Source of the DNA: Dictyophora rubrovolvata
Taxonomy: Eukaryota > Basidiomycota > Agaricomycetes > Phallales > Phallaceae
NCBI GenBank assembly: GCA_029959195.1
Contig: CP114127.1
Span: 372,001 to 436,000, forward strand
Length of the DNA: 64,000 nucleotides
Direction of reading: 5' to 3'
Below, piece after piece: positions 1 through 64,000 of the stretch (the first letter of the stretch is position 1; every line of letters starts with the position of its first letter). The notes under the pieces are model-generated. The model did not search any database and was not told the origin of the DNA. It saw only the letters and a program-made list of their open reading frames with translations. Made by a program: the position numbers and the translations under genes.

Positions 1-500
1 TGTCTTCGTATGAAACCTCTGGAAAGTATGGCCCGTTGTGAGGAGCTGGCTGTTGAAAGTTGTAAAAACAGGGCTTATAATTGTGAGTATGTGTACTCGC
101 CGTATTAGAGGGAGAAGAAGACTAAGAAAAGCAAATTGCAGACCAGCAAGTCGTAATGAGACGCATACATTTAATGGTCTAGTTATCGAATACAAACCTC
201 TCCGTTGGAAAACAGCGCAAAAGTGACAACGAAATATTTCTCGGTGTCCAAGACTTTTCCGACACCGACGAAATAGTATTGACTATCCAGGCGGCCGCCA
301 TAACATGTAGGAAAACTTCTACAAGTGAGCGTTTAAATTCGGAGAAGTTCTGATTTGGACACTTACACAATGCATGGATTAGAAGGATTGCCATGTGTGC
401 GATAAGCTGTCACTGCATCTGGAAGAGTTCCACCCTTGACTTGGAAGTTCTCTTGGTGGTAGTATTGAGTTTGGGGTATTATTGCTTCGTTTACAGACAT
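1..500 (-). CDS. Alpha/beta hydrolase, homoserine O-acetyltransferase family (5' part)
   Basis: The N-terminal part of an alpha/beta-fold enzyme of the homoserine O-acetyltransferase family. The gene runs off the left edge, so the catalytic Ser, Asp and His are not in view. Four exons can be read: 500-367, 318-198, 121-101 and 49-1. The start at 500 gives MSVNEAIIPQTQYYHQENF. Spliced, the protein continues through SFPTCYGGRLDSQ, FVVTFALFSNGE, SSSPSNT and PAPHNGPYFPEV, matching the family's N-terminal block (NPCIV-FPTCYG, ALF.NGESSSPSN, GP.FP.V). Exon 3 is only 21 bases and is followed by a GC-AG intron (donor GCGAGT at 100-95). In metabolism such enzymes acylate homoserine or act as related esterases; fungal members are often uncharacterised, so the substrate is unknown. 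Splicing is inferred from frame and family match. Confidence 0.82.
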
Positions 501-2061
501 GGCGATTGAACCGAGAGGCCTAATCGTGAGAAGGACAGGATGCTTTATAAAATAAAGGTGAAGCTTTCGAATATATGAGAAAAATAAATATGTGAAAAGG
601 GCCAATAGCGGAGAAGCCGTGCACATAGTGTTTCGCGTCTCTAAGTAGATTGGTTGACTCCAATTAAAGTTTACAATCCGCCGAGAGGCGGGACGGAGCG
701 TGAGACACGTCACTTGTCCATGTGAAGTACAAACAATTATCTGCCAATAAAATAATCTATTAATCTCATAATGTCTGTTTCCACATACTTTCTAGATTAT
801 CTTCGGCGGAGACAGACTGTATTTCGTCGTTAGCGCCCAGTCAGATGAATACGTAGTAGTCCATGATGCTGCGCAGGTCTTGGTTTTGTGCTATTATTTA
901 CTAATCACCTTTGGTCTCGTTGGGTATCGAGCAGTGCCAAAAGCGCGAGTGTTCGAGGATATACATATGTACGCCCAGTTGAAAACTGCGTCGAACCTCG
1001 GACGAGACAATTGTTAGACAATTATTCGGATGGAAGACTCTACATTCGCTCTAGTCAGTACCCATCCACATGTTGTGGCTGCTGTGCCGCGACTGACTCG
1101 CCTGGTCTATGGCGTTTACCTGCGAGCTCATTTTGCTGCCCTCAGCTCCACCCTCGGTCGTCCCCGGTCCACGTTCTTCATCGGCTCAATGGGGTGATTC
1201 GAAAGGGTTCCTTCTCACCTTGAGAATCATAAAAGGGTTTAATAAGAATTGTTAGCACCAGCCACTACTTTGTGCTTTGAACGTTGAGCCTGGTAAGAGC
1301 ATCTGCACACTAGCGGCGGAGTTCGAATACCATTCCTCTTCAACACAGGTTGCGTCTAGCTTTCGCTGTCATTCAAGTTTCTAGATTCACACAGACAACC
1401 AGCTTATTTTCTAGTGATTCCCCATCAATGATACCACGTCCTTGATGAAACTGATAAAGCCTGGGAACTTGCTGGGACATCCTTCCGGATCCTTCTCTTT
1501 GGAGTTCAGATTCGTGGGGGAGATTGATCAGGCTTATTGAAAGCGCTTCAAGTTCATGATTAGCGGAGATAAGGAAAGGAACACGGTATTCCGAAGCCAG
1601 ATGGTAAAATTGCATTTCAGTTGATCCCACACACGCGGTACTTGTTGAAATTCGCGAAGACAGGCGTCATAACAAGTCTTGAGATCCATCGTCCAATTTG
1701 AGGATGCGAGATGTTGGAAGCATATCCCAGGCTGTGTGCGTCTGACATTTCTATTCAATTATTGTGATCATGTATTGCTGAAGTCCTTGTTTCCAGGGGG
1801 AAAGTGTATCCGAAATCAGAAATAACCTTATGAGCCCGAGAGAGTGACAGAAATAGAAGTATCTACAACGTTAATATATAGCTTGAGTGTTCCTGAACGT
1901 CTTATCGTTCCTTCGCTTTTCCAACCGAGAACCAAAAGCGATCTAGAATATGGGCACCCCAGGCATCCAATCACATTGAGGTAATGGGCACATGATTCTT
2001 TTTCGAAATATAAAACTGACGTTTGAATAAATCAAATTCATATTTCAAGCTTTTCACATCC
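501..2061. other. Intergenic stretch, no convincing gene
   Basis: This holds the upstream region of the leftward hydrolase and the upstream region of the rightward transporter copy. Two leftward frames (1630-1373 and 1758-1534) and a short rightward frame near 1030-1195 look faintly protein-like but have no recognisable domain or start context. They may be debris of an older gene. I see no RNA gene or repeat here. Confidence 0.5.
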
Positions 2062-4182
2062 ATGGCGAACAGCTTGAAGAAGGTTACCTCGAAAGCAGAT
2101 GGCGGGCCTGCTGACAAAGGAGGTATTATTCATGTCAACACCAGTGCAGAATTGGTAGCGGTGGAAGGTAATTAGATTTTCGTCGTCGCTTTTCACCCGT
2201 ATTGTCAAACTTCTTTCCTAGGAATACCTAGCTTTGAAGCATCTCTCTACTATGCAGCTTTACAGCGTTTGGGGGAAGATGATATGTTTAACGTCCCGCA
2301 AGCTCAGAGAATGACCTTCATGACGAAGATTTTTGCTCCTAAGCCACCCACCTTTACCAGTTCAGTGTGTTCCACTATCGCTGATATTGAAAAATCATCC
2401 GTTGCTCGTTTCACTACTGTATCCGAGGAAGAGAAACGAATGGCTCAACGCGCCTTGCGCACCGCGACTTGGGTTAGCATTTTTTATCTCATAACAACAG
2501 AGTAATTTGGTTTTGATTATTATATCTAGTGTCTTATAGTCATACGAATATCCAATCAAGACGTATAGTGACCTAACAGGCCGGATATATGGGAAATATG
2601 CACGCTATTTTGTAAACATCCTTCAAACTGTTCAGCTGATTTTCATGGTTGCCGTGGTCATTATCATGTCAGTTTGAGTCTTTCAATTCGATACATATCT
2701 CGTCTCCGTGTATTCATGCTTTCATTTGAAGAAACGCCCAGGGTCTTTCTCAGGTTACAAAAGGGCATGTACGTCATCTGGTGCTTCATAGTGTATTTCA
2801 AAGTCAATCGTATCATTTCAAAGGTTTCCTTCTCTCTTCTCGCAATTATCTGGATGATTTTGGGCATGGGTTTGGGTCAAATTAGGTCTCTTAAAAACTT
2901 CGGAGGTATGTTTGTGATATATCGTCAACCTAATCTCAATGCTCTACAGTAATCGCCCATCCATATGGACTAATCTCGTTGCAATTTTTATTACAACGTA
3001 AAGGCGAATGCAATTTCGGAACTATGTGTCGTTGCCTTAACGGATGATTTGTTAGGGGCGCGATTGCTCGTTCTCCTCCGAATTTTGCTGCTGCGATGGC
3101 ACAAAACAGTGTATCTACCGGTCCTATCATCGTGAACTTGAAGGCGATTATCAATCAGCCGTTTGCTCCTCAATTGATTGGTGTAATGCAGTACGCATTT
3201 CTAAGATCATATGTTTCACAAGTCGCTCAAATTGAGCTCATGGCGGAGATGAAGCGTCCATTCGATTTCTGGAAAGCCACGATTTGTGCTCAGGTAAAAG
3301 AGATAGGGTCGCATTGTCGTCGTGTATGACTGGGGCGTTGATTTTTCGTTCATTTCATGATAGCTTATCATTGTCACGATTTATATGGTGTTTGGAATTT
3401 ATGCTTATACGTTCCAAGGTCAATTTACCATCAATCCTGCGAATCAAGGAATATCCCGGTTCGGACTTCAGACGGCTGGTAATGTTCTCACTTTGGTTTC
3501 GGGTTTAATTGTAGCTGCTTTGTATGGAAATATCGGAATAAAGGCAAGCTTATGTACTTCATTCAAGAGTGCATATGAAATGTTACGTCGTTTTTAGGCT
3601 ATATATACTACTATCGTGCAAGATATTTTCAATGGACCCAGTTTGCTTAGCCGCTCTGGACGCGTTCTTTGGACAGTCATGTTTTTTCTTATTGGGCTCT
3701 TGCTTTTATTATTGCGTCCTCTATTCAAATGTTAACGGCAAGTAATATATCCTTTGACATGGCTAATAAGCTAATCTGTCGTTCAATGAGCAGGTGTTTT
3801 GGGTACGTTCTAGTATACGTGCGTAAATCAATTTTTTAAGCCTATCTCTATTCCAGCTGCCCTATGTATCCTGCAATTCTCGTACACCTTTCCACCCATT
3901 TTATACACCGGATTCCTCACCCAGCGCGACGCTACCCAAGGTCAACCAGAATACACACCTGGTGCTGATGTCCATGATTTGCGAAAAGACACGTGGAGGG
4001 ATTGGTCTCGATGGCGTAGGGGGTTTTCTAGACGGTGGTGGCTCAACATGTTGAATATTTTGCTTGGATCGGCAGCACTTGCGTGCGCTGGGTTGGGGTC
4101 TTTCTCTTCTATCGAAAGTATAATTACGACTTTCAAGACGAGTGATTCGGCTACCTCATTTGGGTGTAAATCTCCCCTATAA
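2062..4182 (+). pseudogene. Amino-acid transporter (AAAP-like), decayed paralog of 51476-54096
   Basis: Clearly homologous to the intact transporter at 51476-54096 on the other strand: both share RALRTATW(V/I)SIFYLITTE, YSDLT.RIYG, ELMAEM(K/R)RPFDFWK, FGLQTA.N and the C-terminal TSFGC..P. The start at 2062 gives MANSLKKVTSKADGG. It appears non-functional. About 48 codons covering the first membrane region (DILGPTSAPW... to ...LDSD in the paralog) are missing after 2502, and the remaining pieces do not rejoin in frame. A one-base shift at the T-run 3682-3687 then breaks the frame. One donor is GC (after 3543). The 9-base microexon 3794-3802 is still in place and keeps frame across its two introns. 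The family imports amino acids across plasma or vacuolar membranes. An assembly error is a possible alternative for either lesion. Confidence 0.72.
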
Positions 4183-4521
4183 GTCTCTGCATTTTCCATT
4201 TCTTAGGAGTGTAAATCAAAGCACTACAAATATGAAAATTAAGTTAGGAGACTAGATAGAGCCTAGCGTCAATGGCTGCCGTCTTCCGAGTCCGAGTTTT
4301 GGATCCGCGTCTTGTACTATTAGTCACACGTTCATTGGAGTTTTGTGCTGACAAAGCTCGTGGCGTGGATTGGTCACAGTCACGGCATCGCTCTCCTCCA
4401 ATTCATTACGAAGGTGGTGCTAATACCATTTAAACCTCACTTGAGCTGCTTTTTGGATAATTGATTCTTTCTTACTCTCAATTTTGTCACATACTATTCA
4501 TCTTCTCTCTGGGGTTTCGTA
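4183..4521. promoter_or_regulatory. Intergenic region upstream of the oxysterol-binding gene
   Basis: About 340 bases between the transporter remnant and the oxysterol-binding gene. It must hold the latter's promoter. I see no strong TATA box or repeat; CT-rich stretches just before the start (about 4466-4512) are typical of fungal core promoters. Confidence 0.4.
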
Positions 4522-6224
4522 ATGTCCAATAACGATAAGGAAGAAGCTGGCGCTGCTGTTCCAGCTGGTACGTATAGCGTCGATTTGTCGGATCATTGCT
4601 TAGAGACTGAGATTTGTTGTTCATAGGGCAACGATCTAGCTGGACTGCTTTTGTTAAAGGGTAGGTATCAATTAGCATTTCCTCGTTCTTAACTCATCTT
4701 GCATTTCAACGGTAGCATCGCAACTTTCGCGGGCGACTTGTCCAGCTTAACCGCCCCACCTTTCATCCTTTCGCCTGTTTCGTTGACAGAATTTCCTGGT
4801 AATATTGATGTTGTTCTATCGCTGCGAGGATCGCCAACTGAATGCTATATATGAATGCATCGTACCTCTAGCTTACTGGACAGAGAGGCCCAATCTCTTT
4901 TCCGCCATTTCTGCCACGGCTACGGAAGAGGCGAGGATGCTAGCAGTCTTAAGATGGTTTATCGTGCGTTGTTCTTTGGGGTTAAGACGATGGGCGGGGT
5001 TTAATGTGATGTTTGGCAGAGTACTCTTAAAGGTCAATATACCTCTAGAAATGATTCCATGGGTTCAGAGAAGAAGTAAGCCGTCGCTCAATCTTCCAGT
5101 TTTGCCTCGTGTTTACATGGCTTAATTGAACTTTCTAGGCCATTAAATCCGGTGCTTGGAGAGTTAGTTATTACTTTTTATTTTCCTAACGACGACTTCA
5201 AAGCATTTTGGCTTTTAGACTGTTTTATGGATCCTGGCCTGATAGAGACGGTCGAGGAGAAACAAAGCTTTGTGTTGAACAAGTTTCGCATCAGTGCGTC
5301 TGTGATCTCTTGACGTTCAATTGAATGGAACTTGACGTCGTCTCTAGTCCTCCAATCACGGCATATCATATATCGAACGAATCTAAGAAGCTCTTCCTTG
5401 ATGGAAGTTCTGGACAGCGCACTAACTTCTCTGGAGGTGCCATAATAGGTAAGGGTGGGATGATTAGGACAGAACGGCGGAAAGCTCACAGAGACTGTGT
5501 CGTAGTGAAACAAGACGGGCATGCTGTTCTGACGATTGAGTTACCTAATGGAGAGAAAGAAGAATTTCTTATTACCCTACCTAGGCTAAAAATCGAGGGT
5601 ATATGGTACGGAAGCCCGTATATTGAGCTTACGGAATCATCCTGCATTCAGTCTTCGTCTGGCTGGAATTCCACGGTAAGCCACAGTCCAATTTTGTTGC
5701 TGCATCTTAGTCACGTTTATTTGATATTAATAACATCCCCTAGATCAGTTACAGTGGCCGTGGCTACTTCTCCGGAAAAACGCACTCCTTTAAAGCCCTT
5801 GTTACACCGCCTCATTCAACCACAGCTAAACACACCATCGAGGGGCAATGGCACACCACATCCAAAGATTCTAAAGGATTCTCATTCCACGATGTCACTG
5901 GCGCTAAAGAAGAGATAACCGTAGCCCCTATCGAGGAACAGGGGCAGTGGGAAAGTAGACGTTTATGGCGACTTGTAGCGAAAGGAATCAGAGAAGGTGA
6001 TTATGACCTGGCTAGCACCGAGAAGAGTCGAATTGAGGTATGTCATGATGATGATGATGATAAGAAGCCCTTTTTTTGCGAAACTCTCCCTAATTCACTT
6101 AATTCAGAATGAACAACGACAAAGGAGAAAGGATGAATTGGCTGCAGGAGTGACCTGGCAATTAAAGCATTTCGCTAAGACGGATGGTGCAGATTGTGAG
6201 AAGCTGCTTCTTCGTCCTGAGTGA
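4522..6224 (+). CDS. KES1: Oxysterol-binding protein, KES1/OSH4 type
   Basis: A lipid-transfer protein that in the yeast KES1/OSH4 group exchanges sterol and phosphatidylinositol 4-phosphate between ER and Golgi/plasma membranes. Eleven exons (4522-4567, 4627-4660, 4716-4798, 4872-4963, 5020-5075, 5139-5162, 5219-5293, 5348-5448, 5506-5675, 5744-6037, 6108-6224) give about 363 residues. The lid and pocket region reads GIATFAGDLSSLTAPPFIL. The family signature EQVSHHPPITAY is intact across the exon 7/8 junction. KQDGHAVLTIELPNGEKEEF, IEGIWYGSPYIEL and IQSSSGW follow, then the acidic/basic C-terminal helices ending in LLLRPE. There is no PH domain, as in short fungal members. The start has the amino-end MSNNDKEEAGAAVPAG. 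It lies head-to-tail with the downstream kinase, 163 bases apart. The family call is very secure; orthology to KES1 specifically is likely. Confidence 0.93.
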
Positions 6225-6387
6225 TAGAACTGTATTGAATTTTTTGTTTCCAAAACAGGTTTACACTTGGCGCATTCGGCCAAAGTTAATTTACCTTGGC
6301 CTACATATAGATATTTGGGGAACCGTGGGTCGGCTTGAGGGTAGAGCTTAGTAGTAGCTTATTTGTACATTAGTTACGTAATCGGAA

Positions 6388-9300
6388 ATGTTCTCACATG
6401 CGGTTGACTCTGTCTTTGTCCCCGCTACGATGATGGCGACCAACACACTGCAGATTCCAGACAGCAGTTGGTCTCAATCAGGACCTTCGTCATCACCTTC
6501 ATCGTCAAAATATCCACGTCCATCATCAACAATTGTTTCTACTTCTCCATCCTCGTCATCGCCACCAGTCTCGGCGTCGTCCGCGAGAAAACGCGCGTCC
6601 CACTCAGTTTCCTCCCCTCAAAAAGACGAACGAGAACGAGAGCAAGGAAAAGAGAACAGTGGTACTTATTGGGATGTTTACTCCCATCCTGCAGCTGTGG
6701 CATTTGCCGCTGCACATCCACGACGGACGATACCCAAGTTCGGCCCCTATCTCCTCTTGCAAACTTTGGGCGAGGGTGAATTTGGAAAAGTGAAGCTGGG
6801 TCTTCACTCTAAATGGGGCGAAGAAGTTGCTGTCAAGTTGATAAGACGAGGCAATGTTGATAACCCTCTGCGATTGTCGAAAGTTGAACGAGAGATTGAG
6901 GTCCTTAGGGTGAAGTTTGTTTTCTTTGTTATTATTTGCTCGTTTGTAATAATAATACTTCTTTTTTAGCTTCTTAAACATCCAAATATTGTCCGATTAT
7001 ACGATGTAATCGAGACAGACAAGTACATCGGTATCATCCTTGAATATGCCTCTGGAGGCGAACTCTTCGACCACATCCTTGCGCATCGCTTCTTGAAAGA
7101 AAAAGACGCTTGCAAGCTATTTGCGCAGCTCATTAGTGGTGTCTCGTATATCCATTCCAAGAAAATTGTTCATCGCGATCTCAAACTCGAAAATTTATTA
7201 CTCGACCGCTCCCGAAATGTTATCATCACTGATTTTGGATTCGCCAATCGCTTCGAACATCGTGCAGATGATCTCATGCAAACATCATGCGGTTCTCCAT
7301 GTTATGCGGCTCCGGAATTGGTCATTTCCGAAGGGCTCTATGTTGGCTCCGCAGTCGACATTTGGTCTTGCGGCGTTATCCTCTACGCCATGCTGGCTGG
7401 GTATTTACCCTTTGATGACGACCCGGCCAATCCGGAGGGTGACAACATCAATCTCCTCTATAAGTATATCGTCAATACCCCTCTTACCTTCCCGGATTAT
7501 ATCTCCACTGACGCTCGCGATTTGCTATCCCAAATGCTCGTCCCGGATCCCAAACACCGTGCCAGTTTGGACAGCATCAAGCAGCATCGATGGCTCGAAG
7601 CGTACAAGCACTTATTCGAACGAAGCACCGCTGAATTGGAACGCATCGCATTGGAGCAACAGACTATGAAGCAACAGGCTTATCAACGCCAAATACGCGC
7701 CACCGCCTCACAGCAACAGTCCCAAACTAAGGAATACTACGACCCGTCTGCTACAAATGCACCTACGCCACGGCGTGCCGTTGCTAGTGCCATCGTAATG
7801 GGTTCTAATCCAGAACCCGAACCTTTCGTCGACTCGGTGGCAGCGAATGATACCCTTTCGCCTGCTACGTCTACTGCTGAACATGACCGGAGCTCTACAC
7901 GGTCGAAACGCTCCAAGTCTAAAGAAAAACGGGCCAAGACTCCAGACAAGGATAGGGAGACTGGTAGTCGGCGGAAGAAGACCAATCAACGTCATACGCT
8001 TCAACTTGAGTATGCAGGGGACGTCCCCGCCTCTCCTCAAGTTCCTACGCCCCAGCGTCCACAAGAGGCTATTTCTGACATTATGACGACTACAATCGCT
8101 CCTCAAGCGGTCGCTGAAGCTGAAGATTCACCAGCTACACCTAAGGCGCATAAGACAGCTTTCGAGACGCCTGCCCAACAATCTCCAAAGACGCCGACAG
8201 CCGCGCATCCTATGCCTTCATCGTTTGAGGCTCTATTTACTCCTCCCTCGCAACACGCTCAACAGCAACAGCAACAGCAACCCACGCTGTCTCAACCTAG
8301 TCCAGATCAGACCGTTCATCCTGGGGAACACATTGCTCAAGTGCCCAGTCCTCAAACTACGCCGCGCAAAGCCGGTAAAGGTGGCGATGCGGAATCAACA
8401 AACTCTGGAGGAAGCGGCGGCAAGAGACACCGTAGAGGTTTGTCAATGGATAAGTTTGGGTTTGGTGTTGGAAAGAAAGCGAGCAGTAGCGTTACTGACG
8501 TTCCCGGAGAAGAGGTGGTTCCCAATGGAGTGAAGAATAACGACATGTCGTCTTCCACGTCGGCTCTTGTCCCAAGCGGGAAAGAAAATCTCAAAGTCAA
8601 CGGGACCGATACGAAGACGGATAGAGAATCCGAGCAGGAGAAAGATGATAAGAAGGCGAAGAATAGGCGAAAGACCTTAAGTTTGATGGTTGAGCCTTTG
8701 AGTCGGTAAGTTACTCTTGTGTTTTCCCTTAGTATCTCTGAGGCTGATGGCGCTTTAATATAGGACTATCAAAGAACGGAAGAATCGCTCCGTCACCGTC
8801 GAAACTAACAAATCTCGGGATGCTTCGCATTCCAATAAAGAGAAAGAGAAGGCGAAAGAGCAGGCGAAGGCGAAGAACGGCGAAAGACCACCGACTCTGA
8901 CTCTTACTCCTATGCCGACCAGCGGTGGTACTGTGAAGGCTGATATACCCATCGATAATATTCCTGAGGCACCGCTCAGTCCACCGCCGGGTGGTATCCA
9001 CAATCCTACATTACCTCGAGCCTTGTTCAATGGCACCACCACCAACACTGGCGCATCGACTCTCTCGGCTAAAGGGGTGATGAATTGGTTTAGACTGCGA
9101 AGTCTCGGGAAGAAGGAACCTGAGATTCTCAGCGACGCTCGGGCAGGAGGTGCTTCAGACTTCGTAAGTCAAGACACTTATCATTCCTTTTATTATTGTG
9201 TCTAACTCTTTCAATCTGGCAGGTCATTGTCAATCCTCCTGCTCCTTCCAACGTGACCGTCAGCTCTGCTTCCACAACTTCGCGCCGTACTCCGTCAGAG

Positions 9301-10129
9301 ACCTCCAGCGCAGTTCCCTCCGCAGCATCCCGCATAACGTCGATCATGCGGACTGTTACTTCCCCTCGATTCCCTCAAGTTCCTTCACCGTTCGCCTCTG
9401 CAAATGCTTCTCCAGCCCCTGCAACACCTAATGTTGCTTCGACGTTGCGAATTCATCACGGTGCCGTTGATCAGGGAACTGTAACGAATGGCCCGCCTGC
9501 CGTGGTCTTTGCTCATGTCACCAAAGTCCTCCAGGGTATGGGTTTAGAGATGCAAAGGGAAGCCGAGTTCAAGTGGCGCTGTGTTCGTGCTAAGAAGGAT
9601 AAGCTGGGGGCATTTGATGTCGTCGTAGGATCTGGAACTGCCGGAAGTGGTGGGGTACGTGATTGGCCGTTACCTTTTCGTGACGTTACCGTATTGATCT
9701 CTGTCATTGTCTGCGCAGGTCGATAAACGCGGTCTTCCCGTTCCGTCCCATGCACACTCGTCGGCCGGGGGAATGCTTCGTGGCTTGCTCATGCGTCGCA
9801 CTACTTCACAATCCTCGTCGAATCCTTCTCTACCGCTACGGCAACAGCAGCCTGCTAACGATACCGCCAATCATTTAAGCCCATACGATGAGGCCGACAA
9901 CAGCCTCATGTCGGACTTATCGATGACGATGATATCGCCATCGGGCTCAGACTCCACGTTACTGCCTACATTCTACGGTGACAGAAACGTGGATCAAGGT
10001 GACGAAGTTCGCTTTTCCGTCGAGTTGACTAGACTTGATCGTCTGGAGGACACGCTCAGCTTGGATATTCGAAGGTTAAAAGGTAACTTGCGTAGTTATA
10101 AGTTCTTGTATGATACTCTAAGAGAGTGA
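6388..10129 (+). CDS. KIN4: Ser/Thr protein kinase, KIN4-like, with C-terminal KA1 domain
   Basis: A CAMK-group kinase. Five exons (6388-6909, 6970-8705, 8764-9163, 9223-9654, 9719-10129) give about 1166 residues. A Ser/Pro-rich N-terminus precedes the kinase domain, which shows the glycine loop GEGEFGKV, the lysine in VAVKLI, the catalytic loop HRDLKLENLLLD, a DFG in ITDFGFANRF, an activation segment QTSCGSPCYAAPE and the LPFDDDPANPEGDNINLLY insert typical of the KIN4 subfamily. A long low-complexity linker follows, with a Gln run at about 8263-8281 and basic patches. The end (FSVELTRLDRLEDTL ... LRSYKFLYDTLRE) is a KA1 fold, which binds acidic lipids and autoinhibits in relatives. In yeast KIN4 acts in the spindle-position checkpoint; the role here is inferred from family only. 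All residues needed for catalysis are present. Confidence 0.92.
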
Positions 10130-10699
10130 GTTTTGTCATGCATGTTCCTTCTCTGATTACATGCTTACTCAACTCTACCCTTCTTTTGTAGCCGCTGTGC
10201 ATTTGTTCAATGAATTCTCTCTCGTTTTCCACACATTAGTTAGCTAAATATTAGGCAATCATGAGTTGATTCGTTCAATCTCCATTGCAGTTCCTTTCTC
10301 TTTTCTTCTTCTCTTTTCTCTCTCTTCTCTCTCTTCTCTCTCTCTCTGATATCCCGTCGTATTTCTGCCTAATATCCACTTTGCCGCCAGTTTCCTTGAT
10401 CAATGGAACTTGCTTTTGTTTAGTGTTACCGCCTGGCTCCTGAACACATCTTTCCCCTTTGCCACTCAATTGTTGTTCATATTTAACTAATAATAAAGAC
10501 TCCCTAGTTATTGACTCTATCTGAGGGAATACATGGACTTAAGCCTTTATGATGCTACATGATATATGCTGGATTGAACCTTGGTCTAGTGTGATAGTGA
10601 GGTGCATCTAACAAATAATTATGTAAAACATTCATCAGGGGACCTCTACTTTCACAACACCACCAACTCTGCCAGACACAAACACAAATAAAATCAACA
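10130..10699. other. Intergenic region with CT-rich simple repeat
   Basis: The 3' flank of the kinase gene and upstream DNA of the next gene. At 10296-10350 there is a pyrimidine microsatellite built of TCTC and CTTTT units. The rest is AT-rich with no coding frame I can support. It marks the left shoulder of the transposon island. Confidence 0.6.
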
Positions 10700-11646
10700 A
10701 TGTCTTCTCAATTATATCCTCCCTCACCATGGAGGGTTAACCTCATACCAGATCCAGTATCCTCATCAGACCCATTCCATCCTGGCAGGTGCTATGACAA
10801 AAGGCAACTGATCAAATATGATCATCAAGAGATCAGTGAGATTTTTGATATTGGGGCTATTGCCACCACAGTGATTAATTATTTTCATGCAAGTACTCTT
10901 CAACTGATGAAGCTCTTTGGATATAGTTCCATATTAAATTTGAAAGAGTTCATGATCCTTACCCAACTTATATTGCAATATATCTTGATGAAGTTTTGGT
11001 AAGGACTTCCTTCAATTCTGAGATTATTAACTACTAATCATAGTATAGGTAGATCATTTCTATATCTCAGTTGATGAGCAATGGGCAACTTCATTTGGTT
11101 GGCAAAAGAATGGGATGGAAGTGTTTAAATATAAATTTGGTCATCAGGATTGTATGTTTTCCACTTTTTTTTAAATACTTTTACTTTCACAGCTAATTGT
11201 TGATAGCCAGTCAGTTATACACTGGAACCCATTGGTTCTGCAATCCTGCACTCCTTGGTCACATCATTATCCAGTTCTATCATTTAACAGAGCAGGAAGC
11301 AGCCTCCTTTACATCAGATCCTTTCTATTTAAAAAGACCTATGAAAAGTAGATTTCATAAACCAAGATTAAATCTCTATGCAATGTATGTTTTTTATTTT
11401 ATTTTTTCATTAATTATAATAATTATATCTATAGATATGAGAAACAATCATCTAAACTTTCCTACTCAAGAAAGAGATTTCTTAATATACCTTATAAAAT
11501 TCCATCCCATTATATCTATTTTCAATATGATGATTGTAAGTTTTTTTATTTCAAAAAAATAAAAAACTTATTTTTTTTTAGCTGTCAGAAAGAAATATAA
11601 TTGCCCATTATTATTACAAACTCATTGTTATGATCTAAATTCATGA
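10700..11646 (+). CDS. Hypothetical protein, six exons, unknown function
   Basis: I do not recognise this protein. Six exons can be joined in one frame: 10700-10888, 10927-10998, 11049-11151, 11207-11384, 11435-11535 and 11582-11646, giving 235 residues from MSSQLYPPSPWRVNL to CYDLNS. The first intron uses a GC donor (GCAAGT at 10889); the other four are GT-AG. The spliced protein contains HDPYPTYIAIYLDEVL, DHFYISVDEQWATSFGWQK and TGTHWFCNPALLGH, rich in aromatic residues, with no signal peptide or membrane segment. Base composition is AT-rich, unlike the kinase gene next door, and it sits beside transposon DNA, so it could be a lineage-specific gene or cargo of a lost element. The consistent frame across five introns argues that it is or was a real gene. 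Confidence 0.5.
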
Positions 11647-12002
11647 CATCACTAATAATATAGATTCACAAGTACTATCCTTCATTTTATTGTATTTCAT
11701 AATTACTGTCAGGACTACTCACTTAGACTAGAGGGAGGGGATCCTAAGCAACTGTATTGGATAAATACTAACTAACTCACCTAGAAGGAGGGGATCCTAA
11801 GAGAACAAACTTAGGGATCCCTCCTCTAAGGCTACTAACTATATACTATGAAAAACGGCGAAAGTCACGCTGTCGCGCACCAAAATCTTCCTAATAAGGA
11901 AACGTTCTGATTTTTGGTTCAAAGCGGAGTGTCAAACTACCAAAAACTTAACCGATACACCACAGCCTCTCGAAATCAAAACCCTTACAAAAAAAAAAAA
12001 AA

Positions 12003-12602
12003 ATGGCTGCATTTTCATTTCACTATACATCATCAATCTCTTTGCCCATTCCAGCATCTCCCACCGAGTCATTACCCCCCTCCGACGATGAATCTATATC
12101 ACCTTTTCGTTTTTCGCCTTCCAGTCCAAGGACGTACGATTTGGATCTGCATACGACTCTTTATATCTATAGTTCCCAATATGCGAGTCTTGACATCGAC
12201 AAAGAAACGTACCTCCCGAAGTTCCCTCCACCTCTTATTATTCGTCAATGCAGAAGTTCGGATTTGGTTCACCCCGGTCTCATGTTTGGAGAAAAGGTTT
12301 ATATCGAGGAATGATTAGACTGATTTACAATTATCAACGTTTATTCTACACCCGAATCAGCCATTAAAGACTCATATCGGATTTGGTTAGTGACACAAGA
12401 AGGGTTCGAATTTACATTCCTGGTTCTAGATGTGCCAAGTCATTGGGTTGTCATGAAAAACATAAAAACGCAAAAACATAGCCCATATAGACCAGCCAAT
12501 CTTGTTCCTGTAGATCCTCAAATATCTCGTTTTTCACCCCATTCGCCAGAACCAATATCTCTCCCCTCTTCTCCATCCAAACAATCCTTCCGAAAGATCT
12601 GA
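12003..12602 (+). pseudogene. Two-frame element protein A, copy 1 (interrupted)
   Basis: Homolog of the intact protein A at 24348-25004. Shared blocks include DSPRTHDLD-like SPRTYDLDLHTTL, the core CRSSDLVHPGLMFG, YSTPESA-like segments and FLVLDVPSHW. The frame is interrupted in the middle, so a full product is not expected. It begins with a Ser/Pro-rich leader (SLPIPASPTESLPPSDDES). Function is unknown; the compact, strand-rich middle with conserved Trp and Pro looks like a small folded domain, which is only an impression. Confidence 0.5.
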
Positions 12603-12740
12603 CGTATTTGCTCAAACCTTCTTGGACAAAATTAGGACAAAAGGCTTGATTAGGATAAGCGATTAGATTTGTATTTCATCTCCTTCTTTCTTTTTGGACA
12701 TTTCATTAGCGCTTAAAAATTTTTGGTTAACTCATATCAT

Positions 12741-13320
12741 CATGTCGGACAATAACGATACTCCTACTTCCCCTATTCCCCTTTTTCAACTCCCTTTCTT
12801 CCCTTTTGAATATCGTTCTTCTCTCAGATTCGGACCCAACCCTAATTTCCTCTCACGACTTCGTATTTACAATACTCTTGTTTCTGAAATTGATGTCAAC
12901 CCCTCCACAATGCTTCCGATTACTCCACAGCCACTAATGGAGATTACTATTCTTTATGACGATCTGGAGATAGGATATCCACGAGCTTTAACCCTGTACG
13001 AACGAATCAATGTCAATGTCATGGACGAATCGTATGAGTTTGTCGAGTTCCTTTCAATAAATCGTCAAGAAGAATCAATCTGGAGACTGGTCTTTCGTCA
13101 TCAATTTCGAAGTTATATTCAATTCTTATTCATAGACGCACCCCTATCTGCCATCCCATCCCCTCCCAACTACTCTGTTGGAAATCAAACCCTCCCTTCC
13201 TATTCCGATCTCCAATCCAATCTCGTTCAAGATCTGGTATTGTTAAACGTTGCCATAGCCATTATTATTGCGCCACAGCTACGAAGAAGAAGATCTCGTC
13301 AACAAGAACCAGATCAGTAA
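12741..13320 (+). CDS. Two-frame element protein B, copy 1 (open)
   Basis: A 192-residue open frame from MSDNNDTPTSPIPLF to RRRSRQQEPDQ. It is homologous to the disrupted B frames at 25131-25595 and 27042-27506 (shared EIDVNP/LIDVNE, LYDDL.. and FIDAPL..PPP signatures). It also resembles protein A of the same element in segment order: a LxIY-like strand, IDVN(P)-TxLP, a DL..GY/VHP block, WxLVxxxQ and a final FxFLxIDAP/MVLDIP strand. I recognise no catalytic motif. It ends in a basic, Arg-rich tail that could bind nucleic acid. It is the only unbroken B frame of the three copies, so this copy may preserve the ancestral reading frame best. Whether it is expressed is unknown. Confidence 0.5.
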
Positions 13321-14381
13321 GAAGTTTGGGATAGTAAGATTATAGTTTTGGGTAAGAGGTAGCACGAGAAGTGCCAGATGGTGATTTTGATAAAGCTATG
13401 CTGGGAATCCGGTTTCATTGTTTTCTTTTGATCTCTTTTTGTTTCTCTTTTGTTTCTCTTTTGTTTCTCCTATTTCCCCTAACCACATATGCGATTCCCC
13501 TTTTTCTGTAATTGTATCCTCCATCGTTTTCTCCGTTTTCTTTTGTTTTTTTGTTCTCTTTTTGTTTCCTTTTATTATCATGGCGAATGATGAGTGATCA
13601 TTCTGCTTTCCTTTATATTTCCAAATGGTATATATACTGCATGTAAATAATTGTAACAGCAGCAATCTACTGGAACGGTTGTCTCAAGTTTAGTTCAGTT
13701 TAAGTCAAGTTCAAGTCAAGTTTCGTCTCTAGTCTATTTCTACGCTCACATCTATTTCTTTGGATTACTCTGAGTGAGGCCTCGGAGTATAAACTCAACG
13801 ATTCGTATTGTCGTTGAAGCCTTACTAACTTTAAAAACAGATTATCATCGCTGTATTATCGATGGCGTATTGACTCACCATTTTATCGCAACTCACATTT
13901 ATCGTCCCCCTCACACACACACGATCTTAGGATCATCATTTTTTTGTTGTTGTTGGTTTTATATCGACGCACACACACTCACTAAATATCATATTATTCC
14001 CCCACCCTCCTCCTTACGAAATCAGCACCAGGACCCGCTCCACGGAGATTAGACGGCCTCAAACAAAATATCTTCGTAGTTTTTCCAATTGTACATATAG
14101 CTACGACATTTAGCTATTATCTTCGGATCGTTACAACGCGCGGCCTTCAGTTCATGGACTGGGCGCGGATATGCACTGGTCCTGGACTTTTAGCTGGGGC
14201 CTAGGCCAGGGCTCTGATGAGAACGGGTGCTCAGTGCCCGTTGAAGGAAAAATGGGAATACGGAAGGAGAGGGAAATGCAAGAGATGGGATAGAATACGA
14301 GAAATATGGAAATAAATAAAATAGACCAGAACCAAAGATAAATGTAGAAAAATAAGGGGATGACGCTAGTGTACCCTGACA

Positions 14382-14903
14382 GTAACTAGGAGGAAGAAAG
14401 TGGAGGGAGCTTCAGTGCAAGGTCCCCAGGAGAATGTCACAGTACCTACTGTCAAGGCCACTTCCAAGCCAATTGCAAAGCCAGCTCCAGCTCCAGTTCC
14501 CTTTATGATGAAAAATCTGGACTCCCAATATTGTTTTCAGGTTCCATGCAAAGTACTAGCCCAGCCCACAGATATTTTTAATTGAATTTTAAGTCAGATG
14601 CTTACACTCAATGTTGAAGAATTACTTGTCCTGTGTCCTGATATTTGTAAATACTTCAAGGAAGTCATAATGACTCAACGAGTAGTAGTAGAAGGACCCA
14701 AGAGAGAAAACCCTGCCAAGGTCATAATGATGAACTCAGTGGCCACCTTTTCAGCTGAAGAAGACTCTAAAGACGGATTAGATACAATTGTATCTATACT
14801 GTTGCGTATTATAGACGTAACTGTTAACGACACTCACCAGGTTACAGGAATCCTCGATAGCAGCTGTCAAATCATTGTTATGTATAAAGATGTTTAGTCT
14901 GCA
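14382..14903 (+). mobile_element. Ty3/gypsy fossil: gag end and protease start (left piece)
   Basis: A broken piece of a Ty3/gypsy retrotransposon. Residues such as LTLNVEELLVLCPDICKYFK and the aspartic-protease-like GILDSSCQIIVM match the gag-protease junction of fungal gypsy elements. It carries several breaks and is not functional. The Plavaka transposon at 14904-23038 is inserted at its right edge, and related protease sequence resumes at 23039, so this retroelement is older than the DNA transposon. Confidence 0.7.
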
Positions 14904-15183
14904 TGTCACAAAAATCGACAGGGCCGGATCAGGCCTCGTCAGAACGGGGATACCTGACGGAACCTTGAATGGCTGGATAAGGTTCAAGACTTACATCTAG
15001 ATGGTCAGGACTGGTCAGGATGATCGGGATGATCAGGCCTTGATCAGAAACCCTGTGCTTGATCAGGACTATCAGGAGATGGTCAAGAATTCGAGTGAGG
15101 ATCAGGAAACTCCTGTCAGGATCTGGGCAGGGTTTACCAATCGGGATGACGTTGAGCGGATTGGGACATGTATACCAGATTAG
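14904..15183 (+). repeat. Left terminal and subterminal repeats of the Plavaka element
   Basis: The terminal TGTCACAAAAATCGACAGGG is followed by a cluster of CAGG-containing words (GTCAGGA, GATCAGG, ATCAGGA) spaced irregularly up to about 15130. Such subterminal clusters are binding sites for transposase in CACTA-like transposons; that role is inferred. From 15184 to 15840 the DNA is AT-rich with no coding frame I can support and may hold the promoter of the small coiled-coil gene. Confidence 0.65.
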
Positions 15184-15840
15184 GTTTTTTAATTCTCGAC
15201 TCACATGCTATTAAATAGCAAATGCATGCAAAACAACATCCAATTTTTATTATTTATTTGTAATTAAATTTTCAGATTATTTATTAACTAAGAATTACTA
15301 AGTAAATGCTACGGGCTTCACGGCCAATGTTGAAAGTACAAGTCTAAAAAAATTGGACGTAATCTGGGAAAAATGAAAGTGAAATCCTTACTTTTTAGCC
15401 TGGAATGCCACGGTCATAACATGACTTCAGAAAGGGCTTGTTCTTGCAATAGTAGTAGCAACAAGCAGGACGACCACGTTGAGATTAGAAACACCCCACG
15501 ATTATCTGCAATTGCAAATGTCCACTGAGGTAAGTTTGCCAAAAAAAACCACTTACTTTTATGTGACTTTGCTGTGATCCTGCACTCATAGGTCAAAATA
15601 GTGTGGGAGTCTTGGATAGACACTTACGGCTGCACCCAAATGGTGGAAAGGGAAAAAGAACTGTCTCGTAGGCATTGCATCCCCGTTGCTCTTATATGTG
15701 AGCCTATATGCCTTAGTAATCTGTTGCTACTTGAGTATCCCTGCATGCCACGAAACATGCAACCGGGAATTGCAGGCCGTTCACTACCACCTTTTTCCTC
15801 CCGCCTTTCACTCACAACATCACATAAAGTTAAAATTGCC

Positions 15841-16402
15841 ATGCTCTCTGGCTCTGAAACAGAACAAGACTTCGACTCAGAAACAGGTCTTCCATTCCCA
15901 GACCAGAAAAAAACCGTAAGTAATTTTACACATGTTGATTATTAATAGCTTGGAGAACTTAGGCCGTGATGCTCTTTAGGATCCAACTCAACATATGGTG
16001 ACCGATGTGTGTGCAGGCTTTGAACAGGTTTTGAACCGTGTTCGACTAAATGTAGATCTTGACATTTTAATTGATGAAATCCGGGCTGTCAAGAATGAGG
16101 TTAGAGCTGTGAGGACGGAGGTTAAAGGGCTGAGGAACGAGTTGCGGGCAGTTAGGGAAGACGTGACGGAAATAAGGACAACACAAAAAGTGATCTTTAG
16201 GTTGTCTGAGGTGACAAAGGAAGAAATGAGACAGTTAAAGATGTTGCAAAGAGACATGCTTAGGGTGTGTGAGGCGACAAAGGAAGAAGTGGAAGGAGGA
16301 AAGAATTATCAAAGGGCTTCGGTGGTGGAGATGCATAGTGTTTTTCAGGCTTGTGTTCAAGGGTTTGCGAATATTGCTGATGTATTAGAAAATAAGCCCT
16401 AA
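15841..16402 (+). CDS. Coiled-coil protein carried by the Plavaka element
   Basis: Two exons (15841-15915 and 15980-16402) give 165 residues starting MLSGSETEQDFDSETGLPF. The body is one long predicted coiled coil with heptad-like repeats (IRAVKNEVRAVRTEVKGLR, LRAVREDVTEIRTTQK). The C-terminus is VQGFANIADVLENKP. No enzyme motif is seen. It converges with the leftward cargo gene. Similar small coiled-coil frames may help assemble the transposition complex, but this is a guess. It could also be an unrelated captured gene. Frame and intron are intact. Confidence 0.55.
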
Positions 16403-17266
16403 TTAAAAACAGTTTATTTATTGTTTCTATATTAAAGGGTCTAAACATTGAATTTTTCAACATGTCCTAGTCCGAACACTGCGGCGAAGTGGTTGGCTAG
16501 GTCTTCGAGGTTGGTTGTCATCTGTTTCATTGTCGCTTTGAGTGGCATTGTGCTTTTGGATGACCTGCGTCCTCTTGCATTTGGATGTTTTTGGTTGACT
16601 CGTCTGAGGTGGTGGGTGATGGGAATATGAGATATTACTAGTATCTGTTAAAGGCGATGAACAATTGCCAGGAATTTTGGGGGCGGTCAGAGTGAAATAC
16701 TGCATTAATCCAGTATCCGTTAGCTTAACAATTTGATACAAGTCAACAACAGATACCATTCTTGGCACAGTGGCTTGGGTCTCGTGTTCTTGACTATAAC
16801 CAGCAGATGCATCCTGAGATACAGCTGGAGCTGGTGTGTGTCAAGTGGACACATTCTGAGTTCCAGTTTGAGCAGGTGTATTGGTTCGAGTCCACAAGTT
16901 CCAAGGTCCAGTTCGAGCAGGCCCAGGTGTGTTTTGAGTAGTTTGGACGGGAGTGTTAGTTTGAGTCCATGTGTTCCAAGGAGGCCCGGGTGTGTTTTGA
17001 GGAGTTTGAGTGGGAGTGTGGGTTCGAGCAGACACATTCCAAGATCCAGTTTAAGCGGGAGTGTTGGTTCGAGTCCATGTATCCCAAGGTCCCATTCGAG
17101 CAGGCCCAGGTGTGTTTTGAGTAGTTTGGGCGGGAGTATTGGTTTGAGCCCATGTGTTCCAAGATTCAGTTTGAGCAGGTGTGTGAATTCGGGTTGATGC
17201 GTGCTGAAATCCAGTTTGAGCGGGTATGTTGGTTTGGGTTTGACTGGACGTGTTTGGGAATCCAGT
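16403..17266 (-). repeat. Degenerate Thr/Pro/Gln/Asn-rich coding repeats downstream of the cargo gene
   Basis: On the leftward strand this holds about seven imperfect repeats of 60-80 bases encoding variants of NTPGPARTGPW, TRTNTPAQT and TPTQTPQ. They lie in the same reading frame as the cargo gene that ends at 17267. The frame continues, interrupted only by a few stop codons, to 16457, where it ends in a basic tail (RRPSQPLRRSVRTRTC). This suggests that the cargo protein once had, or by alternative splicing still has, a long low-complexity C-terminal tail. Confidence 0.5.
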
Positions 17267-18830
17267 TTAGGAAAACTCATCACCTCCGTCAGCATCCCAC
17301 TCTGGAGGACTTCTGGGTTCTTCAGGGGATGTAATTGAATGTGTCGCAGGAGGTTCATGCTCATGGGTGGCGCTGTCTACACACCGGGTTTCTCTATGGG
17401 TTGGAATATTTGCTACATGCAATTCTTGATCTGAAACGTCTTGTTCATTGACATCTTCTTCCGCACTCAGCCCAGCCAGGAGTCCATCCAAGTTTTCATC
17501 ATCGGAGGCCGGCAGGGTAGTAGTACTCGCAGAGGCAGGGTCTGTGGTGCCGGGATAGAATATCTCATTCCAGACCTTGAAGACATCAAGTACATGAGGC
17601 TGTTTATTATACAAGCCTTTGTGAAGATACTTCGAGTAATAGTCATAATCTCGCTGGTAGGTGATTCCCGTGATTGGGCCGTGTGACAGTAAACTCTTGT
17701 CAGACGATGCCATATAGCGTGCCTTGTGAAAGATTTGAGTTCAACATATTGGGATTAAATCATACAAACCTACCAGAATCGCTGCCGCAGCAATTGCTCC
17801 AGGCATGATACATCGAATAGCCCACTTTGACTCTAGGGTTACATGCCGCTCCTTCTTGGTCACATGCCCTTCTGGGAGACCTTTGAGAGAGCCAACACCA
17901 CGTACAAGGGCTGAATATATCTAATTTTAACATAAATACAGTTGCTGAGAAAGGGCGATGATTTAGCACTTACTCTCATCAATATGGGATGGCGAAAGAT
18001 AGTCCAGTCTTTGCCGGTTTCATTGAGGTCTTCAGCATATAAGATGGGTGACAGGGTGTGGTAAACATCTTTCCCATCTTTTTGCCCAGCAAATCCAATG
18101 AGCTTTTTGAAGGATGCGCTGCGGGAGGTCTCATCGTTAAAAACTTCGTTGGAGCATTGGAGAATCAAAGGTCCTGCTTCACGAACCTGACCGGCAGCAT
18201 TCGATCTTTGTTGTGTCATCTCACACATAAACTAAAAACATATTAGCGATGCCTAAGTCAGAGCATTTCACTCACCTGCTTAAAAAACGGCTCACTGCTG
18301 ATGTCGGGGTGCAATATTGAAGGGACAGTAGCTAGCAGGTCAGACAGTAATCCCTGCTGTTGCATGTCTGGGGAGTGGTAATGGTTCCTCGGCACATATA
18401 ACAGGTCACTCTCTAGCCCAAATATCTGACTTTCTGAGGGTTTGATCCAGAAGGCAGACATATAGGTGAATTGTCTCGCCACGCGCTTGACTTTGTTATG
18501 GGTAACTGTGTTACTGATAAACATGTTTTTGTTCTTCTTCATCTGCTTATCATCTTCCAGCACTTCAGCAGGCAACCGCTGGTTCGGATGCGCCGGAAGT
18601 TGACGGTTCAAGACATTGGCCATCTCCTTATCTTTGGTGGTCAGCTGTACAGTTAGTTGATTGATTTCGGCTTGTTGTCTCCTGAGAATCTTGAACCGGA
18701 TATGAATCATATTTTCAAAAAGGTCAAAAAGGTCGATACGACCTACCTGTTCGTATGTTCGGATAGACGTGTCTGATTCATCACTGGAATCATCCAGCGG
18801 ACCATCAGAATCATGACAGGCCCTAACCAT
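17267..18830 (-). CDS. Plavaka cargo protein, unknown function (DUF6698-like)
   Basis: Four exons (18830-18276, 18231-17974, 17920-17774, 17722-17267) join in frame to 471 residues. The start MVRACHDSDGPLDD follows an in-frame leader that is not needed. Features: acidic N-terminus, a predicted coiled coil around residues 45-75 (FKILRRQQAEINQLTVQLTT), then a folded core with FWIKPSESQIFGLESDLLYV, GPLILQCSNEVFNDETSRS, DWTIFRHPILMRIYSALVRG and YQRDYDYYSKYLHKGLY, and an acidic tail. The layout (..IFRHP..MR...LVRG..SLKG, then a segment about a binding partner near the C-terminus) recalls basidiomycete DUF6698 proteins, but I am not sure. These proteins are repeatedly found beside transposase genes in agaric genomes, so it is probably element cargo. 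It is transcribed away from the transposase gene. Confidence 0.6.
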
Positions 18831-19420
18831 GGGGATACTGAAAGATAGCGCAGGTCGCAAAAGACGAAACTCAACGAGGAGAATGGGAGGAGTAATATGT
18901 GTTAAAAGATGATAGAGAATGAGATCCATGCAAGTATAAGTACTTTGCTCCAGCATGACATAAGACGTCATGACAACGGATTGAAGTAAAAATATATTTT
19001 TCATATGATCGAAAAGACAGAGATAGAGCCGGTTGGGATGTGGTGGCATTGAAAGGCAAGGAACGGGTGTCTGATCAAGGGCACGGGTATAGATCTGAGA
19101 GGTAAGATGTCGGCCGAATCTCCCAGGGCTAGAGACTCACCAGATCAATATAGACATGTCTCCTCATAGTTTGCCAGATATCCCTGTGAGAGACTGCATG
19201 ACTGAGGAGAAGAGAGATGACCCAGCACATGCTTGCAAACCGCGAAGCATCAAGTGGCAGAGTGACATTAATCTCAAAGTTCACCGACTGTCACACATGT
19301 CACACTGGCTGCTCTCCATGAAGTTTGCCGGCGCAATGGATATGATCTCAAGTTTATAATAAAGGTATGTCTCATTCATTCATTGTAATTCAGAGTGATT
19401 TATGTGGTGTAAATACAGAC
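18831..19420. promoter_or_regulatory. Divergent promoter region inside the Plavaka element
   Basis: The 590 bases between the leftward cargo gene and the rightward transposase gene. A likely 5' leader intron for the transposase lies at about 19364-19418 (GTATGT...TACAG). No repeat or TATA box stands out. Open frames extending into it on both strands look incidental. Confidence 0.4.
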
Positions 19421-22400
19421 ATGTGGATTGACAAGCCACGTGATGTCCAACTACAAAATGATGAAGCTTGGTGCGGCATATGTGCACAAGTCAGGAAGAG
19501 ACGTCGGATTGACAAGCACATTGAAAGCTGTCGGTACCAAACCATTGAATCACCTGCATCACAAGCAAGGCAATCATCCCATGCTGATGCTGATTCTCAT
19601 GTCGCTGATTCAGCGTTCCCCTCAGCCCCAGATGAAGGACCAGGTATGGCCGATTCGAATGCCTGTGTATTGCCCAATTGACCATTTTTATAGATGAACC
19701 TGAGTATGAAGGAGGACCCAAGTCTGAAGAAGAATTCGAGTCTGAAGAAGAAGCTTCTAATCCGCATCAAGGCAGTGCGCCGGCAAGTAATAGCCCGCAG
19801 GAGTTTATACAGGTCATTCCCCATCCAGACAGTGGAATGCCCCCCAGCATAATTGTCTTGGATGAACCCAATCCACCACACACGTCACCACAACATCATC
19901 CTACATCTAGCCTCTATGATAGCCAGCCTTGGGCTCCCTTCCGAATGCGAGCTGATTTTGAGTTTTGTCGTACAATGGTCACCAAAGCACTTGACCGAGA
20001 GATGATAGAAACATTGTTGGCAGGATTCAACGGCCAGTGGGCGAAGGAGAGCGATATAACTATCCAGAACTACAAAGAATATCAGCAGTGTTTGTCTGCT
20101 GCTCGCAAATTTGGTGTTCAAGTAAGTATGCATCAGTCGCCTCCCTGCGGGATTTCATCTTGATATAAACGCTCGAAGTTTCAGGAAGCAACAGTGGTAC
20201 ATAACTTCAAGGGCAAAGATTACACATTCACCTTTCAATACCGCGACCCATGGCGATGTGTATTAGACTGGGTCACCGATCCGACATTAGCAGAATCAAT
20301 CTCTTGGTATCCTGTTGAGAAGTGGCTATATCACGAGGGTCGAATTACTCGGTTATATGATGAACTTAATACTGGTGAGCGTTGGTGGGAAATTCAGGTA
20401 AATATCCACTGGTTGTAAGTTCCAGCTCATGCAATGATCTGTGACTTCACCAGGAATCTCTGCCCAAAGACGATGAACATCCGCATTGTTTCCTTCCACT
20501 GCACTTGTGGCTCGATAAAAGCAGTGTAGCGAAGACCGTCACCAAACATCCTATAATACTCCGGGCTGGCTTCCTCCCAAGTGCCATTCGCAACAGCTCT
20601 GGGAATGGCGGAGGTGTCTTGATCGGGTACATGCCAATAGTAGGTCATTGTTTAGGTACTCACCTAATATGATATACCTGACATATTCCCAGATTACAGA
20701 AAACAATAGTTCAGCTGAAGAAGAAGATGATTCCATGACCTCCGTCGAGTTTGCGAGGTTCAAATGAGAAGTGTATCACAAGATTCACCATGTTATTTTC
20801 CGCACAATTCATGAGCACTCTCATGACGGTGACACCGTCCCCTGTGGGGATGAAATCACCCGCATCTTACATCTGGGAATCTTTATCCACGCCATTGACA
20901 ATGAGGAGGCATGTTGTATATGTGGAACGCGTGGGGCGCAAGCCAATTACCCATGCCCATGTTGTTTAACTCATCGTCTCTCACTCACTCAACTAACGGC
21001 GTCACCCAACCTTCGGACTCAGGAACACATGAAAGCGATTTTCGAAGAAGCATCAATGCTCCCTGCCACTGCAGCTGAAAAGCTCCTCCGGGACTCAGGA
21101 CTACATTTAGTCAAAGTAAGTATTTGTGCTCCTGAATCAATCTGAGATTGAAGCGTGTCCAGAATGCATTTTGGAGTATTGCCAACTCCGATCCATACTT
21201 CGCATATTCTTATGATATGCTACATGCCATGGACTCCGGCGAATGGGGCAAACACCAGTGGGTGTTATTGACGGAGAAGATACTAAATGTGCACGATCTT
21301 AGGCAGCTTACTCTTAAGTAAGCATATTCAGTAACCAACATTCTCAATTTTGATTATTTCGCCCCTTTTAAGCATGCGGGAGATTCCCAGATGGCGCTCA
21401 CTCAAGCATTTTAAACATGTCATGGGCATAGATTTTGCGGACGGCAACAGCTATCGTGACATATTAAAGGTATGTATTCTATGGTTCGATAATGCAATGT
21501 ACTTATAATTGTCAGTGCATTATATTTTGCTTAGTGAGCATACTTCCCGCAAAGTCACCAGTGATACATTGCTTCCATACTTTGGCCGTCATCCGGAGTC
21601 TCGCCGTTCTCCATCCTGTCTCCCGAGAACATATAGCGTATTTGATGGAGTGTCTCCCTACCTATGAAAAGTATTGCACGGTAAGTCCACCACCATGTCA
21701 CTAATAATCGTGTACTAATTATTTAGGAATTAACACGACTTTACGGCAAAAACTACGTGTACCCGAAGCATCATGCCCTTGTCCATTTGCCCTTTGATTT
21801 GGAAATGAAGGGTTCAACAGACAACTATACCACACGGCCTGGTGAAGGATTTCAGCAAGAGGTGCAGCAAGCTTATGATCAGACAAATTTTCGTGACACA
21901 GAGGCACAGGTGCGCATCTACTTAACATAGATTCTCACAAAATGTGTATATACTCCCTCAGATGACTCGGATTGATGAGAATCAGGAGGCGATAGCCAGA
22001 ATAACCCTGGCCGTGAATGAATATGACAAGGCTGAACAAGCGGCTGTTGAGGAGGAGACTAATAATGACGGGGACAAGCTGCCTCCAGCAGTAATAGGAG
22101 GTGATCATTGGAAGATGGGATCCCCGTTGCCCACGATTTCTGTGGAGCAGTGGGAGATAGATGCGACTGGGAGACGTCCTTTCAATCAGTTTGAGAGCCG
22201 GCTGAGGGTTTTTTTAACGGAATATTTACCTGACACTGAAGAGCCGTTAAATTCGTTCCAGGTATGCTTTCAATTGTTCAAATTGCCGTCCTAATAATAT
22301 TTAGATTAAACCTTATCAATGTATTTATCTGAAGTACCACTCTCTAGAAAACTGGCAAGAAAAGGAAGACATCTTACGATGTAATCCGGAATTCTTTGGT

Positions 22401-22745
22401 CGACCCCGTTATGACTGTGTTGTGATCAACACAGAGCCTATATCTTTCGGTCGTATTCACGCTCTATTTACCTACAAAAGTCCCTCTCGAAAATCTCATA
22501 ATATTGCATTGATAACATATTTAGAACCTTCATCATGGAAACTCAAAACGAAATGGGAGGGCTGTCAAGTCTTCAAAGAGTCCAATAAAGCCGAGTTCGT
22601 CTTTGCGAAATACCTCATCCGCGGCTGCCACATGATCCCAGCATTCGACAAGTCAGGCAGAATTTTCTATCTCAACGATTTAGTGGACTCGGATGCTTTT
22701 CTTCGATTTTTCCTCAAGACATGGCTCTACCAGACAGATATATGA
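19421..22745 (+). pseudogene. Plavaka transposase (one nonsense codon)
   Basis: Eleven exons (19421-19643, 19694-20121, 20185-20397, 20454-20639, 20693-21115, 21163-21317, 21373-21469, 21516-21680, 21727-21909, 21962-22261, 22305-22745) join to about 937 codons. The N-terminus has a C-x2-C...H-x3-C finger (CGICAQVRKRRRIDKHIESC). The central part has WAPFRMRADFEF, ERWWEIQ, HLWLDKSSVAK, GVLIGYMPI, a second Cys cluster (CCICGTRG...CPCC) and SDPYFAYSYDMLHAMDSGEW, all typical of Plavaka transposases. The C-terminus (IKPYQCIYLKYHSL ... FLKTWLYQTDI) is a region common in these proteins. A single TGA at 20765-20767, in a context where CGA is expected, interrupts the frame; all other exons are clean, so the element died recently or the codon is polymorphic. 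An upstream in-frame ATG at 19367 is possible but overlaps the putative leader intron. Confidence 0.75.
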
Positions 22746-23038
22746 CACAGCATGTATATATAGCAACGAATAAACAGTTTTTTAATCTGCATAGCTGGTA
22801 CTGACAGTGCTTACGAACTTGATAGTCGCGACCGGTATCCGTCAGTCCGTCAGCACCAAATCAGGCCGTCAGCCACCGTCAGGACCTTCGGGCTCGGTCA
22901 GTCTAGGGCTCTGCCAGTCACCGGCACTCGTGGCCCATCTCCATCAGTGACCATCAGTCGTCGTCAGTCGCCGTCAGGACCTTCAGGCTCTGTCAGATCG
23001 GGACCCTGCCAGATCAGGCCCGAGCAATTTTTGCGACA
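22746..23038 (+). repeat. Right subterminal repeats and terminus of the Plavaka element
   Basis: Rich in CGTCAG/GTCAGG words (for example CCGTCAGTCCGTCAG and CCGTCAGGACCTTC-like units), ending with AATTTTTGCGACA. The terminus is the inverted partner of the left end at 14904. Confidence 0.65.
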
Positions 23039-23999
23039 CACTCCATACACCTTTACACTCTGATCAGACACTGGATATGGAATCAGCTAATGGCACCATG
23101 AACAAGACATTAGGGCTTTTACCTCGTGTCAAGATTTCGGTTGGTAATATACACCTATTCTGCCCTGTCCAAGTCGTTGAAAATGCCTCATTTGAACTCC
23201 TATTGGACTGTCTGTTTACTACGTGTGATCAGATAGTGGTTCAGGAATTATTCAATGGAGATATGGAAGTAACGCTTACTGATCCTCACTCAGGAGCTGC
23301 CATGACATGCCAGACTTGTCCTAGAGGCCATGGGCTGAAGGTCAAACCAGACAATGTGTCTGTAAATTTTCATTAGTTGAGGATTCCAGTTTAGGAGAAG
23401 ACATTAAAAAACTGTTAGTTGAAATTTTACCTAAGTCTTGCCATTCCATTTCTTGTCTTTCTTGTTATTCTGTTTCTTGTCAGTCTGTTTGCCATGCTCT
23501 GTGTGCCACACCTTCCTAATTTGGAAGTCTGATCCTATTCCGGTTATTTCCATACTCACCCCACATCTCCATATCAATCCCATTCCATACTTGTCAGTAC
23601 TCTGTCCAGACTTCAAGTCTGTCACCTTCCTTATAGGGAAACTAGCCCCTGGCTCTTAGTAATAAGGAACAAAGATTTTATAATCATCATCCCTAGCTGT
23701 GTTCAACCATATGCTACCTTTCCTTATTTTGTTCTTATCCCCATTCCCATAGTTTCATTCCCTTTTGTATTTAAACCCCCAGCTTCCAGCTGTGGATCCC
23801 CAGTCTGAATATCAGTTTCATCTTGTACTCTCTAAGTCCCTGCCACTCCAAAATTGAGAAATAGATAAAGCTGGGTGAGTGGGCACAGCTTATAAGCTGA
23901 AGCCAAGTCCCTCGTCCCGTACTTCTGTACTCTATCTTCCGTCTGTCCCTAGCAGTCTGGACTTTCTCGGAGATATCCGGGATAGTTCTGAGCCGCTGT
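23039..23999 (+). mobile_element. Ty3/gypsy fossil: protease piece and LTR-like segment
   Basis: From 23077 a frame with ESANGTMNKTLGLLPRV and FELLLDCLFTTCDQIVV matches the second half of a gypsy protease region, the continuation of the family seen at 14382-14903. From about 23430 the sequence changes to a pyrimidine-rich segment with an internal TATTTAAACCCC promoter-like motif, and it is partly similar to 29265-29512, so it is probably a degraded LTR of the same retroelement. Most of the internal region is absent. The fossil is broken in several places and old. Confidence 0.6.
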
Positions 24000-24207
24000 T
24001 GTAACGATCTAAAGATAAAAGCTAAATGTTGTAGCTAAATATACTATTGGAAAAACTACAAAGATATTTGTTTGAGGTCGTCTAGTCTCCATGGAGTGGG
24101 TCCTGGTGCTGATTTCGTGAAGAGGAAGTGGTGGGGGACAATATGATATGACGAGTGTGTGAGTGTCAATATCAAACCAAATAACAACAATAAAAAAAAT
24201 AACGATC
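24000..24207 (+). repeat. Left terminal inverted repeat of copy 2
   Basis: Reverse complement of 26217-26423 with scattered substitutions; also the reverse complement of the end of copy 1 (13930-14135). Landmarks are GTCCTGGTGCTGATTTCGT and GATCCTAAGATC. Confidence 0.7.
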
Positions 24208-24347
24208 CTAAGATCTTGTGTGTTGTCGCGTACCAAAACCTTCCTCATTTGGTATTTAGGTTGTCCTTCCTAAAGCGGACATTCAAATTTCCCTTCCTGG
24301 ATAAACGACTTCCAACTACCCAAATTCCTTTATTCAGAAATAATAAA

Positions 24348-25004
24348 ATGTTAAAATTTCGTCTATCATCCTCTCTTTCCCTCAAAAATCCTACTTCTCC
24401 CCCTATTCCCCGAGAACCATCCCCAGAAGAAGATGTCATTCCTCTGTTATTTTGTTATACTCATGATAGTCCTCGCACTCACGATTTGGATATCGAGACA
24501 ACTTTATTCACTTATAACTCGCCTACTCCAATCCTCGAACTTAATCCCACAACTCTCCTCCCAGTCTACTCGTACAAGGTTCCTAGAAGTATCCATAAAT
24601 GTCGAAGTTCAGATATCGTACATCCCTTCTTGGCGTTCGGAAGAGAAGTCTACGTCGAGAAGGAACTAAGATGGTTTACAGTAACTCATGTTTATTCTAC
24701 GCCAGAATCAGCCTTACAAGATTCATACCGTGTCTGGTTAACGACACAAGTTGGGTTAGAATACATGATAATGGTTCTGGACATTCCTAGTCGATGGATC
24801 CTATCATCATGCAATCACCAACCAGTCTTAGGATTCTATCAACCTGCCAATCCCCTTCCCAAAGAACTAACAAACTCCTCATCTAACCATAATTCACCTC
24901 CCCTATCTCCAACTTCTTCTGATTTAACAATACGCCCTCCTCGATATCAACAAACAATCCGCACACTTCGACATGTTTGTTCTGGATTCCTAGAACGAGC
25001 TTGA
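24348..25004 (+). CDS. Two-frame element protein A, copy 2 (open)
   Basis: An open frame of 218 residues, MLKFRLSSSLSLKNPTSPP to CSGFLERA. A Pro/Ser-rich leader with acidic EPSPEED is followed by a compact domain: THDLDIETTLFTYN, LELNPTTLLPVYS, the invariant CRSSDIVHPF, VEKELRWFTVTHVYSTPESA, DSYRVWLTTQVGLEY and MIMVLDIPSRWI. A variable low-complexity tail ends in a helix. Copies 1 and 3 carry interrupted versions. The conserved core suggests a folded protein once under selection. Segment order matches protein B of the same element, so A and B look like ancient duplicates. Function unknown; no nuclease, helicase or polymerase motif. Confidence 0.55.
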   Translation: MLKFRLSSSLSLKNPTSPPIPREPSPEEDVIPLLFCYTHDSPRTHDLDIETTLFTYNSPTPILELNPTTLLPVYSYKVPRSIHKCRSSDIVHPFLAFGREVYVEKELRWFTVTHVYSTPESALQDSYRVWLTTQVGLEYMIMVLDIPSRWILSSCNHQPVLGFYQPANPLPKELTNSSSNHNSPPLSPTSSDLTIRPPRYQQTIRTLRHVCSGFLERA

Positions 25005-25130
25005 TCAGTTTGGAACATAATAAAGAACAAAAATAATGTATAAGGGTAAACATCTATTTTAATCATCTGATCTCTTTTTGTTTCGGAGTTCCAAGTCTCT
25101 TCAGCCTTACTCTATCCCTTCACTACCATA

Positions 25131-25595
25131 ATGATTGACCTCACAGCCTCTTACACCATGGCATCATCCAATCGCCCACATGGCGATTTCAAAACGGTCA
25201 TACGAGAATATGTCCTCCGCCGAAAAGGACTAATCGATGTCAACGAAGAAACCTTGTTACCCTTTCACGATGGGTACATCCAACATACGCTCTACTACAA
25301 TGATTTAAGGTTATCGCCAATACTTCGTTTATATGATCAATATCATATCAGAGTAAAGGGACATTCGTATGAACTTGCAGCATATCTACAGATGCATTGA
25401 GATAGACGGCTAGCTTGGCGACTCATCTTCCAATGATCTGTGCTTTTAGCCAGACAAGTCCTATTCCTTGATGCCCCTTTAGATGTGTTCCCATACCCTC
25501 CCAGTTTCTATTCTAACCCTCCCAATCCCCTTACTCCATCCCCTCGCTACGAGGCAACTAATTCAGTAACATTTTATTTGCCGACGACTAGATGA
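25131..25595 (+). pseudogene. Two-frame element protein B, copy 2 (interrupted)
   Basis: Starts MIDLTASYTMASSNRPH and matches the open B frame of copy 1 in VLRRKGLIDVNEETLLPF, LRLSPILRLYDQYHIRVKG, SYELAAYLQMH and LFLDAPLDVFPYPP. It is interrupted and shorter. The downstream stretch to 25920 is non-coding, containing a purine-rich block and T-rich runs. Confidence 0.5.
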
Positions 25596-27041
25596 CCTCG
25601 ACTGATGGAAGAAGAGGATGTACGACTCATAAAGAGGAGAAGAATAAGAGATTAAGAAAATGGAGGAATCGTTGCTATGGCAGTATGGTGCGAAAATGGT
25701 AAAAAGGAGAGTATCGCTTTCTTCCAAATTGGGACTGTTTGTATTTGTTGTACTTCTATTTCCTCCCTGAAAAATTCCTCATTGCTTGTTGTTCTCCCCA
25801 AATATAACTCTTCCTCTCTTTTTCTTCTTTCTTTTTCTTTTATTGTGTCATGAAAACGGTTTATAATTGCTTATTGTTAAACCTCCTAAAAATCCCAAAA
25901 TATTTCTTTTGTTTTAAATGGTATAAATACTGCATGTAAATACGTGTAACAGCAGCAATCTACCGGAACAGTTGTCTCAAGTTTAGTTTAAGTCAAGTTC
26001 AAGTCAAGGTTTTGTCTCTAGTCTATTTCTATGCTCACGTCTATTGCTTTGGATTACTCTGAGTGAGGCCTTGGAGTATAAACTCAATGATTCGTATTAT
26101 TGTTGAAGCCTTACTAACTTTAAACAGATTATCATTGCTATATTATTGACGGTGTATTGACACACCATTTTATTGCAAACTCACATTTATCGTCCCCCTC
26201 ACACACACACGATTTTAGGATCATCATTTTTTTGTTGTTGTTGGTTTTATATCGACACACACACACTCGCTAAATATCATATTATTCCTCCACCCTCCTC
26301 CTTACGAAATCAGCACCAGGACCCACTCCACGGAGACTAGATGGCCTCAAACAAAATATCTTTGTAGTTTTTCTGATTGTATATATAGCTACAACATTTA
26401 GCTATTATCTTCAGATCATTACAGTGTGTGAGAGGGATGATGAATATGGATTCGCAATAAAATAGTATGATAATACACTGTCAATAATACAGCAATAGTA
26501 AACTGTTAAAGTTAGTAAGGCTTCAACGACAATACAAATCATTGAGTTTATACTCCGAGGCTTCACTCAGAGTAATCCAAAGTAATAGATGTGAGCGTAG
26601 AAATAGACTAGAGATAAAACCTTGACTTGAACTTGACTTAAACTGAACTAAAACTTGAGACAACTGTTCCGGTAGATTGCTGCTGTTACATGTATTTACA
26701 TGCAGTATTTATACCATTTAGAATAAAAGAAATATTTTTGGAAATTTTAGGAGGTTTAACAATAAGCAATTGTAAACTGTTTTCATGAAACAATAAAAGA
26801 AAAAGAAAGAAGAAAAAGAGAAGAAGAGTTACAATTGGGGAGATCAACAAGCAATAAGGAATTTTTCAGGGAGGAAATAGAAGTACAACAAGCACAAACA
26901 GTCCTAATTTGGAAGAAAAGCGATACTCTCCTTTTTACTATTTTCACACCATACTGCCACAGCAACGATTCCTCCATTTTCCTAATCTCTTACTCCTCTC
27001 TTCTTTATGAGTCATACATCCTCTTCTTCCATCGGTCAAGG

Positions 27042-27506
27042 TCATCTAGTCGTCAGCAAATAAAATGTTACTGAATTAGTTGCCTTGTAGCAAGGGGATG
27101 GAGTTAGGGGATTGGGAGGATTAGAGTAGAAACTGGGAGGGTATGGGAACACATCTAAAGGGGCATCAAAGAATAGGACTTGTCTGGCTAAAAGCACAAA
27201 TCATTGGAAGATGAGTCATCAAGATAGCTGTCCATCCCGATGCATCTGTAGATATGCTGCAAGTTCATATGAATGCCCCTTTACTCTAATATGATATTGA
27301 TCATATAAACAAAATATTGGCGGTAACCTTAAATCATCATAGTAGAGTGTATGTTGGATGTACCCATCATGAAAGGGTAACAAGGTTTCTTTGTTGATAT
27401 CAATTAGTCCTTTTCGACAGAGGACATATTCTCGTATGACTGTTTTGAAATCATCATGTGGACGATGGGAAGATGACATGGTGTAAGAGGCTGTGAGGTT
27501 GATCAT
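27042..27506 (-). pseudogene. Two-frame element protein B, copy 3 (interrupted)
   Basis: MINLTASYTMSSSHRPHDDF to the end of the homologous region. Very similar to copy 2's B frame over its first 90 codons (LIDINKETLLPFHDGYIQ, QYHIRVKGHSYELAAYL). Not expected to give a full product. Confidence 0.5.
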
Positions 27507-27629
27507 TATAGTAATAAAGGGGTAGAGTAAGGCTGAAGAAACTTGAAACTCCGAAACAAAAAGAAACCAAATAATTAAAATAGAAGTTTGTCCTTATTCG
27601 TTATTTTTGTTCTTTATGTTCCAAACTGA

Positions 27630-28283
27630 TCAAGCTCGTTCCAGGAAACTAGAACAGACTCGTTGAAGTGTGTGAAGGGTTTGTTGATATCGGGGAGGTT
27701 GTATGGTTAGATCGGATGAAGTCGGGGAATGAGGGGATGAAGGATTATTGAAAGATGCTTTAGGTTCTTTGGGAATAGGATTTGCTGAGCGATAAAATCC
27801 TAAGACTGGTTGGTGATTACATGTTGATAAGATCCACCGACTTGGAACATCGAGGACCATTATCACGTATTCTAATCCAACTTGTATTGTTAACCAAACA
27901 CGATATGAATCTTGTAAGGCTGCTACTCGAGTAGAATAAACATGTGTGACTGTAAACTATTTTAATTCTTGTTCAACATAAACTTCTCTTCTGAAGGCCA
28001 TGAAGGGGTGTATGATATCTGAACTTCAACACTTATGGATATCTTGGGAAATCTTGGGCAAGTAAACGGGGAGGAGAGTCATGGGATCAAGTTTGAGGAT
28101 TGGAGTAGGCGAGTAATAAGTGAATAAAGTTGTCTCAATATCCAGATTGTGAGTGTGGGGACTATCATGAGTATAATGAAATAACGGAGGAATGACATCT
28201 TCTTCTGGGGATGGTTCTCGGGAAATAGAGGGAGAAGTAGGATTTTTGAGGGAAAGAGAGGATGATAGACAAAATTTGAACAT
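27630..28283 (-). pseudogene. Two-frame element protein A, copy 3 (interrupted)
   Basis: Starts MFKFCLSSSLSLKNPTSPS and ends VCSSFLERA, parallel to copy 2's open A frame. Interrupted in its middle third, where the conserved Trp/Phe strand should be. Substitutions against copy 2 are largely transitions. Confidence 0.5.
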
Positions 28284-28407
28284 TTTATTATTTCTGAATG
28301 AAGGAATTTGGGTGGTTGGAAGTTGTTTATCCAGGAAGGGAAATTTGAATGTCCACTTTAGGAAGAACAACCTAAATACCAAATGGGGAAGATTTTGGTG
28401 CGCAACA

Positions 28408-29512
28408 CCATACATAACACTGTTTCAAAATCATTAGAAGAAATAGACTCTACTATGTTTTCCCCTTATATTGATCCACCCACTTGTTTGCCCCTGTATT
28501 CCAAAGCCCCTCTGTCAGGGTACGCTAGCATCATCCCCTTATTTTCCTTTATTTATCTTCGGTTCTGGTTTATCTTATTCATTTCCTTATTTCTAGTATT
28601 TTATCCCATTTCCTGCATTCCCCCTTCCTTCCGTATTCCCTTCTTTCCCTCCAACGGGCGCTGAGCACCCGTTCCCATCAGAGCCATGGCCTAGGCCCCG
28701 GCTAAAAGTCCGGGACTGGCGCGTATCCATGCCCAGTCCATGAACCGAAGGCCACGTATGGCCTTCGCCATTTTTTCATAGTATATAGTTAGTAGCCCTA
28801 GAGGAGGGATCCCTAAGTTTGTTCTCTTAGGATCCCCTCCCTCTAGGTGAGTTAGTATTTCTACCAAATACATTTTACTTAGGATCCCCTCCCTCTAGTC
28901 TGAGTGAGTAGCCCTGACACCCTCATATATCACCTGTTGAAGCATCACCTGCATATTGCTCGGCCCCTCCTGTAGTTTCATGTCATACCCCTGTTACTGA
29001 TGAATTTAGGCCGCTGTCGAATTGGGAACTTGTCCTGAAAACAGCTGAAATTTTGGAACAAATTGAAGAAAAAAGGAACTTACGAGGAAGAATTTTGAAG
29101 AAGATTGCTTTGTTGCCACACTATCCACATCAAGGGGGTCTTATCCATTTTGGATGGTCCATGGTGCCTGTTCCCCCGTTATCTCACTTGGCAACACTAC
29201 CAGATGAAGATTTACTCACATATGGAAAATATCTTGACTCACTGTATAAATTTCATTCACACAGTCTGTCACGCCCCACATGCCCTGTAGTCCAAATCCG
29301 GACATATCTGAACTCCGTACTCTATTCCATCCCACTCCCCCAACTCCGCATTCTTGTCTGTACCCTGTATCACAGAATTTCCTTATGGAGAATTCTGTCC
29401 TGCACACTTAACAACAAGGTACCTAGATTATATTATCATCATCTTGGCTCGCACTAGTCAGTTTCCACCTTTCCTTATTTGTTGTTATCCCCATTTCTGT
29501 AGTTCCGCTCCT
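28408..29512 (+). mobile_element. Ty3/gypsy fossil: 3' coding end and LTR start, split by a solo LTR
   Basis: The sequence on both sides of the solo LTR (28513-28919) belongs to one degraded gypsy coding end. The right part reads ILEQIEEKRNLRGRILKKI and HYPHQGGLIHFGW before the frame ends. At about 29265 TGTCACGCCCCACATG begins an LTR-like segment that resembles 23430-23999 and is cut at 29513 by another LTR. Broken and old; the solo LTRs are younger. Confidence 0.6.
28513..28919 (-). mobile_element. Solo LTR, 407 bases, with 5-base target duplication
   Basis: Ends TGTCAGGG...CCCTGACA, flanked by CCCTC on both sides (28508-28512 and 28920-28924), the hallmark of retroelement integration. Inverted relative to the copy at 29513-29918, with very few differences between them, so this is the younger LTR layer. 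It is inserted in a gypsy coding remnant. Confidence 0.82.
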
Positions 29513-29918
29513 TGTCAGGGCTACTCACTCAGACTAGAGGGAGGGGATCCTAAGTAAAATATATTTGGTAGAAATACTAACTCACCTAGAGGGAGGGGAT
29601 CCTAAGAGAACAAACTTAGGGATCCCTCCTCTAGGGCTACTAACTATATACTATGAAAAACAGTGAAGGCCACATGCAGCCTTTGGTTCATGGACTGGGC
29701 ACGGATACACGCCGGTCCCGGACTTTTAGCCGGGGCCTAGGCCATGGCTCTGATGGGAATGGGCGCTCAGCACCCGTTGGAGGGAAAGAAGGGAATACAG
29801 AAGGAAGGGGGAATGCAGGAGATGGGATAAAATACGAGAAATAAGGAAATGAATAAAATAAACCAGAACCGAAGATAAACGAAGGAAAATAAGAGGACAA
29901 CGCTAGCATACCCTGACA
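29513..29918 (+). mobile_element. Solo LTR, 406 bases, same family
   Basis: Starts TGTCAGGGCTACTC, ends GCATACCCTGACA. Nearly identical to 28513-28919 in inverted orientation and more distant from 11707-14381. The flanking five bases (CTCCT and GAATT) differ, so it may have arisen by recombination between elements or its target duplication has decayed. It interrupts an older LTR-like segment. Confidence 0.78.
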
Positions 29919-30803
29919 GAATTGAATCAAAGTTTGATTTCAAGATGACTTTAACTATGTATTTACAATACGTTTAAATACTAGTTAAATCGTGGAGGGT
30001 CAAGAACAAAGAAAGTACAAAAATAGAATAGTACTTAATAATTCTTGTCTACATCGTGTTTCATTAGAATCTTATAGAACGTGATGGAAAATGTTCTATA
30101 TATATTGTGTGAACTTTACCAATCAAAGTAAATATAGAATTTGGTGGTTTGCAGTAAAGTTCGCTTGTAATTCATATAACGATAAATCATTATAATTCGT
30201 GAGTACAGTCATAAGAAAACGGCTCATGACAGTTGCCCTAACACGGACATGCATTTACATATATGTAGGATATAATAAAGGTCAAATAAGCTCTGATGAT
30301 ATTGATATGACAAAAATATAACATTGAAATATTATTAGCTACTACACAGTGTGACAAGTAATCTAAAAAAAAGAAAACCGGTGATAGATTGATTGATGAT
30401 TTGTAAGCTATGTATGTATTTTAAATAAGAACAAGAAAAATGCAAAATTAATATAGTTTGTGTACATGCAATGTTGTAATGTTGTAATGTTGTGACGTGA
30501 GATACAGCGAATATACATCAGATGTACATGAATAATAAGAAATTTGGGGAGGAAAAGAAGTTTCAAGAGATGAGGAATGAGAAATGAATAATTACACACA
30601 CTGAAGCTCGGAGGGGAGGTTATTTGATGTTGATGAATGGGAGTCGATACAATCAATATTTGAATCTTGAGATCAAAAGCGGGATATGACGTGAAAAACA
30701 TTTCAAAAGTCCAGGAGGTTGACAAAAGAAATTGACAGCCTCGGCGAAACGAGGGGACAGCGAAAAGCGGAGTGTGAACATACCCACACACACTCTCGCT
30801 GAC
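29919..30803. other. AT-rich intergenic region, 3' flank of the Kelch gene
   Basis: No coding frame I trust. It holds AT-rich DNA with a short direct repeat (AATGTTGT units at 30469-30494) and probably the 3' untranslated region of the leftward Kelch gene. It is the right shoulder of the transposon island. Confidence 0.6.
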
Positions 30804-33759
30804 TTAATACGGTCCACCACCAACACCAACATTAACACCAGCAGAAGCACCAGCACCATTGGCACCGCCGACCCCGGCGCCGATGCTAATGTTCGATCCC
30901 GAGCCCGATCCTGAACCCGACCCCGAGCCAGACCACGAGCCAGAGCCCGAAACGGAACCCGAAACAGAGCCAGAACCAGAACCAGGATACAAATACGAAT
31001 AAGCATCATCACGATCGTTATCATTGTCATAACCGCCATTAGGAATCGCACCGTCTGATCTCTCACCCGTTAGAATCCCGAACAGCTCTTTATCAAGTCT
31101 AAACTCGGTGATTTGGGGGAGATAAGCCGATGCTGCTAGATCGAGTATATGAACCTGTTCAAGGCATTTTAGTTCAAAGGATCGCGCAGGATACTACTAA
31201 ACTACTAAACGTACTTCGTCGAAAACTCTAGATCCATCATACCCGCCGAACAGAAATATCCGGGAGTCGGTAAGAATTGTACAGTGGTATCCTCGCGGTG
31301 TGGGTGGTTTTCCTCTAATATCGCGATGTTCCCATTGAGTCGTTACTGAAACGCATGTTATTTTTTTTTTAAAAAAAAATGAATGAATAGGCAGCACAAA
31401 ACAACGGAGGACAGACGACGTTCCAAGACATACATAAGTTGAAAACAGCCACATCCGAAATATAAGTAGTCTCTTCATGTCCTCCGATGACGAACAAATA
31501 AGAACCTAGTAATAGAGTCGTATGGCCTAGTCGTTTTTTTGAGTTTGGGCTTTGATCGTGGTGGTGGTCTGTTGAGATGGATCGTGATCCGGTAGGTGAA
31601 TTTGAAACTGAACGAGAGCGGGAGCGGGATGGTGAGGTAGAAGGAGAGGGTGATTGGGAGGAAGAAGGTGAATCGGAAGAATGGGAATGTGTGAGTGGGA
31701 GATTGTGCCATGTTAGAGTTACTACATTTATTATTTTCAGCAACCGGGATATAATAAAGAAAAAGGCAACTGACATAAATTCAAAACCCAGATATCCTCG
31801 AAATATTTTTTACCATCACTCCCTCCAATAACGACTACACAGTCTCCTACTAATGTTGCGGTGTGATATCCTCTTGGTGATGGGATTGGCCGTTTGGCGG
31901 GAGTAGCAGCGTTCGAGTTGGATTCTTGTTGCGAGCACGGTCGACGCTGTGCTTGTTGAGAAGGAGGGTGTTCGCTCGACCCACTACTAGATCCAAATTC
32001 ATCCTCATCCTCATCGACTTCCCCACCATCCCCAGGTTCCCTCCCTGTGTCCTTCGCGCCTGTAACAGTCCCACTCCTCTTTCTCCTCGTCTTCGCTTTC
32101 TTATCCCGCTTTGCCTCCTCACCGGCACCATTAACAACACCCCCAAGTCCACCAAGGAAATTCGGATCCTCAACAGGCACTCTGACCCATCTCATCTTGT
32201 CATACGGCACATCGACATCTAAAACCCACAAATCATTCAACGCTTCGGCCCCGTTTCCTCCTCCAAAAAGCCATAATTTTGAGCGGTAATACCAGGTCGT
32301 ATGGGCGCGTCGAGGAATTGGGAGAGTTGGATCTTGCAGCAACACCGTGAGCGAAAGAAGAAAAGAATCAGAAAATATCGAGCGCGCACCTTCACTTTTT
32401 CTCGCACTCGGAACAGAAGTATACCCAACCCTAGTCCAATGTCTCCGTATCGTATCAAACACCCACGTGTCATTATAATACTTGGCATCAGCTCCACCTC
32501 CAAATACGAAAATGCGCTTATCAACAGCTGTGGCTGTATGTGCGCGTATATGCGGGGGTGGAGTTCCAGTCGTTTTGGGGCGAGTCCAGTGCATTGTATC
32601 TGTTAAAAAATGGTTCAACGAGTTGAAATGTCAAACAACTCAAAAAGTACTGCCGCTGCTTACCGACATCGAACATGACAACTTCGCCATAACTACCTTT
32701 CTCATCGCATCCGCCAATGACCCATGCGACGTTGTCGATCAGAGTGACGCTGTGCCCGCGCATCGTGCGAAGTGGAATGTATCCGTACATGGGCGCTTTG
32801 GACCAGTACATCATCGTTGAGGGCGCCGGTGGGGCGGGGTGTGCGGGTAGACGGGGTGTATTTCTTTTTGTTTTGTGGTCAAGTCGTTGTGTTTGCCGAT
32901 GGGAAAGCGAGAATGAATGTGCTTACTTGACGTAATATAATTCTTCTCGGGCCTTTGGAGCGCTTGACCCTCCTCCTCTGCCGTTGGTGGATCTGCTCGA
33001 GTGTTGGGATTGAGCTTGAGCGGCAACTGGAGTGCGCATCCCAAGCGCAGATCCCGTTCGAGGCACACCGCCATTTCCATTGGGCGCAGCAGTAACAAGA
33101 GCCTGAGGATGCGAACGAGAGTTCAGCTGAGGTTGATAGTATTGTGGATGGGCACTCGAGGGACTGAGGTACTGGCTTTGGCTCTGACTTTGACTCTGAG
33201 ACTGAGGCTGATATAACATTTGCACTTGTTGCTGTCGATGTCCCGACGACGAGGTCGACCTACGCTGAGATTGTCCGTGCGCACTATTACTACCACCGCC
33301 AGGGTTACCGGAGCATGGACTTGGGCTACTAATGCTGGTAGCACTTGTAGCACTCCGCGGAGCTGATCCGGCGCCCGAGACTGATACGGACACGGTTAAA
33401 GGCGTACGATGCGAATGTGGGCTTTGAATGGCATATGGGTTGTGCTGCTGCTGATAAGGAGGAGGAGACGACTGATACTGCTGTGAATTAGACCTCATTC
33501 TCGAAGTTGGGCCTACACCCAGACCAGCTGTTTCGCCTGCTTTTTGAGGTTGTTGTCCTTGCGCGGGTCCGTCACTTTTACTGTACGCGTTCGTGCTTGC
33601 AACTGAAGCCGATCGTTCTCTACCACCAACAGCATTACCACCGCTTCCACCCGTAGCTGTTCTTGTGCGAGTACTCATAGTGTTCTTGGTAGGGGTGCTA
33701 TCACTTTGGGTGGCGAAACTGCGAAAGTCGCCTTGAAGAGGTGTTGTGGGAGACGCCAT
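30804..33759 (-). CDS. Kelch-repeat (six-blade) protein
   Basis: Seven exons (33759-32927, 32863-32664, 32599-32408, 32332-31775, 31721-31434, 31345-31215, 31154-30804) give about 850 residues. The start MASPTTPLQGDF follows a 5' leader intron (acceptor just before 33771). Residues 1-285 are disordered, rich in Ser/Gln, with a QSQSQSQSQ run. Six Kelch units follow with characteristic GG and W pairs: VAWVIGGCDEKGSYG, RIFVFGGGADAKYYNDTWVF, KLWLFGGGNGAEALNDLWVL, CVVVIGGSDGKKYFEDIWVL, YLFVIGGHEETTYISDVAVF and RIFLFGGYDGSRVFDEVHIL. An acidic/basic insert separates units 3 and 4 and a 31-base Ser-rich stretch lies in unit 5. The C-terminus is a Gly/Ser repeat ending GVGGGPY. Kelch propellers bind partner proteins; fungal examples include polarity factors such as Tea1, but no coiled coil is present here, so the role is open. 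Confidence 0.88.
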
Positions 33760-35808
33760 GTCTGTTCTGCCTGTCAAAATCAATGCGTGTTGTTAATATA
33801 TCAAATTTTGTGTTGTTAGGCAAAGGCGGCGTCACAAGGCGAGAGATCTCGACTCAAGTGCTGAGGTGAGGCCTTTTGTTCCTTTGGCAGACTGTTCTCC
33901 TTTGTTCGAGTGTAAAGTAGCTCGACGTCGCGAAAAAGTGAAAGGCGGAAGGAAAGTGTCAAGGGTCGACCGGGAAGCGCCAAAGCACAAACAGACACAA
34001 ATCCGAAGCAAAAGCCAAATTTGGCAGGTATACCATCACGTCACGTCACAGCATCACATCACATCACGTCCCGTCACACTCTGTATATAGATTCTAGATT
34101 GCTGCAACTTTGATATCCCTGAACACTGCAAAAGATAGATCTCTCAACGCTACCGATGATCCGCATACGCGGTCAATCGGCGTTTCTCGTTTGTTTAGCG
34201 TGGTTGCTGCCATACAATTAATTTCCTGTGAAACATTTCATCTCGAGGCCTACCAAGTGATGTGATGTACATATGTATGTACATGAGCAAGGAATATTGT
34301 CCAAACTGCATACATGAAATGTTTCATATTCCCGGTCCATAAATATGAGCCAGCCCGCACACCAGACAAAAGGAATTTCAAAAAACACAAGTTCTAAACA
34401 TTCACATGAATCACATTATGATTCATGAAACTCCCTATCTTCACAATTGTTTGTTCCCCCATCAGTGCAGCAACTGTAGTTGTTATTGCTATGAATACTA
34501 CCGGTATCCACCCAACCTTCACTGATTCTTTATTTCATAACATGAAGAAACAAAGCAATGAGATGTCGCCTTTGCACACACCCTTTTCCCGGCTACATTG
34601 CCATCTTTTATGCAACGGACCCTGGGATACAAGATATCAAAGTGACGGTAACCAAGGTGTGTATGTATAAAAAGTATTTTACCATTAGATCTGAAATGTC
34701 TTCTGTTTCGTACTCACTGTCTGGGATTTTAGGAATGCCAGTATGCACTTGGGGAGGCGCTTTGAGAAGTTCAAAAGCCCAACTTCAAACAGGACATTTG
34801 CTAAAGTTGTCACCTTTCGAATAAGTTTCGATTGCCTTATAATTTCTCATGAATCTATTTTCACGCATGAGTTTGTCTATTTTAAAGAACCTGCCAGGAC
34901 CTTGCAAACATACACAACATGATAATAGCCAGCGCAGGATTTCTCTGTCATACACTAATTGTTCCGCCTATGTAATGATAAAAGTATAAGCCGCTAGTTT
35001 CTGTCAATATCAAAATAAATATCGGTCACGATCGGAACTTGATGGTTTTCAAGGCATGCCATCTCGGATCTCAGCAATATTGACAAAGAACTTGGAACTT
35101 AGAAGCCAAGATATTATTCCAAAGCTGTGACCATTTGTAGAAATTTTTGTTCTTTCACTGACACAAAGAGAAATTTCATTCAAAAATACGGGATGGTTAT
35201 AAAAATAATTATTTGAAAGGTATATAGCAGATGTTTCACGCAATTTGTGAACTCGTCTATTACCGTCCATTCGTCCTGCCTGCCATGTTGAAAGATCCCC
35301 CGCGGAGTGAAAAGTTGCATGTGGATAACTCGAATGTGTTAATTTGATTTTGTCACCGCCTCTACATACATTGTTCATCACAATGTCCCTAACCCATGTC
35401 ATCATTCACAAAACACGTACATATTTAGCAAAGTTATGTGGAGTCGGCACCGCAGAATGGGAGGTGGAACGGCCGGTGGAACCTGTTATACGGCCCACGT
35501 CGGCTATTTCGCCATGGACATTCTGGAGCTTGAAGAGAGGCATTACTCAAAATTGTACCGGCAGGGCTACAAACAAGTCTACGTTTGAACCCGATCAAGG
35601 AGAAAGACAGCTTGCGACTGATCAACCTTTTTTTTCTCGTTGCAACGTTATTTCAATGTCACCGGGTAGTGAGCGGAATTAGTCAGCGCCAGTGCTTTTT
35701 TTTGTTGCGACGTATGACGGCGATATGTATCCGCCGACAATCACGACACCTTTTTTGAAATTGGGCCGTACATCCTGGACACATAAGTAAGCACAGCCGT
35801 ATCATAAT
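33760..35808. other. Divergent intergenic region between Kelch gene and FAD enzyme
   Basis: About 2 kb. It includes a run of CATCACGTCAC-like units at 34034-34078, near the Kelch promoter, and a palindromic ACATATGTATGTACATG at 34269-34285. Leftward frame 35405-35049 and rightward frame 35344-35682 have no recognisable features. A possible small secreted protein gene is listed separately at 34425. Confidence 0.5.
34425..34824 (+). CDS. Possible small secreted protein (weak)
   Basis: An ATG at 34425 gives a hydrophobic start (MKLPIFTIVCSPISAATVVV) that could be a signal peptide. One intron (34658-34733, GTGTGT...TTTTAG) joins in frame to GMPVCTWGGALRSS and a stop at 34824, about 107 residues with a few Cys. 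A TATA-like CATAAATATG lies about 85 bases upstream. No homolog is recognised and other frames are equally open, so this is only a candidate. Confidence 0.22.
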
Positions 35809-38071
35809 ATGAACCAAAGAATGTCTTTCGACATGTCCTTCACAGTTTCAGCTGTGGCTGGTTGCGTCGTTACATACGCGATTTACAAACTGCTGGCAAG
35901 CTCGATCAGTAAATATCTATGGAACAAGCACTCTATTCTGAAAGACATCCCTCTTCTTTCGAAAGTGAGATCAAAGGGTGAAAAAATTCCTGGGACAGCT
36001 ATCATTTGTGGTGGAAGGTAAAGTCAGACCGGTACATAAAATCAAAAAAAATGAGTCTGATTTTTGATTTCATTAATCCAGTGTTGCCGGACTATTCGCT
36101 TCACGAGTCTGCGCAAACCATTTTGAAAAGGTTCTCGTTATCGAACCCGAACAATGGGTTACAACTCGCGAACAAGGAATTGAAGATCACCATAGAGACG
36201 CAGACCAACCTAAGAGATCTCGAGTTGCGCAATATAACGCGTACCATCACTTTCATCTTCTCATAACAGTAGCCATGCAGGAGATGTTTTCAACGTTGGA
36301 GCAAACAATCAAAAGTTTAGGAGGAAAGTAAGTAAACATGCTCGGAATGGAGGGATCTCAACACCAGTATAAGATGCTCACCCTGCTCCATGACAGATTC
36401 ACTCTCCGTTCCGACGTACTTTGGATATCCGGCTTTCCCACAATAATACCTACTCAATTCCCTTCCTATTCATCCCTTGGTAATGGTGGTAGTGCTAAAC
36501 CATACCCTCGTGTTCTCGGTATAACAAGACCGCTTTTCGAAACGACGTTACGCCGTTTGGTCCTTCAAACCTGCCCAGAAGTTGAGTACATCCACGGAAC
36601 TGTCACCGGCTTGATATACGACGAAACAACCAACAAAGTGAACGGTGTAAACGTGAAACTTCCGAGTGGTGAGAATTCTGAAATACAAGGTACTTTAGTC
36701 GTCGGTAAGTCAACTCCCCTTCCTCTCTTCCCTCCCCTCTATATGTTGGGCGTATTGGTTTATTCAAAAAATCGGTCGTTTCAGATGCTACAGGACCTGC
36801 ACTAGGCGGATACCGCTGGCTTAAAGCTATACCCAAATTCTCCGATTCACGACATTCATCATCACTACAAGATATCAAGACCTCATTTGATCCCAAGATG
36901 TGCTATACCACTTGCGAATTCGCGCTCCCGCCCAAACTGGACAATCAATTTCGAGAATACAATTTCCCTCCTGCAGATGGTAAAGATACTACTAGCACAG
37001 TATATGTATCTCTGCCTAGAAACAGCGTGAATAATAGGCATGTGATTATAGAGAAGAGGGAAAAGAATTTTCGTGAGTATTATTTGAGTTCCTTCTTGTT
37101 TTTTCATTGCTCTAAACCCCCTCCTTTTTACAGTTCATTTTGTTTGTGGAGGTTATGACTGTCGAGAACGAGTTGAGAGTGTAGAAGAGATTCGTGAATT
37201 CGTGAACAAACTCGAGTTGAAACGGCCTTTACCCGAATGGGTCGACGAAATGCTCCAGACGCTTCAAAGCGAAGATGTCCCCATGTCATTCCTATACTCA
37301 CGATGTCGTGAGTTTCTTCTTATAACCTGTGCTTTCATCCGATCTATCGCTCAAACATCTTTATATATTTTTTCCAGCTCCATCTGTATATATCAAGTAT
37401 CATGAAGCAGATTATCTTCCATCTAATTTTGTGGTAGTCGGAGATGCTTTATCCCAAACAGATCCAGTTAATGGGTAAGCCTTACTGGCAGCGCCGCTTC
37501 TTGCTCTCATCCCCCGTCTAATTATTATCCAGCCAAGGATGTTCCAAAGCCTGCGCGAACGCAATAATCCTAAACTCACAACTACACCGATCCGTCATCA
37601 CAGTTAACAACAAATTAACATTATCTCCAACCTTCTCCAAAACGTACTTTTCCGAGGTTAAAGATCGTACAGAACATATATGGTCAGTTAACTTTCCAGG
37701 CCTTCCCCCCCCTCCTTTCTGAATCTTTTTCTTACAGGGAGAACATTAAAAATGTGGACTACGATTTCTCGACGACCGTGCCTCTCTCCGGAGAAAGCCT
37801 ACAAAACACATCCCGCTTTATTAGAAATTATGGTCATATTCTCGGACACTTGACTACTAAGGTACAGTTTGGAAGCTATTTCTTTTCCATGTCATTTTTC
37901 TGAGGTTTATTTAATTGTGTTCGCTCCATAAAGGACCGTGATATAAGCGGCGTTTTGTATCGTCAAACGGCGTGGTTAGAACCTGCGACTGATTCATTGG
38001 CTCCGTGGGTCGTTGGACGCGTTGCATGGGCGTGGATTAAACAATCATTCTTTGGTTATGAGATATTTTAA
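35809..38071 (+). CDS. FAD-dependent oxidoreductase (monooxygenase-like), membrane-anchored
   Basis: Nine exons (35809-36017, 36082-36327, 36397-36704, 36785-37072, 37134-37307, 37378-37474, 37533-37682, 37738-37861, 37934-38071) give 577 residues. An N-terminal hydrophobic segment (SFTVSAVAGCVVTYAIYKLL) suggests a membrane anchor. The dinucleotide-binding fold reads TAIICGGSVAGLFASRVC...VLVIEPE, spanning the first intron. HHRDADQPKRSRVAQ and YNAYHHFH follow. LVVDATGPALGG resembles the DG-type motif, and VVVGDALSQTDPVNGQGCSKA is the C-terminal FAD-binding GD motif. This is the layout of a class-A flavin monooxygenase or related oxidoreductase; the substrate cannot be told. It lies divergent from nothing close and convergent with the sulfotransferase-like genes, 217 bases away. 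Confidence 0.85.
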
Positions 38072-38288
38072 AGAAGGAGAAACATGCTTGTTCGGATATC
38101 TATTGGATTGTGAAGACCCACTTTTACTGCAAAGTCTACCTTCATTGCACCTCTATTTTAGCAAACCCAACTTTGGATCATCTTTGTATATACGCATACG
38201 TATGTGTATTTTATTCTATAAGGTTTACGCTTGGATCAGCGTCTCCGAGACGGAGTTGACGTTCAGCTTTTGATTCTGATACATCTGG

Positions 38289-39359
38289 TCATGACGCGGA
38301 CGGACACGGAGGACACAAGCCTGAGCTGCGCTGAGCATCGCCATCCGCTAATTGATCCCACCAGTCCGTCAATCTCTTCTCGAACTCTACTGAATCATTT
38401 ACACGTGGAAAAGGTTCGTTGGGTTCTGGTCTATGTACATTGAAGAGAAACCGCGTCAGTTCGCTAAAAATACATATCATTCTTGAACTTACACCCCCAA
38501 AAATTGAACTAACGGCTTCCACCCCTGTGAAACATCGAAAACGAGTAATTTTTCAGGAGGAATGAGCTGCATAATGTATTGGTTGTGTCGAAGGAGTTCG
38601 CTTTCCGGGTCCGTTAGTAAGTGACCTTGGTGATATCCCTCTGTAGTAATAAGAGTCATTTCCATGCACAAAATAATTTGCATGATCAAACGCACTATGG
38701 AAAGCATCCGCCCAATCTAACATCCCTAATTTTCTCTGTTGTTCAGATAACACGCGCTCTGTGTCTGTAGCCGTTCCAGAAGCCACTTTAGCCTCTCGGT
38801 CAGTATACTCCTCAATAGTTTTAATAACGGTTTTCTTCATGCTTCGGACCCATTTAGCAGGGTCCCTAACCGTCTACATCATCAAAAATCATGGGGTCAG
38901 CGACGTTGGTGCTATACAAATTCCGAGAACTAACAAGAATGAATTTCGCATTTGGATATGCTTTGTATAAAGGCTCGGCTAGAATTGCTGCTGTATTGTC
39001 TAGTGCCGATACGTATTCGCTGTAAATTTCGTCAAGCAGTTCGGGAGACGGATCTGGCAGTTTTTGTGATCGATAAATAAAACAGGAAAAACTGCTAATA
39101 TTAATGTAAATATACATACCTTTCGTAGCCTTCGCGAATTTGTCCCACTGAACGAGGTCAACTGGGAGTTGGGCAGGATGATGACATGGTCCGAACCCGA
39201 GTATTTGAAGTGCAGAACACAAGCTAGCAGTCTGAAAGAAAAATAAATCAAATTGAATAAGAACACCGAACGCAGAGCTGGTACTTGTCCGGTTTTACTC
39301 ACCCCAGTTCGACCTAACCCAAGTCCAATCACTTGCAACGGCGCAGGGTTTCGCGTCAT
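38289..39359 (-). CDS. Sulfotransfer_4 family protein, copy A
   Basis: First of three tandem paralogs (with 40344-41397 and 41876-42896), all leftward with the same six-exon plan. Start MTRNPAPLQVIGLGLGRTG carries the P-loop-like 5'-PSB motif; the next exon gives TASLCSALQILGFGPC. Further blocks are KAYPNAKFIL/TVRDPAKW (phosphate-binding Arg region), HNQYIMQLIPPEKLLVFDV and GWKPLVQFLGVPEPNEPFP. These proteins belong to the fungal sulfotransferase-like family often labelled NAD-dependent epimerase by mistake; few have known substrates. The C-terminus (CPPCPSAS) is unique to this copy. The exon 4 to 5 junction is supported by frame (CATA/AGGGATATCAC). Confidence 0.82.
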
Positions 39360-40343
39360 TATGCAATGCAATACAATAAAAAAGGGAGAGTATCAACGTT
39401 GACACGCTGACAGGTTCAGCGACTGAATTCAATCCCCTCCCTTTTATTTCGAAAACTGGAAGTCTAGGCGGCGTGTATAGCACACATAATAGAAACGTTG
39501 CGAGGGACGTTTTGTAGATACATACGCCGTGAAGTAACGCAATTATCGATTACTCGAATCGACTATCATCTGTGCTGGCTCTTGGCTGGCTCGGTAAACT
39601 ACCGTAATTGCGGTGCCGTACACCACGATTAGCGATGCTTCGGTACGACGGTATCCAGGGTCCGTTCGAGCCTTTAGCTTCTCTTTTTTTAAAAGTTCTG
39701 TCAGCTTCGGGATCCTACGCCTACCCCAGTGGCGAACGCCAACCAAACGTGTTGCTCTCACGGTTTCACGGTTAACAATTGCATCAATGGATTACCCAGG
39801 AATTTATGCTTGCAGAGATTTGATATTCGGATGGAATACTGGATCGAAACTGGTGTCAATTGAGAACTCAAATGAAAAATGCCTTTTATGATCCTTCTAT
39901 TAGTTGATAGGCTTTGACGGATTTGGGTGACTCACTAGGACAACTTGTTTAGTAACTTATAAGGTTGGGTTAACCGTTCTATGATTACGTGGGCGTGACG
40001 CCGTTGTTATTTTTGGCCCCGACCTGATCCTCTACAGTCTGCTAGTCTCAAAAATCGCATTTAAGTACCTCATTCCACTTTCTTAGACGGATTGATGCTT
40101 ATTCTTGTTTGTTTTAATTGGTTCGTGAATCGTGAATCGTCTATAGGATTAACTTGAGCAGTCGTTTAGTAAATGGCGACGCCAACCCAACATCCCAGAG
40201 AATTTACAAATTTTGAACGAGTTGAATTAGTAGAGTTTGAGAATTTCTCTATAGGTTGAACCATGTTCTTTCTGGAAAAATATACGACCCGCAACATTCT
40301 CCGCAAAAGCTCTTCAATCATGCCCAAGGCCTTAAAGATCCGC
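39360..40343. other. Intergenic region between sulfotransferase-like copies A and B
   Basis: About 980 bases holding the upstream region of copy A and the 3' flank of copy B. No coding frame I can support and no repeat family from the island. The duplicated GTGAATCGTGAATCGT at 40125-40140 is a minor tandem word. Confidence 0.5.
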
Positions 40344-41397
40344 TCAGGCTGACGATTCCGGCGTCTGGCCTACGACTTTTTCTCTCCATTGCCGTCCTAT
40401 CTGATCATAATTATCCGGACCATTTAAGTGAGGGAAAGGGTCACTTGGCTCGGGTCTATGATGAATTTAGTAGGTACTGTCGAGTTTTAGGGGCTACTTA
40501 CACCCCCAGGAATTCGATCAACGGTTTCCAACCATCTGCCACATCGAAAACAAGCAATTTCTTAGGCGGAATAAGCTGTGTGATGTATTGGTTATGTTTT
40601 AGAAGTGCAACCTCTGGATTCGTGTTTAATTGACCGCTGTGATACTGATCTAATAGATGGCCTTTGAATTCAAGGTTGCATGATATGAGTGCTTCTGCAA
40701 GGTTTCCTTACCATGATAAAAGTGCGTCCAGTCTGAATAACCAATTTTCTTCACTTTTGCTAAGGATATATGATCAGTTTCGGTGGCTGTTCCCCAGGAG
40801 ATTCTCTGTTCGAGATCGGTATATCGGGCGTGGAATTTCATCGTGGTGTTCTTCATACTTTCAGCCCATTTTACGGCGTCCCTAACTGTCTTTTAAAAAG
40901 AAAGAGAAAGCTCAGATAATAAAATATCTCATGATCTGGCTAATACTAACAAGAATGAATTTCGCATCGGGATATGCTTTGTACAACGGCTTAGCCAGAA
41001 CCGCCGTCATGCTGTCTACAGCCGAAACGTATCCGCGGAAAAGATCAGCGAGGACTTCAGGTGAAGCGTTATCAGCATCTTTTGTCAGGAGGTTAACTAT
41101 AGTGTCATAGAACCTTCATTATTATGCCATACCTTTGGCGACTCCGGCGAATTTACCCCAGAAATCAGCCTGAGTAATGTCAACTTTTAGGCGAAAAGGG
41201 TGATAACAAGGTCCGAAGCCTAGGGTTTCTAGTGCTGAACAAAGGCTGAGAGTCTGTGAATGCATGATTTTATGTTAATCAACGGTGGCAAATAGAAACA
41301 AGAAATTGAATATTGATCTTACTCCCGTTCGTCCGAGACCTAATCCTATGACCTTCAATTGCACAGGCTCATCGCGTCCGTCTGTGATAGTGGCCAT
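40344..41397 (-). CDS. Sulfotransfer_4 family protein, copy B
   Basis: Start MATITDGRDEPVQLKVIGLG, then GLGRTG at the end of exon 1 (41397-41323) and TLSLCSALETLGFGPCY in exon 2. The phosphate-binding segment YPDAKFIL/TVRDAVKW, HNQYITQLIPPKKLLVFDV and GWKPLIEFLGVPEPSDPFP are conserved. It ends VVGQTPESSA. About 350 bases separate the tail of this gene's stop from upstream features. All exon borders match copies A and C in place and phase, showing recent tandem duplication. No lesion seen. Confidence 0.82.
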
Positions 41398-41875
41398 CAA
41401 GTCTCACAAAAGTGAACCACAGCCAGGATGACTATAATAAACTGCGAACGGTCAAGGTGGGCTAAATTCGTATCAACGAATTAGATTATCCCTAGATATA
41501 TATTATATATATTCACGCCACATGACAGATATTATATTTAGAAGTTTCATGGCATGATGATTAAGGAACGGGACTGGTCATTGGTTCATTATAGTGTGGC
41601 GTTGCTCAATTCTCGCCCCTAGTTCTTGATTTGATTTATGGTCCAACACGGGACCAATCATCTAGGTCCACTACGTGCATACATTAATCTGGCCAAAAGT
41701 TTGAATATACACCGAGTCGAAGAGCTTGCCTGAAGCAATCATATGAGAGGGTAACTCATAGCGCGCAATGATTCTTTTATTCATTCATACTAATAATATT
41801 GTTTGACCGAGCGAGCACACATTCTCGAGCTATGAATCAAGCTGCCAGGAGACCCGATAGTTCCAACTTTCAACA
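41398..41875. other. Intergenic region between sulfotransferase-like copies B and C
   Basis: The 478 bases hold the upstream region of copy B, with an AT-rich run (ATATATATTATATATATT-like, 41500-41516). No gene is seen. Confidence 0.5.
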
Positions 41876-42896
41876 CTACGTTTGCGTCTGATGTTGAAGT
41901 TTTTCCCACCACCGTCTTCCAACCTCTTCGTAATAATTAGGATCATTCAAATGAGGAAAAGGCTCACTCGGTTCAGGTCTAAAACGAATAAGTATGGGAA
42001 CAAGGCCAATGGTGGGTATGAATCTGAATGGAGGACTCACACGCCGAGGAATTCAACGAGCGGTTTCCAACCTTCCGCCACATTAAAAACGAGCAACTTC
42101 TCAGGAGGAATAAGTTGAGTAATATACTGATTATGTCTTATAAATTCGCCTTCTGGGTCCGTTTCTAACCGACCACCGTGAAATTGCTCTAATAGAGCGG
42201 ATTCAACGCTGCGAATTGAACGTTACAAAAGTTCTTACCGTGATAAAGGTTCGTCCAGTCTACCATTCCTATATCTCTCATTTTTTCATATAATATACGA
42301 TCTGATTCTGTTGCTGTTCCAGAAACAATTCTCTTTTGGCGTTCCGTATATTGTTCATAGTATTTGAATGTGGTGTTCTTCATGCTGTCAACCCATTTAG
42401 TGGTGTCCCTAACCGTCTATCAAAAGAAGGCAAGGCTCATCAACTATAACTTCTACTAATAATTTGCCAAGTATTACTGACAAGAATAAACTTCACATCT
42501 GGATATGTTTTGTACAACGGTTTCGCCAGAACTGCCGTCGTGCTGTCCAACGCCGAAACATATCCACCAAAAATGTCAGCAAGAATTTCAGGAGTCACAT
42601 TATCGATATCTTCCAGAAGTATTACTGGGTTGTTATAAAGTAGGCGCTATCAAATCACACCTTTGGCGGCTTTCGCAATTTTACTCCAATGATCAGTGTC
42701 GACTCCAAGACGAACAGGATGATAGCAAGGTCCAAAGCCCAATATCTCCAGTGCTGTGCAAAGGCTAAGAGTCTGGCAACCAAAGTTTGTTAAACGCATC
42801 AAGATGTTTTGTGGACCTCACACCCGTTCGTCCCAACCCTAATCCAATGACCTTTAACCGTATTGGTTCGCCACTTATTCCAGTGTTAGTGGTCAT
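41876..42896 (-). CDS. Sulfotransfer_4 family protein, copy C
   Basis: Start MTTNTGISGEPIRLKVIGLG; exon 1 is 42896-42822 (25 codons, ending GLGRTG) and exon 2 is 42772-42661 (TLSLCTALEILGFGPCYHP). Later exons give YPDVKFIL/TVRDTTKWVDSMKN, GTATESDRILYEKMRD, HNQYITQLIPPEKLLVFNV and FLGVPEPSEPFPHLND, ending RWWEKLQHQTQT. Compared with copy B it keeps every motif, including the Arg of TVRD. As in the others, the residue following GLGRTG is Thr, within the phosphate-binding loop. Probably functional. Confidence 0.82.
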
Positions 42897-44456
42897 CAGA
42901 GGTTAAACTACGATGTTAAATGTTGAGCTCCTGTAAGCTGACACGCTTTTTATATGAGTCAAACTGCTGACAGAGGGGTTGATTCTAATTTGAAATTGCT
43001 TTAGATGAAAGCAAATTATATATCCGATTGGTTTAGCTGTCAATTCAACGAACAGTGATTCAAATAGTAGCCTATAGTAGCTCGTTATCGGACCCGATCG
43101 TTTTAATGATTGTTATCGATTAGGTATTAGGGTCCAGGGTAAATATTCCAGTGATGGCATTATCAAGGGCGACCGGAAACGCGAGGATATGCCTTCACCG
43201 TCATTATATGAAGTTCAGGATCTTTCCCATTTGTTTGTTTTCCAGATTTTGAAGGGGAATTCGAGTCCTTGAGTACAGGATATTGGATTGTAGTTGTTGA
43301 GTATGCAAGCGAGTCAGAAGAAAAATCCGCTCAGTCGCACACCGTGAGCATATGTATCAACAAACCCGATAGCCCTACCGCCACGAGCTAAACAATTCGT
43401 ATATGGACGTTTTTACGACTAGCACACTGTAGACGACGTTACGCTTTAACGATCCGACTCTAAACGAATATATAACATGATTAAAGCCTTCGTCGTCTCC
43501 AGGGACTTGCTCTTGTTCTTTCGCCTTTCTCTTCCTGTTCCTCTTCCGCATCATGTTTTTTAAAGAAAGGAGGCTCAATTTGCCTTAGGTATGACACCCT
43601 CCGATTACTTATCGGAGATATAACTCCTGGTAGATATATAAACGGACAGTTTAGACAGATTAACAAATGGCTTCCCATTAGTAAAACTCAGCCGCCGTCT
43701 AAAGGATTAGGGACTCTATCTTCGCTATACTCAGGTTTTCGACCGGAACGGCTGTAATTTCTTTCTTTCATTCGTCTCATTACTATACACAACAGCGAAC
43801 GCTCCCCTTCGACACACTCCCAGTTGGTTCCCTTCCCTTTGTCGCTTACCCCTGCTTTGCGCATATCAGGTTCTGTCATTTAGAGATCAAAATAACTAAA
43901 AGTCTTGAACTTTGCGTGTGTTGTTGGTTGAGTTGTCAAAGAAAAAACACGATCGGTTACTGAATGCTTATGTAATTGTTATTTTGTCACGTCTCAAATC
44001 CGTCGATCCACAGAAACCCTCGTGAGCTTCAAGTGAGCTTTCTCTTTTAAATTATCCTCACCTTATTTTTTTGTCGACACGAAGCAGTTTTAATCGACTC
44101 ATTGTATACACCATAATACATTTCCGGGTTTTTACTGCTTTGTACTTTGAACAACTCAACACATGCGAACGAGAACAAGGAACTAGTTGGATTACGAAGA
44201 GGTGAATAAACTTATTGAATTTATTTTGAGTAACAGACATTAATAAGCACTTTAGTCATTTTGATCACTCTAAACGACACGATGTAATACCCCTTACTTA
44301 ACGCTGAAGATTCTCAACATCGAACTATGCCCCGTTAATCTGTGCAGGATACACACGCAATCAAACGAAGGTGCTTAAGGACGATGCGTACGAGTGCAAA
44401 AAAGAAAGGAAACACCAACACCGGTAGGAGCACTGTCAAGATAAGTGGATAGTATC
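42897..44456. other. Intergenic region, possible small leftward frame
   Basis: About 1.56 kb upstream of copy C and downstream of the first GST. A leftward frame from 43879 (MTEPDMRKAGVSDKGKG) runs to 43481 broken by one stop; its end is acidic then Arg-rich (EEEQEEKGERTRASPWRRRR). It has no recognised domain and may be a relic or chance frame. Nothing else stands out. Confidence 0.45.
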
Positions 44457-45502
44457 CTAAGCGGAAAGCCGCGCATAAGCGACTTTGACACTATTAACTT
44501 GCGATATTTTGTGGAAGTAAGCTTTTAGCTTGGGAAAACCGCTCAAATCAAGATTTCCATATGATGCTACCTTTAGCCCTGAGAAAATTTGTTAACGTCG
44601 TATCAAGAGTCATGCATTGGAAGCTTGAGTCCTGTCGTTGGACAAGGGAATACTCACAGGGATAAACTGCAATGTCTACACAGTATGATAGTACTCAGTC
44701 TTTGGAAAGTTAAGAATAGAATTCTTACGGACCAGCAATGGTAAAATGATCCAAAGCAAGCCATTCTCTATGTTCCAGTCGTTTTTCAAGCACGCCCCAA
44801 ATGCGATGCGTTTCATCTATGAACCGGTCGTAAACCGAAGGGTGGAGATCCTTTACTGGATGTGTGTTATTGAAATAATGAGCCTGTCCCTGCATAGGTC
44901 CCAGTCCAGAAACCTAAATCAAAGGATAAGTAAAATCTGCCCCGTTGTCGGTTGCCAAAGGAAGAAATGATGAAGCTGGTCTCCCTGACAAAACACTATT
45001 AATAGCGACAAAGGAAAGAGCTTACCTGAAACATCAGCCATTGCATAACCTCTGCTTTTTCATCCAAATTCTTTCCAAAGTATTTACCCGATATGTCATA
45101 TTTTTCTGCCAGATAATACAGGATTGCTCCTGATTCCCAGATGATTTTATTACCGTTCGCATGATCAATTATGGCTGGCAAGCGACCATTGCTGGTCAAT
45201 GAGGGTAATTCAGCACAAATCACACATCACTGTAACGATTTAACACTGTCGCAGCTTGATATGTACGTACGGATTAATTTTAAGAAAATCAGCGGCTTTG
45301 ACGCCACTTGGCCCGTCTCCGAATTCCTAGTATGGTGTTATTTAAGATCAGTGAGAGAAAGAGGAACAATGGGGATAACACCGCATACCTTTTGAATGGT
45401 GATGTAGGGAATCCCTAACTCCTCAAGTAATATGGTTACCTTGGCAGGGTTGGGTACGAGCGCTAGCTTTGATACGTACACACTGATTTTTGGATTAGAC
45501 AT
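44457..45502 (-). CDS. Glutathione S-transferase, Ure2p-like, copy 1
   Basis: Exons from 45502 read MSNPKISVYVSKLALVPNP, AKVTILLEELGIPY, EFGDGPSGVKAADFLKINP, NGRLPAIIDHANGNKIIWES (the glutathione-contacting PAI.D...ES motif), GAILYYLAEKYD and, after a longer intron, GLGPMQGQAHYFNNTHPVKD and RLEHREWLALDHFTIA. An 18-base microexon (DIAVYP) precedes the last exon WLKVASYGNL...YARLSA. Glutathione S-transferases conjugate or reduce xenobiotics and oxidised compounds; Ure2p-like members are expanded in wood-decay fungi. The active-site region (first exon) has the serine-containing YVSKL rather than the usual Tyr, so chemistry is uncertain. The partner gene at 45939-46873 has the same exon plan. The donor after ...HFTIAG is GTCCGT, a weak but valid GT. 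Confidence 0.8.
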
Positions 45503-45938
45503 GAGGAAAAGGAAAGAAAGGGCTCCACACGACGGGGATTGGTCTTCAAAAAAAGGTTGTTAATTTTATACCATTTGTTGTACTTCGTTTGAATTTCAAC
45601 TTTTTTGATACATATGATCGATAACGCAATCGATTGGTATTTGGAAATGCTCGGCTGCAATGAGATCTGGTCCTAGTACAGTTGTCCTGTTAGTAATGGA
45701 CAGCAAATCCGAAACCGGACCTCACACAAATAAATACATTAAGGCTCTTTCATCAGACGACGCGAAGAGGTCACAAGTTTCTTTACATGGGATAAAGTTT
45801 ACCCTAATATTGTTCCGAAATCATGACGGAGGGATTGAGAACCAGTTCAATCAGTTCCTTCATTTACTTGTTATTTAATTTCTACACTGGACAAAAAAAC
45901 ACTTTTATACAAGATAGTTCCCTGTTTGCAACTAACGT
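45503..45938. other. Intergenic region between the two GST genes
   Basis: 436 bases; includes the promoter of GST copy 1 and the 3' flank of copy 2. No feature beyond an AT-rich stretch. Confidence 0.5.
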
Positions 45939-46873
45939 TTATTTAGAAGCAGCAATAAGTTTCTCGTAAGTTGTCGTAACGCTTGGAAGCTCTAGAATTC
46001 TGTTATAGTATGCCTGCAATTTCGGGAATTTGTCAAGCTCAAGACCCCCATTCGGGGCCACTTTCAGCCCTATTATTTAGGTATGCCAATTTAGTAATCG
46101 ACACATACTTGGTGACGGAGAGACTTACAAGTAAATACAGCAATGTCTAAATTTGAACGTGTTAGAAGCATGGATCTTCTTGTATGTTTGGAATACTCAC
46201 CAGCGACGGTGAACCTGTCTAACGCGAGCCATTCTTTTCCTTCCAGGCGTTTTTCGAAGACATTCCAGATACGATATATCTCGTTATTGAAGCGGTCGTA
46301 CACCGACTGATCAAGGTTTTTGACAGGATGGAGGAAGCGGAAGTAATTGACTTGACCCTGCATCGGACCCATGCCCGATACCTAATTCATAGAATCAGCA
46401 GGCCAAAAACGACAGTCGGTCCAGAGACTTACTTGGAAGCTCAGCCACTGCATCACCTCTGCTTTCTCATCCACATTTTTTCCTAAGAATTTACCAGAAG
46501 TATCGTATTTCTCGGCGATGTAATATAGAATTGCAGCAGACTCCCAGATGATTTTGTCGTTTTTATGGTCTACCAAGGCGGGAACACGACCATTCCTGAT
46601 GATAACGCGTGCGATCAGCAGCTGAATATCTGTAAAAATTGGAACGATCTCACGGGTTGATTGCTAAAAAATCAGGGGCTTTGACACCATCTGGGCCGTC
46701 TCCGAATTTCTAAGGCGTGTTTGAATGAATAAAAAAAAAAAAAAAACAAAGAGCGTCAGATGTACCCGATTGATAAGCTTATACGACAGGTTTAATTCTT
46801 CGAGGAGAATGGCAACCTTGGCGGGGTTAGGCGTGGTGCCGGAGCTGTAGAGGGTGAATTGGGGGTTGGTCAT
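45939..46873 (-). CDS. Glutathione S-transferase, Ure2p-like, copy 2
   Basis: Start MTNPQFTLYSSGTTPNPAKV, then VAILLEELNLSYK, KFGDGPDGVKAPDFLAINP, NGRVPALVDHKNDKIIWES, AAILYYIAEKYDTSGKFLG, VSGMGPMQGQVNYFRFLHP and RLEGKEWLALDRFTVA. An 18-base microexon gives DIAVFT, spliced to WLKVAPNGGLELDKFP, and the protein ends EKLIAASK (TAA at 45941-45939). The N-terminal thioredoxin-like domain with the cis-Pro of VPALVD and the conserved Glu-Ser of WESAAILYY bind glutathione; the all-helical C-terminal domain binds the substrate. Very similar to copy 1 in exon plan, indicating tandem duplication. The first intron has a long T-run (16 T on the coding strand). The gene looks intact. Confidence 0.85.
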
Positions 46874-47615
46874 ATTGACTATTGTCGAAGAGGATGCTGG
46901 TAAAACTTTGTGCGTAGATGACGCTTTTAAGCATTGCTTTGCCTCCGGCTATTTCCCAAATTCAGAAATTGCACGAGTCATCTATTATCAATCAGTATGC
47001 TTCTTGCTTGATAACCTGAGAAAAACACATCTCATGTTACCTAATTGGGCATATTACGACATATTAGCGATGAGCCGAGTCAAACGTGTGGAGCCAGGAG
47101 AACTACAGGCCACGTCTTAATGACATTGACTGCTGCTCAGCTGCTGTGTCTCTTTGTAAGATTGCTATGCGAAAGAAAAATAAAATAGATAGCTCAAATT
47201 ACAGACAAAATAACTAACTTGTAGCCCAAAGTCCCATAGATTTGATTTTCCGAGGCTTCCAATCCCGTTGCAACGTCGGGATAAAGTCATTGGTCAACGT
47301 TCAACAGACGCCACGTGTTCGTCACATGTCACATGTCACATGCATGTCACACACTACGCGTTACGTAAGTATGTTCGTTTTCCCTTTGGATGTCAATGGG
47401 AAAACGGAAACGAAGAACAATCATAAACTCAGTTCTAATCAAGTGATCTAAGACTATACACCATTCTTTAGATTTGCCGAACAGCTCAATTAGGACTTGG
47501 TATGCATCGCCGTCTGGCTTCCATGCTCACGACGCGCATCTTCGCAGAACTCCTCTAGATGATTCTCTTTTCGCGTATAATACAAAAAAATTACAAAAAG
47601 TTTTTGACGTGATTT
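46874..47615. other. Intergenic region with CACATGT repeats
   Basis: Upstream of GST copy 2. At 47319-47350 the words CACATGTCACATGTCACATG form a short tandem array; CACATG is an E-box-like site and TGTCAC words could serve regulatory proteins, but this is speculative. No gene is seen. Confidence 0.5.
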
Positions 47616-48912
47616 TCAGGCATCGTATAAATTTCTGTCTCCTCCGTCGTTGGCGTTCTTATCGGCTACAGATTGGGCTTGAGATGCGATGCTTCCTTTA
47701 ACTGCCCCTCCAAGCTGATGACTTTCCTCGGACATAACGTCTGCAGCCATACCTATGTCGCCATATAGCCTAAATCTGCACGCAGTCAAGACGTCTACTG
47801 ACCTTTCGTCACTGGGGCTCCCATCGCAGTACGCATAATCGACGGATCCATTGTTCGACCGCCACGGTCCATGGCGTTTTTGTCGGCCAATGATTGAGCT
47901 TGGGCAGCAATAGAACCTGTCAAGACCGTTGTCTAAGCTTTGGTTTCATTTAAACGGGGAGGAGTCGCCTACCAGCAGGCGGTCTGAATCCCATTCCACG
48001 ATGCTCCTGGGACATCAGGTCAGCAGCGATGTCTGGTCGCGTAGACTGTCAGCATCGGGTGATACTATAATGCGACACACTTTACCTTTAGTTATTGGAC
48101 GGGAAGTTACATTGTTGATCCTGTCTGCTATAGATTGAGCTTCAGATGCCAACGATTCCGCTGGAGGAGGGAAGCCGAGACTATTTGGTATATGGTGAGT
48201 AATGCAGCGCACAACATGGGTGTGATACGCTTACATTCTATGTTCTTCAGATTGAATCTGAGCGGCCTCGTCTAGACATAGCGTAAATTCCAGCTCTCGT
48301 AGTCTTTCATCTCGAAATACCTTTTGAAAGCGCCATTGGATTAATGTTAACATTGATATACCTTCCTTGGTCGGCGCTGCAATTTCTTCTTTTCAGCCTC
48401 GGTTTCAGATTACGAAAATCATGAGAGTGATTGCTCCTACCTGACACGCAAAGCGTCTTGAGCTCCAGCAGCAGTTAACCTCGCTTCTTCTTTGCGCGCC
48501 ATACGAGTCGGAGGTACTCCCATGACTTCATTGATGTCGGCGATACTTTGAGACACAGCAGCCAACGAGTCGGATGGAGGAGGATAGCCCAGTCTACATT
48601 ATTTTCAACGGTAAGTAAATGCGTGTATCGTGAAGAACGAGACTGACACTCTATGTTCTTCTGACATAATAACACCAGCTTTGTCTATGAACCGCAGAGT
48701 TAGTTAGCCTTTCACGGGCTGCCAAAGCGTCGTTGTTAGTGTGCACCTTTGGAGAGTGACAGTGGATCCACAGTCATATTTTTGTCGCCTCTGAACAATA
48801 ATTTTGATTTTATCATATTCGGGATTTAATACACATACCCGAAGCGCTTCGCGTCTTCTGAGGCTGCAGCATTCAACAATGCTTCCTGTCGTCTCGTGTT
48901 GTAAGTGGTCAT
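47616..48912 (-). CDS. Protein with four SMP-like (seed maturation protein) repeats
   Basis: Start MTTYNTRRQEALLNAAASED. About nine introns separate short exons, giving roughly 248 residues. Four repeats of an SMP-type unit occur: SEEHRVLGYPPPSDSLAAV, SEEHRILGFPPPAESLASEA, SQEHRGMGFRPPAGSIAAQA and SEESHQLGGAVKGSIASQAQ, each followed by (A)QS(I/L/V)AD. The last ends DGGDRNLYDA. SMP domains occur in plant seed and LEA-like proteins and in fungal proteins induced by drying or spore formation; a protective hydrophilic role is likely. One short exon (15 bases, CGCCGACCAAGGAAG at about 48383) needs the donor GTGTCA to keep frame. No membrane segment or signal peptide. Splicing is inferred and should be confirmed. 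Confidence 0.78.
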
Positions 48913-49133
48913 GGTTAGGTTATCAGCATTCCTCAAATTTTTATTAAGCTTTTTATTTCACCCCAAGGCATATTTCATCACTCTTTATCGTATCATGACG
49001 TTTAGTTTAAGCAACTTTGTTTTTCTCTCGCATTTTGTGTTTAGGAGGAGATGACATAATCATCAACCCGCTGACGTCATATTTTAGGAGTGCATCCACC
49101 CACGGCTCCAGCCACTCCAGTTTCTTATCCATC

Positions 49134-51220
49134 ATGGCGCAGTATTGGGACGGTCTTTTGGATCTCGTTAAATCGAATACGCAAACAATTCTCGAACTCT
49201 TTCTGGATAGGCGAGTCGTTTTACCGCACTACCTCTGTGACAGATCTTCCAAAAGACTTGTGGAACCTCTGCGCTCGTTTAAGCATCTCTACGAGGAGCT
49301 TTGGGGTAAAGGACAAGATGGTTTAAATTTTCTACGTTCAACATGCTCGATCAGTGAAGACCCTGCTGAAAAACTAGGTTTGGCAACGGCCAAAACCATC
49401 GTTTATGATGTCTACGATTTGAACAAGGTGCACTTCGCAAAGGACTTCATCCATCCGTCGCGCTTTTTTGTCAGAAAAGAGTACTTGGACATACACAAGC
49501 ATATAGAAAAGAACGCGAGAGGCAATTATGTGGTTACCGGTAATCCAGGAATAGGTCCGTATGTTAGTGACCATAAGCTTAGACGCTCCCTAATTGGACA
49601 TCGCTTTTAGGCAAGAGTTGGTTCCTCATGTATGCCCTTATCCGGCGCCTTGTTGCAGGTAAAACGACTATTTACGCTCCGAATGCCGAGTACTGGTTTC
49701 TTTTCGACCCAACTGGTGTATACGCATTTGATGCCACCCACATGGATGAACTTGATAAGTTGATCAAAGAGTGGCATCCACACGACCAGGCCCCTGACCT
49801 TGGTAAATCCTCCGGAGACATCTTATTCGATTGCAATTCCTTGCAGCCAATGCCTCCTTTCAATTCCAAGGGCTGGCGAAAGAACTGGCATTGCATTATT
49901 ACGGCGTCACCTCGCCATACTAATTTCGGTCGGTTTGTGAAGAACTGGCCATCAGCCGAGTTATGTGGGATGATGCCTTGGTCTTGGTACGAAATTGTAG
50001 CACTAAAGTAAGTTCCGTTTCGGTCGTGTGAAATATTCCTCGTGTATAAACCCTTTCTCATCAACGTTACTCCATGGTATCAGTGCCTTGTTACCGTCTT
50101 TGTCTAAACCGATTGATCAACTTTGGGAGCTTTTTAGTAGATATGGCGCCACTCCACGAATAACTTTCAATTCGTCGGCGGCCGTTGATGAAAGGAGAGT
50201 CAAAGAAGCCGCCTCGGCGTGTATAGCTAGCGAAGTCCTTTCTTCCCCCTTGGACATTGATGTGTCCCCGGTTACACGAACACTGTTAGCGGTCGAACCT
50301 CGCGTACGATCTAACAGAATCAACCGACACACGCTTGTTTTAAGAATTGCCACCCCCTATATCGCGGACTATCTGGTCAGGGCTGCTATGAGACGTACCG
50401 AGCTCGCTGATCCGTTCCGTATGGCCATCCCGACTATGCTCGCGAAGGGACGTAACGACGTCGTTGCTGCCATGCTTTTCAAAGCCGCGGCCAGATACTG
50501 CTTGCAAAACGACGATACTGCTCAGGTTCTCCGTCCTCTCACATCCAAGAAGGCTTATAAACTGGTTCTTGGAATTGAGACTGTACACCCCTTTGCTTCG
50601 ATTAATGATTTGAAGACTCAAAGAGAAGGAATTTATTTCGTTCCTCTTCAACCGATGTTCCCCGCAATTGACGCTCTCGCGTTCGTAATGAAGACGCCTA
50701 TCCTGATTCGGTATGCGACGTCCCTGGATTGTCCCATCGACTCTACTGGCCTGGAATTGTTGGACGAAGTCTTACCCATCACGAGGTGGAGTTACGTTTT
50801 CGTCGTTCCAAATGCTATAGCCGATTCGTTCAAAGAGCAACCTCTTACTCGCCCATTTAAGAAACGTCTCATTCAAATCGACCAATACGTTATGGGTTTG
50901 TCTATGGATGATCTGTTCCCGCAGGCTCAAAAAGCTATCGATATGAGTTTACAACAGGCGGCGACCTCGATGACCTCGAAAGAAAGTCAACCAAAGTGGG
51001 TGGAATGTCTCTTTTTCTTCTTCTTCTTCCTTTTTGATATTTATTTTTTTTCAGGCGAAGACTTCATAGGAGTGACACTTCTGACGTTCCCGTTGCCAAA
51101 CGTCTCCGCTCAAATGAGCATGGACCGACCACCATCGTCCGTCCAAAGTCCAGTAAAAAAGTTACCGTGGAAATCAAGGCACCTCCCAAGAAACGCACGA
51201 CTCGTAAATCTCGTCTGTAA
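49134..51220 (+). CDS. Crinkler-like P-loop protein with nuclease-like C-terminal domain
   Basis: Four exons (49134-49554, 49611-50007, 50084-50995, 51055-51220) give 631 residues. The start MAQYWDGLLDLVKS has a good ATCATGG context. The central NTPase has Walker A NYVVTGNPGIGKSWFLMY, divided by an intron between GI and GKS. RRLVAGKTTIYAPNAEYW and NWHCIITASPRHTNFGRFVK follow, which is the layout of fungal Crinkler (CRN) type P-loop proteins. The C-terminal part (KKAYKLVLGIETVHPFASIN, REGIYFVPLQPMFPAIDALA, DSTGLELLDEVLP, WSYVFVVPN) resembles the restriction-endonuclease-like fold found after the P-loop in CRN proteins. The end is basic (KAPPKKRTTRKSRL), possibly a nuclear signal. In agarics such proteins are mostly of unknown role and often multi-copy. 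No signal peptide. All exons are clean; transcripts would confirm the start. Confidence 0.72.
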
Positions 51221-51475
51221 TCTCGAACGTCGTTTAGACTCATTCACGTAAATTATCAAGTAAATTATGAAAGGTCCGAAAGAATTCCGTATTATTATTA
51301 TTTTCACATTTTTTTAAATTTCAATTATCTTTTGTTTTTGTATCGATATATTATGATTAGCACGCTGTCTTCGTGATAGTGAAGTCTCATATATTCGTTA
51401 TGAAATTTTCACTACATAAAAGCAATAAAGCTAACATTAAAGAAAAAGGAGGTACAAATGAGGTGTGAGAATTAC
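51221..51475. other. Convergent 3' intergenic region
   Basis: 255 bases between the stop of the Crinkler-like gene and that of the transporter, AT-rich with T runs that may act in 3'-end formation. No gene. Confidence 0.5.
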
Positions 51476-54096
51476 TCAAACCGGAGCTTGACATCCAAAC
51501 GAAGTGGCCGCGCCGTTTTGTTTGAAACCAGCCTTGATTCCCTGGATGGATGAGAAAGCACCAAGACCTGCGGTGGCAAGAGCGGCAAGGAAAAGAATCA
51601 CGTTGAATGTGTTGAGCCACCATAATGACTTGAAACCTCGCCACCATCTGGAGAAGTTGTGCCATGTGTCTGAGCGCAAGTCGGATACGGTACTTCCCGG
51701 TGTGTATGCAGGCTGGCCTTTGGTTGCGTCGCGTTGCATGATGAATCCGACGAAGAGGATTGGAGGGAAAGTGTATGTGAATTGAAGGATACACAAGGCC
51801 GCTAAGGAAATCGGGTGTTTTTGGTTAGTCTGAATAACGGGAAAAGGGGACGTGGGAACAGATATTAATACTAACCGACAAGACCTAGGGGATAAGGTTA
51901 GATTTTTAGGAAATGAAAGACAGCAGAAAAGTCCTAAAAACATACCTGAAATGTTGGAGAACTGAGGAATAGCAGATGCGACAACGAAAGCAAGTGCCCA
52001 ATAACCGAGTACTAAACCAATCCAGACGAAGCGACCTCCTCGGCTGATAAGAGGTGGACCGTGGAAAAGGTCTTGTACAATGTTAACGTAGATGACCTGT
52101 AGAGTTTTCAAGTCACGAAGTAAAATGTTTATGGGAACTGTCACTAACCTTGAGACCGATGTTTCCGTAAAGACCTGCAGCGATAATAGCGGATAGCAAG
52201 GAAATGATGTTAGTGGCTGTCTGTAACCCGAATCCAGAAATTCCTAAAGAGTGAGATTTAGATTGATTTTGGTTGGGATGCAAAAGAAGACGACGGACCT
52301 TGGTTTGCGGGGTTGATCGTGAATTGGCCTTGGAAGGCGTAAACATAGACACCGAAAAGGAGGTAGACGGTAACGATTAACAACTTGAAAAGAAAAGGAA
52401 ATGTGATTAGAAAAGGGAGAGTGATGAATGCTGATTTCGGAAGCTTACCTGAGCGCAGACCATACCCTTCCAGAAGTCAAATGGACGTCTCATTTCGGCC
52501 ATCAATTCAATGAAAAGCATAGCACCACTTGGTGGGATCAAAAAACCATCAACACAAGAACGAAGTAAGTTATTTACCCGTATGAGTAAACCTAAAATCA
52601 TCAAAAAAAATATTTAGTTTTCTAAAGTCATCTTAATGAAAAGTCTAAACAGACCATTTGCATGACCCCGACAATTTGATTCGTGAATGGAATGCTTATG
52701 GTAGCGCTCGTGAAGACTTTGCCATCGCCCATCATAACGCCGTTTTGTTGCATAGCCGCTTGGAAATTTGGAGCTGAATGCGCTACGGCACCCCTGATTA
52801 AAAACAAATAAAAATAAAAATTAGTCGAGATAATTAAAAAAAATATTAAAAACTGCGGAGACTGACATGGTAATGAAAATCACGAGGAGATTCATCCAGA
52901 TAGCCAAATGGGCCAGGTCTTGGCAGGAAGAAAATCATTCAATTCAATTGGTTTTTTTTTTTGGCGGTGTGAATCAGGTGCAACTCACTTCCGTAATTTT
53001 GAAGAGAACGGATTTGGCCGACAAGCATTCCAACTACAGTCCAAATGACCGCCAACACAGAGAAACAGACCTGTGAATATATAAGCCAGAAGGAAACTGT
53101 AGCCAATCGGAGTTCATACCTTGAATTTGGCAACCTGAGCCAGACCTTGGGTATTTCTGATGAGATAATGAGAATCGATTAACGGATCTTTTAAACTTCG
53201 GAATGAACTTTACCCCACTGCATGAAAACAAGATTAAGGTTCCGACTGTACAAACGGAATATTTGATATACTTACAGATGATGACAGCGACGTTGAAGAG
53301 CAATTGGAGGGTTTGCAGGATGTTGACACCGTGACGTGCGACTCGACCGTAAATCCTCTCCGTCAAGTCACTGTAGTTGTGGACGGGGTACTCATCCGAA
53401 TCGAGGTGGAGATACATGTACCACAATTGCATTCCGGTATAGAATGCAATCACACCCAAAAAGAAGAAGAGTAAAACACCAGAAACGAAGCCTGTTGTAG
53501 GGTGGTCAGTGTGATGATGTACAAGGATGAAGTCGCATGTCAAAAAAGTGACAGACCAAGTTGAGAGAAAGCCCAAGGAGCGGAGGTCGGGCCCAAGATA
53601 CTGCAGCAAAGGGAGGTTATCAACAAGACTTGTCGAGGCGAGTGGGATCATTCACTTACTCGGTCGTGATCAGATAGAAAATACTAATCCAAGTTGCAGT
53701 GCGAAGGGCTCGGTTGGCTTGTTTTCTCTCCTCGTTGGAAATAGTAACCGAAACAGGACGTGGGGAACCTGTTCGAGAACCTTTCTCATCAGCATCCACT
53801 TTGACTACAGAGGTGGTTTCCGGGCTCTTGTTGATAAGTCTGCTCATGAAAGAGGGCGGAACATTTGGGTTGTTGGTCTCAGTAGCGAATATAGTCTCTT
53901 CTCTTTGACGTTGGATAGCAGCATAGTGAAGAAAAGCCTCGAAGGGCACTTTTTCTTTTTAAAACGGGTTAGATGCATATAGAGACATTGTGAAGGAGGA
54001 TAGTGACACACCAGTGTGGTATGGCTGGTCTTCTTCTTGGTGGACGATGCGAGGGTCTTTGCCTTCCAGAGCGAGGGAAGCGATTTGGGTTGCCAT
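51476..54096 (-). CDS. Amino-acid transporter (AAAP-like) with microexons
   Basis: An intact relative of the decayed copy at 2062-4182. Start MATQIASLALEGKDP; the first exons are 54096-54012, 53948-53660, 53600-53557 and 53491-53276. Conserved blocks: RALRTATWISIFYLITTDILGP-like segment, AFSQLGFVSGVLLFFFLGVI, YMYLHLDSDEYPVHNYSDLT, IYGRVARHGVNILQTLQLL, IELMAEMRRPFDFWKGM, GFGLQTATNI, HGPPLISRGGRFVWIG, AALCILQFTYTFPPIL, DATKGQPAYTPG and TSFGCQAPV. Around ten hydrophobic segments suit a secondary amino-acid transporter. To keep frame the gene needs three microexons: 4 bases at 53217-53214, 14 bases at 52591-52578 (VYSYG) and 9 bases at 51884-51876 (GLV). Splicing is inferred from protein continuity. 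The substrate is unknown. The family call is secure at the AAAP level. Confidence 0.85.
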
Positions 54097-55576
54097 TATC
54101 GCGTTGGTTCAGAAGCTTGGGAGAGTTTGGAATTATATAGGTTACCCCACCTTCTACAAGGAATGAGATTGCCGAACAATTAATAAATAGAATTTTAAGG
54201 AACCAGGATAACAAAAGATAACAAGGCCCCCTGGAGTGGGTTTTTTCACGCTCCCACGTCACACGATCCACAGGGAACAAGTAGGAAAAATAGAAATCCA
54301 GTGAGAGTCCCACATGGTCAGACCCTCGTCGGCCGGGAACCGATCTCGGGGGAAAATTGTTTTTTTCTTTTCTCCCATTTGAGACATAGTACGATTTGAG
54401 TTGTGATCATGAGCATGAAGGCGTTTTTGGACTGCCGGAAAGACCCCTATTCCTATTCGACGGAAGCAGCGGGACAGTCACTTGTGATGATCAACGAGTG
54501 CTTCTGTTTGCTCTGCTGTCTTCTAAAGAGGTGGTTCTTTCGGGTGACTTCTACTTGAGAATCCAAAATTTGGTGGAAAGAAAGACTGAAAAACGCAGAC
54601 AAGCTCACTGCCACTGCCACCAGTGCTGGGGAAAAAAGATTTGATTTTCAATATAGGCGCTAAGATAGCTTAAAATAGACTGGTGCCGGCCCTTGATTAT
54701 GTACTTATCTTCAAAAATCCCGACGGCGATTGGTCAACGACGTCAACTCTATTGTCAACTTGATGATCGTTTTTTTGACATATGTATATGGTACTTGAAT
54801 GGGCGATCTGAATTATAAAGATCTATATAGATGGACTTGGCTTGCAACTGGCTGCTACTGAAAGTATGGTCGCGACTCGCGCGAGCTTAAATATACACCA
54901 CTGTGCTAAAATACTACGTTCCTGAAAACACGGGACTGATCAAGGATCACCGTTTTCCGACAGCGCTATGCACTTTTTTAGTGCGCGATGATCGATCGAA
55001 ACAAGGCAAAATTTCACGTGCTTAATCTCATTTTGTTTTCTATCATGATTCCAGCCAGTCGCGATGGAACCTCAATGTGCCATGGAACACCGGCTGCTTT
55101 CATTCAAATAATAATAATATGTAGGGTAAGTGTAAACCACCGTTGAAGGTGGTGCCTCGGCAGTGGAGAAGATAATCACAAATACAATTAGTCGGATCGA
55201 GGTCGTGAGTACTATTTTGAGAACGGCCAGCGTAGCCTTGAAATCGCTGGGTGAATCCGGGGTCCTTCCTGGTCCTTCCTGGTCCTTTCTTCGTCTCGTT
55301 TCCTTTCATAGTAAAGACTCTTTCAGAGCGACTTTGGCTTCCGAGGATCCCGAAATTTGGGTATGGAACACAATTAAGCTTTGAGACGAAAACTGCAAAA
55401 ATGCATGACACTAGCCCGGTTACATAAACATAGGGATATCCATTTACCCGCCTTCATATATAAAGAGTATATGATATGTATGGTGGGACGAGCGTGACGA
55501 ACAATAGGGAAACCTCATCGGATTATCTTCCACCCATTCAGTGACACACACACACACACCCCAACCAACGACCTAT
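54097..55576. other. Intergenic region upstream of the transporter
   Basis: About 1.5 kb containing the leftward transporter promoter. Two open frames (54396-54644 rightward and 55411-55100 leftward) have no protein features and are probably chance. A short CA repeat (ACACACACACAC) is at 55544-55557. GGTCCTTCCT is repeated at 55261-55280. Confidence 0.45.
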
Positions 55577-56342
55577 ATGAACATACTCTCTCTTCCCGAA
55601 GAGCTCTTGGAAAACATCTTCCTCATTTTGTGGACAGACCCAGGGATATTTTTGGAGGATGTGGAAAAATTAATCAAATGCACACCGCTTGTCTTCAAAC
55701 GCTTCCACAAAATTTTGACGTTTATATGCGACCGTGAAGTGATTATCGCTAGTCCTGTAATGTACTACATTTGGTACCGCAAGCTCACTTCACGCCCTGT
55801 CACCGACGTCATGAATACAAGGTGCCTTTCACTCGGAGAAGCCCGACTTTGTAAAGTACCCAGGGCAATTGGGAGATGGCCTGGCATATTTTGTCAACGG
55901 ACATCGATTCAAACAGTGGGGACTCCTCCCGAACTTGAGGGTGATATACATTGAATACCGTGATGCTTGGTCAAGGGACCCATCCCTCCATCTCTTTCCT
56001 GCGATGATGCCTCATTCGGTAGAAGAAGTCCATGTTCATTATTCCTATTCTGAAATCCGTACTCGAAAATATGGAAGCATCTTTGCTCCGTTTTCTGACT
56101 ATTGCCGGGCCAAAAAGGAGGCATCGGTTAAAGTTGTTTGGTGTGAGTGGACTTGAGTTACCAAGAAGATACACGCATTTTTGGGGAAGAATGTTCGACG
56201 TGTGGAGATATTTAAGGTAAATGGGTTCGAGGTATCTACTGAGGATAACACGGAGTGGGACTTAAACATGAAAGATGCCATGCGGATGATTGAGTGGGGG
56301 TGCAAAGGGATTGGATGGAATTGGATCAACAGGCGACCTTAG
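55577..56342 (+). pseudogene. F-box-like protein remnant
   Basis: The start MNILSLPEELLENIFLILW is a typical F-box. The region that follows (KFIC/IIASP..RKLTSRPVTDV) matches the N-terminal part of agaric F-box-like proteins, which usually act as adaptors in SCF ubiquitin ligases. The frame then shifts by one base around 55810-55850: the downstream reading (FHSEKPDFVKYPGQ, AYFVNGHRFKQWGLLPNLRV, PHSVEEVHVHYSYSE) is in the next frame, and a TGA at 56154-56156 splits it again before KKIHAFLGKNVRRVE and EWGCKGIGWNWINRRP. No intron with good borders repairs both, so I call it a pseudogene; an unusual intron could restore the first break. Confidence 0.5.
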
Positions 56343-57092
56343 TACTCACTGGAAAATTCACAATACTTGAGTATGTGGATTGAGAAATATCAATTTATCA
56401 GGGACAAGGCGAGAAGAGGCAGAAGAGGTGATAGACCAATTCCGCGGCAGATGTTGCGGGAAGATGAAATAATAAGCCGAAGAGCTTCTAGTGTGGGTCG
56501 AGGAGGCAGGCACACCGAAAGCAGGGTGGGCCAAATAGGATTGAAGGGCTCAAAGAGTTGCGAGGACCTGTATCTTTACATGAGATGAAGTAACGGAAAA
56601 ATTTGTGATTGTAGTTATGTCTGAACAAACTGTCAGTCGAAATACCTGATCAGTTTCAGATTGAAGATCAAGATCGGGGAGCGTCCTGAGTGCATAACCT
56701 TCAATAACGCATAGGTCGGGGTGTCCACCAAGGGGTATGCATTATTGACTGTAGCTTATTCCCAGCTTATTCCCTTCTGCGGATTCCAGTCGATCGTTCC
56801 CATTCGGCAAAAGAGAGGCCATGGTCTGATGAAACCGTGTCAGGGTTGGCCCAAAGCAGAGGGGCCCTTTGTCACACCGCTAGACTAAAAATAAATTGAT
56901 GTCGCGCGATTTCCTGCGTTCCGAGGAATTAAGATAAACATTCCGGCGAGTTGGAGTCTTCTAGGGCGCGTTTCACAGAAGTTGCATCGTTTCGGACAGT
57001 TTCCTGTAACTGTATCACGGTCTTATTAACTTCCAAGATTTCATCGTCTTTTGAGCTGCACTAATCTCTGCTGAACTAGTTCTAAAGTCGCG
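56343..57092. other. Intergenic region, no gene seen
   Basis: 750 bases with no supported gene. The first frame (56367-56588) is Arg/Gly-rich and probably chance. Confidence 0.45.
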
Positions 57093-57500
57093 TTAGATAA
57101 TTTCATTCAATGTTGTATAAATCTGACCTTTTTTCCTTATACCTCTTCCTGCCCGCCTAAATGCCGAGGATTCTTGATCCCGGATATGAATACCTTCTTC
57201 CTTAAAGATAGTGCAACATTGAATTGCTCTTGAATCATACTGAAGTCCGCGCGTGATGCCCGCAAGCATCGTTAATCCCGTGCCATCGCGATTTATGTTC
57301 CTGTGTGCCTGTTCATTTCCGTTCGAAGTAGTAACTGCCGCTTTCCAAATATCGATGGGAATCTTGCTCTTTGGACGATAAATGGCTGGTAAAGCCTGAC
57401 CGTTCGAGGCTTCTTTGTCTTTGAGCCAAGCTGTCCCAGTTTTAGTGAGCTTAAATGAAGTGCGATCACTATAACATACCGGCCGCCTTCTTTCCGCCAT
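57093..57500 (-). pseudogene. Remnant of a repetitive agaric gene (transposon-associated)
   Basis: An open frame with PIDIWKAAVTTSNGNEQAHRN, INRDGTGLTMLAGITRGLQ and ESSAFRRAGRGIRKKGQ. This resembles a C-terminal segment (STTNGNEQAHRNINRDG...) that I recall from many multi-copy agaric proteins, apparently transposon-related. The rest of the protein is not found here; only short unrelated frames lie upstream. No functional annotation is possible. It is probably debris of an inserted element. Confidence 0.4.
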
Positions 57501-58239
57501 TCCTGATACGGCTTATAACTTCGTCGAAGTCGGGCAAAGGTTCAGCGGAAGCAAGACTGATCATGGGCTTCCCTGACGTCACTGGGAACGGTATCCTTCA
57601 GTGCTGAAATATTTCGAGTACAGTGTGCGAAACAGTATCGGTATATGCAAGCAAAGTGTTGGGTTGGTGTGAGTTTTGTTGGAGTTTACGATGCGGTCAC
57701 GGTACTAGGTAGATTAGAACTTATATTACATAACGCGCTGTCTGAGGCGCCGGTCGGAGTCTTTTGACCGAAGCTCCTCAGTGCTTCATTCAACAAGTTT
57801 ACTTAGCGCTTTATTCCATCCGACGAATATTTCTGTTTTGCCTTTACAGATTTCTTTTCAAATATAGTCCAAATTCTAAGAATGCGTAAGGTCAAAGCGT
57901 GCATAAAATATTGATTGAAGATCATACCTAATGCTTGCCGCCATGTCCATTGGCAGTTATTGAAGGCCGCGCCGGCCCTTACAGTGAGAGAGGGAGGCAC
58001 GAGTAATCGCAAACTTTATTGTCATGTCCACCTGGAGATCTAATATTAAGAAAATTAAGCATTTCTTCAAAAAAAGATATACCTATAAATCTCGATAAAT
58101 GCTTCCATTATATTTCCGATATCGAAAGCAGTGGAAATATGGCGGTCAGGGACCTCTAAACCCCACTCCGTAAAGGATATAAATAATTGCGTATACCGCG
58201 CGTCAGTGAATTCCTTCTTCACCTCTTAACTAACCTTGA
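57501..58239. other. Region with small uninformative frames
   Basis: A leftward frame at 58012-57803 (MRLLVPPSLTVRAGAAF) has no domain and may be part of the same debris as 57093-57500. Promoter DNA for the next gene lies at its right. Confidence 0.4.
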
Positions 58240-58790
58240 ATGGACGTTACCCCTCTCCCCTCTTATAGAGTCAATTATTGGTGATTTCAAGGTGATATAG
58301 CCACTGTTATTTCCCCCTTAACGACATTTATCTTCTAGGAGATTTTCCCAGATGCGGCAAACTCTGCGGGGGACCGCTCAATGTTTTATTTGTCCACATA
58401 TCTGGTGGAAGGTTTGGAGAAACACGCGATGGCGTGTCGAAGGATGAGCTATTACGGGCGGTAGAGAAGTATGTTTTTCCGTGTTATTTGCGAGCTAGTA
58501 GCTGAAGTCACCTTTGAAAGGTGTGCAAAGTCGAATGGAGGCTATCACACAGGAGCCGGTTTGGATTAGATATCTAAATCATGACAGACACGGTTTGGAA
58601 ATTCAGGGACTTCGGCGGGAATTATATAATGGATTTGGAAATGTTGTGGTATGTGTTTATAGACTCAGATAATATCGGAATGATCATGGATAACCAATCA
58701 ATTTAGCTCGCCTTTAATTTCCAAATATATCAAACTTTGGATACACTACAGAAGCTTGCATGGGACAAACTGAAGGATCTGGAAAAATAA
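58240..58790 (+). CDS. Hypothetical small gene (uncertain splicing)
   Basis: ATG at 58240 starts MDVTPLPSYRVNYW. Downstream segments give HISGGRFGETRDGVSKDELL, then VQSRMEAITQEPVWIRYLNH and GLEIQGLRRELYNGFGNVV, and a final exon LAFNFQIYQTLDTLQKLAW ending KDLEK before TAA at 58790. Introns at about 58281-58338, 58467-58519 and 58650-58708 fit GT-AG. The join between the first exon and the second is one base out in the best-looking frame, so either the start differs or the gene is damaged. No known domain; the middle looks helical. Confidence 0.3.
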
Positions 58791-59608
58791 ATATCTGATC
58801 TTCATGCAGAAGCTCAGAGAGGCCAGGAAAGACGGAATGACCCACTCAAACGAATTGCTCGACATCTTGGTATAGTTCTAGACATCTGGATTACTTTTTA
58901 CCGATACGCATACAGCCTCTATCTAGCCAATTAAAATTAAAGATGAGAGGAGAGGAGACTGGTACATAATAAAACATAGAGGAGAGAGAATAATAAAACG
59001 TGCACATTCAGAATCCATCATTGACGAGATGATGAATAGTATACAAATGATTCAGAGGGACAGCAAGACTAGTACTGGGATGAGACAAGATAATAATGTA
59101 AGGGCTCCTTAACAAGAGGGACAGAAAAGAAGGGAGGAAGGATGAATATTAATACACAGGGTCAAAGGCGCATACATACATACATCTACCACCTGAACAA
59201 CACATTTATAAAGGGACTTTAATCAATTGGATTTGAATTACACTGCGGATCTGTTGGGGCTCCCCGAGTAATAGGGAATCCCAATTCATCGTTAAATCTT
59301 TCACTAGTCACTAGTCGCTGGTCACTGTCAGGCGACATCGTACTACATATTATTTCAAGAGAACGGCAAAAGAGTCCTTTTCTTCAAAGACAGAGTAAGA
59401 TTAGCTTCCGAGGATTTGAGTACATACATTTTCGCTGTTCTAGGTTTGGGAATACACGACTAAGGAGCTACTTTGAGACAAAAAAAAACCTTCATAAATA
59501 CAACGCACATCATAACTGGTCCACCAATACATGAAGGGTATTAATATATACTATTTACCACAGCGTTATTGATAAAAAAAACAATGATACCACAATGCGT
59601 CAAGCCAA
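58791..59608. other. Intergenic region downstream of the PHD-finger gene
   Basis: 818 bases, AT-rich. No gene I can support; some short direct repeats (CATACATACATAC at 59171-59183 and GTCACTAGTCACTAGTCGC near 59305). The 3' end of the leftward gene is expected here. Confidence 0.5.
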
Positions 59609-61872
59609 TCAAAGCCCAACACCGACTCTCTTCGACGTGGCTTTGAAAGAACCGAAACACGTGGCAAGCACCGGCAAAGTCATCTTCGGCAGCTTGTACG
59701 ACCGACGTGGCTGCAGCTGAGGCAAACGCTGAACAATAGCATCCAATGGGGTGAGAACTTCTTTCTCCTCCTCCTCCTCCTCCTCCTCGGCACTACCGTT
59801 CTCGGGGTGATTTGGCGGCGCTGCGATCGAAACTTTATCCTTACACATCTGATCCGCGAAATCCGAGATATCTGTAGTTGTAGGGTCCAACTCGTGTTGA
59901 CCGGATTCCGCAGGCTCCTCTGTTACATCCTTATCTAAAGGCCGGCGGTTGGAATCATTTACGTCATCAGATAGAGGTGGACTAATGAGTCTATCTGTGA
60001 ACGATGTCTCCTGAGGTGCCTTCGCACCGATGCCGGGGAAGTCTCCATTTGATATTGGCTCTGATCCATTCTGGCTGTTGTTCTCCGCTATGGCTTCGTC
60101 CAAGCTTTGATCCACTTGTGATCTTTCCAAGGAACTGTCATCAGATGTCTCATCCTGCTCTATACGCGGAGACAAAGGCAGAGGCGATAGCGCCAAATCG
60201 GGGTATAATGCTACCGGTTCCATTATATCGGCCATGGCAAGCTCATTGTCATGAGTCGGAGAAACTTCTTTGGAGAACGTAGCTGGCGCGTCGGTATGAG
60301 AAGATCCGCGACCTTCAGAATGGGTTGTAGCTGCTTCGATATCTGTTATCGGGACAGGAGAATCCTCTATCAAACGGGCTTCGTTAACAGCGATGGCAAC
60401 GTTACTCCCTGATTCTGAATCAGATCCCGTGCCGTGTATTTGGGTATCTTCTTGCACTCTGTCGTTGTCATCTTTGGGAAGCTTGTCTTGCTCATGGACG
60501 ATGAGATCGGAAGGAAGAGGACCCGAGGAGATGGCACGCAATGGTGTCGTCGAACCTTGCACTTGAATCAATTGACTCGCATCCTTTGCATGGAGAGAAT
60601 TCGAAGGAGATTCAACAATCAGCCCCACTTCCCGCCGCAATGCTGGGTGGCAGTCACAGTTGAGCCGTCGCCTTTTAGCCGGTGACTCGTCAGTTTCGTC
60701 GTCGCCGTCGACAGGTGATACATGAATATTTGGTTGAAATGCTTTAGGCATATGGGGACGCTTTCTTTTGAGGAGTCTGCGGAGGTCAAGCAATGGCGGT
60801 AGAGAAGCAAATTCTTGGACTTTGTTCTTGTTCGGAGGAGGAACAGTCGTCGTCTCGTGGACTCTAGCTGTAGTTGGAAACGGTTTCGGGGGTATATTGA
60901 GAACGACTGGCAGAGTATTTTGAGAGGGTTTGGTAATGGCTTTGGGCTGTGTCCGGTCCTGTCAGCCAGACGTAGAGCGTCCAATCACTTATGACACACA
61001 CCTGGACTTGACCGACTTCCACAGGCAGATTTGGAGAGAGTTCAGCTTTAAGAATATCATAATTATCGCTATAAATATAGTAGGTAAACTATACTATGTC
61101 CAGGATACGTAAACCACTTACGCGAAAAGCACTCTCGAAGAAGAAGGCTGGACCATGAGGCGAATGTCCGCATTTGCGGTGACCACACGTTCAGAATTTG
61201 AATCTCGATTCTTGGGCGGTATAGACTGTTGGCGCGGTACATTCGTAGACTAGAAAAGGATAAGCAATAGACCCTCAGATGTTATGGACCACACCACCAC
61301 TTACTAGAGGCTTTGAATTACGAGCTAGTAAAGGACGCGTTGTCTCTTTCTCGTTCTCTAATGGAGCAGAAGGATGGCGTGACTGCTTTACTCGCTTCTT
61401 GACCGGTGCGGAATCCTTGGAAGGTTTGTTAACCGGACTATGTGGTTTCACCGGTACCGGTAGTGCCTGCATATCCTTGCGCATTTTGTCATTTATTCGC
61501 GCACGTGCAGGCGAAACGAAATCTAATTTTTTAAAAGGATGTGGTTGAACATGTTTCTTTATCGTCGGCGCTGTTTGCTTTACATTTTCTGTAGCTTTGC
61601 AGCCGGGGCAATGCCAGTTATCGAGCGAGTTGGCGTGGCAGCCGTCCGTTGATGATTTGACCATGAGCAAAAGCATTTCCTTCGATATAGCAGGTACAAT
61701 ACAAGCTGTACACATACATGAAAAATATTATGAGATAGTGATCTTGAATTTGAAAAAAAAAAAAAAACAAGTACGTACTATGGTGTAGTCCAATTCCACA
61801 CGAGCACTGCAACAGGAACTTGACGGGTGTCGAGACGGTTGTTCTACAAACCATACATGGTCTTCGTGGCAT
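59609..61872 (-). CDS. PHD-finger-like zinc protein with long disordered tail
   Basis: Five exons; the start MPRRPCMVCRTTVSTPVKF is at 61872. The first two exons form one zinc finger: CMVC, LLQCSCG, LHHTC, GCHAN and WHCPGC, spaced like a PHD/RING-type treble clef. Most PHD fingers read histone tails, so a chromatin role is likely. The remaining about 550 residues are disordered, with basic patches (KKRVKQSRHPSA, RLLKRKRPHMPK, AKRRRLNCD), acidic Ser-rich stretches (TGSDSESGSN, an 8-Glu run AEEEEEEEEKE from GAG repeats near 59780) and a short hydrophobic end (VLATCFGSFKATSKRVGVGL). The A|gtacgt intron between exons 1 and 2 contains a long T run at 61751-61766. Divergent from the coiled-coil gene 62093-63636. 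Confidence 0.78.
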
Positions 61873-62092
61873 TTTTTCTATAGCCGAACTCGTTAATGAA
61901 CGTTATTAAGTTTCCGGGTATTCTAGAATAGTTCATGCATGGCCCTGCCGGCCTGGTTTGAGGAAGGTGTAATTTTCAAGAGGTGCTTAGTAAGCAACTT
62001 GCTCACCTCATCCGTCTCACTGGTCCACACAGCTTGAACGGACGCGTGCTTTCACGATTTTTTTGGAATTTTGTTTTCTTTTTTTCCTTCTC
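61873..62092. promoter_or_regulatory. Divergent promoter between PHD-finger and SIKE/FGFR1OP2-like genes
   Basis: Only 220 bases separate the two start codons (61872 leftward, 62093 rightward), so both promoters must share or overlap here. It contains pyrimidine-rich stretches (TTTTTGGAATTTTGTTTTC... upstream of 62093) but no evident TATA box. Confidence 0.6.
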
Positions 62093-63636
62093 ATGGAAGC
62101 TAACGAACCAGACTTGGGGCAGTTATGGAAACTTGTGTTGGAACTTACGGAACAGTTGGGTCAAAATAGGGCAGCTATTGCTTCGTTGCAGGCCCAAGCT
62201 GGTTCAGTGAATGTAAGGAAACATTCTTTTGTGTCTTTCTTTTCTGTTTCATATGTTTTCTTCTAGTCCGCGGCATCGAACCAAAACACCGGGTTTCCAC
62301 TACGGAGGTGAGCGTTACTTTACTGGCTGTTACTGTCTGAAAAACTAAACGTTTTCATGGGTACAGGTTTAATACCCATCTAAGCCAAGGTGATTTGGCT
62401 CCAGTCTTCCATAATACTTCTTCTCGTCATAAACACTTCCCACAGAGGTCTACGAAGCTGAATTGGAAAAGCTAGACAGCACTTTTACCCAACAAAACGC
62501 TGAGCTACAGAACGAAAACAAACAACTTGCTGTCTTGCTTAAAGAGTACGAGCAGACACTGGAAAGTGTAATGAGCAAGTTCCGAACACATGCTGTATGT
62601 CTTTGACGGTTTATTCTCTCCTTCTCTCTCTTGTTAATCCGTAAAAACCACTAGCACGCAACGCAACAACATGAGTTGTCATTAACAAGACATTACGAAT
62701 CGTTGTTGATATCCCGCGAGACGGCCATCCTTGCGTCTGATCTCTCAATGTCCACGGCCTATTCATGTTCCTTGGCACGAATGTCACATCTATTGCGTTC
62801 AGCATTCAGAGCAGCAAGCGGAGAGCTTCCAGAAGACGAAGTAGGCACCCGTTATACATCTTCTATACCTGTTTCTCACATCCATGGAATAATAGACAGA
62901 CTCGGAAGAGGTAGAGGTAGGAGGTTACGTTGACGGTATAGGAATGCAGGATTGGGCACTCGAGCGCGAATGCGAGTTATCTCGTCTTGAATCTGAGAAC
63001 CAAGAGCTCCGTCGCATGTTGGGACTTTTACCCCCACTTTCTCCTCCACCATTACCTCCACGAAACAGACTGGCCTCTCACCAAATTGACCATCACGAAG
63101 CATCTCCGTCCGTAATTCCATTACGTTGGGAAACAATAGACCACGATCAAAACCAAAATCAGCGCTTGATTCCACCACCGCATCCTCTAGACTCCGATCC
63201 CAGCGATGGTATGATCCTACGTCGTCATCACAATCCACAACAAACTCTTAGCCCCCCACAATCAGCTTCAGATCTACCCCCACAGTCCGTTCAAAGTCAG
63301 AGTCGCAGTTATTCGCCGCCGCCGCCGTTCACATCAGAGACACCGCTGGTCACTAGGAAGTACAGCCGTCGAGGCGTGATGAATGGCCCTAACGGCATAT
63401 TTGCCACGGGAACTTTCGTCCCCGCGGGTGCTGGTGTTGAATCCAGTACGGCATCGGCTATTGGAAGCACGTTTAGAACACCTTGGCTTATGGAACAAGA
63501 GCGAAGTCCGGACCTGTTGGGGCCGATCCATGCTCAGGCTGTGAAAATGGCCGGGCCGGTAGATCGTAAAGGATCATCGGCTTGGGATGGATTATCAAAT
63601 ATTTATTCAAACAAATCTTGGAGTCAATTTTCATGA
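62093..63636 (+). CDS. SIKE/FGFR1OP2-family coiled-coil protein
   Basis: Six exons (62093-62212, 62267-62307, 62367-62389, 62446-62594, 62655-62840, 62896-63636) give 419 residues from MEANEPDLGQLWKLVLELTE. The first segment is a short coiled coil. Exon 4 contains ENKQLAVLLKEYEQTLESVM followed by SKFRTHA, matching the signature E(N)..L..LL.....LE.IMSK(Y/F)R of human FGFR1OP2 and SIKE1. The region ERECELSRLESENQELRRML corresponds to their second coiled coil. The long Pro/Ser-rich C-terminus (PLSPPPLPPRNRL, YSPPPPFTSETP) is extra. In animals and fungi these proteins (SCI1 in Sordaria) bind striatin in the STRIPAK complex, which controls hyphal fusion and fruiting. The family is clear from the motifs; STRIPAK membership here is by homology. 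Confidence 0.82.
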
Positions 63637-64000
63637 CGAATATGTCAAAAACTGGTAGGATTGTTACTGTAGAATTGTAATTATTTATTGTGTTTATAAT
63701 GTATCTCATGTCCATTGTCAATATCATATCATACCTGATCATGTTTTAATAGCGATAGTACTAGATAAATCGGAACTGAACATTAATAAACATGTTCATC
63801 CTATCAGTGCTCAGATATTATTACAGTCCTCCAGTAAATAAATATTCAACATGGCGGACGGGGAGGTCAAATTGAAGATGATTGAAACCAATGGACGACT
63901 GATTGGTCACGAACCACGAACACGTCGAATACGGTCAACGTCGGGGTCGACATCGAGCTGGAGACGCCCAGGCGGGGAGTTAGAACTTAGGGGATTGGCA
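63637..64000. other. Right edge, possible start of another gene
   Basis: After the coiled-coil gene the DNA is AT-rich to about 63850. An ATG at 63851 (MADGEVKLKMIETNGRLIGH) opens a 50-codon frame running off the edge. It is too short to call; the amino-acid pattern is plausible but not recognised. Confidence 0.25.

Follow-up and report, generated by a model that had tools for sequence, protein, structure and literature searches.

The window analysed here, a stretch of 64,000 nucleotides from Dictyophora rubrovolvata, contains three copies of a repeated unit, termed S, which have common ends and two tandem reading frames, A and B, as the first-pass annotation had reported. Copy 1, a member of subfamily S1, is complete and occupies 2265 bp on the forward strand (11871..14135), with the ends TGTCGCGC and TCGTTACA and the 4-bp target-site duplication (TSD) ACGC on either side (11867..11870 and 14136..14139). 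Its frame A (12003..12632, +) is interrupted after 12314, its frame B (12742..13320, +) is open and encodes 192 amino acids, and a 3′ block (13623..14135, +) carries the TATA-like sequence TATATATA at 13629-13636, near its start. Copy 2, of subfamily S2, is also complete (2200 bp; 24224..26423, +) and is flanked by GTGT (24220..24223 and 26424..26427). Its frame A is open (24348..25004, +; 218 aa), its frame B is interrupted after the first 89 amino acids (25131..25400, +), and its 3′ block, with TATAAATA, spans 25916..26423 (+). Copy 2 is inserted into copy 3, an S2 unit on the reverse strand, and separates the 3′ end of that copy (24000..24223) from its remainder (26424..28407), which holds N-terminal fragments of frame A (28029..28283, −) and frame B (27222..27506, −). 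The TSD of copy 3, ATGG/ACAG in element orientation, is consistent with a decayed ACGG. Among the three copies, only copy 2 has an open frame A and only copy 1 an open frame B; the remaining frames are broken. The borders given previously were exact for copy 1 but wrong for copies 2 and 3, since the segment 24000-24223 belongs to copy 3.

The number three is an artefact of the window, and the family is far larger, with 162 occurrences of the S 5′ end genome-wide (degenerate 18-base pattern; the reversed pattern has none). S units are 2.2-2.35 kb long, start with TGTYR, finish with TTACA and fall into three subfamilies (S1, S2 and S3). Their coding content consists of only two small and probably sister proteins, with A followed by B in all three subfamilies. 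TSDs were scored for 27 distinct complete copies, taken from a table of 29 rows in which locus L013 is a repeat of L012 and L016 the palindromic double of L015. Within that table the L024 row is probably two copies run together, and two L027 rows have one common 3′ end; the L022 copy, which did not snap to TTACA, is outside the 27. The 4-bp TSDs were exact in 10 copies, matched apart from transitions in 11 and were mismatched in 6. All 21 matching copies have CG or its TG/CA decay at the centre of the TSD, and in 15 of them CG is retained in one half or both. The outer bases are free, with CCGG, CCGT and ACGG among the S TSDs. Both ends were read in eight of ten further copies, with TSD agreement in 7/8; the 3′ end of the other two (C10) lies outside the reading.

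Insertion is supported by two empty sites. A second copy of the host repeat that surrounds copy 1 is present without the insertion (29576..29787, +), where the match to 11868 ends at 29673 and the match to 14140 begins at 29676. The other empty site is seen when the S3 copy at L032 is compared with L030 (606-850). On the basis of the TSDs, the two empty sites and the nesting, S is a genuine mobile-element family, as had been claimed from the window alone, and it is large and recently active. Among the S1 copies read from different loci, the closest show 1-2 differences in 700 (CpG-type changes excluded), and the S1 burst looks recent.

The ends of S are of the LTR type (TGTNR..YNACA). Inverted sharing between the two ends is limited to ∼5 bp (TGTnr), and long inverted repeats are absent from S. 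TSDs are present on both sides of 21 of the 27 complete copies, which therefore have no internal region attached, and no primer-binding site or polypurine tract was recognized beside the S ends, either in these 21 or, by eye over 8-16 bases, in the other flanks. A 3′ block of ∼510 bp, common to S1 and S2, runs from a conserved TATA motif at its start to the end of the element and is 91.7% identical between copies 1 and 2. In two S1-S2 comparisons by 100-column windows the block is 83-99% alike and the upstream part 29-76%, mostly 42-64%. We propose that the block comprises a candidate promoter and, after it, R and U5. Homogenisation of a constrained block by gene conversion could also explain why the border at the TATA box is sharp.

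We tentatively favour the interpretation that S units are LTRs of a Gypsy-type LTR retrotransposon lineage that survive only as single (solo) LTRs and encode A and B in their U3, although we would not put this at even odds. The long U3 would hold A and B as tandem genes, ancient duplicates of each other, with the TATA-led promoter, R and U5 (the 510-bp 3′ block) downstream. An integrase, which we infer to act in trans, would cut 4 bp apart around CpG (NCGN) for insertion; new subfamilies may arise in reverse transcription, when a U3 is joined to the R-U5 block of a different RNA; and recombination of the long direct repeats would collapse full-length copies to one LTR. Ty3/Gypsy solo LTRs likewise have TGTNR..YNACA ends without longer inverted repeats, a 4-bp TSD, a TATA box that lies several hundred bp before the 3′ end and a conserved 3′ block with a divergent 5′ part. 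S differs from them in its length of 2.2 kb, the two selected genes inside it, the CpG-centred TSD and the lack of any paired or full-length copy among those found. A protein gene located within an LTR is known from MMTV sag, although that vertebrate retrovirus has just one gene there, and an unrelated one. On the LTR reading, a U3 that holds a pair of paralogous genes under selection would, as far as we know, make a new type of LTR, and solo LTRs could each keep expressing element proteins after the rest is lost. In crapaud of Podospora anserina, a U3 part that diverges among subfamilies is joined to a conserved R-U5 part, as is proposed for S; unlike S, crapaud has full copies, and the abstract and section 8 of its description do not mention genes in the LTR (PMC10787394).

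Full-length S elements, with two LTRs around gag-pol, were not found among the positions compared, and none of the copies examined resembles one member of an LTR pair. Over distances up to 40 kb, 75 S1, 33 S2 and 36 S3 positions gave 0 matched direct pairs, where ‘matched’ means bit scores within 1.0, a proxy that was borne out by sequence for two S1 pairs only. The S1 positions are those with at least 77% identity over most of the frame, weaker or split matches being left out (among them C2:2370705, which lies next to C2:2364497 in direct order, at unequal identities of 83 and 94%); the S2 positions are the higher-scoring ones and the S3 positions were sorted by hand. S1 pairs at most 16 kb apart comprise 8 in direct order, none score-matched, and 10 inverted, 5 of them score-matched. 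A lack of matched direct S1 pairs is expected if similar direct repeats recombine away. At loci of at least 5 kb, direct-order recurrence of S was seen only between unlike copies (the window, L009, L018 and L020; short pieces at L015-L017), and the two S1 copies at L018, ∼6 kb apart, are 86.7% alike and are 97.1% and 84.4% like copy 1. Since the closest of the S1 copies read are only 1-2 in 700 apart outside CpG-type changes, full-length copies should still exist.

A close rival, less probable in our estimation, is that S is a stand-alone unit with LTR-like ends that moves at the DNA level, mobilized by a Gypsy or Ginger1-type integrase that another part of the genome supplies in trans, with A and B as element-specific helpers, for instance in binding the ends or shielding the unit from silencing. 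The single state of the complete copies read, with TSDs bounding 21 of 27 on both sides, fits such a unit, as does the lack of any matched direct partner up to 40 kb away for the 75 S1 positions compared; S1 seems to have spread recently, yet as single copies. The part of the Ginger1 description cited here (PMC2836005) gives TGTNR ends, 4-bp CCGG or CCGT/ACGG TSDs and terminal inverted repeats (TIRs) of ∼40-270 bp, in elements reported only from four animal species. S has the same TGTNR ends and a 4-bp TSD with central CG, CCGG, CCGT and ACGG included. Compared with Ginger1 as described there, S lacks TIRs of 40-270 bp, having only the ∼5 bp of inverted sharing, carries no integrase gene and is much freer at the outer TSD positions. 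The class, given as unknown in the first-pass annotation, can be narrowed in part: the ends and TSD are those of the LTR, Gypsy-integrase and Ginger1 world (PMC2836005).

Integrase (rve) domains do exist in the genome, as the stand-alone unit would need, and 60 of the 69 matches have a reverse transcriptase match no more than 4.5 kb away (44 near RVT_1 and 16 near RVT_2). Seven of the nine near neither are in frames shorter than 240 aa; the two longer frames, of 763 and 934 aa, have scores equal to those of copia-type and Gypsy-type matches elsewhere. No free Ginger-type integrase stood out among the 69 matches, which counts against a stand-alone unit, as does an internal TATA-led 3′ block that would have no obvious role in it. 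None of the rve matches on C11 falls inside the three window copies, and the enzyme that moves S units was not found. The possibility that S units are the LTRs of adjoining Gypsy elements was rejected: at three candidate loci, L029, L030 and L031, S has inserted within Gypsy genes or next to them, the 9.9 kb read contains no S-S repeat, and the copies at L030 and L031 have TSDs of their own (the L029 copy is without its last 100-odd bases). An intact-looking Gypsy locus examined for its LTR TSD (L044) had no internal repeat in 9.8 kb. Larger autonomous relatives were also sought among 5′ ends that initially appeared unpaired, and 9/9 inspected proved to be fragments of S, or short S ends with other sequence after them; the ∼0.8 kb read behind each contained no other gene. 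Viral contigs contained matching patterns, but tblastn gave 0 relatives; an Rfam search of 11600-14400 led nowhere; and a literature search, covering few subscription papers and not extending to Repbase, found no such element. Should S stand alone, the 162 counted 5′ ends belong to a recently active family that moves without a recognisable enzyme of its own. In either case the A/B protein family deserves to be solved, and the preference for CpG-centred targets gives a sharp and checkable clue to the integrase.

A and B are ∼175-220 aa in length and are probably paralogues, judging from profile comparison. An hhalign alignment of the A profile with the B profile extends over 110 columns (E=1.6e-4, probability 50%) with a score of 34.1, which was reached by 0 of 300 column shuffles (maximum 19.2) and compares with 13.7 for reversed B. 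The motif order common to A and B that was noted at first therefore holds, and the suggestion that the two are duplicates passes the profile test called for at the outset, though with a modest HH-suite probability. No convincing match was obtained for A or B in Pfam (6 proteins searched), NCBIfam (5), PHROGs (5) or the PDB (2), so the earlier statement that they match no named family is borne out within these libraries. The dN/dS ratios for A are 0.29-0.37 in S2 versus S2 pairs (dS ∼0.2-0.26) and 0.23-0.40 in S1 versus S2 pairs, and that for B is 0.12 for S3 versus S3b; values are below 1 within or between subfamilies, very close or saturated pairs excepted. By these ratios A and B are under purifying selection across divergences down to 26% identity. 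AlphaFold models from window-only alignments (mean pLDDT 40.7 and 39.2) were too poor to use. Our guess is that A and B are accessory, beta-rich proteins with basic C-terminal tails that bind nucleic acid or host factors.

It is improbable, in our view, that A and B instead make up a small two-subunit integrase or transposase of a new kind, unrelated in sequence to DDE integrases, which would make S a compact autonomous transposon targeting 4 bp centred on CpG. They are the only conserved long frames found and are under purifying selection down to 26% identity, the family has uniform ends and TSD, and the 9/9 initially unpaired ends had no other gene behind them (∼0.8 kb each); but proteins of only ∼175-220 aa gave no DDE, HUH or recombinase family match in the libraries searched, no conserved DDE-like spacing was seen by eye in the alignment, and the A model, of low confidence, is mainly beta and unlike the RNase H fold. 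Least probable of all is that A and B are genes picked up by capture or from the host, with no role in the movement of an otherwise ordinary non-autonomous repeat: no homologue of known role was found and some copies have a broken A or B, but dN/dS is below 1, apart from the very close or saturated pairs, and A and B are kept in the same order in S1, S2 and S3.

The S unit, the mobile-element family under study, begins with TGTYR, ends with TTACA and carries two tandem frames, A and B. The window, positions 372001-436000 on contig C11 of a probably fungal 28.2-Mb genome of 11 contigs, holds copy 1 at 11871-14135 (2265 bp), copy 2 at 24224-26423 (2200 bp) and, on the minus strand, copy 3 (24000-24223 and 26424-28407), which is interrupted by copy 2. 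The host repeat that received copy 1 is present without the insertion at 29576-29787, and a second empty site was found on comparing positions 606-850 of locus L030 with the copy in L032. Genome-wide, a degenerate form of the 18-base 5′ end occurs 162 times (positions listed for the first 100) and its reversed control pattern not at all, while the TATA motif that leads the ∼510-bp 3′ block occurs 150 times at two or fewer mismatches (control, 0); both counts include some fragments or palindromic doubles. Protein searches of the genome returned 150 scored matches of 210 candidates for A and 150 of 184 for B. Three subfamilies were distinguished: S1, which includes copy 1, S2, which includes copies 2 and 3, and S3, represented by L030, L032 and L033. 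Protein A identity in the compared frames is 39-51% for S1 versus S2 and 26-34% for S3 versus either of them; for protein B, it is 28-35% across subfamilies. S1 looks the youngest; at least 34 stop-free, near-full-length S1 A frames were counted by hand among the matches listed.

Insertion generates a 4-bp target-site duplication (TSD). In 27 distinct complete copies the TSD halves are identical in 10, differ by transitions only in 11 and do not match in 6, the last including the nested or recombined copies L024 and L027. Since a match with transitions allowed is expected by chance about once in 16 comparisons, a few of the inexact TSDs could be fortuitous. The middle of the TSD is C/T followed by G/A in all 21 matching copies, 15 of which retain CG in at least one half. 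Eight of 10 further copies were read at both ends, giving four exact TSDs, three with transitions and one mismatch, and CG is present in at least one half in 7/7 of the matching copies. CpG-type decay is visible in S copies: of the seven positions at which L066 and L027 differ, six show a change of CG to TG or CA, and the CpG-type share varies among pairs (13/20 for L066 versus copy 1; 12/33 for L066 versus L031). At L027 1227-5136, an S1 copy is fused to the 3′ terminus of an S2 unit, and the outer TSD of the S2 unit reads CCAG/CCAG; the arrangement resembles the outcome of an insertion and a later recombination between the common 3′ blocks.

The S unit behaves as if inserted by a Gypsy/Ginger1-type integrase. 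TGTNR ends are common to Ginger1 transposons and the LTRs of Gypsy, and the TSD of Ginger1 is CCGG or CCGT/ACGG (PMC2836005; see also PMC3601003). In the copies examined, the S unit has neither the long TIRs and integrase of Ginger1 nor the paired LTRs and internal region of an LTR retrotransposon, and is therefore assigned to neither family. We tentatively favour the possibility that S units are solo LTRs with a gene-bearing U3, because the two ends differ apart from TGTNR and the 3′ block has the arrangement of a promoter-R-U5. When two copies of S1, two of S2 and one of S3 are aligned, similarity changes at the TATA box: S1 and S2 are 29-76% alike (mostly 42-64%) on its upstream side and 83-99% on its downstream side (100-column windows). 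S3 shares the 3′ block at ∼54-75%, falling to 43-47% in the final 51 columns, and comparison of copy 1 with further S2 copies gives 79-95.5% similarity for this block. LTR subfamilies with a divergent U3 and a conserved R-U5 are known from Podospora crapaud, for which template switching is one of the causes proposed (PMC10787394). The main weight against solo LTRs is that neither a full-length copy nor an internal remnant was found in the sequence examined. A stand-alone unit moved in trans by an integrase is the close, somewhat less likely rival reading.

Searches for an LTR partner covered 75 S1, 33 S2 and 36 S3 positions. Eight direct S1 pairs lie no more than 16 kb apart; in each the two members differ in their identity to copy 1, so that they are unlikely to be LTR pairs, and none of the nine within 40 kb is matched in score (bit scores within 1.0 of each other); S2 and S3 each gave one direct pair, also unmatched. 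Nine 5′ ends without a partner among the listed positions, read for ∼0.8 kb each, were all S ends or fragments. The genome has 75 RVT_1, 69 rve and 24 RVT_2 domain matches, with 44 of the rve matches within 4.5 kb of RVT_1, 16 of RVT_2 and 9 of neither; judged by such positions, no free Ginger-type enzyme stands out among the 69.

Some S copies that are nearly identical to one another form linked inverted pairs, inserted at unrelated sites. Such pairs lie at C7:1931770-1940770 (L045-L048, L065, L066; 700/700 bases read identical) and C4:2490700-2501120 (L049-L052, L067, L068; 500/500), and an S2 pair on C2 (L017 3805-6088 with L018 2853-5136; 99.74% over 2284), to which the next nearest of the S copies compared is 93.8% identical. 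Flanks differ between twins, and every twin copy except the right-hand one on C4 has its own TSD, exact or with transitions. Among the S1 positions compared, score-matched pairs within 40 kb are inverted in six cases and direct in none. One of the six adjoins, in the same stretch of C1 (∼878-897 kb), a true 8.1-kb inverted duplication (L015 1793-9901 and L016 405-8513) that is 100% identical, flanks included, and is either a real palindrome or an assembly artefact. The inverted excess suggests either gene conversion between inverted repeats with loss of direct ones, which would explain the twin pattern, or biased local movement; local transposition alone would not favour inversion. With conversion and loss of direct repeats acting together, LTR pairs would also collapse sooner. 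Equal scores in inverted order likewise mark a pair of Gypsy copies on C8 (∼694 and 713 kb).

Proteins A and B had no convincing match in Pfam (six proteins, best E 0.038), the PDB (two, 0.55) or PHROGs (five, 0.18), and none in NCBIfam up to E 1 (five). Both are under purifying selection, with dN/dS of 0.29-0.37 for A in S2 pairs of dS ∼0.2-0.26, 0.23-0.40 for S1 versus S2 and 0.12 for B of S3 versus S3b. On the other side, some very similar pairs give values close to neutral or higher (0.76-0.90 for S2 A; 1.41 for S1 B), as expected from decay after insertion, A of S3 versus S2 gives 0.35-0.60, and S1 versus S3 A and most between-subfamily B comparisons are saturated. The first-pass annotation had proposed that A and B are ancient duplicates, and comparison of their profiles makes duplication likely, although not certain (E 1.6e-4, probability 50%, 110 columns). 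The score of 34.1 was reached by none of 300 shuffles, and the reversed control scored 13.7; before two B rows were trimmed, and under another alignment setting, the values were E 3.9e-4, 36% and 56 columns. AlphaFold models of A and B were unusable.

A second single-unit repeat of ∼407 bp (TGTCAGGG..CCCTGACA) lies at 28513-28919, with a 5-bp TSD of CCCTC read by eye, and at 29513-29918; copies also lie within S units in L012, L022 and L028. Two ∼750-bp direct repeats, 69% alike, occupy 40496-41256 and 42035-42775. After the 2455-codon, Gypsy-bearing open frame of L044 comes a separate one of 210 codons (7915-8544).
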